Positions 1 through 59,184 of a DNA stretch of 59,184 nt are shown here, piece after piece (the stretch's first letter is position 1; the number at the start of each line of letters is the position of its first letter). Under the pieces are notes generated by a model that saw only the letters and a list, made by a program, of their open reading frames with translations, had not been told where the DNA came from and ran no database searches. The position numbers and the translations under genes were made by a program. This DNA comes from an uncultured Thiohalocapsa sp. (lineage in GTDB: Bacteria; Pseudomonadota; Gammaproteobacteria; Chromatiales; Chromatiaceae). The stretch covers positions 1-59,184 of the forward strand of contig NZ_CAJXYK010000040.1 of NCBI RefSeq assembly GCF_913063425.1. Direction: 5' to 3'.

Positions 1-478
1 GTGACTGCCGCGAACAGGCCGCCTCTTCCGGCAAGCCGCTGCCTGTACTGAGGTGACATGGATGGGCATTGCGCGTTAAGCATCTCAACGGAAAGGCTTT
101 TCTGTGCGTCCGCCGGCTTGAGCTCACGCGTCGGCAGTTTTTTACACATTGCTCGTCACGTACTCGTACCCCGAAGATGCAGCGAACCACGTGCAAGGGG
201 GGCCGCCGCTGACCCAGGATGAGCAGACCAGGGTGCGCATGGGGTACAAACCTACGTGTATGCTCGGGGCAATCATACTCGAACGAGTGGGCGTCCTTCC
301 AGGCGCCGTTGTCCCAGGCGCAGTTGTCGCGGGCACGCGGTTTTTGACGACACCTCCGGAGGCGATGCGTGCCGCCTGTCTTCGGGATGGGCGGTTGGGC
401 CGCGTGTTCTGGAGCGGTCTGGACGCACCGGAGCCGTACGAGGGACAGTCCTGCCGCGACCCGGGCCTCGCAGGCGCC
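1..478. other. Left-edge region with no recognised gene
   Basis: Open frames exist here but none gives a protein I recognise, and those that look long run straight into the REP array that follows, where the open frames come from the repeats. The first 60 bases may hold the tail of a gene that begins outside the window, but this cannot be shown. Confidence 0.4.
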
Positions 479-820
479 TGTCGCGGCCAGAGGCCGCTCC
501 CACAGCGCGCTGGCTCTGTGGGAGGGGCATTCCTGCCGCGACTCGGGCTTCGCACGCGGCTGTCGCGGCCAGAGGCCGCTCCCACAGCGCGCGGGCGCTG
601 TGGGAGCGGCATTCCTGCCGCGACTCGACCTCGCACGCGGCTGTCGCGGCCAGAGGCCGCTCCCACAGCGCACGGGCTCTGTGGGAGCGGCATTCCTGCC
701 GCGACTTCGGCATCGCACGCGGCTGTCGCGGCCAGAGGCCGCTCCCACAGCGCGCGGGCTCTGTGGGAGCGGCATTCCTGCCGCGACTTCGGCATCGCAC
801 GCGGCTGTCGCGCGACCTGA
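479..820. repeat. REP/BIME array A (four units)
   Basis: Four units of about 81 bp. Each has two facing imperfect palindromes, one starting TCGCGGCCAGAGGCCGCTCC and one starting GTGGGAGCGGCATTCCTGCC. The two halves are near reverse complements, so each unit can form a long cruciform or RNA hairpin. The same element recurs as larger arrays around the transposase at about 11 kb and as single pairs elsewhere in the window. Apparent proteins across this stretch are repeat translations. Confidence 0.9.
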
Positions 821-836
821 GCACAGGATTGGAGAC

Positions 837-1205
837 ATGCACATCCATCACCACGGCGCCGGCAACGGCGTCACCAGCTCCTGCCACCAACTGACGCTGG
901 ATGCCGGCCGCGCGCTGCTCATCGACTGCGGGTTGTTTCAGGGCGACGAGGCGGGGCCGGTCGGCGCGCGCCGGGCAGCTCGAGATCGGCTTTGCGGTGG
1001 CGCCCATCACGGCGCTGATTGTCACCAACGTGCACATCGAGCACGTCGAGCGCCTGCCATAGCTGCCGGCGGCCGGCTACCGCGGGCTGATCCTATGCAG
1101 CCCGGCGTCGGCGGCGCTGCTGGCGCTGGTGCTGAAGGACCCGCTGGAGATGGGCTTTACGGGCAACGGGCGGCCGATAGAGCAGGTCCTCGCCGTCCAC
1201 GCCGG
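837..1205 (+). pseudogene. Degraded 5' fragment of an MBL-fold hydrolase
   Basis: The first ~120 codons resemble the intact metallo-beta-lactamase gene at 4570-5967: both start with a His-His-containing segment and share the GVTxSCHQLTLD stretch. This copy has a frameshift near 960 and an in-frame TAG near 1062. Its metal motif has decayed (the intact copy reads HVHIDH, here NVHIEH). It stops resembling the parent near 1205, so it is a non-functional partial duplicate. Confidence 0.75.
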
Positions 1206-1320
1206 CGCTTACTTGACTCGGGCTTCGGCACCCAGCGTGCACGCATGACGCAATGGGGTACACTCGACCCCAGGACGTGTTGCGCTGACGGACATGCCGA
1301 GCCGTCGCAGGATCTGCATC

Positions 1321-1685
1321 ATGCTGCATGAGCGTTTCGAGGCGATCCTCGCGGCCCTGAAGTCGGCATGCGTTGAGCACTACGGCGACCGACTGGTCAG
1401 CGCCGCCGTGTTCCGGTCGGTGGCGCGCGGCACGATGCGTCCGGATTCTGACATCGACCTGCTGCTGGTGGTGGGCGGTCTCCCGCGGGGCCGGATGCCG
1501 CGGGTCGGAACGTTTGACGCGGTCGAGTCCAGGCTCTGCGTACGCACCGCGAAAACGGCGGCCAGATGCTGGTCCCGGTCCTGGCACAGCTTGGCTGTGT
1601 ACGCCGGACCGCAGTCCTGACACGGCTTGTTCTCCGTGAGACGCCGTTCTATTCTGACCACATCGTCACGCTTCAGGATGCCCTC
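1321..1685 (+). pseudogene. Frameshifted MNT-type nucleotidyltransferase
   Basis: The reading frame from ATG 1321 encodes a minimal nucleotidyltransferase N-terminus with SVARG followed by DSDIDLL, the two-Asp metal-binding signature of MNT/KNTase-fold proteins. The usual FGS before the motif reads FRS. The frame ends at 1620 after 99 residues. From about 1551 a different frame continues with a plausible domain (ENGGQMLVPVLAQ onward) up to the next gene, so one frameshift near 1530-1550 seems to have split the gene. MNT proteins usually pair with HEPN partners; none is visible here. A sequencing indel is the alternative. Confidence 0.5.
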
Positions 1686-1916
1686 ATGCGCCAAGTGCAG
1701 ATAGCAGAAGCCAAGGCAGAACTCTCCGGATTGCTCGCCGCCGTCGAAGCGGGCGAGACGGTCGCCATCATGCGCCGCGGCCGAGTCGTTGCCAGATTGG
1801 TGCCGGAGGCGCAGATCATGGCGGCGGAGGCCTTCCGGCCGCTGTGGCAAACAGCCGGCGAGATCGACCTGGTCGCGCCTGATGATCGCCCGCCCGAAGC
1901 CGCGACCACGCTTTAG
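1686..1916 (+). CDS. Phd/YefM-family antitoxin
   Basis: This 76-residue protein has the N-terminal fold typical of Phd/YefM antitoxins: a short strand (RQVQIAEAK), a helix (AELSGLLAAVEAGE), then TVAIMRRGRVVARLVP. That part binds operator DNA, while the variable C-terminus is expected to wrap the toxin. It ends one base before the VapC-like toxin gene begins at 1918, the normal arrangement of a type II toxin-antitoxin operon. The antitoxin frame is intact although its toxin is interrupted. Such modules usually autoregulate their promoter; no operator was identified here. Confidence 0.8.
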   Translation: MRQVQIAEAKAELSGLLAAVEAGETVAIMRRGRVVARLVPEAQIMAAEAFRPLWQTAGEIDLVAPDDRPPEAATTL

Positions 1917-1917
1917 T

Positions 1918-2313
1918 ATGCGCTGGCTGCTCGACACCAACATCTTCATCGCTGCCATGAAGGGCGCCGATGCAGTGCGCCCAAGGCTGGAGCAAACGCC
2001 GCTGAGTGCCATCGTGCTCTCGCCCGTTGTCTTGGGCGAGCTTGAAGTGGGTGTGGCAAAGAGTGCCTAGCGGGAGCGCAACGCGGCTCGCCTGGCGAAA
2101 CTGGTCGAGAGGATCGAAGTGGCGCCACTGGACGGCCGGGTCAGCCGAACGTACGCGCAGGTCCGAGCCCACCTGGAGCGCCTCGGTACCCCGATCGGCG
2201 CCAATGATTTTTGGATCGCCGCGCAGGGTCTCGCGTTGGGCGCGGTCGTCGTGACGGACAACCTCGCCGAGTTTACGCGCGTCCCGGGCCTGATCACGGA
2301 GAATTGGCTGTAA
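1918..2313 (+). pseudogene. vapC: VapC-like PIN toxin with internal amber stop
   Basis: The frame from ATG 1918 to TAA 2313 carries all four acidic PIN-domain positions: Asp6 (LLDTN), Glu41 (LGELEVG), Asp97 (GANDFWIA) and Asp114 (VVTDN). One in-frame TAG at 2068-2070 replaces codon 51; it is a single base change from a Tyr codon. Downstream of it the frame is fully preserved for another 80 codons. PIN toxins are Mg-dependent RNases, usually cutting tRNA or rRNA. As read, only a 50-residue fragment lacking two catalytic acids would be made. It could be recent inactivation, suppression or a base error. Confidence 0.75.
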
Positions 2314-2363
2314 CCCCGCCTGCGACCTGGAAGGCCAAGGCCCGAGAGCGCCGCGCGATCACG

Positions 2364-2462
2364 AGGGGAGCATCCAAGCGCATCCACCACCGCTTCGGCG
2401 TCGGCGGCGTCACCGGCTCCTGCCACCAGCTGCCGCTGGACGACTGCCGCGCTGCGCGCATC
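2364..2462 (+). pseudogene. Second short 5' fragment of the MBL-fold gene
   Basis: About 33 codons match the start of the intact MBL gene at 4570, including GVTGSCHQL, with substitutions throughout and no proper start codon. The match ends exactly where the module at 2463 begins, so the module either inserted into, or recombined with, an older copy. Confidence 0.65.
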
Positions 2463-2660
2463 GAATTGCGGGGACGGTAAACTTAATTGGCCGGTCTGGA
2501 TGCCGCTTGCGGAGCCGTCCACTCCTTGGAAGACGTGGTGGACTGCGCTTCGCCTGTCCACTCTCCGGGCTGCGGGCCTGCGTTGCATGGGCTTCGGCGT
2601 TGTGCTCGGGCTGCGGTGACCACTTTTGAGGTCATTGCGGGCAAGCCTCCCCCTGTATCA
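2463..2660. repeat. ~200-bp duplicated module, copy A
   Basis: This begins with GAATTGCGGGGACGGTAA and is nearly identical to 4324-4545, sharing a GC-rich body with the phrase gccgcttgcggagccgtcc and a tail with ttttgaggtcattgcgggc. Copy B carries an extra ~14-bp internal direct repeat. Both copies abut truncated genes at their left end: an MBL fragment here, an Rpn fragment at copy B. No coding potential was recognised. It behaves like a small non-autonomous mobile element or recombination hot spot. Confidence 0.7.
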
Positions 2661-2708
2661 GGCTGGTTGTCGCGGCAGGGATGGCGCTCCCAAGTCCGGC
2701 CCGTGCTC

Positions 2709-2777
2709 TGTGGGAGCGGCATCCTTGCCGCGACGCGGACCTCGGCGCTGGCTGTCGCGGCCGGAGGCCGCTCCCAC
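2709..2777. repeat. REP inverted pair
   Basis: A single facing pair of the REP element of array A, just downstream of the stop of the Rpn-like gene on the opposite strand. It could act as a transcript-stabilising or terminating hairpin for that gene. The pair is duplicated together with the gene's 3' end at 3888-3955. Confidence 0.8.
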
Positions 2778-2796
2778 GATCTGGATGATCGGAAGC

Positions 2797-3783
2797 TCAG
2801 TGCTCGTCGAAGACCTCGGCGAGGCTGGCTGCATCGAGCAGGCGCTTGGCCCAGCGCTCAAGCTGGGCGGCGTCGGCCTGCTCCAGGCGCGCGCGGGTGT
2901 CCTCGCTGAGCGGGCCGAAGCGTTGGGATAAGAGCATCACAAGCAGGGCGGCCTCGCCTTCTTGCTTGCCTTCCTGCTTGCCTTCCTGCTTGCCAGCGAG
3001 TTGGCCTTCCTCCCAGCCGATGCGGCGGCCGATGCGTTCGACACTGGTGATGTAGCGCATTGTCTGGGCTCCTTCGAGGGCTTGGATGTCTTGCCACAGC
3101 TGCTGAGCCAGATTCTCCGGCAGGCGCATCATCCAGTCCAGCACCGCGAACAGGTCCAACACGCGCTGGCGTGTCCAGCCGTGGCGATAGAGCAACTGCA
3201 CCAGCCGGCGCTTGAAGCGGTAGCGGGCGTTAGGGTCCTCGCGCGTGCGGGCAGTGTAGAGATGTGCGGCGGTGACAAGCGCGAAGGGGTTGGAATCACG
3301 CTCCAGTTGGTGGAGCCGATCAGTGAAGTCGAGCAGCTTCACGACCGGGAAGCGGAATTGGTGCGTGCAGCCCAGTTGCTCCAGGTCGAAGCCGGCGGGC
3401 TTCCACTCGGGGCTCAGGTCGGCGAGGATCGCAAGGCTGGCGATGGGTTGGTCGTAGCGGTCGTAGAGTCGGTAGTTGTAGGTGAACATGCGCTTGGCGA
3501 AGTCCGCATCGCGCTGGCCTTGGACTTCGATGTGGATGTAGACCCACTGCTCGGCGCCGTCCCGGCGCGTGACCCGCACCAGGGCATCGGCGTCGCGTTT
3601 GCCGAGCTCGGCGTCGCGGACCACCTGACGCAGCTCGGTATCCAGAAAGCTGTGCTCGTGGGTCCAGTCGATGCGGGCATGAGCACCGGGGAAGTAGAAC
3701 GCCATCAGCTCCGGGAAGGCATGGGCCAGCATGGTCTTCCACGGGTTGTCGTAGTCGTCTGCCGGTGTTTCGGGCTCGGTCAT
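2797..3783 (-). CDS. Rpn/PD-(D/E)XK-type nuclease family protein (DUF4351 C-terminus)
   Basis: The 328-residue protein starts MTEPETP at 3783. Residues ~10-240 resemble the Rpn/transposase_31 nuclease family: NPWKTMLAHAFPELMAFYFP, then DTELRQVVRDAELGKRDADALVRV and YIHIEVQGQRDADFAKRM, where Asp, Glu and Gln of the IHIEVQ strand look like a PD-(D/E)XK core. A Gly-Lys-Gln-Glu triple repeat linker follows, and the C-terminal ~55 residues (LLSQRFGPLSEDTRARLEQAD to LLDAASLAEVF) match DUF4351. Relatives promote RecA-independent recombination in E. coli, or are simply annotated as cytosolic proteins. The gene lies in a scrap-rich accessory region, and its 3' part is duplicated at 3975-4323. Confidence 0.75.
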   Translation of the reverse strand: MTEPETPADDYDNPWKTMLAHAFPELMAFYFPGAHARIDWTHEHSFLDTELRQVVRDAELGKRDADALVRVTRRDGAEQWVYIHIEVQGQRDADFAKRMFTYNYRLYDRYDQPIASLAILADLSPEWKPAGFDLEQLGCTHQFRFPVVKLLDFTDRLHQLERDSNPFALVTAAHLYTARTREDPNARYRFKRRLVQLLYRHGWTRQRVLDLFAVLDWMMRLPENLAQQLWQDIQALEGAQTMRYITSVERIGRRIGWEEGQLAGKQEGKQEGKQEGEAALLVMLLSQRFGPLSEDTRARLEQADAAQLERWAKRLLDAASLAEVFDEH

Positions 3784-3887
3784 CGGGCTCGATGTCGGAC
3801 CGTGCTGGGGCGAGAGGCGCACTATCGTACACGCCAATAGGCTCGGCGTCTTGGCAGGGAGGCCGCCGCCACGGCTCGGAACGGGTC

Positions 3888-3955
3888 GTGGGAGCGGTAT
3901 TCTTGCCGCGACGCGGGCCTCAGTGCTGGCTGTCGCGGCCGGAGGCCGCTCCCAC
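3888..3955. repeat. REP inverted pair (duplicate)
   Basis: This is the same REP pair as at 2709-2777, in the same position relative to the truncated Rpn copy that follows. It shows that the duplicated segment includes the hairpin plus the gene end, about 435 bp in all. Confidence 0.75.
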
Positions 3956-3974
3956 GATCTGGATGATCGGGAGC

Positions 3975-4323
3975 TCAGTGCTCGTCGAAGACCTCGGCGA
4001 GGCTGGCTGCATCTAGCAGGCGCTTGGCCCAGCGCTCGAGCTGGGCGGCGTCGGCCTGCTCCAGGTGCGCGCGGGTGTCCTCGCTGAGCGGGCCGAAGCG
4101 TTGGGATAAGAGCATCGCAAGCAGGGCGACCTCGCCTTCCTGCTTGCCTTCCTGCTTGCCAGCGAGTTGGCCTTCCTCCCAGCCGATGCGACGGCCGATG
4201 CGTTCCACACTGGTGATGTAGCGCATTGTCTGGGCTCCTTCGAGGGCTTGAATGTCTTGCCAAAGCTGCTGCTCCAGATTCTCCGGCAGGCGCATCATCC
4301 AGTCCAGCACCGCGAACAGGTCC
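3975..4323 (-). pseudogene. Duplicated C-terminal fragment of the Rpn-like gene
   Basis: The last ~115 codons of the gene at 2797-3783 recur here at very high identity, including the DUF4351 region and the stop. The GKQE linker has two repeats instead of three. The 5' end is cut at the first base of the module at 4324. An internal ATG would allow a 111-residue product (3975-4310), but the nuclease core is missing, so this is a relic of segmental duplication. Confidence 0.8.
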
Positions 4324-4545
4324 GAATTGCGGGGACGGTAACCTTAATTGGACGGTCTGGATGCCGCTTGCGGAGCCGTCCACTCCTTCGAAGACGTGGT
4401 GGACTGCGCTTCGCTTGTCCACCCAACGCTTCGCTTGTCCACTCTCCGGGCTGCGGGCCTGCGTTGTATTGGCTTCGGCGTTGTGCTCGGGCTGCGGTGT
4501 ACACTTTTGAGGTCATTGCGGGCAACGCTGCCGCTGTCTCAGGTT
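4324..4545. repeat. ~200-bp duplicated module, copy B
   Basis: Second copy of the module at 2463-2660. It separates the truncated Rpn fragment from the intact MBL gene and ends about 25 bp before that gene's ATG, so it may contribute its promoter. An internal direct repeat (ccaacgcttcgcttgtcca) is specific to this copy. Confidence 0.7.
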
Positions 4546-4569
4546 GTGAGCGGAAGTGGAATTGAGATC

Positions 4570-5967
4570 ATGCAGATTCTCCACCACGGCGCCGTCGACG
4601 GCGTCACCGGCTCCTGCCATCAGCTGACGCTGGATGACGGGCGCGCTGTGCTCGTCGACTGCGGGCTGTTTCAGGGTGCCGAAGCCGGGCCGGACGGCGC
4701 CCGGGCGGAGCAGTTGGAGATCGGCTTTGCGGTCGAGCCCATCGCGGCGCTGGTGGTGACGCATGTGCACATCGACCATGTGGGCCGATTGCCGTACCTG
4801 CTGGCGGCGGGCTACCGGGGGCCCATCCTGTGCAGCCCGGCGTCGGCAGAGCTGCTGCCGTTGGTGCTGGAGGATGCCCTGAAGGTGGGCTTCACGCGCA
4901 ACCGCCAGCTCATCGAGCAGGTGCTGGAGGTGCTGCGCGCGCGCATCGTTGCCGTGCCCTATGGACAGTGGGTGGACCTGTCGGGCAAGCCGATGCCGGG
5001 GGACGGCGGCGATGGGCAGGTGCGGCTGCAGCCGGCGGGGCACATCCTGGGCTCCGCCTATGTGGAGTGCCAGGCCGATGGCCGGCGTGTGGTGTTCTCC
5101 GGTGACCTGGGCGCGCCGGACACGCCGCTGCTGCCGGCGCCTGCGTCACCCGAGCGCGCCGACGTGCTGGTGCTGGAGAGCACCTACGGCGACCGCCGTC
5201 ACGAGGACCGCACCACCCGCACCGAGCGCCTGCGGGAGGTGATGGAGCACGCCCTGCGCGACGGCGGCACGGTGCTGATCCCGGCCTTCAGCATCGGGCG
5301 CACCCAGGAGCTGCTGTATGAGCTGGAGGCGCTGTTCCATGCCCACGGCGACGAGGGCGACATGCCCCGCGCGGCCTGGCAACGCCTTCAGGTGGTGCTG
5401 GACTCACCCCTGGCGGCGGATTTCACCGCCGGTTACCGGCGGCTGCGCGACCACTGGGACGCGGAGGCCCTGCGGCGCGTGCAGCAGGGCCGCCACCCGC
5501 TCGCGTTCGAGCAGCTGGTCACCGTGGACGGCCACGACGACCACCTGCGCATGGTCAACTACCTGGCCCACAGCCGCCAGCCGGCGGTGGTGATCGCCGC
5601 CAGCGGCATGTGTGCGGGCGGCCGGGTGGTGAACTACCTGAAGGCCCTGCTCGGCGACCCGCGCCACGATGTGCTCTTCGTCGGCTACCAGGCGGCGGGC
5701 ACGCCGGGGCGCGACATCCAGCGCTACGGGCCCCGCGGCGGCTATGTGGTTCTGGACGGGGAGCGTTACGACATCCGTGCCCGGGTGCAGACCATCGGCG
5801 GCTACTCGGCGCATCACGATCAGCAGCACCTGATGGACTTCGTCACCGGGATTCCGAGCGCGCCCGGGGAGATTCGCCTGGTGCACGGCGACGACGGCGC
5901 CAAGGCCGAGCTTGCCTCCAGATTGCGGGCAGCGCTGCCGCAGAGCCGGGTCTTGGTGCCGGGCTGA
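4570..5967 (+). CDS. MBL-fold / beta-CASP metallohydrolase with RMMBL domain
   Basis: This 465-residue protein has the order of the beta-CASP RNase family (CPSF73/RNase J-like and YSH1-type proteins). It has an N-terminal metallo-beta-lactamase core with VTHVHIDHVGRLPYL (the HxHxDH zinc motif), then PAGHILGSAYVE and VFSGDLG. A beta-CASP insert follows with LESTYGDR and PAFSIGRTQELLYEL, and a C-terminal RMMBL region ends with FVGYQAAGTPGR and SAHHDQQHLMDF. It should be a zinc-dependent RNA or nucleic acid hydrolase. Start ATG 4570 is chosen because the homologous N-terminus MQILHHGA begins there. Two partial copies of its 5' end lie upstream, so the gene has duplicated repeatedly in this region. 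Confidence 0.85.
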   Translation: MQILHHGAVDGVTGSCHQLTLDDGRAVLVDCGLFQGAEAGPDGARAEQLEIGFAVEPIAALVVTHVHIDHVGRLPYLLAAGYRGPILCSPASAELLPLVLEDALKVGFTRNRQLIEQVLEVLRARIVAVPYGQWVDLSGKPMPGDGGDGQVRLQPAGHILGSAYVECQADGRRVVFSGDLGAPDTPLLPAPASPERADVLVLESTYGDRRHEDRTTRTERLREVMEHALRDGGTVLIPAFSIGRTQELLYELEALFHAHGDEGDMPRAAWQRLQVVLDSPLAADFTAGYRRLRDHWDAEALRRVQQGRHPLAFEQLVTVDGHDDHLRMVNYLAHSRQPAVVIAASGMCAGGRVVNYLKALLGDPRHDVLFVGYQAAGTPGRDIQRYGPRGGYVVLDGERYDIRARVQTIGGYSAHHDQQHLMDFVTGIPSAPGEIRLVHGDDGAKAELASRLRAALPQSRVLVPG

Positions 5968-5984
5968 GCGGGCTGCGCATGCGC

Positions 5985-6053
5985 TGTGGGAGCGGCATTC
6001 CTGCCGCGACTTGATCCTGCTCGCGGCTGTCGCGGCCGGAGGCCGCGCCCACA
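5985..6053. repeat. REP inverted pair
   Basis: Facing REP halves 17 bp after the stop of the MBL gene, placed to form a transcript-end hairpin. Confidence 0.8.
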
Positions 6054-6070
6054 GCGCGCGGGCTTTGGCC

Positions 6071-6096
6071 TAATTGCGGGGACGGTATATTGAATT
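6071..6096. repeat. Copy of the GGGGACGGTATACTTAA motif family
   Basis: Begins TAATTGCGGGGACGGTATAT and is related to the left ends of the modules at 2463 and 4324 and to copies at 13386-13437 and 52309-52376. Here it precedes a truncated DUF29 gene. Confidence 0.55.
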
Positions 6097-6136
6097 AATC
6101 CGCATCGGCCGACCACGTCTGGTGGATGCGCTGCGG

Positions 6137-6388
6137 TTAGGAATGGTTCAAAAACAACTGAAACGGAGGAGCTGTAGGGTGCGTCAGCTGGTACTCCCAC
6201 TTCAGCAGATGGCCGAGCAGTATGTTGAGCCGGCTGCCAAGCTCTTGGTGATCGCGACGAGCCAGGTTCTCCAGCTCCTCGGTCAGATGCTCGACATCGA
6301 TGTCCTGACAGCGACGCGCCTTGGGCAGCTCAGCGGTCTGCCGAGTCCAGGCATGGATATCGTGCTGGTACAGGTTGATCGTGGTCAT
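6137..6388 (-). pseudogene. DUF29 protein, truncated to its N-terminal half
   Basis: The 83-residue frame (start 6388) matches the N-terminus of DUF29 proteins: LYQHDIHAWTRQTAELPKAR, then IDVEHLTEELENLARRDHQELGSRLNILLGHLLKWEYQ. Full-length family members are roughly 140-150 residues and end with a CPYTxEQVLxPxFxP motif, which is absent here. The frame ends in unrelated residues just before the repeat motif at 6071. The family's function is unknown. Confidence 0.65.
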
Positions 6389-6704
6389 GTCTGTAGGCGC
6401 AAGCTGTAGGGTGCCGATGGGGCGGCGTTGGCGACGACGGCACGTTGCCCCACCACGTCAGCATCGACCACCACCGGATCGGGTTCCGGGCGCTCGGGCG
6501 CCCGCGCGGGTCCGACTCTGCTCTGTCGGCTTCGAAATCAGTGATCTCCTCTTCGCCCTACAGTCATTCAGCAAGGGGCAGATGTCTCGCCTACATTGGC
6601 ACAGAGGGCCGGAGCTGCTCGCCGCGCTCGACCGGACGCTGGCCTATGCGAAGGATCGGATCGGCTTACACGTGGCCGCAGGTCGGCGGTGAGGACTCCT
6701 GGCA
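6389..6704. other. Intergenic, no confident gene
   Basis: A 36-codon frame (6582-6692, starting MSRLHWHRGPELLAALD) precedes the nucleotidyltransferase and could be a vestige of a partner protein, but nothing in it is diagnostic. No other gene or site is supported. Confidence 0.4.
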
Positions 6705-7016
6705 ATGAGACTCGATCCGGCAACGATTGCCCCGGTGTTGCAGGCGGTCCGGGAGAGCTTCGGCGACACTGCCCAGGTCTGGCTGTTCGGCTCCCGCACC
6801 GACGACGCCAAGCGCGGCGGGGATATCGACCTCTATATCGAAACCGACTTGGACCGGGATATCGTCACCCGGCGCTCGGACCTGTTGCGGAGGCTGGAGG
6901 CGATCTACGGCGAGCAGAAGATCGACCTCGCCATTCGGCCGCGCAGCCGCGCGCCACATCCGCTGCACGAGATTGCGCGTGAGCGGGGCATCCGGCTCAG
7001 CGATGCCGCGCGCTGA
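6705..7016 (+). CDS. MNT-type nucleotidyltransferase domain protein
   Basis: The 103-residue protein has the minimal nucleotidyltransferase signature WLFGSRTDDAKRGGDIDLYIE: the GS loop, then DxD for metal binding, with a third acidic residue in KIDLAI near residue 75. Such proteins are commonly the antitoxin half of HEPN-MNT modules, where they AMPylate or otherwise modify the HEPN RNase. No intact HEPN gene is adjacent; DUF29 fragments lie on both sides. It may be an orphan survivor of a decayed module. Confidence 0.75.
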   Translation: MRLDPATIAPVLQAVRESFGDTAQVWLFGSRTDDAKRGGDIDLYIETDLDRDIVTRRSDLLRRLEAIYGEQKIDLAIRPRSRAPHPLHEIARERGIRLSDAAR

Positions 7017-7082
7017 CACCCCGCGCTGATGTGGCAGCGGCATGCCTGCCGCGAGCGCGCGTAGACGCCGAAACGGATCCGG

Positions 7083-7263
7083 TTACTGGTCAGGCCCTCG
7101 CCCGATGCCGGGAAAGTAATCCGGATTAAGCACCTGCTCTGTGGTGTAAGGGCAGATAGCGGGCACCCGGACATCCGCGCGATGCAGATCGAACGTGCGC
7201 TGGGCTGCTCTGCGCGCCCGCTGCCATGCCTTGTCGAACAGCTCCGGCGCATGGTGCTTAGGT
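7083..7263 (-). pseudogene. DUF29 C-terminal fragment
   Basis: An open frame without its own start encodes ELFDKAWQRARRAAQRTF and then CPYTTEQVLNPDYFPG before TAA at 7083-7085. The CPYTxEQVLxPxxFP motif is the conserved DUF29 C-terminus. On the minus strand this piece lies upstream of the N-terminal piece at 6137-6388, with a plus-strand nucleotidyltransferase between them. They are therefore relics of two genes or of a rearrangement, not one simply interrupted gene. Confidence 0.55.
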
Positions 7264-7390
7264 TTGCTGGATCATCGTGGCACCTTTAAACCGCCCCGCT
7301 CGGCTCCGGGGACCTGTTCGGGAACGGCTGCGACGCTGTGTCTCCAGGCTGCACGTCAGCCGATGAGTCCGCCGGTCGGCGAGGCGGGCT

Positions 7391-7413
7391 GTGGCGGCCG
7401 CAGGCCGCTCCCA
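7391..7413. repeat. Half REP element at the 3' end of ppc
   Basis: A single palindromic half (gcggccgcaggccgctcccac) directly after the ppc stop on the minus strand; it could form a short hairpin at the transcript end. Confidence 0.55.
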
Positions 7414-7415
7414 CG

Positions 7416-10235
<2,820 letters not shown>

Positions 10236-10346
10236 GGTGCGGGTACTGCGGCGGGGGCCGAGCGGCGGCGCAGACGCGCTGCTCAGCGGGATGGGACCGC
10301 CAGTCTAACCCGGCACCCGAGGTGGGCAAAGGGCGGCGGCGCGTCG

Positions 10347-10859
10347 TGGGAGCGGCATTCCTGCCGCGACCCGCTCTCGCACACACCCGTCGCGGCCAGA
10401 GGCCGCTCCCACAGCGCGCACTGGCTCTGTGGGAGCGCCATTCCTGCCGCGACCCGCTCTCGCACACACCCGTCGCGGCCAGAGGCCGCTCCCACAGCGC
10501 ACTGGCTCTGTGGGAGCGGCATTCCTGCCGCGACCCGGCCCCACACACACCCGTCGCGGCCAGAGGCCGCTCCCACAGCGCACTGGCTCTGTGGGAGCGG
10601 CATTCCTGCCGCGAACCGGCCTCGCAGGCACCCGTCGCAGCCGCAGGCCGCTCCCACAGCGCACTGGCTCTGTGGGAGCGGCATTCCTGCCGCGACCCGG
10701 GCGCCGCACACACCCGTCGCGGCCAGAGGCCGCTCCCACAGCGTGCTGGCTCTGTGGGAGCGGCATTCCTGCCGCGACCCGGCCCCGCAGGCAGCCGTCG
10801 CGGCCGGAGGCCGCTCCCACAGCGCACTGGCTCTGTGGGAGCGGCATTCCTGCCGCGAC
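10347..10859. repeat. REP/BIME array E (seven units), upstream of the transposase
   Basis: Seven copies of the GTGGGAGCGGCATTCCTGCC half alternate with the TCGCGGCC-type half at a period of about 82 bp. The array lies between the start of ppc and the REP-associated transposase. The units are highly uniform, which suggests recent amplification or homogenisation. Long open frames across it on both strands are repeat translations. Confidence 0.95.
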
Positions 10860-10952
10860 CCAGGCCCCCGCCGACAGTCAGATCGCCGTGCATGGCTGCC
10901 GTACACAGGCTATCCTTGCCCCACATCGTGCTCGCATTGAAGGATCGACAAA

Positions 10953-11423
10953 CTGGACCGCACTGCGCATGACCCGCACAGCCGCGCCCTGCGCAAGGGG
11001 CGCTGCTCCGAATCCGGGCGCATCTATCATCTGCGCACGTCCACCGCGCGACGTGAGCCCTTGGTCGCAGATCTCTTCCTCGGCCGGGAAGTGGTAGCCG
11101 CTTTGCGGCATCAGCATCAGCAGGGCGCGGTGTTGAGCCTCGCCTTCGTCGTGATGCCGGATCATCTGCACTGGCTGGTACAGCTGCGCGGAGACACGTC
11201 GCTGGATCGGCTGATGCGGGCTGTGAAGGGCTTCAGCGCCCATTGCATCAACGAGCGCCTGCAACGCCGCGGCGCCGTGTGGCAGGAGGGCTACTTCGAC
11301 CGAGCCCTGCGCGCAGAAGACGATGTTCGGGCCATCGCGCGATACATCGTTGCCAACCCGCTGCGGGCGGAGCTGTGCGGTGACATCGGCGCGTATCCGC
11401 TGTGGGATGCGATTTGGGTGTGA
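10953..11423 (+). CDS. REP-associated tyrosine transposase (RAYT)
   Basis: This is a Y1/HUH-type transposase of the RAYT group. MPDHLHWLVQL supplies the HxH metal motif, YFDRALRAEDDVRAIARYIVANPLRAEL carries the Tyr-containing helix and the RYIVxNPxRA signature, and the N-terminus has RALRKGRCSESGRIYHLRT. RAYTs bind and process single-stranded REP hairpins. The family N-terminus is encoded upstream of the nearest usable TTG (11061), yet no ATG or GTG lies in frame after the stop at 10938. CTG 10953, 9 nt after AAGGA, is the best start. REP arrays flank the gene on both sides. Confidence 0.8.
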   Translation: MDRTAHDPHSRALRKGRCSESGRIYHLRTSTARREPLVADLFLGREVVAALRHQHQQGAVLSLAFVVMPDHLHWLVQLRGDTSLDRLMRAVKGFSAHCINERLQRRGAVWQEGYFDRALRAEDDVRAIARYIVANPLRAELCGDIGAYPLWDAIWV

Positions 11424-11431
11424 GTGGACTC

Positions 11432-11748
11432 TGTGGGAGCGGCATTCCTGGCGCGACCCGCTCTCGCACACACCCGTCGCGGCCAGAGGCCGCTCCCACA
11501 GCGGGCGCTGACTCTGTGGGAGCGGCATTCCTGCCGCGATCCCGGCCCCGCATACGGCCGTCGCGGCCATAGGCCGCTCCCACAGCGCGCTGGCTCTGTG
11601 GGAGCGGCATTCCTGCCGCGAACCGGCCCCGCACACACCCGTCGCGGCCATAGGCCGCTCCCACAGCGCGCTGGCTCTGTGGGAGCGGCATTCCTGCCGC
11701 GACTCGGGCGCCGCAGATGGCCGTCGCAGCCGCAGGCCGCTCCCACAG
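11432..11748. repeat. REP/BIME array F (four units), downstream of the transposase
   Basis: Four units of the same REP pair start 8 bp after the transposase stop. Together with array E this gives an array-transposase-array arrangement, the expected substrate and enzyme side by side. Minor unit variants include gcgcgacc in the first unit and cgcagccgcaggcc in the last. Confidence 0.95.
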
Positions 11749-11901
11749 CGCCGGCTGTCGCAGTCTGCGCGCCGCTCCGCCAATGGCCATTGGCGGTTTC
11801 AATCCGCGGGGACTTATGTTACGAATTCGTGACATACCCAAGTCCGCCGCTCAGGCTCTCCACGCAGCGGCCGGCAACCTGCTCGCGACGGAGGCCCGCC
11901 G

Positions 11902-12459
11902 ATGCTGCTCCCCCGCCCATCCGACCGCCACCCGGGCTCATTTGGCCGCCACCGCCCATGGCCCATGCTCATGTTGCTGGCAGCCGCGGTGGCGCCACAG
12001 ACGCAGGCCGCAGACGCCGCTTCAGCGGCGCCCACGCTGACGCCCACACAGGCGCCGGTCGCGCCGACGGAGCCCGCGGCCTGCGGGACGCCCTTCTCCG
12101 CCGCCGCCACCACCGCTGCGCCGCAGGAGCTGCTGCAACTCGCCGCGCGCTGCCGGGACCCGGCCGTCGCGGCACTGCTCCAGCACCGCGCCGAGCATGC
12201 CGAGCAGCTGCGGCAACTTGAGCTCATGTCCAGGCTGATCCGCCACGGTGGCAACAACGACCGGGTCCGGCTCACCCAATGTCGGCTCTACACGGGGCTC
12301 GCCGAATCCTTCGCCGCGCGCATGCACCGCGAAGACCCGGCGGCGCTCGCAGACCTGCTCGCGCAGCTCAACCTCGCCTACGAGCAGGCCATCCACATCG
12401 CCGAGCGCGCCATCGCAGGGCGCGAGCGCATCGTCGGCCTGCCCACGGCACCGCCCTGA
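11902..12459 (+). CDS. Exported protein of unknown function
   Basis: A 185-residue protein starts at ATG 11902, 7 nt after a GGAGG ribosome site. The first ~43 residues hold a basic stretch, a hydrophobic core (MLMLLAAAVA) and an Ala-x-Ala cleavage candidate before ADAASAA, so it is probably secreted to the periplasm. An Ala/Pro/Thr-rich linker follows, then a mostly helical domain with several cysteines (AACGTP, AARCRDP, TQCRLY). No family was recognised. It precedes the zinc-ribbon gene by ~125 bp on the same strand. Confidence 0.6.
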   Translation: MLLPRPSDRHPGSFGRHRPWPMLMLLAAAVAPQTQAADAASAAPTLTPTQAPVAPTEPAACGTPFSAAATTAAPQELLQLAARCRDPAVAALLQHRAEHAEQLRQLELMSRLIRHGGNNDRVRLTQCRLYTGLAESFAARMHREDPAALADLLAQLNLAYEQAIHIAERAIAGRERIVGLPTAPP

Positions 12460-12583
12460 TGCCAGCCAACGCCGGCGGACACGCGCGATTGCCTGCGGGC
12501 GCTTGCCATTTCCGCCCCATCGCGCAGACTTGGAGTCAGGTTCTCCCGGATTCTGTGGGGGCCGCCAACCGACGGAGTGCGCG

Positions 12584-13132
12584 ATGAACGACAGCAACCA
12601 GGGCCATGACCGAGACCGCACCACCGACCACCTGGTGGATGCCTACGATGAGATGCTCAAGCGCACGCGCGAGGGCATCGAGCAAGCTCAGGAGTCCGCC
12701 CCCAAGCTCCGCCACATGCTGGAGCAGGTCCGCGACAACATGGTGGAGCTGGGCGAGCTCACCCGCGAGGAGGCAGCCAAGATCACCGACTATGTGGAGC
12801 GCGACATCGAAGATGCCGCCCATTGGCTGGCGGACACGGGCGAGGATCTGCGCGAATGGTGGCGCTTCGACTTGGAGCTCATCGAGCAGCGCATGCTCGA
12901 CGCCTTCACCAGCGTTGCCGACCAGACGAGCCTGCAGCTCAAGCAATGGGCGGAGCGCGCGCGCCAGGCGAGCCTCTACCAGGCAGGCCAGATCACGGGC
13001 CCGGGCACGCTCATCTGCGACAAGTGCGGCGCCGAGACCAACTTCACCCGCACCGGGCGCATCCCGCCCTGCGCCGAGTGCGGCAATCTCACCTTCCGCC
13101 GGCCGCAGCCAGAGGACAAGGCGTCCGACTGA
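12584..13132 (+). CDS. Zinc-ribbon protein, DUF1451 (YbeL-like)
   Basis: This 182-residue protein has an N-terminal ~130-residue acidic helical region (HLVDAYDEMLKRTREGIEQA, YVERDIEDAAHWLADTGEDLREWWRFDLELIE). A C-terminal zinc ribbon follows: LICDKCGAETNFTRTGRIPPCAECGN, with two CxxC knuckles. This is the layout of the DUF1451 family, typified by E. coli YbeL, whose role is unknown. ATG 12584 is preceded by a CGGAG motif. It ends convergently with the gas vesicle cluster. Confidence 0.8.
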   Translation: MNDSNQGHDRDRTTDHLVDAYDEMLKRTREGIEQAQESAPKLRHMLEQVRDNMVELGELTREEAAKITDYVERDIEDAAHWLADTGEDLREWWRFDLELIEQRMLDAFTSVADQTSLQLKQWAERARQASLYQAGQITGPGTLICDKCGAETNFTRTGRIPPCAECGNLTFRRPQPEDKASD

Positions 13133-13223
13133 CGGCCGCAGCCGCACAGGGACTGTTCTCGTGCAGCGCGCGAGAAACACGATGCCGTGCGATCACTTGC
13201 CGGCGGCGTACTGAAGTCCACCT

Positions 13224-13260
13224 GCCCCAGGATGCCGACTGACGTCGGCGTACCCTGGGC
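13224..13260. terminator. Terminator-like hairpin between convergent units
   Basis: Inverted repeat CCCAGG/GCCGAC pairing with GTCGGC/CCCTGGG around a short tgac loop, with a small bulge. There is no T-run, so intrinsic termination is uncertain. Its position between the convergent zinc-ribbon gene and the end of the gas vesicle operon suits a bidirectional terminator. Confidence 0.45.
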
Positions 13261-13385
13261 GGCCTCGACACGTCCGCATCGGAGCATCAGGGCATGGTCT
13301 AAGGTCGCGGCGCTGATGACCCCTGCGGCGCCGCAGCCGACATCCCCTGGATGTGGATCACCCCGAGCCTGACCGCTCAGCCAGA

Positions 13386-13437
13386 GGGGTTAAGTATACC
13401 GTCGCCATTTTTTGGGGAGTTAAGTATACCGTCCCCG
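13386..13437 (-). repeat. Two tandem copies of the GGGGACGGTATACTTAA motif
   Basis: Read on the minus strand, GGGGACGGTATACTTAAC and GGCGACGGTATACTTAAC occur 28 bp apart, directly after the last gas vesicle gene's TAA. The same motif begins the duplicated modules at 2463 and 4324 and appears at 6071 and 52309-52376. Confidence 0.65.
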
Positions 13438-13439
13438 TT

Positions 13440-13832
13440 TTAGTTGACTGCGGTGGGTGGGCGCTCTGCGAGCAGGGCCTCAATGCGCGCGAGGCGCTCC
13501 TCCAGTGCCGGGGTGTCGCTGGGCTGCGTCGGCTGGGGCTGGTCGGCGCGCTCCGGAGCGGGGGCGTCGGCCGCCGCCGCCGGGGGTCTGCCGCGGGCAC
13601 TGGTGTCGAAGGCGGGATTGCCGCGCCACCAGTCGAGGCCCATCTCCACCGCCTTGTCCACGGAGCAAATCAGCAGGCGGATCTCCAGCGACAGCAGCTC
13701 CACCTCCACGAGCTTGACGCGGATGTCGCCGGCGACGACGACGCCCTTGTCGAGCACGCGCTCAAGCAGGTCCGCGACCGTGGTGCTGCTGGTGGAATGG
13801 GACGGGCTTCTTTGGTTGACGGTGACGGCCAT
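13440..13832 (-). CDS. GvpA-family minor gas vesicle protein (GvpJ/GvpM-type)
   Basis: Residues ~15-70 match the gas vesicle GvpA/J/M fold: VADLLERVLDKGVVVAGDIRVKLVEVELLSLEIRLLICSVDKAVEMG. A ~60-residue Ala/Pro-rich tail follows, ending in a helix (LEERLARIEALLAERPP). The tail separates it from the main shell protein GvpA, so it is probably a minor component that nucleates or caps vesicles. It is the last gene of the cluster, 33 bp after gvpK. The choice between J and M names cannot be made by eye. Confidence 0.85.
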   Translation of the reverse strand: MAVTVNQRSPSHSTSSTTVADLLERVLDKGVVVAGDIRVKLVEVELLSLEIRLLICSVDKAVEMGLDWWRGNPAFDTSARGRPPAAAADAPAPERADQPQPTQPSDTPALEERLARIEALLAERPPTAVN

Positions 13833-13865
13833 GGGGGCTCTCCGGGTGACCGGCCGCGGGCGGCT

Positions 13866-14231
13866 TTAGAGCAGCCGGCCCAGGGGGCCGAGGTCGATGT
13901 TCAGGTCTTCGTCCGCGAGGCCGAAGACCTCTTGGACGCGCTTCAGCTCCTCGGCCTGGCGCATCAGGGTGGTGCCGAGGCGCTCGATCTCCTCATCACT
14001 CAGGCTGCCTGAGTCCATGCGGGCGATGGCCTGGCGCTCCAGCAGCTCATGCAGCAGTTTCACCAAAGTCAGCACGAGCTGTGCCAGGCCGTTGCGCACG
14101 CGCTCGCCGTCGATATCCACCCGGGCACCGGGTGCCGTTGCGGCGGCCGGCGGGCGCCCCGGCAGGCCATCCGCCGGTCGGGCGGCGTCGGCGGTGGCCC
14201 GCGGGTCGAGGTACCGAATGTCATTGCTCAT
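13866..14231 (-). CDS. gvpK: Gas vesicle protein GvpK
   Basis: The 121-residue protein carries the strongly conserved GvpK core: RVDIDGERVRNGLAQLVLTLVKLLHELLERQAIARMDSGSL, then DEEIERLGTTLMRQAEEL and the ending DLNIDLGPLGRLL. GvpK is an accessory protein needed for vesicle formation in several bacteria. Its first 40 residues are an Ala/Pro-rich lead. The start overlaps the end of the upstream GvpJ-type gene by 11 bp, indicating co-translation. Confidence 0.95.
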   Translation of the reverse strand: MSNDIRYLDPRATADAARPADGLPGRPPAAATAPGARVDIDGERVRNGLAQLVLTLVKLLHELLERQAIARMDSGSLSDEEIERLGTTLMRQAEELKRVQEVFGLADEDLNIDLGPLGRLL

Positions 14232-14460
14232 GATTCGCCATCTCCCGCTGCATTTGGTCCTGCAGGCGCCGCCCGGTCTCCACCGAGGTCACCAGGGCCT
14301 GCAGACTGAGATAGACAAGGTCCACGTCGGCGACGCTGATGGTGATCTCCGCCGCCACCACGGCCCCCTTGTTGAGCACCCGGTCCAGCGCCTCGCACAG
14401 CGAGATGTGCTGGCTCTCGGGGCAGGCCTCCGGCGCAGCCGTCGCGGTGTCGTGACTCAT
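14221..14460 (-). CDS. GvpJ/GvpS-type gas vesicle protein
   Basis: A 79-residue GvpA-family protein with SLCEALDRVLNKGAVVAAEITISVADVDLVYLSLQALVTSVE. This VADVDLVYL version is typical of the minor J/S type found beside gvpK. It shares an ATGA overlap with the ArsA-like ATPase gene upstream and overlaps gvpK downstream, so the three are likely translated as a coupled block. Confidence 0.85.
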   Translation of the reverse strand: MSHDTATAAPEACPESQHISLCEALDRVLNKGAVVAAEITISVADVDLVYLSLQALVTSVETGRRLQDQMQREMANHEQ

Positions 14461-16469
14461 CGGCCAAGCTCCAGGGTCCGTTGCCCGTAGAAGGCCGCGC
14501 CCAGGGCCGCCAGGTCATCCAGGCCCGCGGGCTCGTGCTGGCGATAGACCAGGGTGCGGTGCATGGGTGCGAAGCGCGCCGCGGCCGCCACCTGCTCGGA
14601 CTCCCGCCGGCGCAGCGCGCTGCAGAGCGCGCAGCGGCAGTCCGCAGGGCCGGGCGGCGTCAGCTGATTCAGGGCCAGCACCGGGGCGGCGATGGACAGG
14701 TCCGCGAGCGCCGCCGTCAGGTCCCCGGTCTCGGCAAGCCCCAGCGCCGTGGCCACGCTGACCACCTGCACCCGGGTGCGATGGGGGTCCGCCAGCAGCG
14801 CCCGCAGCCGCTTGGTGGCGCGGGACAGGGCCACCAGCTGCTCGGAGAGCCGCGGCAGGCGCAGGATGTCGCGATACTTGAGCAACAGCTGGAAAAAGAG
14901 CTTGAGCCAGTCGCCGATGAGCTCCGGCAGCTCCAGCAGGCGCAGCAGATGGCCGCTGGGGGCGGCGTCGAGCACGATCAGGTCGTAGCGGTCGGCGTCC
15001 AGGTGGTCGATGGCGGTGGTGAGCGCCATCACCTCGTCCAGGCCCGGCGGGGCCAGGTCCAGCAGCCGCTCCATCACCTGGCGGTCGAAGGTGATGTCCA
15101 GACTGCCCAGGTGATTCATCAGGAGCCGCTCCAGCTCGTCACGGTAGGCGGCGCGGATGGCGGCGAAGGCGCCTTCGGCGTCCACCTCCTGGGCCTCCAG
15201 GCCCGGGCGCACCAGGGTCGGCTCGCTGCCCACCGGGCGGCCGAGGGCATCCGCCAGGGAATGGGCCGGGTCGGTGGAGAAGAGCAGCAGCCGTTGTGCC
15301 GGGCGCACGCGGTTCAGGTGCAGGGCCGTGGCGCAGGCGAGCGTGGACTTGCCCACGCCCCCCTTGCCGGCGAAGACCAGGAGCCGCAGCCCGGGGGGCG
15401 GCAGCGGTGCCGCATGCGCCACCTGCACCGGCAGCGTCCACGGCGCTGTTGCCGCCGCCGACGCGGCTGCGGGGCGTGCGGCCTCGGGCACCGTTGTGGC
15501 CTGCTCGAAGAGCCCGGCAAGGTCCGCGCCGCGGGGCTCGTCCGCCAGCAGCGGCAGCCCCAGCAGTCGGGCGTCGGGCGCCAGCGCCCGCAGCGGCGCG
15601 AGCGCTGCGATCTGACGCTCGCGCTCGGCGGCGCACACCGGGCACAGGTCGTGCGCCGCTGCCTCAGGGCCGTCCCCGGCGGCGTGCTCGCAGGGGGAAG
15701 CGGGCACCAGGCGGTTCACCACCAGGTCGGACACCGGGATGGCCTGCGCGCCGAGCAGGCCAAGCAGATCCTGGGTCTCGGCAACGCTCATGCGCTCGGC
15801 CAAGGTCACGGGCACGAAGCGGCAGCGCTCGGCGTCGGTGAGACGCTCCACCAGGGTCCCGCGCGAGCGGTCCAGGCGGGCGAGGAAGTCATCGAGATGG
15901 TCGGGGCGGGCATCCCCACCAAAGCGCCGGCGCAGGTAGCGGTGCTTGGCGAGCAGGGCATCCAGCGCATCCAGCCAGCGCCGCACCAGCCCGGGCATGG
16001 CGAGCAGCCGCAGGGCGTGGCCGGTGGGCGCCGTGTCCACGACGATGCAGGCGTAGCGGGCCTGCTCGATCCAATCCGCCAGCTCCAGATAGGCGGCCAG
16101 CTCGTCCAGCCCGGGCAGCGCGACCTCCAGCAGCGCATCGATGTCGTCGTTGTCGAGCAGGGTGCCGCGCTGCGAGATCTCGCGCAGCAGTGCGCGGTGC
16201 CGCTCGCGGAACGCCCTGAGGGAGGCATCGGCGTCCAGCTGCAGCACCTCCAGGTTGCCGGGGGCGTGCAGGCTAGCCAGTGCGTCGCTCACGGAATGGG
16301 CAGGATCCGTGGACAGCAGCAGGATCGGCTCGTCGGGCCGACGGCGCGCGATGGCGAACGCGGCGGCACAGGCACAGCTGGTCTTGCCGACGCCGCCCTT
16401 GCCACCGAAGAACAGCAGCATCAGCCCGGCAGCCTCCAGGAAGCCGGGCACAGGGGCGGGGGTGGACAT
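14457..16469 (-). CDS. Tandem ArsA/Get3-like ATPase of the gas vesicle cluster
   Basis: The 670-residue protein is two ArsA-type ATPase halves. Half 1 has GGKGGVGKT at residues 22-30 and DTAPTGHALRLL. Half 2 has GKGGVGKST near 365-374 and DAAPSGHLLRLLELP. Each half ends with a Cys pair (LCPVC, CRCALC) like the zinc CxxC of Get3. Family members are arsenite-pump ATPases or tail-anchored-protein chaperones. No arsB/arsC is present and the gene is locked between gvpG and a GvpJ-type gene, so a chaperone role for hydrophobic Gvp subunits is the reasonable inference. It occupies the place of GvpW in clusters I recall, but identity is not proven. Confidence 0.85.
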   Translation of the reverse strand: MSTPAPVPGFLEAAGLMLLFFGGKGGVGKTSCACAAAFAIARRRPDEPILLLSTDPAHSVSDALASLHAPGNLEVLQLDADASLRAFRERHRALLREISQRGTLLDNDDIDALLEVALPGLDELAAYLELADWIEQARYACIVVDTAPTGHALRLLAMPGLVRRWLDALDALLAKHRYLRRRFGGDARPDHLDDFLARLDRSRGTLVERLTDAERCRFVPVTLAERMSVAETQDLLGLLGAQAIPVSDLVVNRLVPASPCEHAAGDGPEAAAHDLCPVCAAERERQIAALAPLRALAPDARLLGLPLLADEPRGADLAGLFEQATTVPEAARPAAASAAATAPWTLPVQVAHAAPLPPPGLRLLVFAGKGGVGKSTLACATALHLNRVRPAQRLLLFSTDPAHSLADALGRPVGSEPTLVRPGLEAQEVDAEGAFAAIRAAYRDELERLLMNHLGSLDITFDRQVMERLLDLAPPGLDEVMALTTAIDHLDADRYDLIVLDAAPSGHLLRLLELPELIGDWLKLFFQLLLKYRDILRLPRLSEQLVALSRATKRLRALLADPHRTRVQVVSVATALGLAETGDLTAALADLSIAAPVLALNQLTPPGPADCRCALCSALRRRESEQVAAAARFAPMHRTLVYRQHEPAGLDDLAALGAAFYGQRTLELGR

Positions 16470-16496
16470 GATGTCACCGGCTGGACAGCTGCGCGC

Positions 16497-16901
16497 TCAG
16501 TGCCGCTCGGACTCCAGGACCCGCCGGGCGTCGGCGTCGGCATGCGCCTGGGTGCCGGCGTCGGCATCGGCGTCGGCATCGGCGAGGAGCCAGCGGCGGC
16601 TGCCGGCGTCGTCGCCGGCCTCGTCGGCCGCTTCTTCCGCGTCGGCGTCCTCCGCGTCGTCCTCGTCCCCCAGCCCCTGTGCTTCCAGCTCGTCGAGCCG
16701 GTCCAGCAGCGCGGACTCGCGCCGGTCGAACTCGGCGTCGTCAATCTGCTCCGTCTCGAGCATCATGTAGAGGTCCGTCAGCTCGTTGCGGATGCGCTCC
16801 GCCTCGCCTTCGAGCTCGTCCACGGCGGTGTTGTGGATCTCTTCGAAGACCCAGAGCAGCCCTTTGTACGGGGACAGCAGAATGTCGTCGATCAGCAGCA
16901 T
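16497..16901 (-). CDS. gvpG: Gas vesicle protein GvpG
   Basis: The first ~75 residues match GvpG closely: MLLIDDILLSPYKGLLWVFEEIHNTA, then ELTDLYMMLETEQIDDAEFDRRESALLDRLDEL. GvpG is a small helical accessory protein needed for vesicle assembly. Here it carries an unusual ~60-residue acidic, low-complexity tail (EDDAEDADAEEAADEA, then DADADADAG), coded by a GGCATCGGCGTC-type microsatellite. Family members normally stop near 80-90 residues, so the tail is a local expansion. It lies ~100 bp downstream of the GvpF/L gene. Confidence 0.93.
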   Translation of the reverse strand: MLLIDDILLSPYKGLLWVFEEIHNTAVDELEGEAERIRNELTDLYMMLETEQIDDAEFDRRESALLDRLDELEAQGLGDEDDAEDADAEEAADEAGDDAGSRRWLLADADADADAGTQAHADADARRVLESERH

Positions 16902-16999
16902 GCGCGTCTCCTCAGCGGGGCCGCCCGGCCCGCCGCATGCGCTCGCACGCGGCGGTGTCTGCCGGGGCCGCCCGGGTGTATCTGGGCTTTGGTGTGGTG

Positions 17000-17800
17000 T
17001 CAGCCGGCCTCTTCCTCGGCCGCTGCGGTTGCCGGTGTCTTCAGATCCAGCTCGACGAAGTTGTGCGGCGCCCAGGGGCCGTTGTAGTCGAACAGATAGT
17101 CGTTGTTGAACAGTTTGGAGGCCTCGAACACGCCCCGCTCGAACTCGGCCTGGGCGTCCCGCTCGATGAGACAGGCCAGATTCATGACCTCCTTCTCCTT
17201 CTTGGTGGGGTTGGACATCACCTCTTCGCAGTGATTGCGCATCACCTCCATGACCTGCTCCGTGTACTGCTCCCGGGCCTCGTTCACCAGCCGGTCGAAC
17301 AGGCGGCCGACCTCGATCTTCTCGTCGCGCGGCGCGTTGTCGCCGAGGGCCAGGAGCCGATCGCGCGCCTCCTGAAGCAGCGGGTGCATGCCGACGAAGT
17401 ACTCGTAGATGTTGGCCACGTCCCAGGATACGCGCAGACCCATTTCGATACGGTGACGCACGCGGTAGAGCTGCTCGGTGATGGCCTCGTTGTTGACCCG
17501 CAGCAGGTCGCGCACCGCCTCGGCATTGGCGGCCACCACGCCGAACCGCATGGGCAGCACCGAGCCCACCTCCAGCAGGTGCGCGAGCACGGCGCGGTGG
17601 GCCATCAGATTGCGCCGCTCGGGCCGGACCTTTGGGCTGTGGATGTCGCTGACCACCGCCGAGACATCGCCGGTGCTGATGCTGTAGACGGTATTGCCGC
17701 CGATTCCCTGGACCTTGTAGATCTGCTCGTCGCTGCCCTCGCCGAAGTCCGTGAGGGCATAGATGAGCTTGCCGCGGGAGCTGTTGGTTGTGCGGGGCAT
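17000..17800 (-). CDS. GvpF/GvpL family gas vesicle protein
   Basis: The 266-residue protein shows the GvpF/L pattern: KLIYALTDFG, VSAVVSDI, MAHRAVLAHLLEVGSVLPMRFGVVA, then EMGLRVSWDV, and a C-terminal GPWAPHNFVELDL. GvpF/L proteins are minor, GvpA-interacting assembly factors. ATG 17800 is preceded by AAGGAG at a 7-nt spacing. The frame stays open upstream through a 12-bp repeat region, but the strong ribosome site supports 17800. It is the first of three GvpF/L-type genes in the cluster. Confidence 0.92.
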   Translation of the reverse strand: MPRTTNSSRGKLIYALTDFGEGSDEQIYKVQGIGGNTVYSISTGDVSAVVSDIHSPKVRPERRNLMAHRAVLAHLLEVGSVLPMRFGVVAANAEAVRDLLRVNNEAITEQLYRVRHRIEMGLRVSWDVANIYEYFVGMHPLLQEARDRLLALGDNAPRDEKIEVGRLFDRLVNEAREQYTEQVMEVMRNHCEEVMSNPTKKEKEVMNLACLIERDAQAEFERGVFEASKLFNNDYLFDYNGPWAPHNFVELDLKTPATAAAEEEAG

Positions 17801-17884
17801 GGGACTCTCCTTCAGTGCGTCGGCGCCGGCCGGCGGAACGGACGGCGCTGCGCCACGGGCATGGTTTGGCTTATGTCTGTACAG

Positions 17885-18085
17885 GTCTCTGGGCCGGTCT
17901 CTGTGCCCATCTCCGGACCCCATTGCTGGGCCGGTGTCTGAGACCATCTCTGAGCCCGTCTCTGGGCGTATCTCTGGGCGCATCTCTGGGCGCATCTCTG
18001 GGCGTATCCCCGGGCCCATCGCTGGGCCCACTTCTAAGCCCTTCTCTGGGCGGACATCTGGGCCGGCATCTGGGCCGGCCTGCTG
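17885..18085. repeat. Degenerate 12-bp minisatellite
   Basis: About fifteen units related to CTCTGGGCGCAT, with CCGGG and GTCTGAG variants, fill the gap between the small basic protein gene and GvpF/L. The unit length is a multiple of three, and the stretch is in frame with GvpF/L on the minus strand (it would read RPEMRPEIRPE). It could be an N-terminal extension or a spacer. Confidence 0.8.
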
Positions 18086-18107
18086 CCGGCGCCGACGGCA
18101 GCGGGTG

Positions 18108-18335
18108 TCAGTCCGCCAGCACGCGCAACGCATGCCGCAGCCGGCGTGTGCGCAGCTGCAGGCGGCGGCGCACGGCCGGTGCCGCGGCGGCATGCAGACG
18201 CCGCTGCCGCCGCTGCTCGGCGAGCATGCGGGCGCCGGCCGCATGCCGGCGGCGATCCCGCCCGGTGACCGTGAGCAGCGCATCGGCGCCTTTGACGTGC
18301 AGGCGGGTGCGCAGGTGTTGTTGTGTCAGAATCAT
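18108..18335 (-). CDS. Small Arg-rich protein of the gas vesicle cluster
   Basis: A 75-residue, very basic protein begins MILTQQHLRTRLHVKGADALLTVTGRDRRRH and ends with an Arg/Leu/Ala-rich helix. The start at 18335 has a strong GGGGAGG ribosome site 6 nt away, which supports it as real despite its size. It lies 13 bp after the coiled-coil protein gene. No family was recognised; charge and context would suit binding to acidic Gvp proteins or RNA, but that is speculation. Confidence 0.55.
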   Translation of the reverse strand: MILTQQHLRTRLHVKGADALLTVTGRDRRRHAAGARMLAEQRRQRRLHAAAAPAVRRRLQLRTRRLRHALRVLAD

Positions 18336-18348
18336 GCTGGGCCTCCCC

Positions 18349-18771
18349 TCAGTAGCGGATGCGCAGTCCGCTGCGTGGACTGGGCTCGCTGGGTTTGGCC
18401 CGTGCCACACCGCCACGCAGGGTGTCCGTGGCCCCCCCCACGGAGCCCTGCGGCGCGGTGCGGCGACGGGTTTGTTGCGCCGTGGCGGGCACAGCGGCGC
18501 CGTCCTCCTTGCGGGCGCGCTCGGACTGGGTGACTTCCACCTCGCCACGCAGCCGTGCCATTTCGGCGTCGATCTCGCCGATACGGCGGTCGATCTCCGC
18601 GATGCGGCGCATCGCGGCTTCGCGCTCCTGGCTGCGGCGCAGCCGCTCCAGCTCCAGGGCGCCCATCTCGAAGTAGTTGGTGTAGCCCCGCTGCGCTGCA
18701 TCGCTGCTCTTGCCCGCGAGGGTGCGGATGTCCGTCAGGCTGCGCGCCGGGCGATTGCTCTTGGTGCTCAT
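18349..18771 (-). CDS. Coiled-coil protein of the gas vesicle cluster (GvpV-position)
   Basis: The 140-residue protein has a central helix with clear heptad character (residues ~38-85: LELERLRRSQEREAAMRR, IGEIDAEMARLRGEVEV) flanked by basic, flexible ends. Its start overlaps the gvpN stop by ATGA, so the two are co-translated. Order A-C-N-(this)-F-G corresponds, from memory, to gvpV in the Serratia cluster, but similarity to GvpV could not be tested. Confidence 0.65.
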   Translation of the reverse strand: MSTKSNRPARSLTDIRTLAGKSSDAAQRGYTNYFEMGALELERLRRSQEREAAMRRIAEIDRRIGEIDAEMARLRGEVEVTQSERARKEDGAAVPATAQQTRRRTAPQGSVGGATDTLRGGVARAKPSEPSPRSGLRIRY

Positions 18772-19859
18772 CGTGGGTTCTCCGCGGCCTCTTGCGTCCC
18801 GAGGTTCTCGATTCCGGCCAGCTTCGGCGTGGTCGGCTTGCCCTCACCGCCGGCGGTCAGGGCAGACGCCGGCATCGCCTTGGGCGTGCCTGCGCTGCGC
18901 GGTCGCGGCCGCTCGGCGCTGCTGGGCGGACACACCTGACGGATGATGCCGTCGATGAGCTCTTGGTAGACGGAGCGGCCGTCATGGCGCACCTTGGCGG
19001 TCTCCATGCTCAGCACGTCGTAGCAGATGTGATGGAAGAGCATGTCCCCGGCGCGGGCCTTGCCGGTGCCGTTGGCGAGCACCTTGGCGATGGCGATGCC
19101 GGCCCTGAGCGTGGGCTGGGACTTGTTCTCGTTGTTGCCGCGCAGTTCCCGCACGATGTCCACGATGTAACCGGCCTCGCGCTCGTCCAGACCCGACTTG
19201 GCCTTGGTGATGGCAAGCTCCGTGTTGCGGTCCGGCGGGTTCAGCCGGATGGTGATCATGCGGTCGAGCAGCGCGTCCTGGGTCTTGTGGGTGCCCGCGT
19301 ACTCCTCCGGGTTGGAGGTGAAGATGGCGCGGAAGCTCTCGGCCACGTCCAGATAGCCCTCGCCCGCCGTACGCAGACCCGGAAGGTTCAGGATGCCTTC
19401 GGAGAGCACCGACAGCAGCACATTGTTGGCCTCGGGCCGGGAGCGGTTGAATTCGTCGTAGATCAGGGTGTCGCCGTTGCGGCAGGCGGTGGTGAGGCGG
19501 TCGTCCACCCAGACCTGGCGCATCTCCTCTTCGGTGCGCAGCACCGAGTGGATGTAGTTATCCACCACTTTGCTGCGGCGGTAACCGGCGTCGTTGGTGC
19601 CGATGAGGTCAGACACCTCGAACTCGTCGTTGCCGTGGATCAGTGTCACAGGCTGGCCCCAGAGCGCCGCCAGGTGAAACGCGAGCGTGGTCTTGCCGGT
19701 GCCGGACGGCCCGGCAAGGTGCACGGGATAGCCGGCGCGCAGATAAGACAGCGCGCGCTCGGCGACGGTGGCGATGTAGCTTGTGGTGACGAAGGAATCG
19801 CTCGCCTCGGGGACGACGCTGTCGCCGGCGGCGGCGGCGTTGCTGTCGGTGGCGGTCAT
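18768..19859 (-). CDS. gvpN: Gas vesicle AAA+ ATPase GvpN
   Basis: The 363-residue MoxR/NorQ-type AAA+ protein has Walker A GPSGTGKTT (residues 50-58), Walker B TLIYDEFNRSRPE, and sensor IFTSNPEEYAGTHKTQDALLDRM. These are GvpN hallmarks. GvpN enlarges or remodels vesicles and is needed for full gas vesicle size in several organisms. Beyond residue ~300 a Pro/Ala-rich tail is extra. ATG 19859 gives the usual N-terminus just ahead of the P-loop domain. ATGA overlap with the next gene indicates translational coupling. Confidence 0.95.
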   Translation of the reverse strand: MTATDSNAAAAGDSVVPEASDSFVTTSYIATVAERALSYLRAGYPVHLAGPSGTGKTTLAFHLAALWGQPVTLIHGNDEFEVSDLIGTNDAGYRRSKVVDNYIHSVLRTEEEMRQVWVDDRLTTACRNGDTLIYDEFNRSRPEANNVLLSVLSEGILNLPGLRTAGEGYLDVAESFRAIFTSNPEEYAGTHKTQDALLDRMITIRLNPPDRNTELAITKAKSGLDEREAGYIVDIVRELRGNNENKSQPTLRAGIAIAKVLANGTGKARAGDMLFHHICYDVLSMETAKVRHDGRSVYQELIDGIIRQVCPPSSAERPRPRSAGTPKAMPASALTAGGEGKPTTPKLAGIENLGTQEAAENPR

Positions 19860-20232
19860 GGATGGGTCCTCGCGTGTGCGTGCCCCCTGCGCGCTGAGGC
19901 GCGGGCTGGGCATGGGCCGGGCATGTACTCGGGTTGTTGTCTGTGCTCGCAGCGCGGCATCTGTTATGGCTGGCGTCGGTGCATCGCAGCGCCCCCGAGG
20001 CACGGGCTGTGGTCAGAACCGGTGGCGTGGGCTGAGCCCATGCTCCGGTCAAAAAGCCGGGCCGTGACCCTCCGATCGCGGCCCGTGGGGCGCTGTGCGG
20101 CGCGTCTGGCGCCGGGGGAGATGGCGCGCGACGCCGATGCTGTCCGTCACATCAGTCCGCGGCGTCCTGCCCGCGCCGATGAAATGCCCGTGCTCCGGAA
20201 ACCCCCGAAGCGAACGCGCTGCTTGCCAGCCG
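19860..20232. other. 373-bp gap between the GvpC-like gene and gvpN
   Basis: No gene is supported here. The sequence is GC-rich with several short palindromes but no convincing -24/-12 or -35/-10 promoter. gvpN and later genes may depend on readthrough from the gvpA promoter or on an unrecognised promoter. Confidence 0.4.
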
Positions 20233-21090
20233 TCAGGTCTCCGCTTTGTTGCCTTGCTTCTTGGCTGCGCGCTTGCCGCCTTTGTCGCCGTCCATGTCCT
20301 TGTCCATGGCAGGCGTCATACCGACGGCGGCGTTGCCACCGCTGTCGGCATCGGCCGCCTTGGCGACGGGGGGCGGCTGCTGCTCGGCAGGCCTGGCCGC
20401 GGCGGGCTGCGTCTTCGGGGCGGGCTGGCTCGGCTTCGGCTTCGCGGCCGGCTTGGGCGCCACCCGCATACCGCCGTCGAACAGCGCCCGAATGCCCGCA
20501 AGGTCCGCGGACACATCGCTTTGCAGCGTGCGCACCTGGGAGCTGATGTCGGCGATGAAGTCGCGCCGGGCATCGGCGTCCGCTTCGGTCTGCTCCGCGT
20601 GGGTCTTGCGGAACTCGCCGAGCATGTTCGCCACCTCGTGCGCCTTGTCGGCGACGAAGCCCAAGCGCACCCGCGCCTCCTGCTCGGAGGCCGCCGCAAA
20701 CTCGTCGCGGAAGGCCGCCATCTGCTCTTGGAAGTCCCCCAGCTTGGCGCGGATGTCCTGGACGCGGTCCGCCACCTCGTGCTGACGCGCCGCGGCGTCG
20801 GCCCGGGCCGTCTCCATGCGGTCGTCGTGGACACGCTCCATCATTGCCCCCACCTCCCTGGTGAGGTCCTGCACGCCCTGCACGATGTTGCCGATGAAGG
20901 CACCGCGTGCGGCCTGGTCCTGGCCGAACTGGACCTGCCGGGCTGACGCGAAGCCGCCGATCATGTCGGCAACGCCGCGGCCGAGCTCGGCCATCTCGTC
21001 GGCTCGTGCCTGACCTGCGGCACGCCGGGCCTCGTGGCCACGGTCCATGTCCCCGCGCAGACGCGTCATATCGTCTAGAATTTTCCCCAT
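20233..21090 (-). CDS. gvpC: GvpC-like gas vesicle shell-associated protein
   Basis: The 285-residue, largely helical protein lies directly downstream of gvpA, where gvpC is expected. Residues ~55-195 fall into about four repeats of 33-40 residues with a pattern (R)xxFIxxIxxxVxxL (FIGNIVQGVQDL, EVADRVQDIRAKL, FVADKAHEVANML, FIADISSQVRTL). GvpC binds the outside of the GvpA ribs and strengthens the vesicle. The C-terminus is a Pro/Ala/Lys-rich tail. Assignment rests on position and repeat architecture; primary sequence in GvpC is poorly conserved. Confidence 0.65.
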   Translation of the reverse strand: MGKILDDMTRLRGDMDRGHEARRAAGQARADEMAELGRGVADMIGGFASARQVQFGQDQAARGAFIGNIVQGVQDLTREVGAMMERVHDDRMETARADAAARQHEVADRVQDIRAKLGDFQEQMAAFRDEFAAASEQEARVRLGFVADKAHEVANMLGEFRKTHAEQTEADADARRDFIADISSQVRTLQSDVSADLAGIRALFDGGMRVAPKPAAKPKPSQPAPKTQPAAARPAEQQPPPVAKAADADSGGNAAVGMTPAMDKDMDGDKGGKRAAKKQGNKAET

Positions 21091-21117
21091 CGTCTGCCCT
21101 CCTGCGCTGTGAAGAAG

Positions 21118-21152
21118 CCCCTGCGCCGCCGGAGTCAGCGGCGGCGCAGGGG
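21118..21152 (-). terminator. Intercistronic hairpin between gvpA and the GvpC-like gene
   Basis: A perfect 13-bp inverted repeat (CCCCTGCGCCGCC and its complement) with a 9-nt loop lies 28 bp before the GvpC-like start. No U-run follows, so it should act as a partial terminator or as a 3' stabiliser of a short gvpA mRNA, giving far more GvpA than GvpC. Confidence 0.7.
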
Positions 21153-21183
21153 CCGCCTGGGAGCCTCAAGCTCCGGAACTGCC

Positions 21184-21402
21184 TCAGGCAGGAGCCGCGG
21201 CGCTGGAGGTCAGACCGATGGCCTCGGCATACTTGAGGTACGTCTCGACGGAGGCCACCACCACGCGGGCCTCAACCGAGAGCAGCTCGATGCCGACCAG
21301 GGAGACCTTCGCCCACGCATCGATCACGATGCCCTTGTCGAGCACGCGGTCAACGACTTCGGCCAGGCTTGAGGAATCGGTCGAGTTTGCGACTTTTGCC
21401 AT
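21184..21402 (-). CDS. gvpA: Major gas vesicle shell protein GvpA
   Basis: The 72-residue protein has the almost invariant GvpA core: [52 protein letters not shown]. GvpA forms the ribs of the gas-filled, buoyancy-giving vesicle. A good ribosome site (AAGGAG, 7 nt) precedes ATG 21402. It has its own sigma-54 promoter, a hairpin at the mRNA 5' end and another just after the stop, all consistent with very high, regulated expression. Confidence 0.98.
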
Positions 21403-21442
21403 GTTTAAGCTCCTTACGCTGTGTGTTTGCGTTTCAAGTTAG

Positions 21443-21463
21443 GACGGTGCTGCCAGCACCGTC
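21443..21463 (-). promoter_or_regulatory. 5'-terminal hairpin of the gvpA leader
   Basis: Perfect 9-bp inverted repeat GACGGTGCT/AGCACCGTC with a 3-nt loop. If transcription starts about 12 nt after the -12 GC of the sigma-54 promoter, at ~21464, this hairpin occupies about +2 to +22 and would shield the 5' end from RNases. Confidence 0.6.
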
Positions 21464-21475
21464 ACCCGTATAGAA

Positions 21476-21490
21476 GCAAAGGGGATGCCA
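21476..21490 (-). promoter_or_regulatory. Sigma-54 promoter of gvpA
   Basis: TGGCATCCCCTTTGC on the minus strand matches the -24/-12 consensus TGGCACRNNNNTTGC at all key positions, with GG and GC exactly 10 nt apart. It lies 74 bp upstream of gvpA. An NtrC-type activator is encoded upstream in the same cluster. Confidence 0.8.
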
Positions 21491-21609
21491 AGCTCGCTGA
21501 CGCCGACCGCGGCCAAGGAAGGCCCTTTATTCCGTCCATCGGGGGAAGAATTGTCGTGGACATAGGTGTTTTCCCCAGCAGGGTACCCCAAAGATAGGTC
21601 TCGGCGTCC

Positions 21610-21637
21610 ATGGAAAGATTTCCATAAGTATGGAAAT
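21610..21637. promoter_or_regulatory. Palindromic upstream activator site candidate
   Basis: ATGGAAAGATTTCCAT is a perfect 16-bp palindrome, followed 4 bp later by a half site ATGGAAAT. It lies about 120 bp upstream of the -24 element, the usual distance for enhancer sites of sigma-54 activators, in the only sizeable gap upstream of gvpA. Confidence 0.55.
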
Positions 21638-21643
21638 GCATCC

Positions 21644-22024
21644 CTACTCCGTCACCTGCGGTGAGATGCAGCGCAGAATCTCGGCATGGGTGAAAGGCTT
21701 GGAGATGAAGCCGTCGATGTGTCCTGCCGCCAGCGCCCGGGCGATGTCCGGGTCATCGCGGTAGAAATAGGCAGAGATGAGCAGCACCACCGCACCGGGG
21801 TTGCGGGTACGCGCCTCCGCGGCGAGGGCGAGCCCGTCCCAGTCCTGAAGCTTGGCGTCCAGCAGGATGTGCGTGAAGGCCTTGCGCCCCAGCGCTGCCA
21901 GCGCCTCGGCCCCGCTCTGCACCGCGCAGGCGGGGTAGCCCTTGGTGTGGAACAGCCAGGACAGCGCCCAGCACACCTCGGGCTCGTCGTCCACCACCAG
22001 AATCTCCGGCGTTGTCCTCGCCAT
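21644..22024 (-). CDS. Single-domain response regulator (CheY-like)
   Basis: This 126-residue receiver-only protein has an acidic pocket DDE at residues 12-14, phospho-acceptor Asp56 (HILLDAKLQDWDG), and SAYFYRD and KPF at the conserved Thr/Ser and Lys positions. ATG 22024 gives the standard N-terminus (TPEILVVDDEPEV). It lies 49 bp after the histidine kinase gene and just before the gvpA regulatory region, so it probably relays or drains phosphate from that kinase. It has no DNA-binding output and matches the position of gvrC in the Serratia cluster, from memory. Confidence 0.85.
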   Translation of the reverse strand: MARTTPEILVVDDEPEVCWALSWLFHTKGYPACAVQSGAEALAALGRKAFTHILLDAKLQDWDGLALAAEARTRNPGAVVLLISAYFYRDDPDIARALAAGHIDGFISKPFTHAEILRCISPQVTE

Positions 22025-22073
22025 GACCGACCTCGACCTCACCTGCGGGCGCGTCACCGGCGCCCGGCTGCTG

Positions 22074-23534
22074 CTACAGCAACGGCAGCCGTACGCTGAA
22101 GCGGCTGCCCTCGTCCACACGGCTCTCCACACTGATGCTGCCGAGGTGGCGCTGCACGATGGAGTAGGAAATGGACAGGCCGAGCCCCGTCCCCCAGCCG
22201 GGGCTGGAGCCCGTGTGGAAGGGGTCGAAGATGCGCTCCAGCTCCCCCTCGCTGATGCCGACGCCCGTGTCCGCCACCGCCACCCAAACCTCGCCGTCCG
22301 CCACGAAGAGGTCCACGGTGAGATCCCCGCCGTCCGGCATGGCCTTGATGGCGTTGAGCGCCAGGTTCATGAACACCTGCTGCAGCAGCGAGGACACCCC
22401 GCGCACCAGCACGGGCTGCTCCGGCAGGTGCTGCCGCACGCGGATCTTCTGCACCCGCGCCTGATTCTCGATGAGGGTGAGGGTTTCGCGCAGCACCGCC
22501 ACCAGGTCCAGCTCGGTCATGTCCTCCTGCGCGGACGGGCGCGCGAAGCGCAGCAGATTCTCGATGATGTCGGACGCCTTGCGCATACCGTTCTGGATCT
22601 TCTCGGCGCACTCCCGGCGGAAGTCCGCCGGCAGGTCGTCTTCCATCAGAAACTGCGCCGCCGATGAGCACACCGCGAGCGGATTGCGGACCTCATGGGC
22701 GATGCCGCCGGCCATGACGCCGAGCGCCGCGAGCTTGTGGGACTGGCGCAGCTGGTGCTCCAGCTTGCGCCGCTCGGTGAGGTCGCGGCCGACGGCGACG
22801 GCGCCGATGATGGCGCCGTGGTCGTCCTTCATGGGCGAGAACAGCCAGGACACGAGGATGGGCTCGCACCCCGACGGCACCAGCCGGCATTCGCAGGTGC
22901 GCGGGCCATTGCCGGCCGTCAGCGTCTGCAGCAGCACCCGGCGGGAGTCCCACTGTGCCGGGGCCTCGCAGATCTCCCACAGGTAGCGGCCGCGCACATC
23001 CACCGCCGTCAGGCCCGAGAGGGCCTCCGCGGCGCTGTTCCAGGTCAGGATGCGCCCTTCGGTGTCCACGGACAGCACCATGTCGCTGGCGCTCTCCACC
23101 ACCGAGGCCAGATGGCGCTCCACCCGGCGTACTTCCTCCGACAGGCGCACCTGCTCGGTGACATCCTCCAGGAACAACATCACCGTCTCGGTACCCTTCG
23201 GCCCGCCCAGCGGCACCACCGAGTAGTAGTAGATGCGCAGCGGAATGCCCGGTGCCCGATAGGTGATGCGCTGCCCGCGCACCGGCTGGCCGTCGCGAAA
23301 CACATTGCGGATGCGCGCGGCCATGTCCGTCCGCTCCAGGATCACCGTCGGGAAGACATCGGCCAGGCGCCGCCCGATGGTCTGGGTCTCGCTCAACTGG
23401 CTCTTGGCCAGAAAGTTCCGGTTGACACAGGTGATATGCAGGGCCTCGTCCACCAACAGCACGGACGAGGGAATGGCGTCCAGCAACTGGCGGAAGGCGG
23501 CGGTGCCGCGCTTGCTGCCGCAAAGGGTAGTCAT
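22074..23534 (-). CDS. PAS-domain sensor histidine kinase
   Basis: The 486-residue protein has no transmembrane segment. It has PAS 1 (residues ~12-130, LLDAIPSSVLLVDEALHITCVNRNF), PAS 2 (~140-255, VVESASDMVLSVDTEGRILTWNSAA), a HisKA domain with His280 (AGGIAHEVRNPL), and an HATPase with N and G boxes (NLALNAIKAMP, DTGVGI, GLGLSISYSI). This is the NtrB-like layout that partners NtrC-type regulators. The start 23534 overlaps the preceding GvpF/L stop by ATGA. Its likely partners are the sigma-54 regulator at 27940 and the receiver at 21644. Confidence 0.92.
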   Translation of the reverse strand: MTTLCGSKRGTAAFRQLLDAIPSSVLLVDEALHITCVNRNFLAKSQLSETQTIGRRLADVFPTVILERTDMAARIRNVFRDGQPVRGQRITYRAPGIPLRIYYYSVVPLGGPKGTETVMLFLEDVTEQVRLSEEVRRVERHLASVVESASDMVLSVDTEGRILTWNSAAEALSGLTAVDVRGRYLWEICEAPAQWDSRRVLLQTLTAGNGPRTCECRLVPSGCEPILVSWLFSPMKDDHGAIIGAVAVGRDLTERRKLEHQLRQSHKLAALGVMAGGIAHEVRNPLAVCSSAAQFLMEDDLPADFRRECAEKIQNGMRKASDIIENLLRFARPSAQEDMTELDLVAVLRETLTLIENQARVQKIRVRQHLPEQPVLVRGVSSLLQQVFMNLALNAIKAMPDGGDLTVDLFVADGEVWVAVADTGVGISEGELERIFDPFHTGSSPGWGTGLGLSISYSIVQRHLGSISVESRVDEGSRFSVRLPLL

Positions 23535-24442
23535 TGAGTCGTATCTGTATCTGTGGGGCTCGTATCGGGGACGCATGTCTCTGAAGGGCTCGTTTCCGGG
23601 GCGCTCGTATCTGGGGGGCTCGTATCAGGGGCGCTCGCATCTGAGGGGGGGCGTATTTGGGGGGGCGTATCTGGGGGGCTCGTATCGGGAGAGCGCGCAG
23701 CCGCGGAGGCCGTATCCTGAGGGCGCGTATCCGGGGTGGCGGTGTCTGCGTCGGTGCCGTCCGTGCCGCCGGCGAAGCTGTGCGGCGGCCATGGACCGCT
23801 GGTGAGCGGCGCACCGGCCGCCGTGGTGAGCCTGCCCGCCGCCACTGCCGCCGCGAGCCGTTGGCGGAAGGCCGCGAGCCGCGGGCGCGGCACCAGGTAA
23901 TGTGCCGAGAGCCTCCGTCCGCCGGCGAACCAGCCCTGCTCCCGGCGCGTGTCGCGGTAGAGTCCGGCGAGGTCGGCGTCGAGGCGCTCCAGCGCGGTCT
24001 CGGCGGCGGTCGCGGCCTGAAGCTGGGCGCGCCGACGCAGCAGATAATCACGGCCGCTCGCCGTTGCCCCCGGGCCTGCGGCGCCGGCGGCGGTACCCGC
24101 CGGCGGCTCCGGCAGGGGCAGGCGCACGCCCATTTCCACGCAATCCGCAAGCGCCGCGAGGACGCACCGGTAGCGCTCGGCTTCGGCGCGCAGGTGCGCG
24201 GTGACCGCCGCCGTGTCCGCCAAGCGGCTGCCCCAGCGCATGGGCACCACATCGAGCCGGGCGTGGTAATGGGCGACGACCTCGCCGAAGGCGAGCATGG
24301 CGGCCACATCCTCATGGGCGGGCGCCGGCGCCACCAGCGCCGCCAGGCTGCCCGCCTCCACCCAGCGCAGTCCGGCCGGCGCCGTGGGCGGCGGTGACGC
24401 CGCCCGCCGCAGGTCCGAGGCCGCGCAGACGCAGTAGAGCAT
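23531..24442 (-). CDS. GvpF/GvpL family protein with repetitive tail
   Basis: The 303-residue protein begins MLYCVCAA at 24442, 5 bp after the preceding gene. The core shows GvpF/L features: SLAALVAP, AMLAFGEVVAHYHARLDVVPMRWG and the closing GPWPPHSFAGG near residue 230. After that comes a ~65-residue tail of PDTSxPDTS-type pentapeptide repeats, coded by a 15-bp minisatellite (about 23560-23720). Such a tail is not normal for the family. ATGA overlap links it to the histidine kinase gene. Confidence 0.85.
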   Translation of the reverse strand: MLYCVCAASDLRRAASPPPTAPAGLRWVEAGSLAALVAPAPAHEDVAAMLAFGEVVAHYHARLDVVPMRWGSRLADTAAVTAHLRAEAERYRCVLAALADCVEMGVRLPLPEPPAGTAAGAAGPGATASGRDYLLRRRAQLQAATAAETALERLDADLAGLYRDTRREQGWFAGGRRLSAHYLVPRPRLAAFRQRLAAAVAAGRLTTAAGAPLTSGPWPPHSFAGGTDGTDADTATPDTRPQDTASAAARSPDTSPPDTPPQIRPPSDASAPDTSPPDTSAPETSPSETCVPDTSPTDTDTTQ

Positions 24443-24447
24443 GAGGG

Positions 24448-25266
24448 TCAAGGCGTCCCACCGGTGAAGCTGTAGCCCGGCCACGGTCCTTTGAATTCCA
24501 GGGTCAGGCCGCATTCGGCGAGCTCCGGGGCCGCCGCCGTCAGGACTTCTTCGACCGCGGCACGCGCCGCGTCCGGCACCAGCAGCGCCCAGTTGAAGGC
24601 CAGCGCCTGACCGCTTGGAATGCGGCGCTCCACCAAACCGCGACACTGTGGTCGCAGCGCGTCGGCAAGCGCCGCTGCACGCCGTGCCGCCCAGGCCTCA
24701 AGGTCCGGTGTGAGCGCCCGGCGCAGCCGCTGCTCCTCCAGGTGGCGGCGCCCGGCAGCGGCGGGCGGGACGAAGCGGCCGGCAGCGATGGCCTCGGCCA
24801 CCCGCGCATCCAGCGCGCGGGCGCGATCCAGCTGCCCCTGCACCGCCCATTCCGCGCAGCCGGCGAGCCGGTCGAGGGCCGCAAGGATGTCAGTGCGGCG
24901 GCTCGCCATCTCGGCCTCCAGCACCGCAACCGACGAAAACAGGGTCGCGAAGGGGAGCGGGAACACGGTGGTCGCGGCGAGTGCGGCGTCCAGGACCGTC
25001 TGGTGGCGCAGGGCGCGCGGGCCGACCCAGCCGATGTCCGCCAGGTTGGCGACACCCTGCTCGCCCTCGTAGTCGGCGCGTCGTACCGGGCTCACCAACG
25101 CCGTGAGCCCGGCGTGGCGATGCACCGACAGGCCGCCGCCGTCCACGGCGGGCGCTTCGGGCGGCAGGCCGGCGGCGTCCGCCGGCGCGAAGCAGTACAG
25201 GTACAGCGCCATCGCATCGTCGCGGGCGGCGCCGTCGGCTTGCGCCGCCGAGCCGGCCGCACTCAT
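24448..25266 (-). CDS. GvpF/GvpL family gas vesicle protein
   Basis: The 272-residue protein has an N-terminal ALYLYCFAPADAAGL strand and LTALVSPVRRADYEGE, then ALRHQTVLDAALAATTVFPLPFATLF. It has a middle helical part and a C-terminal LTLEFKGPWPGYSFTG, all typical of GvpF/L. The ~18-residue lead before MALYLYC could be dispensable; ATG at that Met is an alternative start. Its start overlaps the CDC48-like ATPase stop by ATGA. Confidence 0.9.
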   Translation of the reverse strand: MSAAGSAAQADGAARDDAMALYLYCFAPADAAGLPPEAPAVDGGGLSVHRHAGLTALVSPVRRADYEGEQGVANLADIGWVGPRALRHQTVLDAALAATTVFPLPFATLFSSVAVLEAEMASRRTDILAALDRLAGCAEWAVQGQLDRARALDARVAEAIAAGRFVPPAAAGRRHLEEQRLRRALTPDLEAWAARRAAALADALRPQCRGLVERRIPSGQALAFNWALLVPDAARAAVEEVLTAAAPELAECGLTLEFKGPWPGYSFTGGTP

Positions 25267-27431
25267 ACCAGCCCCGGCCCGAGCACCTCGGTGAGGGCCT
25301 GCTCGAAGTCGGCACGCGTGAGCGCCACCGCCGGCAGGGCCTCGGCATCGAGGGACTGCGGGCGACCGTCGGCACCGGCGACCACGCGGCGGATGGCGAA
25401 GAGCGCCGCACGGTTGCAGATGGCCGCGAGCTCGGCGCCGCTCGCCCCCTCGGTGCGGGCCGCGAGGTCCGCCGCGTCCACCACCTCGGCGCCGGGCTTG
25501 CCGCGCAGGTGCACGGCGAGGATCTCGCCGCGGTCCTGCTCGCTCGGCAGCGGCAGCTCGATGACCTCGTCGAAACGCCCGGGGCGGAGCATGGCGGCGT
25601 CGATGAGGTCGGCGCGGTTGGTGGCGCCGAGCACGAACACGCCCTTCAGCTCCTCCAGGCCGTCCATCTCCGCCAGGAACTGGCTCAGCACCCGCTCGGA
25701 GACATGCGAGTCGCTGGCACCGGCGCTGCGTGCGGGCACCACGGCATCCACCTCGTCCAGGAAGATGATGCAGGGTGCCGCTTGGCGGGCCTTGTGGAAG
25801 ACCTCGCGCACACCGGCTTCCGATTCACCGACGAAGCGCGACATCAGCTCCGGCCCCTTGACCGCAATGACATTGACGCCGCTCTCGTTGGCCACGGCCT
25901 TGGCGATCAGAGTCTTACCGATGCCGGGAGGCCCCGCCAGCAGCAGCCCCTTGGGCGGCGCCACACCGGCCTGCTCGAACAGCTGCGGATACTTGAGCGG
26001 CCATTCCACGGCCTCCACCAGGCGCTGGCGTACACCGGACAGGCCGCCCACATCGTCCCAGCCCACATCCGGCACCTCCACGAAGACCTCGCGGATGGCC
26101 GAGGGCTCCACCTCCCGGTAGGCGGTCAGGAAGTCCTCCATGCCGATGGTGACGGCGGCAAGCTCGTCGAAGGGCAGGTCTTCCAGCGATGCGCCGATGT
26201 TCGGCAGCAGCCGGCGCAGCGTGCCCATGGCCGCCTCGCGGCACAGGGCCTCCAGGTCGGCGCCGACATAGCCGTGGGTGATCTCGGCGAGGTGGTCCAG
26301 CGAGACATCCTCGTTGAGCGGCATGCCGCGCGAGTGGATGTCCAGGATCTCGCGGCGCCCGTCGCGGTCCGGGATGGGAATGGCGATCTCGCGGTCGAAG
26401 CGCCCGGGCCGGCGCAGGGCCGGGTCGATGGCGTTGGGCAGGTTGGTGGCGGCGATGACGATGAGGTTCTGCCGCCGGTTGAGGCCGTCCATCAGCGCCA
26501 GCAGCTGCGCCACCACGCGCTTCTCGACATCGCCCACCACCTTGTCCCGGCGCGGCGCAATGGCGTCGATCTCGTCCAGGAAGATGATGCTCGGCCCCTT
26601 GCGCGACGCCTCGTCGAAGATCTTGCGCAGGTGCGCCTCGCTCTCGCCGTAGAACTTGTGGATGATCTCGGGGCCCGAGACGGTGTAGAAGGCGGCGTTG
26701 GCCTCCTGGGCGATGATCCGCGCAATCAGGGTCTTACCGCAGCCGGGCGGCCCGTGCAGCAGCACGCCCTTGGGGGCGTCTATCCCTAAGCGCTCGAACA
26801 CCTGGGGATGGCGCAGCGGCAGCTCGATCATCTCGCGGATGCGCTGCACCTGGTGGCGCAGCCCGCCGACATCCTCATACGTCATGGTGCCGCCGCCGCG
26901 CTGGGCCGACCCGGCGCCGCCACCGGCGGCCTGGGCCTTGCCGATGACCAGGGCAGTAGTGGGGTTGATGACCACGGCGCCGCCGGGGCTCGTCTCTTCC
27001 ACCCGAAAATCCGCGCTGCGGCTGCCGAACAGGGACGCCCGCACCAGATCGCCCTTCACCACCGGCACGCCGTCCAGCAGGCTGCCGATGTAGGCCATGT
27101 CGCGCTTGCCCGGGGTCACCGTGGTGGGCGTGAGGGTGATGCGCGCTGCGGGCTGGTAGGCGCAGGGCGCAACCTCGGCCTTCTCATCCACGCCGATGCC
27201 GGCATTTTTGCGCGTGATACCGTCCAGTTGGACGCAGTCCTTGCCGCGCATGTCCTGGTAGGCCGGCATCACCTTGGCCACACTGGCGCGCTTGCCACGC
27301 ACCAGCACCACGTCACCGAGCGCCAGACCAAGCCGCTGGATGTCCGCCGGGTCCAGGCGCGCATAGCCGCGGCCCGCGTCCTTCGCCATACCCTCGGCGA
27401 CCTTGAGCTTGACAGTTTCCGTCTCAGACAT
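25263..27431 (-). CDS. CDC48/VAT-type tandem AAA+ ATPase of the gas vesicle cluster
   Basis: The 722-residue protein has a double-psi-barrel N-domain (LKVAEGMAKDAGRGYARLDP) and two AAA+ modules: D1 with GPPGCGKTL (~224-232) and IIFLDEIDAIAPRR, D2 with GPPGIGKTL (~497-505) and IIFLDEVDAVVPAR. Arg fingers follow in PNAIDPALRRPGRFD and ADLIDAAMLRPGRFD. This is the archaeal VAT/eukaryotic p97 design, which unfolds or extracts proteins. In bacteria it is rare, and here it is fixed between Hsp20 and GvpF/L genes. A role in remodelling Gvp assemblies is inferred. It occupies the GvpZ place of Serratia as I recall it. Confidence 0.9.
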   Translation of the reverse strand: MSETETVKLKVAEGMAKDAGRGYARLDPADIQRLGLALGDVVLVRGKRASVAKVMPAYQDMRGKDCVQLDGITRKNAGIGVDEKAEVAPCAYQPAARITLTPTTVTPGKRDMAYIGSLLDGVPVVKGDLVRASLFGSRSADFRVEETSPGGAVVINPTTALVIGKAQAAGGGAGSAQRGGGTMTYEDVGGLRHQVQRIREMIELPLRHPQVFERLGIDAPKGVLLHGPPGCGKTLIARIIAQEANAAFYTVSGPEIIHKFYGESEAHLRKIFDEASRKGPSIIFLDEIDAIAPRRDKVVGDVEKRVVAQLLALMDGLNRRQNLIVIAATNLPNAIDPALRRPGRFDREIAIPIPDRDGRREILDIHSRGMPLNEDVSLDHLAEITHGYVGADLEALCREAAMGTLRRLLPNIGASLEDLPFDELAAVTIGMEDFLTAYREVEPSAIREVFVEVPDVGWDDVGGLSGVRQRLVEAVEWPLKYPQLFEQAGVAPPKGLLLAGPPGIGKTLIAKAVANESGVNVIAVKGPELMSRFVGESEAGVREVFHKARQAAPCIIFLDEVDAVVPARSAGASDSHVSERVLSQFLAEMDGLEELKGVFVLGATNRADLIDAAMLRPGRFDEVIELPLPSEQDRGEILAVHLRGKPGAEVVDAADLAARTEGASGAELAAICNRAALFAIRRVVAGADGRPQSLDAEALPAVALTRADFEQALTEVLGPGLV

Positions 27432-27446
27432 TGCCGACCTCCCGCC

Positions 27447-27939
27447 TCAGACCAGCTTCACTTCTAGGATGCCGTTACGGCAGCTGTACGTCATGCCCTC
27501 GGCAGCGAAGCTGCGCGGCAGCAGAACCTCCTTGCGGTACTTCTTGTCGCCCCGCGCGGCCTGGATGTCGAGCACGTCCCCGTGCAGCTGGAGCTGCACG
27601 TCCTCGTCAGCGATGCCGGGCAGCTCCGCCACCACCTGCACATGGGCGTCCTCTTCGAACACGTCCACCATGGGCTCGGTGACCTCCTGCACCGTGGATG
27701 CGCCCGTCTCCTCGTCGCGGCGGATGTTGCCGAAGGGCTCCACCTTCGGCGTGGACTCGCCATCCTCGCCGAGCCCCACCTTGACGGTGAAGCCGTAGAC
27801 GCCCTTGACCTCGCGCCCACCGCTGGTCTTGGACTCGATGACGCCTTCGCGCTTGAGCTGCTCGCCCGTCTCGGCGAGGTCGCCGAGCTTCTCCACCAGA
27901 TCGCCGAGTCCGCGCAGGATGCCTTCGATGCCGCCGCTG

Positions 27940-27959
<20 letters not shown>
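27447..27959 (-). CDS. gvpH: Hsp20/alpha-crystallin gas vesicle protein (GvpH-type)
   Basis: The 170-residue protein ends in an alpha-crystallin-like domain (VDVFEEDAHVQVVAELPGIADEDVQLQLHGDVLDIQAA, then RKEVLLP and NGILEVKLV). A ~90-residue lead has IEGILRGLGDLVEKLGDLAE, the N-terminal helix typical of gas-vesicle Hsp20 proteins. Start is GTG 27959 with AGGAG 9 nt upstream; the start overlaps the regulator gene's end by 20 bp. It probably chaperones Gvp proteins. Confidence 0.85.
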
Positions 27960-29370
<1,411 letters not shown>

Positions 29371-29375
29371 GGCGC

Positions 29376-29969
29376 TCAACCTCCGCCATGATCAGGTCTG
29401 CCCGCGGGTTGCTGCACCTCGATGTCCGGCGGCAGATGCCGCTCAAGGTCGTGCACGAGACCGAGGAACAGGATGCCCGTCTCGCCGGGTGCGAGGGTCT
29501 GATCGATGCGCTCTGCGATGAAGCGATCACGCCGCACCAGAATCTCTGCGGCGAGGCGGCGCGTCTCCTCCCCGTTCCCGTCACCGTCCTGCTCCAGCAA
29601 CTGCTTCTGGAGCTGGTACTCCTCCACCAGCAGCTCGGCGGACTCCGTGCCCATGAGCCGGGCGCCCCGCTCCACCAGGCGCTGTACCAGCCGGTGATTG
29701 CGGCTGCCGCCGGCGGCCAGATCGGCGACGATGGCCTGCTCGTGCTCGCAGACGGGCAGTCCATCCTGGTAGACGCGCCAGCCCTGTGCAGCGACCGGCA
29801 GGGCCGCGGCGGCCCGCTCGATGCCGCGCCAGACCTCGTCCAGGACCTGATGCCAGCGTTGCCTGTCCATCGCCGTGGGCCGTGCCTGCGCCGCAGCGTC
29901 GGCGAGCCCGCCCAGATCCTCGGGCGTATGCACGATTGGGAAGAGGATCAGCGTGCGTCTGTGCGTCAT
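29376..29969 (-). CDS. Conserved-looking protein of unknown function, first gene of the gas vesicle region
   Basis: A 197-residue soluble protein starts at ATG 29969 after a GGGGGG ribosome site. N-terminus TLILFPIVHTPEDLGGL resembles a strand-loop of an alpha/beta fold. The C-terminal half has a helix rich in charged residues (LLVEEYQLQKQLLE) and a buried-looking strand GETGILFLGLVHDLERHLPPDI. I do not recognise the family. It lies 5 bp before the sigma-54 regulator gene, so a regulatory or sensory role in vesicle control is plausible. It sits where gvpY lies relative to gvrA in Serratia, which is suggestive only. Confidence 0.65.
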   Translation of the reverse strand: MTHRRTLILFPIVHTPEDLGGLADAAAQARPTAMDRQRWHQVLDEVWRGIERAAAALPVAAQGWRVYQDGLPVCEHEQAIVADLAAGGSRNHRLVQRLVERGARLMGTESAELLVEEYQLQKQLLEQDGDGNGEETRRLAAEILVRRDRFIAERIDQTLAPGETGILFLGLVHDLERHLPPDIEVQQPAGRPDHGGG

Positions 29970-30372
29970 CAGCACCCCCCAAGCCTTTACACGCGTTTTT
30001 ATAGTGCCTATAGTTTCGGTGATGAGCGGCATCTTTTCAACGACAATTGACTAGACGTGTACCTTCCCTATGTGATAAGCAGACGGGCTGATTAATGGTT
30101 GTGATCGAGCTCACAGTTCCTTCCCGGCATGCGCGCCCGTGCCCTGAACGGCCATCCGACCGCCGCGCCGACGCTGCTCCAGCTCCCGCTTCCAGCCCGC
30201 CCGTCCAATCCTTTGCACGCAGCTGCGGCGCCGCTCCCATAAGCCCATCGTTGCGCTTGGTTATACTCTAGGTGATCCGCTGCCTGATCCCAGCCGCCCC
30301 CCTGGCTGGGGCGGCATCCGTCCTGTGCCGGGCCGCCGTGGCGCCCGCACCCCAGCCAGACGAGGACACCCC
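29970..30372. other. Divergent intergenic region
   Basis: This region lies between the first gas-vesicle-region gene (minus) and the muramidase gene (plus). It is AT-richer than its surroundings near 29990-30100 and holds the Crp-like palindrome at 30100-30115. A minus-strand TATAAA near 30000 and TATAGG near 30010 are weak -10 candidates. No coding sequence is supported. Confidence 0.5.
30100..30115. promoter_or_regulatory. Crp/Vfr-like binding site
   Basis: TGTGATCGAGCTCACA is a perfect TGTGA-N6-TCACA palindrome, the textbook Crp consensus. It lies ~130 bp upstream of the first gas-vesicle-region gene and ~257 bp upstream of the muramidase gene. A half site TGTGATAAGC starts at 30071. Confidence 0.6.
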
Positions 30373-31239
30373 ATGGCCATCGACATCGAAGCGCAGGTGG
30401 ACCGCATCCTGGAGGAAGCGCGCGAAGAGCTCATCGCCGTCGTCCGGGCCGAAGCCGCCCGCGCGGAAGACAAGCAGGCAGCAAGACCCGCAACCGACGC
30501 CGCCGGGGCCGACGAGCCGGCAACCGCAGACGATGCGCAGGCAGCCCTGCCGAACCATCCGCCGCGGGTGGAGATGGAGCATGAGGCACCTTTCGTGTAC
30601 ACTTATCCCAATCAGACAGAAGACGGGCGCTTCATCCCCGTCTCCTGGACCGGACCAATTCCCGGACAGGCCGCCATCAGCGACGACGACATCACCGAGC
30701 TCGCCGACACCTGGAACGTGAATCCCTGTCACCTGCGCGCGGTGCTGCGGGTGGAGTCCGCAGGCTCCGGCTTTCTGCTCAGCGAGCCGCCGCCGGCACG
30801 CCCGAAAATCCTGTTCGAGGCACATTGGTTCTACAAGCTCACCCCGCTGCCGGTGAGCAGGACCCGCCCCGACTTGAGCTCCCGGCGCTGGAACCGAGGC
30901 CTCTACAAGGGCGGCAGCGCCGAGTGGGAGCGCCTGCACGACGCCATGGAGTTCGATCCGCTGCAGGCATTGAAGTCCGCCAGCTGGGGGCTCGGGCAGG
31001 TCATGGGCTTCAATTACACGGTGGCGGGCTGTGCAACCATGGAGCAGTTCGTGGTCGAGAGCTTCACCGGCGAAAAGGCCCAGTTCAATCACATGCTGAA
31101 TTTCATCGATAACAACGAGCTGATGGGCCATTTGCGCCGCGGGCGCTGGGCGAGCTTCGCCAAGGGCTACAATGGTGCCGGCTACCGCGCCAACCGCTAC
31201 GATGAAAAGCTCGCTGCCGCGGCCCGGCGCTGCCGGTGA
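30373..31239 (+). CDS. N-acetylmuramidase-like protein (DUF3380 type)
   Basis: The 288-residue protein has a charged, helical N-terminal ~70 residues and a C-terminal N-acetylmuramidase domain as found in phage-type endolysins. This has LRAVLRVESAGSGFL (catalytic Glu in RVES), KILFEAHWFYKLT, SASWGLGQVMGFN and FAKGYNGAGYRANRYDEKLAAA. It would cleave peptidoglycan glycan strands. No signal peptide is apparent, so export would need a holin or another route. It stands alone between the gas vesicle region and the gcv operon. Confidence 0.85.
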   Translation: MAIDIEAQVDRILEEAREELIAVVRAEAARAEDKQAARPATDAAGADEPATADDAQAALPNHPPRVEMEHEAPFVYTYPNQTEDGRFIPVSWTGPIPGQAAISDDDITELADTWNVNPCHLRAVLRVESAGSGFLLSEPPPARPKILFEAHWFYKLTPLPVSRTRPDLSSRRWNRGLYKGGSAEWERLHDAMEFDPLQALKSASWGLGQVMGFNYTVAGCATMEQFVVESFTGEKAQFNHMLNFIDNNELMGHLRRGRWASFAKGYNGAGYRANRYDEKLAAAARRCR

Positions 31240-31345
31240 CGCGCCGATGCGGCGCGGCTGTGGACATGCGCATCGGGCCACAGCCGACGGCGGGAATCTT
31301 ACCGGCGCCGCGTTGCGGTTGCGTCAATCTTTGTAAAGCTGTGCC

Positions 31346-31374
31346 TTGGCACAGCGCGGCAGCACGTTTATAGT
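31346..31374 (+). promoter_or_regulatory. Sigma-70 promoter of the gcv operon
   Basis: TTGGCA (-35) and TATAGT (-10) separated by exactly 17 bp. Predicted start is near 31381, immediately ahead of the glycine riboswitch. Confidence 0.75.
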
Positions 31375-31389
31375 CCGCAAACGGTTTCG

Positions 31390-31635
31390 GAGCCGCGGGA
31401 GAGACCGGCAGCCTCGGGCGACACAGTCCAGCGCAAGGCCGGCGCCGAAGGCGCAACACCGCCCGGAATCGCTCAGGCAAAAGGACCGCGGCACCACGCA
31501 CCGACTCTGGAGAGCGGCCGGCGCAGACAGCATCGCAGCCGGCCCACCGACGGGGCAGCAGCAGACGCCAGACCAGGTATCGACCCGAGACCCTGGCATC
31601 GCTGCAAACTCTCAGGTTCAGGACAGAGGGGCGGC
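31390..31635 (+). promoter_or_regulatory. Tandem glycine riboswitch
   Basis: Two consecutive aptamers are visible. The first opens with GGGAGAGACCGGC and closes with CGCTCAGGCAAAAGGACCG. A short linker leads to the second, which begins ACTCTGGAGAGCGGCCGGC and closes with GCAAACTCTCAGGTTCAGGACAGAGGGG-type sequence. These are the signature segments of the cooperative glycine riboswitch, and gcvT follows by 75 bp. Glycine binding should turn on the cleavage system. Confidence 0.93.
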
Positions 31636-31710
31636 GCGCCGGCAGCAATGCCGGCGCGCCGCCGCTTGTCCAATCGCCGGCCGCACACCGGCCCGACCCG
31701 GGAGGCCCGC

Positions 31711-32820
31711 ATGGGTTCCAGAACACCCCTTTTCGATGCCCACGTCGCCCTTGGTGCCAAGATGGTGCCCTTCGGCGGCTGGGACATGCCGCTGCACTAC
31801 GGCTCCCAGCTCGACGAGCACCACGCCGTGCGCCGCAACGCCGGCGTCTTCGACGTCTCGCACATGCAGCCGGTGGACGTGACCGGGCCCGCCGCAAAGC
31901 CCTATCTCCAGTTCCTGCTGGCCAACGACGTGGGCAAGCTCGCCCAAACAGACGCCTGGACCGGCCGTGCCCTCTACAGCTGCATGCTGAACGAGCGCGC
32001 CGGCGTCGTCGATGACCTGATCTGCTACCACCTCGGCCCGCAACGCTACCGGCCGGTGGTCAACGCCGCCACCGCAGACAAGGATCTTGCCTGGATGCAG
32101 GAGCGCGCCGCCGGATTCGACGCCACCGTCACCCGACGGGACGACCTCGCCATGCTCGCTGTGCAGGGCCCGAGCGCACGCAGTCTGGCCGAGCCGCTGC
32201 TGCCGGCGTCCATCCGCGCTGCGGCCATGACACTGAAGCCCTTCCATGCCGCGGAAGGCGACGGCTGGCTCGTGGGCCGCACCGGCTACACGGGCGAAGA
32301 CGGCTTCGAGATCATCCTGCCGGCGGAGGCCGTCGGCGCCCTGTGGCAGGGCCTGCTGGACGCCGGCGTCGCGCCCTGTGGCCTCGGCGCCCGGGACACC
32401 TTGCGCCTGGAAGCCGGTATGAGCCTCTACGGCCAGGACATGGACGAAGACACCGACCCCCTGTCTGCGGGCCTCGGCTGGACCGTCGCCTGGCAGCCGC
32501 CGGAGCGTCATTTCATGGGGCGCAAGGCGCTGGCAGCGCGCCGCGAGGCCGCCGACCTGCCGCGGTGTGTCGGTCTGCTGCTCACCGGGCGCGGCGTGCT
32601 GCGCGCACACCAGCAGGTGCTCCTGGACGGCAAGCACGTCGGCGAGATCACCTCCGGCGGCTTCTCGCCGACGTTGGAGCGCTCCATCGCGCTGGCACGC
32701 ATCGACGCGGCCGCCGCGGCGGCCGGCGAGGTCGCCGTGGACATCCGCGGCAGGGCCGTGCCGGCACGCATCGTCAAGCCCCCTTTCGTGCGCAATGGAC
32801 AGCCCAAGATCGACCTCTGA
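31711..32820 (+). CDS. gcvT: Glycine cleavage system T protein (aminomethyltransferase)
   Basis: The 369-residue enzyme transfers the methylene group from lipoyl-bound aminomethyl on GcvH to tetrahydrofolate, releasing ammonia. Seen: TPLFDAHVALGAKMVPFGGWDMPLHYG and VFDVSHM near the start, RTGYTGEDGFEII in the middle, then GLGARDTLRLEAGMSLYGQDMDEDTDPLSAGLGW and SGGFSPTLERSIALARI. Length is normal. ATG 31711 follows GGAGG by 5 nt. It is the first gene after the glycine riboswitch. Confidence 0.97.
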   Translation: MGSRTPLFDAHVALGAKMVPFGGWDMPLHYGSQLDEHHAVRRNAGVFDVSHMQPVDVTGPAAKPYLQFLLANDVGKLAQTDAWTGRALYSCMLNERAGVVDDLICYHLGPQRYRPVVNAATADKDLAWMQERAAGFDATVTRRDDLAMLAVQGPSARSLAEPLLPASIRAAAMTLKPFHAAEGDGWLVGRTGYTGEDGFEIILPAEAVGALWQGLLDAGVAPCGLGARDTLRLEAGMSLYGQDMDEDTDPLSAGLGWTVAWQPPERHFMGRKALAARREAADLPRCVGLLLTGRGVLRAHQQVLLDGKHVGEITSGGFSPTLERSIALARIDAAAAAAGEVAVDIRGRAVPARIVKPPFVRNGQPKIDL

Positions 32821-32898
32821 GTCCGCCTGCCGCTGACGCGGCGCGTCCGGCGGCACCCAACTGCACCCCTTCCGGAACCGAGCCTACAGGAGTCCGCC

Positions 32899-33291
32899 AT
32901 GAGCGACATCCCAGCCGACCTCAAGTACACCGAGAGCCACGAGTGGGTCCGCGACAACGGCGACGGCACCGTCACCGTGGGCATCACCGACCACGCCCAG
33001 GACGCCCTGGGCGACCTCGTCTTCGTGGAGCTGCCGGAGGTGGGCAAAGCGCTCGCCGCCGAGGACGCCTGCGCCGTGGTTGAATCGGTGAAGGCGGCGT
33101 CCGATATCTATGCGCCATTGGAGGGCGAGGTCGTGAGCGTCAACGAGGCGCTCGACGGCGCCCCTGAAACCATCAACTCAGACCCTTACGGCGAAGGCTG
33201 GATCTTCCAGCTGAAGCTCGCCGGCGACGACCCGGCCGCCGGGCTGCTGGATGCAGACGCCTACCAGCAGGTGGTCGAAGAGGAAGCCTGA
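32899..33291 (+). CDS. gcvH: Glycine cleavage system H protein
   Basis: A 130-residue lipoyl carrier that shuttles the aminomethyl group between GcvP, GcvT and the lipoamide dehydrogenase. ESHEWV opens the fold, [11 protein letters not shown] follows, and [19 protein letters not shown] contains the lipoylated Lys65. AGGAG precedes the ATG by about 7 nt. It lies 78 bp after gcvT. Confidence 0.97.
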
Positions 33292-33474
33292 GCCGGGCGG
33301 CGCGCTGCGCAACGCGCCACGGCGCCACTGCGCCACCGTACAGGCCCCGGCGCGGCGCGCGCCGACGCCCCGGCAGCGCGCCCGCAGCCGCCGGCTGCCA
33401 ACTGCGCCGGGTTGCGCCGCCGCCGGCCAGCCCAAAGCCGATCCACCCGCGACGACGATACGCAGACCCCCATC

Positions 33475-34842
33475 ATGCCCTTCATCCCCCACACCGAAAC
33501 CGATGTGTCCGAGATGCTCGCCGTCATCGGCGCCGAGCGCATCGACGACCTGTTCGACGAAATTCCGCCGGCGCTGCGCGCGAAGGGGCTCGACGGCATT
33601 CCCGCGGGCCTGTCCGAGATGGAGGTCACGCGGCTGATGCAGGGTCGCGCGCGCGCAGACGGCGAGCCGCTGTGCTTCATCGGCGCCGGTGCCTACGAGC
33701 ACCACATCCCCGCCGCCGTCTGGCAGATCACCACCCGCGGGGAGTTCTACAGCGCCTACACGCCCTACCAGGCGGAAGCGAGCCAGGGCACGTTGCAGGT
33801 GCTCTACGAGTTCCAGTCCATGATGACGGCGCTGACCGCCATGGACGTCTCCAACGCCTCGCTCTACGACGGCGCCTCGGCGCTGGCCGAGGCGGTGCTG
33901 ATGGCAGTGCGCGCCAACCGCAAGTGCAAGAGCAAGCGGGTGCTGGTGCCGAAGTCCCTGCACCCATCCTACCGACGCACCGCGCGCGGACTGGTGGGCA
34001 ATCAGGGCATCGAGCTCATCCCCGTGGACTTCGACCGCACCACCGGCCAGACACCCGTAGCGCACTACGCAGCCGCCGCCGGCGACGAGGAGGTGGCCGC
34101 CGTGGTCCTGCCGCAGCCGAACTTCTTCGGCGTGCTGGAGGACGTGCACGCGGTCACCGACTGGGCGCATCAGCACAACATGCTGGTCATCGGCGTGGTC
34201 AACCCGGTGGCGCTGGCGGTGCTGAGCCCGCCCGGCGACTGGGGCGGCACCGGCGCCGACATCGCCTGCGGCGAAGGCCAGCCGCTTGGCATGCCGCTCG
34301 CTTCCGGCGGGCCCTATCTCGGCTTTTTGACCTGCAAGCAGGACTTCGTCCGCCAGCTGCCGGGGCGCATCGCCGGCAAGACGCTGGACGCCGACGGCAA
34401 GGTGGGCTACACACTCACGCTGCAGGCCCGCGAGCAGCACATCCGCCGCTCCAAGGCGACCTCCAACATCTGCACCAACCAGGGTCTGCTGGTGACCGCC
34501 GCCACCATCCACATGGCCATCCTCGGCGCGGACGGCCTGGAGCGCGTCGCCGCCAGCTGCCATGCCAACACGCGTCGGCTCATGGAGCTGCTGTGCGGGA
34601 TCCCGGGGGTCGAGCCGCTCTTCGACAGCCCGGTGTTCCACGAGCAGGCGCTGCGGCTGCCCGCATCCACCGCGGAAGTGCTGCACGCCCTGGCCGAGCA
34701 CGACATCCTCGGCGGCTTCGACCTCGGCGCGGAGTATCCCGAGCTGGATCCGGCGGTGCTGGTGTGCGCCACCGAAATGCGCACAGAGGAAGACATGGTC
34801 GCCTTCCGCGACAAGCTGGCAGCGGTACTGAGCAACCAGTGA
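33475..34842 (+). CDS. gcvPA: Glycine dehydrogenase subunit 1 (P protein alpha)
   Basis: A 455-residue N-terminal half of the two-subunit glycine decarboxylase, with [69 protein letters not shown] and [16 protein letters not shown]. It pairs with GcvPB to decarboxylate glycine using PLP. ATG 33475 gives the standard N-terminus. gcvPA and gcvPB are usually adjacent, but here 1.2 kb with tpx and TIR genes separates them. Confidence 0.96.
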
Positions 34843-34874
34843 CGAGGGACGCGGCGTAGGCCGCCCACCCCGAG

Positions 34875-34931
34875 CCTCACGACTCGCAGCCCGCGCCCAA
34901 CCCCCAGTCCCCAGCCCCCAGTCCCCAGCCC
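34875..34931. repeat. Short CCCCAGTCCCCAGC tandem repeat ahead of tpx
   Basis: Four to five imperfect CCCAGTCCCCAGC-like units (about 34896-34931) fill the gap between gcvPA and tpx, pointing to an insertion or slippage scar at the boundary where a foreign gene entered the operon. Confidence 0.5.
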
Positions 34932-34950
34932 TTCTCCAAGGAGACCACCC

Positions 34951-35451
34951 ATGGCCCAGACCGCACTGCAAGGCAACCCCGTCAACCTCGCCGGCGAGCT
35001 GCCCGCCGTCGGCAGTCCCGCACCGGACTTCAAGCTCGTCGATAAGGACCTGGGCGACAAGACGCTCGCGGAGCTCGCCGGCAAAAAGGTTCTGCTCAAT
35101 ATCGTGCCGAGCCTGGACACGCCGGTCTGCGCCACTTCCACCCGCAAGTTCAACGAATCCTTCGCCGGCCGTCAGGACGCTGTCTGTTTGGTGGTTTCCG
35201 CCGACCTGCCCTTCGCCATGGGCCGCTTCTGCGCCACCGAGGGCATCGAGAACGTGCATCCGCTGTCCATGATGCGCTCCAAGGCCTTCGCCAAGGACTA
35301 CGGCGTGCTCATCGAGGACGGCCCGCTTGCCGGCATCACCGCCCGCGCCATCGTCGTGCTCGACGCCGACGGCCGGGTCATCTACACGCAGCTGGTGCCG
35401 GAAATCGGCGAGGAGCCAGATTACGAGGCCGCGCTGAAGGCGCTCGCCTGA
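34951..35451 (+). CDS. tpx: Thiol peroxidase Tpx
   Basis: The 166-residue atypical 2-Cys peroxiredoxin has peroxidatic Cys60 in [14 protein letters not shown] and resolving Cys94 in [18 protein letters not shown]. It also has the Tpx-type N-terminus [17 protein letters not shown]. It reduces peroxides with thioredoxin. AGGAGA lies 7 nt before ATG. Its place between gcvPA and gcvPB is unusual; possibly an insertion whose expression is now tied to the glycine riboswitch promoter. Confidence 0.96.
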
Positions 35452-35466
35452 GTCCCCGACCGCATC

Positions 35467-35619
35467 GTGACGCAGCAAGTAGGCCCACCGGGGGTGCCGC
35501 CACCGCTGGTGTTCATCAGCCACGCCGGCGAGGACATTCTTGCCCTTAACGACGCCGATCGATACTTGGCCGATCTGGCATGTCGCCTCACGGAGCTCCG
35601 CGATGCACCGATCACATGA
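35467..35619 (+). pseudogene. TIR-like N-terminal fragment
   Basis: A 50-codon frame from GTG 35467 reads PPLVFISHAGEDILAL and then a helix (DRYLADLACRLTEL) before TGA. VFISHAGED is the first-strand signature of TIR domains, but the rest of the domain is missing. It overlaps the next TIR gene by 17 bp in another frame. It may be a truncated TIR copy or a decayed partner. Confidence 0.45.
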
Positions 35620-36004
35620 ACCCCTCGTGTACCTCGCCTACGCAGCTGCGGACAAGGTGTGGGCCGCGCAGTTCAGCACTGCTCTGCGCGATGCCGGCGT
35701 CAAGCTTTGGTTCGATGCGGCTGAGATTCGCCCCGGAGACGAGTGGAAGGATGCGACGGAGAGAGCCCTTCGGGACAGCAACATACTCGTCTTCGTTTTA
35801 ACACCAAACAGCGTTGACAACCCTTGGGCGCTGTTCGAGCTGGGCGCTGCCGTAGCCGACAATAAGCGCGTCATTCCCATTGTTGCGAAGCCATTCGACC
35901 CGAGCGAAACACCGCCGCTGATCGGGCGATATCGATTCCTCGATGAATCCTCCCCAACAGAAGCGGCGCGCCGCGTCGCCGAGGTCGTCGCCGAACCGGC
36001 CTGA
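35603..36004 (+). CDS. Stand-alone TIR-domain protein
   Basis: A 133-residue single TIR domain: EPLVYLAYAAADKVWAAQFSTALRDAGVKLWFD, then RPGDEWKDATERALRDSNILVFVLTPNSVDNPWALFELGAAVADNKRVIPIV. Glu79 in LFELG aligns with the catalytic Glu of NAD-cleaving TIRs. Bacterial TIR proteins usually act as NADase or cyclic-ADPR effectors of anti-phage defence or as toxins. No known Thoeris, CBASS or pAgo partner lies beside it. It sits inside the glycine cleavage operon, 60 bp before gcvPB, and its base composition is less GC-rich than its neighbours, hinting at transfer. Confidence 0.8.
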   Translation: MHRSHEPLVYLAYAAADKVWAAQFSTALRDAGVKLWFDAAEIRPGDEWKDATERALRDSNILVFVLTPNSVDNPWALFELGAAVADNKRVIPIVAKPFDPSETPPLIGRYRFLDESSPTEAARRVAEVVAEPA

Positions 36005-36064
36005 GGGACGAGCATCGCCCGACACTTCGACCCCTGTCAGCCTTCGACTGCTCCCGGAAGCCCT

Positions 36065-37525
36065 ATGCTGATCCAAGAACAATCCCGCCCCGGCCGCACG
36101 GCCCCCGCCCAGGCCCCGCTGCACGAGGCCGATATTTCGGATTTGCCCGCCGGCCTGCGCCGCAAGACCCGTGCGCCGCTGCCGGAGGTCTCCGAGCTGC
36201 AGGCCGTGCGCCATTACACGCGCCTGTCGCAGCAGAACTTCGCCATCGACACGCACTTCTATCCGCTTGGCTCGTGCACCATGAAGTACAACCCGCGGGC
36301 CTGTAACAGCCTCGCGTCCCTGCCCGGCTTTCTGGCCCGGCACCCGGCGGCGCCGGAAAGCCACAGCCAGGGCATCATGGCCTGCCTGCACGAGCTTCAG
36401 GACATGCTGAAGATCGTCACCGGCATGCATGCCGTGTCGCTGGCACCCGCCGCCGGTGCCCAGGGCGAGCTGGCGGGCGTGATGATGATCCGCGCCTACC
36501 ACGATGCGCGCGGCGACCACGACCGCCGCGAGATCCTGGTGCCGGACGCCGCCCATGGCACCAACCCGGCCTCGGCCATCATGGCCGGCTTCCAGGTGCG
36601 CGAGATCCCCACCGGCAGCAACGGCGACGTGGACATCGCGGCCCTGCGTGACGCCGTCGGTCCGCAGACCGCCGGCATCATGCTCACCAATCCGAGCACC
36701 GTCGGCGTCTTCGACCGCAACATCCAGGCCATTGCCGAGACGGTGCACGAGGCCGGCGGCCTGCTCTACTACGACGGCGCCAACCTGAACGCCATTCTGG
36801 GCAAGGTCCGGCCCGGCGACATGGGCTTCGACGTCATCCACATGAACCTGCACAAGACCTTCTCCACGCCCCACGGCGGCGGCGGGCCGGGTGCAGGCCC
36901 GGTGGGCGTTTCCAAGCGCCTGGAGCCCTACCTGCCCGTACCGCTGGTGGTGAAGGACGACGATGCCTACCACTGGCAGGTGGAGCAGGACCGCCCCGAG
37001 TCCATCGGCCGCATGACCGCCTTCGGCGGCAACATGGGCATCCTGCTGCGGGCCTACATCTACGCCCGGCTGCTGGGGGCCGAGGGCATGCGCCGCGTCT
37101 CCGAGTACGCCACCCTGAACGCCAACTACCTGCTGGCCCGCCTCAAGGACGCCGGCTTCACGGCTGCCTATCCGGAGCGTCGCGCCAGCCACGAGTTCAT
37201 CGTCACGCTGAAAAAGGAAGCCAAAGAGTACGGCACCAATGCAATGGACTTCGCCAAGCGCCTGCTGGACTATGGCTTTCACGCGCCGACCACCTACTTC
37301 CCGCTGCTGGTGCCCGAGTGCCTGCTGGTGGAGCCCACCGAGTCCGAGCCCAAGGAGGCGTTGGACGGCTTCGTGGACGCCATGACCAAGATCCGTGCCG
37401 AGGCCCAGGAAAACCCTGAGACCCTCAAGCAGGCCCCCTACACCCTGCCCGTGCGCCGCCTGGACGACGTGCGCGCCGCCCGCCAGCTGGACCTGGCCTG
37501 GAAGCCGGAGCGGGGGGAGGATTGA
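36065..37525 (+). CDS. gcvPB: Glycine dehydrogenase subunit 2 (P protein beta)
   Basis: A 486-residue C-terminal half of the two-subunit P protein, with [34 protein letters not shown] and the PLP-lysine motif [18 protein letters not shown]. It works with GcvPA to decarboxylate glycine and load GcvH. Start ATG 36065 leads directly into the family N-terminus. It follows the TIR gene by 60 bp with no terminator seen, so it is probably expressed from the gcv promoter. Confidence 0.96.
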
Positions 37526-37562
37526 GCGAAAGCGCCCACAGACACGCCCGCGAGGGAATCCA

Positions 37563-37787
37563 ATGGCCAACGACCTCGACAACCTGGTGCTCGGGCAGCT
37601 GCGGGCGATCCGTGCCGATATCGCAAAGCTGAAACGCCACGCGGAATCGACCAAGGCCCAGCTCGCCGGCATGGGCCAGCAGATCGGTGCCCTGACGATA
37701 GGCGTGTACGGCGGTCGTTCGGATATCGAAGAACTGCGCCGCCGTCTGGACCGGGTGGAGCGGCGCTTGGAGCTGGCTGACGGTTAG
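37563..37787 (+). CDS. Small coiled-coil protein of unknown function
   Basis: A 74-residue hydrophilic protein: LDNLVLGQLRAIRADIAKLKRHAESTKAQLAGMGQQ and a second helix IEELRRRLDRVERRLELAD with leucine heptads. Small proteins of this form are common in gammaproteobacteria, and their role is not known to me. It is 37 bp after gcvPB and 31 bp before dgkA on the same strand. Confidence 0.6.
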   Translation: MANDLDNLVLGQLRAIRADIAKLKRHAESTKAQLAGMGQQIGALTIGVYGGRSDIEELRRRLDRVERRLELADG

Positions 37788-37818
37788 GCGGGCCGCTTCC
37801 CCGGCCCGCAACAGCAAC

Positions 37819-38190
37819 ATGGCCCACCGCAACGTCCACGGCTGGAAGCGGGTCATCTACGCCTTCGGCTATTCCATGCAGGGGCTCAAGGCCTGTTGGG
37901 AAGGCGAAGAGGCCTTCCGACAGGAGCTGCTGGTGCTGATCCCGCTGCTGCCGCTCGGGCTCTGGCTCGGCGACTCGCCGGTGGAGCGCGCCATGCTCGT
38001 GGGCAGCCTGCTGCTGGTGCCCATCGTCGAGCTGCTGAACTCCGCCATCGAGGCGAATGTCGATCGCATCGGCTCCGAGCGTCATGAGCTGTCCGCCCGC
38101 GCCAAGGACATCGCCTCCGCCGCGGTGTTCGTCAGCATCCTGTTTGCGGCCGTCATCTGGCTGCTGATTCTGGTGCCGAAGTGGCTCTGA
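37819..38190 (+). CDS. dgkA: Diacylglycerol kinase
   Basis: A 123-residue inner-membrane enzyme that phosphorylates diacylglycerol, recycling lipid from osmoregulated-glucan synthesis. ACWEGEEAFRQEL is the cytoplasmic start motif, ELLNSAIEANVDRIG the active-site helix, followed by LSARAKDIASAAVFV and a last membrane segment ILFAAVIWLLILV. Three membrane spans and length are as expected for DgkA. Confidence 0.95.
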   Translation: MAHRNVHGWKRVIYAFGYSMQGLKACWEGEEAFRQELLVLIPLLPLGLWLGDSPVERAMLVGSLLLVPIVELLNSAIEANVDRIGSERHELSARAKDIASAAVFVSILFAAVIWLLILVPKWL

Positions 38191-38264
38191 CGCACCGCTC
38201 GTTGCCGGACATGGGCCGCGCGGCTGGTCTTCGCCTTGGCCCCAGTCCATTTGAGCCGTCTATA

Positions 38265-38495
38265 AGCAATACCGTCAATGTCCACGAGGCGAAGCCCCTC
38301 TTCTCCAGACTGCTGGAGCGCGCGCACCAGGGGGAGGAGATCATCCTCGCCAAGGCAGGCAAACCCTAAGCTCGGCTGGTGCCCCTGGCCGAATCGCCGC
38401 CGGCACGCCGTCCCGGTGGTCTCAACGGTCGCGTGGATGAAGCCTTCTTCGGGCCGCAGCCGGATGCCGAGCTGAACGCTTGGGAACCGGCCTGA
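38265..38495 (+). pseudogene. Decayed Phd/YefM antitoxin relic
   Basis: The frame reads NTVNVHEAKPLFSRLLERAHQGEEIILAKAGKP, then an in-frame TAA, then ARLVPLAESPPARRPGGLNGRVDEAFFGP and the antitoxin-like ending ELNAWEPA. The usual MxxVNVHEAK start has lost its Met. No VapC/PIN gene follows. Two lesions and a missing partner mark it as dead. Confidence 0.65.
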
Positions 38496-38597
38496 TGCGG
38501 CATCATCGCAGCTCGGGCATGCCGCTCCCACAGTCTTGACCTTTGCCGCGTGACCGCCAGAATCCAGCGTTACAGCATCAACGCAGCCGATCCACGC

Positions 38598-39128
38598 ATG
38601 AGCCGCACTCCCGACGACGCCCCGTTCCAACCGCTGGCCCTCGCGGTGCTCACGGTCTCCGACAGCCGCACCGAGGCCGACGATACCTCCGGCGACTATC
38701 TGCGCGAGCAGGCGCAGGCCGCCGGCCATCGCGTGGTGGAGAAGGTCATCTGCCGCGACGACCGCTACCAGCTGCGCGCCCTCTTCTCGCGCTGGATCGC
38801 CGATGACGACGTGCGCGTGGTGATCAGCACCGGCGGCACCGGCATCACCGGCCGCGACAGCACCCCCGAGGCCGTGCTGCCCCTGTTCGACAAGACCATC
38901 GACGGCTTCGGCGAGCTTTTCCGGCACATCTCCTACCAGGAGATCGGCGCCTCCACGGTGCAGTCCCGGGCCTTCGCCGGCATCGCCAACGGCACCCTCG
39001 TCTTCTGCCTGCCCGGCTCCACCGGTGCCTGCCGCACCGCCTGGGAGGGCATCCTCGAGAGCCAGCTGGACAGCCGCACCCGGCCCTGTAACTTCGCGCA
39101 GCTCATCGCGCGCTTCGGCGAGCGCTGA
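38598..39128 (+). CDS. moaB: Molybdenum cofactor biosynthesis protein MoaB
   Basis: A 176-residue MoaB/MogA-fold protein with [66 protein letters not shown] and the ending [15 protein letters not shown]. It adenylates molybdopterin or is its MoaB paralogue. ATG 38598 gives the family N-terminus; an upstream in-frame GTG at 38550 would add 16 unlikely residues. It is the first gene of a moaB-moeA-moaD block. Confidence 0.93.
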
Positions 39129-39130
39129 CC

Positions 39131-40375
39131 ATGGCGGGCGCCCACGACTGTGGAGAGCCGGCGCAGCCGCCGCTGTCGGTGGAGGCGGCGCTGGATCTGC
39201 TCCTCGCCGAGGCCCGGCCCGTCGCCGGCACGGCGCAGGTATCCCTCACCGACAGCCTGGGGCGCGTCCTCGCGGCCCCCGTCGTGAGCCCCATCGACCA
39301 GCCGGCCTGGGACAACAGCGCCATGGACGGCTATGCGCTGCGCGCCGCCGATGCCGGCACAGGTGTGCTGCCCGTGAGCCAGCGCATCCCCGCCGGCAGC
39401 AGCGCCGAGCCCCTGGCACCCGGCACTGCGGCGCGCATCTTCACCGGGGCGCCGGTGCCCGCGGGCGCCGACACCGTGGTGGTGCAGGAGGCCTGCGAGG
39501 TCCTCGACGACGCCCGGGTGCAGCTGCCCGCTGAGATCCAGCCCGGGCGCAACATTCGCCGCCGGGGTGAGCAGCTGCGCGCGGGGGAGGTGATACTGAC
39601 AGCTGGTCAGCGCCTCGGCCCACAGCACCTGGCGGTGGCCGCCTCCGTGGGTGCCGCGGCGCTGACGGTCCACCGCCGGCTGCGGGTGGCCATCTTCGCA
39701 AGCGGCGACGAGCTTGTGGAGCCGGGGGCGCCGCTGGGCCCGGGGCAGATCTACAACTCCAACCGCACCCTGTTCCAGGCCCTGCTCGCAGGGCTCGGCT
39801 GCGAGGTCCTGGACCTCGGCATCGTCGCCGACACCCGCGACGCCACCAAGGCGGCATTGGCCGACGGCGCCGCCCACGCGGACCTGGTGCTCGCGAGCGG
39901 CGGTGTCTCCGTCGGCGAGGAGGACCATGTGCGCCCGGCGGTGGCGGAGCTTGGCCGGCTCGACCTCTGGAGCGTCGCCATGCGCCCGGGCCGGCCCCTG
40001 GCCTTCGGCCACATCGCCGACACACCCTTCATCGGCAGCCCGGGCAATCCGGTGTCGCTGTTCGTCACCTTTTGCCTGTTCGCGCGCCCCTTCATCCAGC
40101 GCATGCAGGGCATGGACCCACTGCCGGCACCCAAGCGCATCCGCGCCGCCGCCGGCTTCGACTGGCCCAAGCCGGACAAGCGCCGCGAGTACCAGCGCGC
40201 CCGGCTCCGGGCGGATACCGCCGGAGATCCCTTGGTCGAGGTCTTCGCGAGCCGTTCTTCGGCGGATCTCACCTCGCTCACCTGGGCGGATGGGCTGGTG
40301 GAGCTGGTGGAGCATCAAGCCTTCCGCGCCGGAGAGCCCGTGAGCTTCATCCCCTTCACGGAGCTGCTGCCATGA
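39131..40375 (+). CDS. moeA: Molybdopterin molybdotransferase MoeA
   Basis: The 414-residue enzyme inserts molybdate into adenylated molybdopterin. Motifs: DQPAWDNSAMDGYALRAAD, RIFTGAPVPAGADTVVVQE, RRRGEQLRAGEVIL, SNRTLFQALLAGLGCEV, SGGVSVGEEDHVRP and GSPGNPVSLFVTF. Domain order and length are typical of MoeA. It begins 2 bp after moaB and its stop overlaps the moaD start by ATGA. Confidence 0.97.
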   Translation: MAGAHDCGEPAQPPLSVEAALDLLLAEARPVAGTAQVSLTDSLGRVLAAPVVSPIDQPAWDNSAMDGYALRAADAGTGVLPVSQRIPAGSSAEPLAPGTAARIFTGAPVPAGADTVVVQEACEVLDDARVQLPAEIQPGRNIRRRGEQLRAGEVILTAGQRLGPQHLAVAASVGAAALTVHRRLRVAIFASGDELVEPGAPLGPGQIYNSNRTLFQALLAGLGCEVLDLGIVADTRDATKAALADGAAHADLVLASGGVSVGEEDHVRPAVAELGRLDLWSVAMRPGRPLAFGHIADTPFIGSPGNPVSLFVTFCLFARPFIQRMQGMDPLPAPKRIRAAAGFDWPKPDKRREYQRARLRADTAGDPLVEVFASRSSADLTSLTWADGLVELVEHQAFRAGEPVSFIPFTELLP

Positions 40376-40623
40376 TCCGGGTGCGCTACTTTGCGAGCCT
40401 GCGCGAGGTCGTGGGCACATCCGAGGAGCAGCTGCCGCCGGAGCACGCCGGCACCGTCGCCGAGGTCCGCGCCCGGCTGCGAGCCCGCGGCGGCGCCTGG
40501 GCCGCAGCCCTGGATGACTATCGGCCCGTGCTCACCGCCGTGAACCAGCAGCTGGCCCAGCCCGACACGCCGGTGACCGACGGTGACGAGCTGGCCTTCT
40601 TCCCGCCGGTGACCGGCGGCTGA
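40372..40623 (+). CDS. moaD: Molybdopterin synthase sulfur carrier MoaD
   Basis: An 83-residue ubiquitin-like sulfur carrier, with IRVRYFASLREVVG at the start and PPVTGG ending in the required Gly-Gly, which becomes the thiocarboxylate that donates sulfur to precursor Z. It overlaps the moeA stop by ATGA. No moaE is adjacent. Confidence 0.95.
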   Translation: MIRVRYFASLREVVGTSEEQLPPEHAGTVAEVRARLRARGGAWAAALDDYRPVLTAVNQQLAQPDTPVTDGDELAFFPPVTGG

Positions 40624-40657
40624 GTCGCCGCCCGCCGGCGCCCGAGCGCAGGCCCCC

Positions 40658-42376
40658 GTGCCGCGCCGCACCCGCCCGCTGACCGCCCTGCCCCGCAAGC
40701 TCTGGGGCCGAGCGATTCAGCTCGCGCGCCGGCTGCCCGCGGTCGCGGACCTGGAGCTGCGTCACTATGTGGCACTGGAGGCACGCCTGCTCCACCTGCC
40801 TGCGCCCGACACAGCCAAGCCCGCATGCCCCTGGCCCCTGCCGCCGGCACCGGTGCTACGGCAGGCCCTGGCCGCGACGCCGGACTACCGGTGCATCGAT
40901 CTACGCAGCCCAGGCGGCGGCGACGCCGCATGGCTCAGCAGCCACGCCCTGAAGCCGGCACACATTGCCGCCAACCGCGGGCTGATCCCCGAGTCGCACC
41001 TGCCACCGCAGCGCATCGCACGCCGCCGCCAGCTCGGCCTGGAGCCGGATACGGACGGCACCGCCTTTCAGCTGGAGGCCCTGGACCAGGCCGCCGTGGA
41101 GGCCGTCTGCCCGGTGACGGGCCGGCTCCGCCGCGCCATTCACGGGCTCCTGGCCGCGCAGAATCAGCCCATCTTCTACTGGTTTCCAGCCGACGGAGAA
41201 GCACCCGCGATGCTGCTCGCCGCCGGCCGCGAGGGCCGCGGCTGGATCAAGCTCTATCTCTTCCTGCCGGCGCTGCGCACCGCCCTGCTGCTGGCGGATG
41301 CCACGCGCTGGCACGGCCGGGACGAGATCGACCAGCTGCGGGCCCACCTGCTCGCCGAGCACCGGGCCGTAGACGCCTATCTGCGCCGCACGGACCCGCC
41401 GCGGCCTTGGGTCCTGCTCGACAACCGACAGTTCGCACATCACCTCTGGAACGCCCTGAGCGGCCTGGAGCGTCTCGCGGCATCCTGCCACAAGGGCGAC
41501 AGCACGCCGCCGGCCGGCCTCCTCGTCTGCGCCGAGCCCTGGGGTCCGCCGGAGGCGCTCTTTCCGGAGCTTTCCGCAGCGGGCATCCAGGTGGAGCGCG
41601 CAATCTTTCCGGCACCCATCCAGGCCGCGCAGCGCGAGCACCGCCTGTTGCTGCGCGTCGGCGGCACGCGTATGAGCGAGGCGCTGCTCGCGCGGGTGCA
41701 TCGGCTCGCCGCACAGCGCGTGCCGGACGCCGTGCTTGCCCGGGCGGCGGGGCTGCGGCGCAACCACCACCCCATCCTCTGGGTGACGCTGCGCATGGAC
41801 AACCGCACCTGGGTATCGCAGGTGCCGGGGCTCATCGCCATCGGCCGCCGGCTCGCGGCAGACTACCCGCATGCGGCACTCGTCATCGACGGCTTCTCCG
41901 TGCCCTACGGGCCTGCCAACGCGCCCGACGCCGGACACGCAAGGCTCATCGCCGCGGAGCAGCGGGCCGCGACGGCCATCGCCGCCGCCCTCGCCGGCGT
42001 GCTGCCGGTGGTGAGCCTGGTGGGCCGCCCGCTGTTCGAGGCGGTGGTCTTCACAACGGTTGCGGACTGCTGTTTCGCGCACCAGGGCAGCCTCCAGCAC
42101 AAGATCGGCTGGCTCGGGAACTGCCCCGGCGTGGTCCACGCCAACCGCACGGTACTGACCACACCGATGCTCTGGGAGCCGGCCTTGAGCGCTCGTGTCG
42201 CCCAGACCCCGCCCACCTATCTGGACCCGGCACTGGTGCGCGACGTCCCCGGCGCCAAGCGGGTGGCGAAAAACCGCTGGATGGATGATCTGGACAACTA
42301 CGAGCTGGACCCGGACGCGGCCTATGAGGTGCTCGCGCCGCTGCTCGCTGACGGCCGGGAGCGCGGCTTGCGTTGA
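40658..42376 (+). CDS. Large protein of unknown function, possibly glycosyltransferase-like
   Basis: A 572-residue protein starting at GTG 40658, 34 bp after moaD. The N-terminal part is basic and the central region has PWVLLDNRQFAHHLWNALSGLE. The C-terminal half has ALVIDGFSVPYGPAN, LPVVSLVGRPLFEAV and DCCFAHQGSLQHKIGWLGNCPGVVHANR, which look like alternating strands and a His/Gly-rich ligand loop, as in GT-B-type transferases. I do not recognise the family and no membrane segment is evident. Its neighbour moaD is probably coincidental. Confidence 0.55.
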   Translation: MPRRTRPLTALPRKLWGRAIQLARRLPAVADLELRHYVALEARLLHLPAPDTAKPACPWPLPPAPVLRQALAATPDYRCIDLRSPGGGDAAWLSSHALKPAHIAANRGLIPESHLPPQRIARRRQLGLEPDTDGTAFQLEALDQAAVEAVCPVTGRLRRAIHGLLAAQNQPIFYWFPADGEAPAMLLAAGREGRGWIKLYLFLPALRTALLLADATRWHGRDEIDQLRAHLLAEHRAVDAYLRRTDPPRPWVLLDNRQFAHHLWNALSGLERLAASCHKGDSTPPAGLLVCAEPWGPPEALFPELSAAGIQVERAIFPAPIQAAQREHRLLLRVGGTRMSEALLARVHRLAAQRVPDAVLARAAGLRRNHHPILWVTLRMDNRTWVSQVPGLIAIGRRLAADYPHAALVIDGFSVPYGPANAPDAGHARLIAAEQRAATAIAAALAGVLPVVSLVGRPLFEAVVFTTVADCCFAHQGSLQHKIGWLGNCPGVVHANRTVLTTPMLWEPALSARVAQTPPTYLDPALVRDVPGAKRVAKNRWMDDLDNYELDPDAAYEVLAPLLADGRERGLR

Positions 42377-42406
42377 GGTTTCGCGGGACACTGTCCCTGC
42401 TCTGAC

Positions 42407-42463
42407 GCTGGGGCTGGGGCTGGGGCTGGGGCTGGGGCTGGGGCTGGGGCTGGGGCTGGGGCT
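42407..42463 (+). repeat. GCTGGG hexanucleotide tandem repeat
   Basis: Nine full perfect GCTGGG units plus a partial one, 31 bp after the preceding gene. The plus strand carries many runs of four G, able to form G-quadruplexes. It lies in the gap (42377-42574) between converging genes. Confidence 0.95.
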
Positions 42464-42574
42464 CGCAAGAGGATTCGCGCAACGGCGCCACGACGCAACG
42501 CGGTGGCCGATATGTGAGCCAGACCGACTGAAGCCGGTGTGCCCGGGCGGCGTCGCGATCTCCGCACTGATGCA

Positions 42575-43435
42575 CTAGCGCGCCAGAATCCGATCCACCG
42601 CCCGCTGCACCCGGTTCGACGGCACCGAGAAGCCGATGCCGACGTTGCCGCCGGTGGGGCCGATCAGCGCGGTGTTGATGCCGACGATGCGCCCGGCGAG
42701 ATCGATGAGCGGGCCGCCGGAATTGCCGGGGTTGATGGAGGCGTCGGTCTGGATCAGCTCGCCCAGGCTGTCGTCGGCGATGCCGGTGCGCCCCACGGCG
42801 CTGACGATGCCGGAGGTGACGGTCTGGCCCAGGCCGAAGGGGTTGCCGATGGCGAGCACGAAGTCCCCCACCTCCAGATCGCGGGAGTCGGCGAAGGCCA
42901 GGTCCGGCGCATCCAGCGGCATGATGCGCAGCACGGCCACATCGGTACCCGGATCACGGCCGATGAGCCGTGCCTTGAAGCTGCGCCGGTCCTTGAGCGT
43001 CACGGTGATGTCGCGGGCGTCCTCGATGACATGCGCGTTGGTGAGGACGATGCCGCGGCTTGCGTCTACGATGACGCCGGAGCCGACGCTCTCGCGCCGG
43101 CGCAGCTCCTCCGGCGTCGGCGGCTCGATGTCGAACTGCTCCAGGAAGCGCTGGAAGGCCGGGTCCGTCAGGAAGGGATGGTCCTCGAGACTCACCTCGG
43201 AGATCACCGCGACATTCACCACCGCCGGCGTCACCCGCCGCAACAGCGGGGCGAGCGACGGATAATCGCCGTCAACTTTCCAATAGGGCGTGGCGGCCAT
43301 GGCGGCGCCAGTGCCCTCGGGCCTGCCGCCCCCGGACTGTTGCGGCGGCAAGGTCTCCAGCGCGCAGCCGGCAAGCCAGCAGGCAGCGGCCAGGCTGCCC
43401 GCGAGCCCCGGCAGCCGGCGCGACCATCGGCGCAC
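42575..43435 (-). CDS. HtrA/Deg-like trypsin-family lipoprotein protease without PDZ
   Basis: A ~286-residue protein. GTG 43435 is a likely start because it opens a lipoprotein signal (RRWSRRLPGLAGSLAAACWLAGC, lipobox LAGC). The mature part is a trypsin-like domain with the HtrA triad: His in LTNAHVIED, Asp in GTDVAVLRI, Ser in INPGNSGGPLID, plus GNPFGLGQTVTSGIVSA. It ends VQRAVDRILAR, where DegP/DegQ/DegS would continue into PDZ domains. No PDZ is encoded. Likely an envelope-anchored protease or protease-like chaperone; the start is uncertain. Confidence 0.85.
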   Translation of the reverse strand: MRRWSRRLPGLAGSLAAACWLAGCALETLPPQQSGGGRPEGTGAAMAATPYWKVDGDYPSLAPLLRRVTPAVVNVAVISEVSLEDHPFLTDPAFQRFLEQFDIEPPTPEELRRRESVGSGVIVDASRGIVLTNAHVIEDARDITVTLKDRRSFKARLIGRDPGTDVAVLRIMPLDAPDLAFADSRDLEVGDFVLAIGNPFGLGQTVTSGIVSAVGRTGIADDSLGELIQTDASINPGNSGGPLIDLAGRIVGINTALIGPTGGNVGIGFSVPSNRVQRAVDRILAR

Positions 43436-43502
43436 ACAGCGGCACGCGCCCGTCGCCCCGCGCTGCCGCGACCTCCTCCCGGCGCCCGATACCACCGGCC
43501 GC

Positions 43503-44789
43503 TCAGTACCGCGCCAGTGTCGGCGCGGTCGCCAGCGCACTCGCCACCTGGTTGCGGAAGCCGTAGGACACGGGCTGGTTGATGAGCAGGCTGAAGGGGG
43601 TCCAGCCAGCGTTGCGGCGCACCCAGCCGGCGTAGCAACTGACGCCGCGCAGCGTACCGGTCTTGGCGCGGACATTGGGGTTGCCGTCCTGCGCCGGCAC
43701 CAGGTTGCGGTAGGGCGCCATGGCGTCCAGCACGTCGATGAGCTGACGCCCGCTCAGGCGGTTGCCGCGGGACAGGCCGGCGCCGTCCTCGATGACGAAG
43801 TCGCGCCAGCCGAACTTGCGCCGCGCCCAGTCCTCCAGAGCGCGCTGCGACTGGGCCATGCTGCTGCGCCCGCCGCGCTCGCCGAGCAGCAGAAAGAGGT
43901 CGTTGGCGACGAAGTTGGTGGAGTATTCCAGCATGTTCTCCACCACCGTGGACAGGGGGCGGCTGTTGCGATGCGTGAGCAGCAATGTCGCGCCCGCCGG
44001 CACCCGGCCCACCGTGACCCCGCCGTTCACCCGGATGCCGGCGGCCTTGAGCTTCGCGCTCAGCAGCTCGCCGAAGTGGCTCAGGGCGTTGTCGCGGGTC
44101 CTGAGATTGATGCGGTGCTTGCCGGCGCCCATGGCCGCACCCATGCGCTGGGCCGTGCGCGTGAGCTGGGTCTGCGTCTCGGCCGTGCTGACCCGGCCGC
44201 CGGAGACAACGACGTTCACCGTGTTGAAGTTCACCGCAAGCGCCGTCACCGGCGCATCATAGGGGTTGTGGCTGGACGAGCGCCCGGGGATGCGGTCGCC
44301 GGCCGCGAACAGCGTATCGTCCAGGCCGATGCCGCTGACGCTGCTGACCCCCTGGCGCCTGAGCGCCCGCACGGCCTGGTCCAGCTCCTCCGACACCAGA
44401 TAGGGATCGCCTTGGCCCACCACCCACAGCCGACCGTCGCCACCGCGGCGGAATTGCGTCGTGAAGCGGTGGCTGAGCCCCCAGCGCTCGATGGCGGCGA
44501 GCGCCGTCAACAGCTTCATGGTGGACGCCGGCACCATGCCGCGGTCGGCGTTGTCTGCAATGACGGTGCGCCCGCCCTCCTCCACCACCAGGCTCGCGTT
44601 GCCGAGCGCCAGCGCCTGGCCGATGGGGTCCGCCGCGGCGCAGGCGGCCCAGAGCATGAGCAACAGACCGATCCAGAGCGGCACCCAGCCCGCCGCCCGC
44701 GGCCGGGCCGGCGGAGCGCCGGGATGGACACCCATCCGGCGGCGGCCGGGGGACGCCGCCCCGCAGCGGCGGAAAGTCGAATCGGACAT
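43503..44789 (-). CDS. dacB: D-alanyl-D-alanine carboxypeptidase/endopeptidase (S13, PBP4-like)
   Basis: A 428-residue penicillin-binding protein that trims or opens peptidoglycan cross-links. The three active-site motifs are present: SxxK in PASTMKLLTAL, SxN in EYSTNFVAN and KTG in RAKTGTLRGVS. An N-terminal hydrophobic segment (WIGLLLMLWAACAAA) is a signal peptide after a long basic lead; an internal Met (MGVHPG) may be the true start. It is upstream of the HtrA-like gene on the same strand. Confidence 0.93.
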   Translation of the reverse strand: MSDSTFRRCGAASPGRRRMGVHPGAPPARPRAAGWVPLWIGLLLMLWAACAAADPIGQALALGNASLVVEEGGRTVIADNADRGMVPASTMKLLTALAAIERWGLSHRFTTQFRRGGDGRLWVVGQGDPYLVSEELDQAVRALRRQGVSSVSGIGLDDTLFAAGDRIPGRSSSHNPYDAPVTALAVNFNTVNVVVSGGRVSTAETQTQLTRTAQRMGAAMGAGKHRINLRTRDNALSHFGELLSAKLKAAGIRVNGGVTVGRVPAGATLLLTHRNSRPLSTVVENMLEYSTNFVANDLFLLLGERGGRSSMAQSQRALEDWARRKFGWRDFVIEDGAGLSRGNRLSGRQLIDVLDAMAPYRNLVPAQDGNPNVRAKTGTLRGVSCYAGWVRRNAGWTPFSLLINQPVSYGFRNQVASALATAPTLARY

Positions 44790-44935
44790 GGTGTGGTTCC
44801 TGGATCTAAACAAACGCAGGTCGGCGCAGTCGGCCCGACGCATGCGCGTCGCACACGGGCCGCCCGTCGCCGGATTGCGCCTGAGCTTAGCACGGGGCGG
44901 GGCCGGCCCCGCATGCCGGCGGCAAGCGGCAGGGA

Positions 44936-46509
<1,574 letters not shown>

Positions 46510-46517
46510 GACCTCCC

Positions 46518-47321
46518 TCACAACCCGATGGCGTCAGTGAATTCCAGCACGGCCGTTGCCGTGGCCTGCCCGTGCGAGAGCCAGGGCGCGTGGGCGGCAC
46601 CCGGCACCACCTGCACCCGCGCCTGCGGCATCAGCAGCGCCACCCGCTCTGCCGCCGCCGCCGGCACCAGGGTGTCGCGCGCGCCGAAGAGCCAGAGCGC
46701 GGGCGGGCGGATGTCCGGCAGCGGCCCGCGCAGGTCCTCCTCACGCAGGAACATGAGCCCCTGCTCCAGCGCCGCCGGGTCCGGCGCCGGGCGCTCGGCG
46801 ATGCCGGCCCGCAGCCGCCGCAGCAGGCCGCGTGTATCCTCTGAGCCTCGGACCTGCAACGCGAGGAAGCGTTCCAGCGTGCGGGCGGGGTCAGCCAGCA
46901 ATCCGGCGTGGAACTGCCCGAGCGTGCCCTCGGGCACCGCCACCTGCCAGTCCACGGCGCGCACGAAGCGGGGTGTGGCGGTCATGAGCACCAGCGCCGC
47001 GATGCGTGCCGGTGCCAGCCGCGCCGCCTGCAGGGCGATGAGCCCGCCCAGGGACCAGCCGAGCCAGACGGCCCGGGCGCCGTCCTGCGCCGACAGCCGC
47101 TCGGCGGCCTGCTCCAGACAGGCCTGGGCCCAGTGGTCGAGGGACCATTGCTCGAGTGAAAAGGCCGCGCCGCCGTGGCCGGGCAGGTCCAGCGCCACCG
47201 GCTCGAACCGCTCGGTGAGCGCCGCCGGCAGCCCCGCCCAAACCCCGGCGTTCATGCCCCAACCGTGCACCAGCACCAGGGGCCTGCGTGGCGATTTGTG
47301 CTGTCCCGATGCGCTGCTCAT
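46518..47321 (-). CDS. bioH: Pimeloyl-ACP methyl ester carboxylesterase BioH
   Basis: A 267-residue alpha/beta hydrolase that removes the methyl ester after pimeloyl-ACP synthesis, freeing it for BioF. LVLVHGWGMNAGVW opens the fold, the nucleophile elbow is GWSLGG, Asp is near LFGARDTLVP, and His in PGAAHAPWLSH. ATG 47321 overlaps the bioF stop by ATGA. It lies in the operon between bioF and bioC. Confidence 0.94.
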   Translation of the reverse strand: MSSASGQHKSPRRPLVLVHGWGMNAGVWAGLPAALTERFEPVALDLPGHGGAAFSLEQWSLDHWAQACLEQAAERLSAQDGARAVWLGWSLGGLIALQAARLAPARIAALVLMTATPRFVRAVDWQVAVPEGTLGQFHAGLLADPARTLERFLALQVRGSEDTRGLLRRLRAGIAERPAPDPAALEQGLMFLREEDLRGPLPDIRPPALWLFGARDTLVPAAAAERVALLMPQARVQVVPGAAHAPWLSHGQATATAVLEFTDAIGL

Positions 47322-48586
47322 GCGCTCGAATCCTCGCAATTCTGCCGCTCTTCTGCGCACGGCAACCGCTCCAGCAGAGCCAACAGCCGGTCCACGTCCT
47401 GCTCGGCATGAGCGGCGGACAGGGTGATGCGCAGCCGTGCGGCGCCCTTGGGCACGGTGGGCGGGCGGATGGCGGTGACGAGCACGCCCTGCGCTTCCAG
47501 CGACCGGCTCCAGGCCAGCGCCGTCTCGGCATCGCCCGTCAGCAACGGCTGGATGGGGGTCGCGGAGGCCATCAGCGGCAGGCCGAGATCCGCGGCACCG
47601 GTGCGGAAGCGGGCGATGAGCGCCTGCAGGTGCTCGCGGCGCCAGTCCTCCCGCTGTGCCAGCGCCAATGCGGCGGAGGTGGCGTGCGCCAGCGCCGGCG
47701 GCAGGGCCGTGGTGTAGATGTAGCTGCGGGCGCGCTGGATGAGCGTCTCGATGACGGCATCGCTGGCGGCGACGAAGGCGCCGAAGGTGCCGAAGGCCTT
47801 GCCCAGGGTGCCCACGAGAATCACCGAGCCGTCATCGTCCCAGCCCAGCTTGCGATAGACGTCCAGCGTGCCGCGGCCGCCGCTCCCGACGACGCCGAGC
47901 CCGTGGGCATCGTCCACCAGAAGCCGGGCGTCGGCGGCCTCTGCAATGCGGGCCAGCGCCGGCACCGGCGCCAGATCGCCGTCCATGCTGAAGACGCCGT
48001 CGGTGGCCAGCAGGGCGGCATCACCGCCGGCGCGCATGCGCTCCAAGGCCGCCGTATCCGCGTGCGGGAACCGGCGCAGGCGGACCCCTGCGAGCAGGGC
48101 ACCGTCGTTGAGGGAGGCATGATTCAGCCGGTCCGCATAGACCGCCTCGCCCCGCTCGCAGAGCGCGCTGATGACGCCGAGGTTGGCCATGTAACCGGTG
48201 GAGAAGAGCAAGGCCCGCGGCCGGCGGACGAAGGCCGCGAGGTCCTCCTCCAGCCGGCGATGGGCCTGGCTGTGGCCGGTGATCAGGTGCGCGGCACCGC
48301 TGCCGACGCCAAAGCGGCGGGCACCCTCGCGCAGGGCGTCGGCAAGCACCGGGTGTGCGGCGAGGCCGAGATAGTCGTTGCTGCAAAAGGACAGCACACG
48401 GCAGCCGTCGATGACCGGGCGCACGCCCTGGGGACCGTCCAGCAAGCGGCGGGCGCGGTGGAGATGGGCATCGCGCAGGCGCTCCAGATCCGCCCGCAGC
48501 GCGGCGTCGTCGCGCCGGCGTCTGCCGGCCGCGCGTTGACCCGGGTCGCCGGTGCTGCCCGGCCGCAGCAGGGCCGTGGCCATCAT
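47318..48586 (-). CDS. bioF: 8-amino-7-oxononanoate synthase BioF
   Basis: A 422-residue PLP enzyme joining pimeloyl-ACP and alanine. [24 protein letters not shown] and the PLP-lysine region [15 protein letters not shown] are present, followed by [11 protein letters not shown]. It is 30-40 residues longer than E. coli BioF because of a basic, Ala-rich N-terminus. The start at 48586 makes an ATGA overlap with bioB; a second ATG follows immediately. Confidence 0.95.
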
Positions 48587-49650
48587 CCCGCGGCGGAAGG
48601 CGCGGCTGGGGTCTCGGCCTCGGGCGGCGTGTGGCGGTGGCAGGCGCCGGGCGCATCGCGGTCCGGCAGCTCGGCGGTCTCGAAGGCGAGGCCCAGGCGC
48701 TGGAACAGCGCCCGGTCCCGCGCGCTGCCTGCGTTGGCCGTGGTGAGCAGGCGCTCGCCGTAGAAGACGGAATTGGCGCCCGCCAGGAAGCACAGCGCCT
48801 GCAGCTCGTCGCTCATGTCGTCACGGCCGGCGGACAGGCGCACATAGCTGCCCGGCATCATCACCCGGGCGGCGGCGACGGTGCGCACCAGCTCGAAGGG
48901 GTCGAGGGCTTCGGTGCCGAAGAGCGGCGTGCCCTCCACCTGCACCAGCAGGTTGATGGGCACCGACTCCGGGTGTGCCGGCAGGTTCGCGAGCTGGCAG
49001 AGCATGGAGGCCCGGTCCCGGCGCCCCTCGCCCATGCCGAGGATGCCGCCGGCGCAGGTCTTGAGGCCTGCCGTGCGCACGTGGTCGAGTGTTTCGAGCC
49101 GGTCCTGGTAAGTGCGGGTGGAGATCACCTGGCCGTAGAACTCCGGCGAGGTGTCCAGGTTGTGGTTGTAGAAGTCGAGCCCGGCGTCCGCGAGCCGCTG
49201 CGCCTGCTCGGCGGTGAGCATGCCCAGCGTCACGCAGGTTTCGAGACCCAGGTCCTTCACGCCGGTGACCATCGCCAGCACGGTGTCCAGGTTCCTGTCC
49301 GTCGGATTGCGCCAGGCGGCGCCCATGCAGAAGCGTGTCGCGCCGGCGTCCCGGGCACGGCGGGCGGCGTCGAGCACCTCGTCCAGCGGCAGCAGGCGCT
49401 CGCGCTCCAGCTGGGTGTCGTGATGGGCGCTTTGGGAGCAGTAGCCGCAGTCCTCCGGGCAGCCGCCGGTCTTGATGCTCAAGAGCGTGCTGAGCTGGAT
49501 GCGATTGGCATTGAAGCGCGTGCGATGCGCCGTCTGCGCGACGAACAACAGGTCGTTGAAGGGCTGCCCGAGCAGTGCCTCGGCCTCGTCGATGGTCCAG
49601 TCGTGGCGCTCGGGGGCGGTGGCGGGCAGATCGGGGACGGATGCTTGCAT
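48583..49650 (-). CDS. bioB: Biotin synthase BioB
   Basis: A 355-residue radical SAM enzyme inserting sulfur into dethiobiotin. The [4Fe-4S] cluster ligands are Cys64, Cys68 and Cys71 in [40 protein letters not shown] and [10 protein letters not shown] are present, giving the other cluster-ligating residues. It is the first gene of the operon bioB-F-H-C-D, with a BirA-like operator 109 bp upstream. Confidence 0.97.
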
Positions 49651-49953
49651 GGGACGGGCGTCGAATCGGCAGGGCCGCTGCGGCGACGGTGGGCTCGGAT
49701 ACCGGGCCGGCAGTGGCGGCATGAGAACAGGGGGAAATCCTCCCGTGCCCACCCCGGGCTGTCAACCAATGGCGGGCCGAGCGGTTGACTGCGCGCTCGT
49801 CGTCGCCGCTGAGCCTCCGCCTGGCGTTGCGATGCGCTGGCCGTGCGCGCGATTGCGGACTGGGGCGGCACCCCGCATGCAGGGGGCGCCACGGGCAACG
49901 CCGAGCCGCGCGGCGACGGCCGGAAGACCCGATCAGCGCCTGTGCCGAAAGCC
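49651..49953. other. bioB upstream region
   Basis: A 303-bp gap between bioB and ridA, both on the minus strand. The BirA-like operator lies at 49759-49791. TTGACA (49760-49765 on the minus strand) overlaps it and may be the -35 element; a weak -10 (AGGATT/GAGGAT) is about 17-18 bp downstream. No gene is supported. Confidence 0.5.
49759..49791. promoter_or_regulatory. BirA (biotin repressor) operator
   Basis: CTGTCAACC-N15-GGTTGACTG is an inverted repeat with the spacing of the BirA operator of proteobacteria (TTGTAAACC-N14/15-GGTTTACAA). It overlaps a TTGACA promoter element upstream of bioB, so biotinyl-AMP-bound BirA would repress the bio operon here. Confidence 0.7.
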
Positions 49954-50340
49954 TCAGTCGCCGAGCACCAGTACCGCGTCCATTTCCACCTGCGCCCCCT
50001 TGGGCAGGCTCGCCACACCGATGGCGGCACGGGCGGGATAGGGCTCGGTGAAGTAGGCCTGCATCAGCTCGTTCACCAGCGGGAAGTGGCTGAGGTCGGT
50101 GAGATAGATGTTGAGCTTGACGACGTCGGCGAGCTCGCCGCCGGCGGCGCGGGCGACGGCCTGGAGGTTGTCGAACACGCGGCGCACCTGCGCCTCCATG
50201 TCGCCGTCCACCAGGGTCATGCTGGCCGGGTCCAGCGGAATCTGCCCGGACAAGTAGACCGTGTCGCCGGCGCGCACGGCCTGGGAGTAGGGACCGATGG
50301 CCTCGGGCGCCTGGTCGGTGTGGATGATCTGCTTTGCCAT
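49954..50340 (-). CDS. ridA: RidA family enamine/imine deaminase
   Basis: A 128-residue RidA/YjgF protein that hydrolyses reactive 2-aminoacrylate and related imines. Motifs: [53 protein letters not shown], and [23 protein letters not shown] containing the conserved Arg. ATG 50340 gives the normal length. The next gene upstream is of unknown function rather than the frequent neighbour spoT. Confidence 0.95.
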
Positions 50341-50441
50341 GGGAGTCTCCGGATCGGCTTCAGGACGGCGCTGGACGATAGGCAGTCGCTGGCCGGCGGT
50401 CAATGATGGTGGCGGCGCGAAGAACGCAGCCGCGGCGCGGC

Positions 50442-50981
50442 TCAGCCGAACAGGCGCTGCCACCAGCGCCGCCGTCCCTTGGGCGCAGGCTGCGCTGCAG
50501 GCAGATCCACCGGCTTGAGCTTGCTCATGACCCAGCCCGGCAGCGGCGGGCTGTCGCTGAAGCCGCAGACGACGCCCAGGTTGTTCGGATCGTAGATCTT
50601 GACCAAGGCCGGCGCCTTCAGGTCGTCCGCATAGACGATGCCGCAGTAGTCCTCGTCGTGCTCACGGCGCAGCAGGGCGTCCATCTCGTCGATGAAGCGG
50701 TGCACCTGCTCTGCGCTCGCCGGTGCCTCGGGCGGCGGCTCGCCGACGGCATACAGATACCAGCCGCCGTCGGCATCGGCGCGCAGCACGGCCCAGAGGG
50801 CGTCCAGGTGATGCCAGCGCAGGGCGGAGGTGAAACTGCCGCGGAAGGCCTGCTGGAAGGCGTGCTCTTCAGCGGCGCTGGCTTCGGCGCTGGCTTGGGC
50901 GCCGGCTCGGTCGGCAAGGGTGGCGTCGGCGCCGTGCGCATCGCCACCGGTTGCATCATGCGGTGCAGCGGCTTGGGGCAT
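50442..50981 (-). CDS. Hypothetical protein
   Basis: A 179-residue soluble protein. After an Ala-rich ~45-residue lead, the central part ([82 protein letters not shown]) looks like a single alpha/beta domain with Trp and Asp conserved-looking positions. It ends in a basic [10 protein letters not shown] tail. The family is not recognised. Alternative starts upstream (to 51035) are possible. Confidence 0.6.
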
Positions 50982-51333
50982 CTCGGGGTTTGCTCCGATG
51001 GACTGCTTGGGTTGACGGCCTCGTCGCGGGCACAAGTTGGCGTACTGCGCAGGACCAGCCGGCTGGGCTTAGGCGCGCCGGTGGATGCGCTTCGTGTGTC
51101 CATCCCAGTTTATCCGCCCCAGTTCATCCGCCCCAGTTTATGCCTCCAGTTCGGCAACATCCGGGTTGTCCTTGGAGCCCGCCTCAACGGCGGGGTTGGT
51201 GCGCGTGGGCTGCTATAGTCGCAACAGCATACGCGCGGGGCAACGGGCCGAGGCCCGATGCCGACGTGCAGCCTTCGATCGCAGCTCGAGCCGGCGCCCA
51301 CTGCGGGCGCCGGCGCACCCAGGCCCCACTTCC
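50982..51333. other. Gap upstream of purC
   Basis: It holds three imperfect 14-bp repeats (CCCCAGTTTATCCG-type, about 51104-51145) and a plausible -10 TATAGT at 51214-51219 for purC without a good -35. No gene is supported. Confidence 0.4.
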
Positions 51334-52239
51334 ATGACCGCCATGCCAGACGCCCTTTACCATTCGGAGCTGAAGCATCTGCCGCTCATCAACCGCGGCA
51401 AGGTGCGCGACATCTACGGCCTCGATGACGATCACATGCTCATCGTCACCACCGACAGGCTGTCGGCATTCGACGTGATACTGCCGCAGCCCATCCCGGG
51501 CAAGGGGGAGGTGCTGACGCGGGTGTCCAACTTCTGGTTCGCGCGCACCCGGGGGCTGGTCCCGAACCATCTCGTCGAGATCCCGCTCACCCAGGTCGTG
51601 CCCGACGCGGACGAGCGCCGCACCCTGGGGGAGCGGGCCATCGTCGTGCGCCGGTTGCGCCCGCTGCCGGTGGAGGCCATTGTCCGCGGCTACCTCATCG
51701 GCTCCGGCTGGAAGGACTATCAGCGCACGGGCGCCGTCTGCGGCATTCCGCTGCCCGCCGGGCTGCGCCAGGCCGACAGATTGCCGCAGCCCATCTATAC
51801 GCCCTCCACCAAGGCCGCCGTCGGCGACCACGACGAGAACGTGAGCTTCCAGCACACCGCGGACCTGATCGGCACCGACCTGGCCGGCCAGATCCGGGAT
51901 ATCAGCCTGCGCATCTATGCCGAGGCCGCGGACTACGCCCGCAGCCGCGGCATCATCATCGCCGACACCAAGTTCGAGCTCGGCCTGGACGAAGCAGGAC
52001 GCCTGCACCTCATCGACGAGGCGCTCACACCCGACTCATCCCGCTTCTGGCCCGCGGACCAATACCGGGCCGGTATCAGCCCGCCCAGCTTCGACAAGCA
52101 GTTCGTGCGCGACTACCTGGAGACGCTCGACTGGGACAAGACCCCGCCCGGACCCGAGCTGCCGGCAGACATCATCGCGAAGACCGCCGAGAAATATCGC
52201 GAGGCGGAGCAGCGGCTCATCCCGGCCGCGGGCGCGTAG
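51334..52239 (+). CDS. purC: Phosphoribosylaminoimidazole-succinocarboxamide synthase
   Basis: A 301-residue SAICAR synthetase of the purine pathway, longer eukaryote/alpha-like form. [77 protein letters not shown] and [13 protein letters not shown] are diagnostic. ATG 51334 and ATG 51343 are both possible starts. Confidence 0.97.
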
Positions 52240-52471
52240 AGAAGCGCTTGAACCGACGCCGTCGGCCGACCGCGCGCTGAGTTGCGTGTACCCTCCTCGA
52301 TAATGGTTGAGTTCAGCATACCGTCACCGTTACTGTCACCGTTACTGGAACAGCGATGTTCAGTATACCGTCCTCATTACTTTGTGGGTGCCATCCCCAA
52401 CAACGGTCGGCCTAAGGCGTTTGGCGCCGAGCGCCTGTGGCGGCAGGCCACTCAGCGCTGAGGCGCGGCGC
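52240..52471. other. Gap with two GACGGTATACTGAAC-type motifs
   Basis: On the minus strand, GGTGACGGTATGCTGAAC (52309-52328) and GAGGACGGTATACTGAAC (52358-52376) repeat. They belong to the motif family seen at 13386-13437 and at the module ends. No gene is supported. Confidence 0.55.
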
Positions 52472-53266
52472 TCAGGGCTTGGCCCTGAGCCGACGCATGC
52501 CGGCCATGCCCGCCAAAGCACCGCCCACGAGCCAAAGGGTTCCGGGCAGCGGGGCCTCGGCCGCAACCAGCTTGAAGTTGTCGATGCGCGACGTGTGGGT
52601 CTTGTCGCTGTCCCACCAAACGCCAAAGGCGTTGATGGTCCCCGCCGGCAGGGAAGCGAACAACGGACCGGAATCGCCACCCGGCAGGATCGTCTGGTCA
52701 CCGCCGCCGTCGATCTGGAAGAAGCTCAGCGACGCCAGAGACGCCGACTGGGCGATCCACTGGCTCGCGTCCGGTTGCGTAAACGTCTGTTCCGAAATGT
52801 ACCAGTCGTCCAGAATGCGGAAGGCCAAGTGCATCGCATCTGCGCTGCTGTCGCGCTGATCCCACATCACGGCGTCCAGCATAGCCACATCGAGCATGTA
52901 CTCTTGGGTGTACATGAAGCTCTGCGCATTCGTGCCGGTCTGCGACCAGAAGGCAAAAGCATCGACAGCGAGCGGCCCCTGGGGATTGTTGTTGATATCC
53001 AAACTGGGCGTGACAGTGGAGCCCGGTGACGCGCTGATGGCCCCTTCACCGCCCTGATTCGGCGAACCGGGGCCCGGAACCTGAGGGTTATTGCAGAACG
53101 CATCGCCGGCATTGCCGCCGCACCAGCCCTGGTTGCGCAGCTCGGCGTCCTGGGTCAGCTCACGCGTAAAGGGAAAGGTCTCTTGGTACACGATGTTGCC
53201 GTTTGCGGCGCCGGTAATGAGTGCGAGTGCACCGCAGCACAGCAGCGGCGGCAGGGAGCGGATCAT
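52472..53266 (-). CDS. PEP-CTERM exported protein
   Basis: A 264-residue protein with an N-terminal signal (SLPPLLCCGALALITGAANG) and a C-terminal PEP-CTERM tail: PLPGTLWLVGGALAGMAGMRRLRAKP, that is a Pro-rich motif, a hydrophobic span and a basic end. These are cut by exosortase and the protein is delivered to the surface or extracellular matrix. The mature domain has Trp/Asp-rich strands (WYISEQTFTQPDASQW, INAFGVWWDSDKTHTSRIDNFKL) of a beta-sandwich. No exosortase gene is in the window. Confidence 0.8.
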   Translation of the reverse strand: MIRSLPPLLCCGALALITGAANGNIVYQETFPFTRELTQDAELRNQGWCGGNAGDAFCNNPQVPGPGSPNQGGEGAISASPGSTVTPSLDINNNPQGPLAVDAFAFWSQTGTNAQSFMYTQEYMLDVAMLDAVMWDQRDSSADAMHLAFRILDDWYISEQTFTQPDASQWIAQSASLASLSFFQIDGGGDQTILPGGDSGPLFASLPAGTINAFGVWWDSDKTHTSRIDNFKLVAAEAPLPGTLWLVGGALAGMAGMRRLRAKP

Positions 53267-53496
53267 GACAGTCGGCCTCTGATGAAAAGTCAGGTGCCGA
53301 CGATAGGCACCTGGCTTGACACCGAGGACCGGGGCTTAACCGCTGCGTGTACTCAGGCGTTCGCTGCCTGCATCTGCAATGGGAACACCGATGGGGTCAG
53401 ATTCTTTGAGCGGATCAAGCAACCGCACAGGGCGGGCAGGGCGCCGACCCTGTGTGTGCGGGACACCCAGGACTCTGCACCGGGCGTTTCGAGGTC

Positions 53497-55029
53497 TCAG
53501 TCCTCCCGACCGCCGAGCAGGGCCGGCACCTCGCGGCGACGACCGGAGCGGTTGTGGCGATGGCCGCGCTCAGGCTGGGTGCCGGCAGCGGCCTGGGGGT
53601 TGCGGTGCACATGGCCCGGCTTTTGGCTGCGCTTTGCCGGCGGTGCCGATCTACCGGTGTCGCCCACCCGGCTGTCTGCGGCGGCGCTGTGGTGGCGTTG
53701 CCGGCCGCCCGGCGCCCCGGCTGGGTCCGCCGGGCTGCGGGCCTTGCGGGGACCGGCCTCGCTGCGCCCGGCGCCGCGGCGCTGACCACCACGGCGGGCA
53801 CCGTCGGTGGCGCGGTCGTCGCCCTGCCCGCGGCGCCCGCCCTTGCCGCGCAGAATGGGCTCCGCGGGGATGCTCGGGTCCGGCGCATAGCCGTCCAGCA
53901 CCACCTGCGGCACCGGGCGCCCAAGCAGCCGCTCGATGTCCCGCAGCAGCTTGTGCTCGTCCACACAGACCAGGGAGATGGCCTCGCCGGCGTTGCCGGC
54001 ACGGCCAGTGCGGCCGATGCGGTGGACATAGTCCTCCGGCACGTTGGGCAGCTCGAAGTTGACCACGTGCGGCAGCTGGTCGATGTCGAGGCCGCGGGCG
54101 GCGATGTCGGTGGCCACCAGCACGCGCACGTCACCGGTCTTGAAGCCGGCCAGCGCCCGGGTGCGGGCGCCCTGGCTCTTGTTGCCGTGGATGGCGGCGG
54201 CGGTGAGACCATCCTTCTCCAGCTGCTCGGCGAGGCGGTTGGCGCCGTGCTTGGTGCGGGTGAAGACCAGCACCTGGCGCCAGTCGTTGGCGCCCACGAG
54301 GTGGCTCAGCAATTCCCGCTTGCGGTGGCGGTCCACCGGGTGCACGGTCTGCCGCACGGTCTCGGCGGCGGTGTTGCGCCGGGCCACCTCGATGAGCTGC
54401 GGGCTGTTCAGCAGCCGGTTCGCGAGGTCCTTGATCTCGTCAGAGAAGGTCGCGGAGAAGAGCAGGTTCTGGCGCCGATGCTTGTCCGGCAGCAGCGCCA
54501 GCACCCGGCGGATGTCATGGATGAAGCCCATGTCGAGCATCCGGTCCGCCTCGTCCAGCACCAGGATCTCGATGCGGGACAGGTCCACCGTGCCCTGCCC
54601 GGCATGGTCCAGCAGCCGGCCGGGTGTAGCCACCAGCACATCCACGCCGCGGCGCAACTGGGCGATCTGCGGGTTGATCTTGACGCCGCCGAAGATCACC
54701 GCCGACGTAAGGGGCAGGTGACGGCCATAGGTCTCGACGCTGTCCTGCACCTGGGCGGCGAGCTCCCGCGTCGGGGTCAGCACCAGCGCGCGGATGGGCC
54801 GCTGTCCGCGGCGCGCGGCGCCGGGCGGACAGGACGCCATCAGTCGCTGCAGCAGTGGCAGCGTGAAGCCGGCCGTCTTGCCGGTGCCGGTCTGGGCGCC
54901 GGCGAGCACATCGGCGCCGGTGAGAATGGTCGGGATGGCCTGGCGTTGGATCGGGGTGGGCTCGGTGTAGCCCTGCTCGCGCACGGCACGCAGCAGCTCG
55001 GCGGCGAGGCCGAGGTTTTCGAAAGACAT
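53497..55029 (-). CDS. rhlE: DEAD-box RNA helicase, RhlE-like
   Basis: The 510-residue RNA-dependent ATPase has the Q motif [31 protein letters not shown], Walker [43 protein letters not shown] and [11 protein letters not shown] ~120-residue Arg/Gly/Pro-rich basic tail follows the core, for RNA binding. ATG 55029 matches the family start MSFENLGL. Confidence 0.95.
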
Positions 55030-55517
55030 GGGATCAGCTCCAAAAATGCCCTCCCTGGAATGCGCGCGCCGCATTGGCTGCGCCGCCGGGAGCCGGTCCG
55101 GGCGGGTGTGTGGGTTGCTTGGCTGAAACGGGAGGCGCCCGGCGGGTCAAACGCTGAGCGGCAGCACGAACGGCTTTAAGCGGGATTCGGCGGCCTGATG
55201 CCGCTGCGGTGCCGACCGGTGAGGCACCCGAAGGCTTCAGGATAACAGATCTCGGAGTCCATCGCGCCGCCGAGCATGGCGCGCCGGGCGGCGGGAAGCG
55301 CGCGCCGTGCTCATGTGACGCTTAGGTCAGGCTGCGACGGCGCCGGAGGGGCCGGGCGCTCGGCACGGCTGCGCCCCGGGGCACAGGTCATGCCGGCGCA
55401 GTTGCCAGGGCCGCAGCCGGCCGCATCCGGCGCCTTCGGCGCAGCCCTTGCCAGCTGCGCGCAGGCGCGGCGGGCCGGCGCGGCGCCGCACCGGTCCCCG
55501 CCCGCCGCAACTGGCGC
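55030..55517. other. Gap between the small PEP-CTERM gene and the RhlE-like gene
   Basis: About 490 bp with no supported gene. As the upstream region of a DEAD-box helicase it could contain a long 5' leader, but no known RNA element was recognised. Confidence 0.4.
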
Positions 55518-55709
55518 TCAGCGTCGCCGCCGAGCGAGCAGCAGGCCTGCGAGCCCGATCCCCAATAGGGCGGCGGGCGCCGGGACGGGAATCTGCTGCG
55601 TGCAGTTGAGATCCCCCTGCGCTTCGCAGGCGTTGTCGCCGACGACGGCGAGCGCTGGCGCTGCGGTCAGGAGCCCCAGCAGGGCAAGAATGATGTGGCT
55701 TCGCTGCAT
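55518..55709 (-). CDS. Small PEP-CTERM protein
   Basis: A 63-residue protein: signal peptide (IILALLGLLTAAPALA), a ~24-residue linker with two Cys (NACEAQGDLNCTQQ), and a PEP-CTERM tail PVPAPAALLGIGLAGLLLARRRR. After processing only a very small peptide would be exported. A GGGGG ribosome site precedes ATG 55709. Coding is likely because both ends have the expected sorting features. Confidence 0.75.
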   Translation of the reverse strand: MQRSHIILALLGLLTAAPALAVVGDNACEAQGDLNCTQQIPVPAPAALLGIGLAGLLLARRRR

Positions 55710-55913
55710 GGTGTCGGTCCCCCAGGTGATTCCAGGTGACCACAGTCTGTGGCCGGGACCGGACAGGTGGCATCGGGCGGATGCGGAGATGGCGACTCGG
55801 GTGTTCCTGCTGCCGGGCGCTCAGCCGTTGCATGGCTGGATACATCGGGCTCTCGCTGCAAGGCGGCACAACGCTCGCCCCTACCCTGGCGCGCGGATGC
55901 GTGCGGCTCCCGC

Positions 55914-57923
55914 TCAGCGCTCGCGCTCGCGCGGCGGGCGTCGGTCCCGGTCGCCGCCGCCGATGCGCTTGATGGCCAGCGGCCGGCCGCAGACGCGCGT
56001 CTTGCGCAGGTGCTGGAGGATTTCCTTGGGCATGCCTGCGGGCAGGTCCAGCGTGGTGTGGTCGTCGCGGATGTCGATGCGGCCGATATGGCGGCCCTCC
56101 AGCCCAGCCTCGTTGGCAATGGCGCCGACGATGTTGCCCGGCTTCACCCCGTCGGCGTGGCCCACCTCGATGCGGAAGCGCTCCATGCCCTCGGCCGGTG
56201 GGCCGGTGCGGCGCTCAGGTTGCTGGCCACCGGGCGCGCCCGGGGCACGCTCGCGCGGGCGGCGCTCGGCGCGAGCGTCGCGACGCTCCCGGCGCGGCGC
56301 ACCCTGGTCCTCGTCGCGATCACGCCACTCCCGCCGGCCCCGGTTGCCGAAGTCACGCTGGCCGCGGTCCGGCTCGCGATCCCGAAACCGGGGCCGGTCC
56401 CGCTCCATGCCCTGCCCCCGGGCCTGGTCCGGGCGCTTGTCGCGCCACTCGCCCCGGGGCGGGCGCGCCGGCGCTCGCGCGGGCTCGGGCGGCAGCAGCA
56501 ACGGCTGCTCACCGATGACGAGCCGCGCCAGGGCGGCCGCGATCTCCACCGCCGGCACGTCGTGCTCCTCCTGATACTGCTCCACCAGGCCCTGCAGAAA
56601 ATCCAGCTCACCGGCGGCGAGGGCATCGGTGATGCGCTGCTTGAAGTCGGCGATGCGCTTGTCGTTGACCGCCTCGGTGGACGGCAGCTTGAGCGGCTCG
56701 ATGGGCTGGCGCGTGGCCTGCTCGATGGCGCGCAGCATCCGCCGCTCCCGCGGGGCGGCGAAGAGGATGGCCTCGCCCGCGCGCCCGGCCCGGCCGGTGC
56801 GGCCGATGCGGTGGATGTAGGCCTCGGTGTCGTAGGGGATGTCGTAGTTGACGACATGGCTCACGCGCTCCACGTCCAGGCCACGGGCGGCGACATCTGT
56901 GGCGACGATGATGTCGAGCTGGCCCTGCTTGAGGCGCGCCACGATCTGCTCGCGGAGCTTCTGCGGCAGATCGCCGTTCAGTGCCGCCGCGGCGTAGCCG
57001 CGGGCCTCCAGCCGCTCAGCGAGCTCCACGGTGGCCGTCTTGGTGCGCACGAAGACGAGCAGCCCGTCAAAGGGCTCCACCTCCAGGATGCGGGTCAGGG
57101 CGTCCAGCTTGTGCAGCCCGCTCACCAGCCACCAGCGCTGGCGGATGGTCTCGGCCGTCGCCGTGCGCGCCGCAATGCTGACCTTGACCGGCTCCTGCAA
57201 ATAGGCCTGCGCGATGCGCTGGATGGCCTGCGGCAGGGTCGCGGAGAACAGCGCGATCTGACGCTCGGAGGGCGTCTGCTCCAGGATCCACTGGACATCG
57301 TCGATGAAGCCCATGCGGAGCATCTCGTCCGCCTCGTCCAGCACCAGCACGCGCAGCGCCGCGAGGTCCAGCGTACCGCGGCGCATGTGGTCCATGATCC
57401 GCCCCGGGGTGCCGACGATGACGTGCACGCCGCGCGCCAGCTGACGCAATTGCACGCGGTAGTCCTGCCCGCCGTAGATGGGCAGCACATGGAAATCCGG
57501 CAACGCCGCCGCGTAGCGCCGGCAGGCCTCGGCCACCTGGATCGCAAGCTCGCGCGTCGGCGTGAGCACCAGGGCCTGGGGCGCGCGCCGCGCGACCTCC
57601 AGCCGCGCCAGCAGCGGCAGGATGAATGCGGCCGTCTTGCCCGTGCCGGTGGGCGCGTGGCCCAACAGATCCTGCCCGGCGAGCAGGTGCGGGATGGTCT
57701 GCGCCTGAATCGGCGACGGTGTTTCGTAGCCGACCTGGTCCAGTGCCGCGAGGAGCGCCGGCGGCAGGCCCAGCGCGCGGAAGCCGGGCTCTGCGGTCGG
57801 CGTGTCGGCCGCAGGCTCGTCGCCGGCGTCGGCCTTGGCGTCGGTGGGCTCGGGGGGTTCCGTGGAGCCGGCGGGATCGGCGGGGTCGGTGGCGGATGGG
57901 CCGGCGGGGTCGATGGCGCTCAT
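55914..57923 (-). CDS. deaD: DEAD-box RNA helicase, DeaD/CsdA-like with DbpA domain
   Basis: The 669-residue helicase has an acidic, Pro/Ala-rich first 50 residues, then GFRALGLPPALLAALDQVGYETPSPIQAQTIP, APTGTGKTAAF, VLDEADEMLRMGF, LFSATLP, ATDVAARGLDVERV and [13 protein letters not shown]. An Arg/Gly/Asp-rich linker (~490-580) precedes a C-terminal DbpA-type RNA-binding domain (MERFRIEVGHADGVKPGNIVGAIANEAGLEGRHIGRIDI). CsdA-like proteins act in ribosome assembly and cold adaptation. Confidence 0.94.
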   Translation of the reverse strand: MSAIDPAGPSATDPADPAGSTEPPEPTDAKADAGDEPAADTPTAEPGFRALGLPPALLAALDQVGYETPSPIQAQTIPHLLAGQDLLGHAPTGTGKTAAFILPLLARLEVARRAPQALVLTPTRELAIQVAEACRRYAAALPDFHVLPIYGGQDYRVQLRQLARGVHVIVGTPGRIMDHMRRGTLDLAALRVLVLDEADEMLRMGFIDDVQWILEQTPSERQIALFSATLPQAIQRIAQAYLQEPVKVSIAARTATAETIRQRWWLVSGLHKLDALTRILEVEPFDGLLVFVRTKTATVELAERLEARGYAAAALNGDLPQKLREQIVARLKQGQLDIIVATDVAARGLDVERVSHVVNYDIPYDTEAYIHRIGRTGRAGRAGEAILFAAPRERRMLRAIEQATRQPIEPLKLPSTEAVNDKRIADFKQRITDALAAGELDFLQGLVEQYQEEHDVPAVEIAAALARLVIGEQPLLLPPEPARAPARPPRGEWRDKRPDQARGQGMERDRPRFRDREPDRGQRDFGNRGRREWRDRDEDQGAPRRERRDARAERRPRERAPGAPGGQQPERRTGPPAEGMERFRIEVGHADGVKPGNIVGAIANEAGLEGRHIGRIDIRDDHTTLDLPAGMPKEILQHLRKTRVCGRPLAIKRIGGGDRDRRPPRERER

Positions 57924-58021
57924 GTGCGGGGATACTCAGGTCAATCCCCCAGTATACTCGCGGTGGGCGCTCTGTGGCGGGCGAGCCCGCAGTGTCCAAC
58001 CCCGAATAGGAGCACGCCGCC

Positions 58022-58468
58022 ATGCACATCTGGGTCGATGCCGACGCCTGCCCCAAGCCCGTCAAGGAGATCCTCTTCCGCGCCGCTGAGCGCACGCAGA
58101 CGCGGCTCACGCTGGTGGCCAACCAGCCCATGCAGACACCCCCGTCCAGGGTCATCCAGAGCGTGCGCGTCGGCGCCGGCTTCGATGTCGCCGACAATCA
58201 CATTGCACAGCATGCGGTGCCCGGGGATCTGATCATCACCGCGGACATTCCCCTGGCCGCCGAGGTGGTCGCCAAGGGCTGCACGGCCCTGAACCCCCGC
58301 GGTGAGCGCTACACGCCCGAGAACATCCGCGAGCGGCTCAACATGCGCGACTTCATGGACACCCTGCGCGCCAGCGGCGTGGACACGGGCGGGCCCGCCG
58401 CCTTCAGCCAGCGTGACCGGCAGGCGTTTGCGAATGCGCTGGATCGGTGGCTGGCCCGCACACGTTAA
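58022..58468 (+). CDS. YaiI/YqxD family (UPF0178) protein
   Basis: A 148-residue protein of the conserved YaiI/YqxD family, related to the NYN/PIN-like fold: [18 protein letters not shown] opens with the acidic strand DADAC, then [33 protein letters not shown] and [28 protein letters not shown] putative nuclease with unknown substrate. AGGAG lies 7-8 nt before the ATG. Confidence 0.93.
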
Positions 58469-58552
58469 TGCGGACTTCAATGGCGCTCGCACACGCTTCA
58501 TGACTGCGCTAATCTCCTTCGAGCATCAGCTGACCTGAGTGTGACCCAGACC

Positions 58553-59182
58553 ATGTCCACAGCCGCCGAACAGGTGCGCGAGCCCGGTCTGCCCGCAATC
58601 TATGCCGTCCACGGCGCCGACCACGACAACATCGTCTTCCTGCGCGAGGCCACCTGGGACGATTTCCAGGCGCTGCTGCGCATGCGCGGCGAGCACAGCG
58701 CACCGCGTCTCAGCTATCTCTGCGGCGAGGTGGAGATCATGAGCCCGTCACGGACTCACGAAAGCATCAAATCCACCCTTGGCTGCCTGGTTGAAGCCTA
58801 CTGCCTGGAGCGCAGCATCCGCTTCCGCACCCTGGGCGCCTGGACGCTGGAATCCGCACCGGACGAGCGCGCGGCCGAGCCCGACGAATGCTGGATCTTC
58901 GGCGACGCCGACGCGGACCGCCCGCAGCTTGCCATCGAGGTGGAGTGGACCTCGGGGCGCATCGACAAGCTGGAGATTTACCGCATGCTCGGCGTCGCCG
59001 AGGTCTGGTGGTGGCGCAAGGGCCGGCTCACGCCCTATGGCTTGGAGGCCGAGCGGTATGTCGCCATGGACCAAAGCCGTGTGCTGCCCGAGCTGGACCT
59101 GGCCCAGCTCGCGAGCTTTCTGGATCAGCCCACGGCGTACGATGCCGTTCGCGCCTACCGTACGGCCCTCAGTGGCGGGTGA
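58553..59182 (+). CDS. Uma2 family endonuclease-like protein
   Basis: A 209-residue DUF820/Uma2 protein with a PD-(D/E)XK restriction-endonuclease-like fold: LSYLCGEVEIMSPSRTHESIKSTLGCLVEAYCLE, EPDECWIFGDAD and the core LAIEVEWTSGRIDKLEIYRMLGVAEVWWWR. The family is hugely expanded in cyanobacteria and occurs in purple sulfur bacteria; role is unclear. An in-frame GTG at 58541 is an alternative start. The gene ends 2 bp before the window edge. Confidence 0.88.
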   Translation: MSTAAEQVREPGLPAIYAVHGADHDNIVFLREATWDDFQALLRMRGEHSAPRLSYLCGEVEIMSPSRTHESIKSTLGCLVEAYCLERSIRFRTLGAWTLESAPDERAAEPDECWIFGDADADRPQLAIEVEWTSGRIDKLEIYRMLGVAEVWWWRKGRLTPYGLEAERYVAMDQSRVLPELDLAQLASFLDQPTAYDAVRAYRTALSGG

Positions 59183-59184
59183 AA

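Follow-up and report, generated by a model that had tools for sequence, protein, structure and literature searches.

The closest described counterpart of the locus considered here is the gas-vesicle cluster of Serratia sp. ATCC 39006, in which the start of gvpA1 was mapped by 5′RACE with a σ54 consensus site upstream, and in which full gvpA1 expression needs each of gvrA, gvrB, and gvrC (PMC4982088). A Serratia rpoN mutant is reported to have no gas vesicles and reduced gvpA1 transcription, with gvrA transcription unchanged (PMC11778176, a 2025 paper citing a thesis); low oxygen is a reported cue in Serratia (PMC11778176), which also has quorum-sensing control through SmaR. The idea of σ54/gvr control is thus not new, because it is already in print for this enterobacterium. 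GvrA and GvrC homologues have been noted in Thiodictyon syntrophicum (PMC5944118), and an inverted operon order has been reported for Psychromonas and Desulfomonile (PMC4982088). Haloarchaea likewise encode regulators of gvpA, GvpD and GvpE, within the cluster; the Halobacterium plasmid examined, on which both are annotated, differs from the locus described below in having no σ54 element before gvpA (best match 6/10).

The stretch analyzed here (the window) comprises all 59,184 nucleotides of contig NZ_CAJXYK010000040.1 from an uncultured Thiohalocapsa sp., a purple sulfur bacterium; motifs, their positions, spacing, rarity and conservation, protein domains and rpoN were computed for it and for related genomes. 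Its gas-vesicle cluster contains the Serratia-type gene set as listed in PMC4982088 (gvrA, gvrB, gvrC, gvpH, gvpZ, and two gvpF genes) and, like that of Serratia, combines an NtrC-family GvrA with GvrB, GvrC, and a σ54 element before gvpA (gvpA1 in Serratia). Unlike in Serratia, the gvr operon precedes the gvpA operon, and the two have the same orientation. The genes are as follows.

13440..21090, minus strand: rest of the gvpA operon (Pfam, PF00741 matches, homologous order in relatives), with a gvpC-like coiled coil, gvpN, gvpV-like, gvpF, gvpG, an ArsA-type ATPase, two more gvpA-like genes, and gvpK; gvpC, gvpN, and gvpV are named by position
21190..21402, minus strand: gvpA, the main gas-vesicle structural protein (Pfam Gas_vesicle PF00741, 60.5 bits)
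21644..22024, minus strand: gvrC-like receiver-only response regulator (Response_reg PF00072 in ORF 21644-22132; gene order as in Serratia, PMC4982088)
22074..23576, minus strand: gvrB-like PAS histidine kinase (PAS, HisKA, and HATPase_c domains)
23531..24646, minus strand: gvpF/L gene, called F3 by position (GvpL_GvpF PF06386)
24448..25266, minus strand: gvpF/L gene, called F2 by position (GvpL_GvpF PF06386)
25263..27431, minus strand: CDC48-type AAA ATPase, gvpZ by position (TIGR01243 CDC48, 867.8 bits, above the cut-off of 802.65)
27447..27959, minus strand: gvpH (GvpH PF05455, 35.2 bits, cut-off 22)
27940..29379, minus strand: gvrA-like NtrC-family activator (Sigma54_activat 218.8 bits, Response_reg, HTH_8, GAYTGA)
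29376..30032, minus strand: gvpY-like first gene of the gvr operon, named by position (a homologue precedes gvrA in many loci; the protein matched no Pfam or NCBIfam family)

Several other features were observed in the window. Arrays of 81-82-bp repeats with inverted arms GTGGGAGCGGC ... GCCGCTCCCAC lie at 449-812, 10346-10868, and 11429-11751, and imperfect tandem repeats of 15, 30, and 60 bp occupy 23547-23736, at the end of the gvpF/L gene adjoining gvrB. A perfect CRP-like palindrome (TGTGA-N6-TCACA) is present at 30100-30115, upstream of the gvpY-gvrA operon; as a shared feature it was set aside, with a site of at least 8/10 before the gvr operon in none of 32 other loci.

The activator encoded at 27940-29379 has the domains of an NtrC-type enhancer-binding protein (a receiver, the AAA+ σ54 interaction domain, an AAA lid, and a Fis-type helix-turn-helix), with the loop in the variant form GAYTGA. 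GAFTGA is the commoner form in such activators. Although GvrA resembles NtrC and AtoC in this architecture, and its best NCBIfam matches are ntrC (TIGR01818, 419.9 of 558.6 bits) and AtoC (390.7 of 714), it falls below both curated cut-offs and has a different predicted DNA site; a nitrogen-type NtrB/NtrC pair proper was rejected on the TIGR01818 score. An earlier note on this DNA had described the regulators as an NtrC-type activator and an NtrB-like kinase: the domains bear out the former, and the latter is too loose a term for a kinase whose best NCBIfam match is AtoS, at 277.7 bits with a cut-off of 646. The genome has rpoN in one place, on another contig (PF04552, 231.8 bits), and GvrA is the only protein with a Pfam-recognised DNA-binding domain among the cluster proteins scanned. 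Whole-protein similarity to GvrA was rejected as a marker of gas-vesicle clusters: six of the seven other genomes of the class with a match at 1e-100 or better have no gvpA match, and their GvrA-like proteins are therefore probably other activators.

The promoter predicted for gvpA consists of the following two features.

21476..21490, minus strand (read 21490 to 21476): TGGCATCCCCTTTGC, -24/-12 element of the σ54 promoter before gvpA, 9/10, conserved in relatives
21464, minus strand: transcription start (+1) predicted by setting the C of the GC element at -12; leader stems of relatives cluster at the same predicted point

The element has nine of the ten fixed bases of TGGCAC-N5-TTGC and, as the earlier note had it, the right GG-to-GC spacing (GG-N10-GC), and lies on the same strand as gvpA (ATG at 21402-21400) with 73 nt from its last C to the ATG, one less than the 74 bp given there. 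Considered within the window alone the motif was judged not to be significant, since four one-mismatch matches occur and 5.28 are expected; over the 5.9-Mb genome, TGGCAY-N5-TTGC has 25 matches on the two strands vs 5 for a reversed control pattern. The element stands out from chance in its context because relatives have it at the same position ahead of gvpA. Loci were fetched via GvpA from species genomes, as the best 80 of 410 candidates encoding a relative; with L028 and L030 dropped for too little upstream DNA, 78 related loci and the window gave 79 regions, which were scanned from -230 to -50 before gvpA and compared with 100 shuffles. An element of at least 9/10 was found in 48/79 regions (shuffle mean 0.44, maximum 5) and one of at least 8/10 in 67/79 (mean 7.27, maximum 15), counts that overstate independence because several regions come from one genome or from close kin. 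This was the motif scan of related gvp clusters that the earlier note had proposed as a check, and it came out in favor of the promoter. On the opposite strand, 8 of the 79 regions reached 8/10 and 2 reached 9/10; with other spacers (1-4 and 6-10 bases) at most 18 reached 8/10 and at most 2 reached 9/10. Sites of at least 9/10 occur in Gamma-, Beta-, and Alphaproteobacteria, several former Deltaproteobacteria, and Myxococcales, and also in Acidobacteria, Rokubacteria, Planctomycetota, and Victivallales.

The 79 loci were also sorted by gene neighborhood, with the scan extended to 300 bp upstream and the reach limited by contig ends. Where a homologue of gvrA or gvrB was in reach, at least 8/10 was found in 43/46 loci and at least 9/10 in 33/46; with only other gvp genes in reach, the clusters numbered 7/11 and 2/11, respectively; and where gvpA stood alone, no other core gvp gene being in reach, 19/22 and 15/22. 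The link between promoter and gvrA is not strict, because seven of the eleven clusters without gvrA or gvrB in reach still have an element of at least 8/10. Three loci with gvrA (L015, L047, and L072) have best elements of 6, 7, and 6 of 10 within 300 bp. Two of these, L015 and L072, are acidobacterial gvp clusters in which the element stays at or below 6/10 within 400 bp of gvpA, and L015 has an enhancer dyad (see below) of 14/16 despite the absent -24/-12 element. In a comparison of six named records (few, with an incomplete plasmid gene table), the alphaproteobacterial plasmids of Methylocella tundrae and Methylosinus sp. C49 have best elements of 9/10, at -96 and -89, and a σ54 regulator, a kinase or PAS protein, and a receiver annotated beside gvpA; the best elements of Spartinivicinus ruber, Nostoc sphaeroides, Octadecabacter arcticus, and Halobacterium salinarum are 7, 8, 6, and 6 of 10, and no σ54 regulator is annotated in the stretches fetched for these four (2 kb per side for Nostoc and Halobacterium).

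Further upstream of gvpA lies an inverted repeat that probably anchors GvrA.

21608..21627, minus strand: candidate enhancer dyad for GvrA, TTATGGAAATCTTTCCATGG, 137 bp upstream of -24, 14/16 to CTATGGAA-N4-TTCCATAG
21628..21647, minus strand: second, weaker tandem dyad GTAGGGATGCATTTCCATAC, 12/16, another 20 bp upstream, where it overlaps the end of gvrC

When inverted pairs of five bases were counted in the 79 upstream regions, ATGGA-N6-TCCAT ranked highest, in 22 regions (vs 2 for the best pair in one mononucleotide shuffle), followed by shifted forms of itself. The dyad was then scored as CTATGGAA-N4-TTCCATAG over the 350 bp upstream of -24 with 60 dinucleotide shuffles as the null: at least 12/16 was reached in 46/79 regions (shuffle mean 1.00), which is not a fully independent test because some of these regions had supplied the consensus, and at least 14/16 in 28/79 (shuffle mean 0.00). 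Among these 46 loci a neighboring dyad of at least 10/16 occurs 24 times at a distance of 19-22 bp (about 0.5 in shuffled flanks), with a spacing of exactly 20 bp in 15 of the 24; neighboring dyads 14 bp apart (15 counted vs 1.4) perhaps reflect in part the self-overlap of the palindrome. The exact form ATGGAA-N4-TTCCAT occurs in one place in the 5.9-Mb genome, the dyad at 21608-21627, and ATGGA-N6-TCCAT in two, the second inside a 536-codon ORF on contig 49. Dyads scored below 12/16 in 33/79 regions; one genome with a GvrA relative and a 10/10 promoter (G329) has a dyad of only 10/16, and those of Methylocella and Methylosinus score 9/16 and 11/16. In three loci (L042, L053, and L059) the helix-turn-helix of the cluster activator is clearly divergent, the dyad is at 9-10/16, and the promoter is kept, as expected if the activator reads the dyad, although three cases are few.

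The palindrome TTTCCATACTTATGGAAA, which was the first to draw attention, gave way to the dyad that overlaps it and is found again in relatives. As a general feature, an IHF site lying between the enhancer and the promoter was rejected (3/44 loci, shuffle mean 0.28). Helical phasing of the enhancer with the promoter looked suggestive, with Rayleigh p of about 0.001-0.04 for periods of 10.1-11.0 over 29 distinct offsets, but the claim was dropped because many periods were tried and the loci are related. The proposal of an enhancer dyad also sets the window apart from the account of Serratia: in the main text of PMC4982088 the words enhancer, upstream activat-, and palindrom- are absent, and no GvrA binding site was found in the parts of the gas-vesicle literature covered, which include PMC4982088, PMC11778176, PMC5944118, PMC5601083, and PMC6617781.

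The predicted transcript would begin with a stem-loop.

21443..21463, minus strand: 5′-terminal hairpin of the gvpA leader, GACGGTGCT-GGC-AGCACCGTC (folding; compensatory changes in relatives)

If GC is placed at -12, the first base of the RNA would be 21464 and that of the hairpin +2; counted from +2, the leader is 61 nt long and has a folding energy of -20.2 kcal/mol (z -3.70). Leaders of 69 loci with a promoter of at least 8/10 were surveyed for the longest Watson-Crick stem of at least five pairs, with shuffles as the null. In 28/69 leaders (5.35 in shuffles) the stem begins between -2 and +6 relative to the predicted start, in the numbering of the script, a clustering that also supports this start; such a stem occurs anywhere in the first 60 nt in 39/69 (24.95 in shuffles). 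Nine Chromatiaceae hairpins were aligned and seven of them compared pair by pair, the two left out sharing the stem of L032: three of the eight pairs show whole-pair changes, and two show mismatches (C-A in two sequences, T-T in one). The hairpin may stabilize the gvpA mRNA. Searches of Rfam gave no match at the gathering score for the leaders of six loci, and in 21000-22000 of the window three matches, all far below gathering scores. Separately, eight mostly betaproteobacterial gvpA leaders (L007, L013, L061, L064, L065, L068, L073, and L078) have a common CGAAG/CTTCG stem, without an Rfam match in L007, L064, or L078; in seven of the eight, the longest pairing of the loop involves a G-rich stretch ahead of the ribosome-binding site and may form a pseudoknot.

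The switch at the start of gvpA is very probably a σ54 promoter of the kind shown in Serratia. The conserved element, the activator domains, and rpoN make a σ54 promoter in an NtrC-type, kinase-linked circuit the best reading; of the two-component, enhancer-dependent circuit for buoyancy put forward in the earlier note, the σ54/NtrC-type part stands, and the simple pair gives way to a kinase, a receiver-only protein, and an activator. Neither the receiver-only protein (21644-22024) nor the upstream enhancer dyad appears in that note. From these features we infer binding, phosphorylation, looping, the start site, and RNA stability as follows. The gvpA gene and the structural gas-vesicle genes behind it would be transcribed from 21490-21476, with a start at about 21464, where σ54 RNA polymerase would wait at the promoter in a closed complex. 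Phosphorylation of GvrA would proceed through the PAS kinase GvrB and would also involve the receiver protein GvrC. GvrA oligomers would bind the tandem pair of dyads, which lie 137 and 157 bp ahead of -24, would loop the DNA, and, hydrolyzing ATP, would use the GAYTGA loop to open the complex. The resulting mRNA would begin with the stable hairpin, probably protecting the gvpA message. We hold this explanation as a whole (promoter, GvrA on tandem dyads, looping, and 5′ hairpin) to be highly likely.

The alternative to which we give most weight, although we consider it unlikely, accepts the σ54 promoter as real and has the dyad bound by a different conserved regulator, or GvrA acting without a specific site. 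Several loci with a GvrA relative indeed lack a dyad of at least 12/16, the comparison of helix-turn-helix domains, which includes three clearly divergent cluster activators, is thin, and the choice of GvrA as the dyad's binder is suggested only by co-occurrence. The absence of the dyad and retention of the promoter in those same three loci nevertheless argue for GvrA, as does its position as the sole Pfam-recognised DNA-binding protein among the cluster proteins scanned, and the dyad sits where NtrC-type enhancers sit, often in tandem about 20 bp apart.

Transcription of gvpA mainly by read-through from the upstream gvr operon, or from an unrecognised σ70 promoter, is far less probable. No terminator-like site was found in the 241 bp from the end of gvrC, which is on the same strand, to gvpA, as read-through would have it; against both forms of this account, no σ70-like promoter was found in 21380-21700, the -24/-12 element is conserved, and it is kept at 8/10 or better by most gvpA copies standing alone, which have no other core gvp gene in reach. 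A chance origin of the element has next to nothing in its favor: the one-mismatch count in the window would agree with it, but position-specific conservation and the near absence of matches at other spacings contradict it.

The preferred arrangement, a σ54 promoter with GvrA at an upstream dyad, was followed through the family, in which gvpA is present in 22/194 genomes; the exact dyad ATGGAA-N4-TTCCAT was searched in these 22 and in 20 of the 172 genomes without gvpA. It occurs in 35 places in 15/22 gvpA-bearing genomes and in 3 places in 2/20 of the others, and 28 of the 35 lie 196-649 bp upstream of a gvpA copy. The remaining seven comprise three that stand before a 9/10 σ54 element and a conserved ORF some 80 residues long, one that stands before an 8/10 element with a gvpC-like gene, and three that lack a convincing promoter (among these, one has an 8/10 match on the other side and one falls within an ORF). 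The orphan gvpC-like gene, at 2005-3049 of L137, is followed by a ParA-like gene. The 80-residue hypothetical protein (NZ_CP020372.1 373393-373635, which is 1394-1636 of L160; also in L133, L134, and L139) is encoded behind a gvpA-type enhancer and σ54 cassette; it matched no Pfam or NCBIfam family, and its homologues occur in 7/42 genomes searched, all of one genus. The loci fetched from these genomes (L087-L132) gave 52 upstream regions of gvpA, which were reduced to 46 by dropping six duplicates, in a set that shares several records with the best-80 GvpA set and leaves out some partial gvpA copies. A promoter of at least 8/10 is present in 41 of the 46, a dyad of at least 12/16 in 39, and both in 39; those without both are mainly the second and third copies in a tandem (L091) and copies encoding the more distant GvpA found in one genus (L106-L108). 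In Thiodictyon-type genomes (the genus with most gvpA copies includes Thiodictyon syntrophicum), promoter and dyad occur together at dispersed gvpA copies and at a few other genes.

The promoter is thus known in kind, its type being documented in the literature consulted for one enterobacterium; added here are the candidate GvrA site, the spread of the same promoter across many phyla, and the regulon of dispersed gvpA copies. That spread suggests that enhancer-dependent control is common for gas vesicles of this GvpA type. The proposed site makes the place of GvrA binding directly testable, the dyad motif can be used to find other buoyancy genes, and a defined promoter is on offer for engineered gas vesicles. 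On balance we favor the broader view that a GvrA/σ54 enhancer code, with tandem CTATGGAA-N4-TTCCATAG dyads and a -24/-12 element, may be common to the gas-vesicle clusters of Gammaproteobacteria, desulfobacteria, Acidobacteria, and other phyla, and may act as a portable cassette, which in Thiodictyon-type bacteria would have been copied to gvpA genes dispersed over chromosome and plasmid and would have brought further genes, including the one for the undescribed protein of 80 residues, into a single buoyancy regulon, with structured leaders on many of its transcripts.
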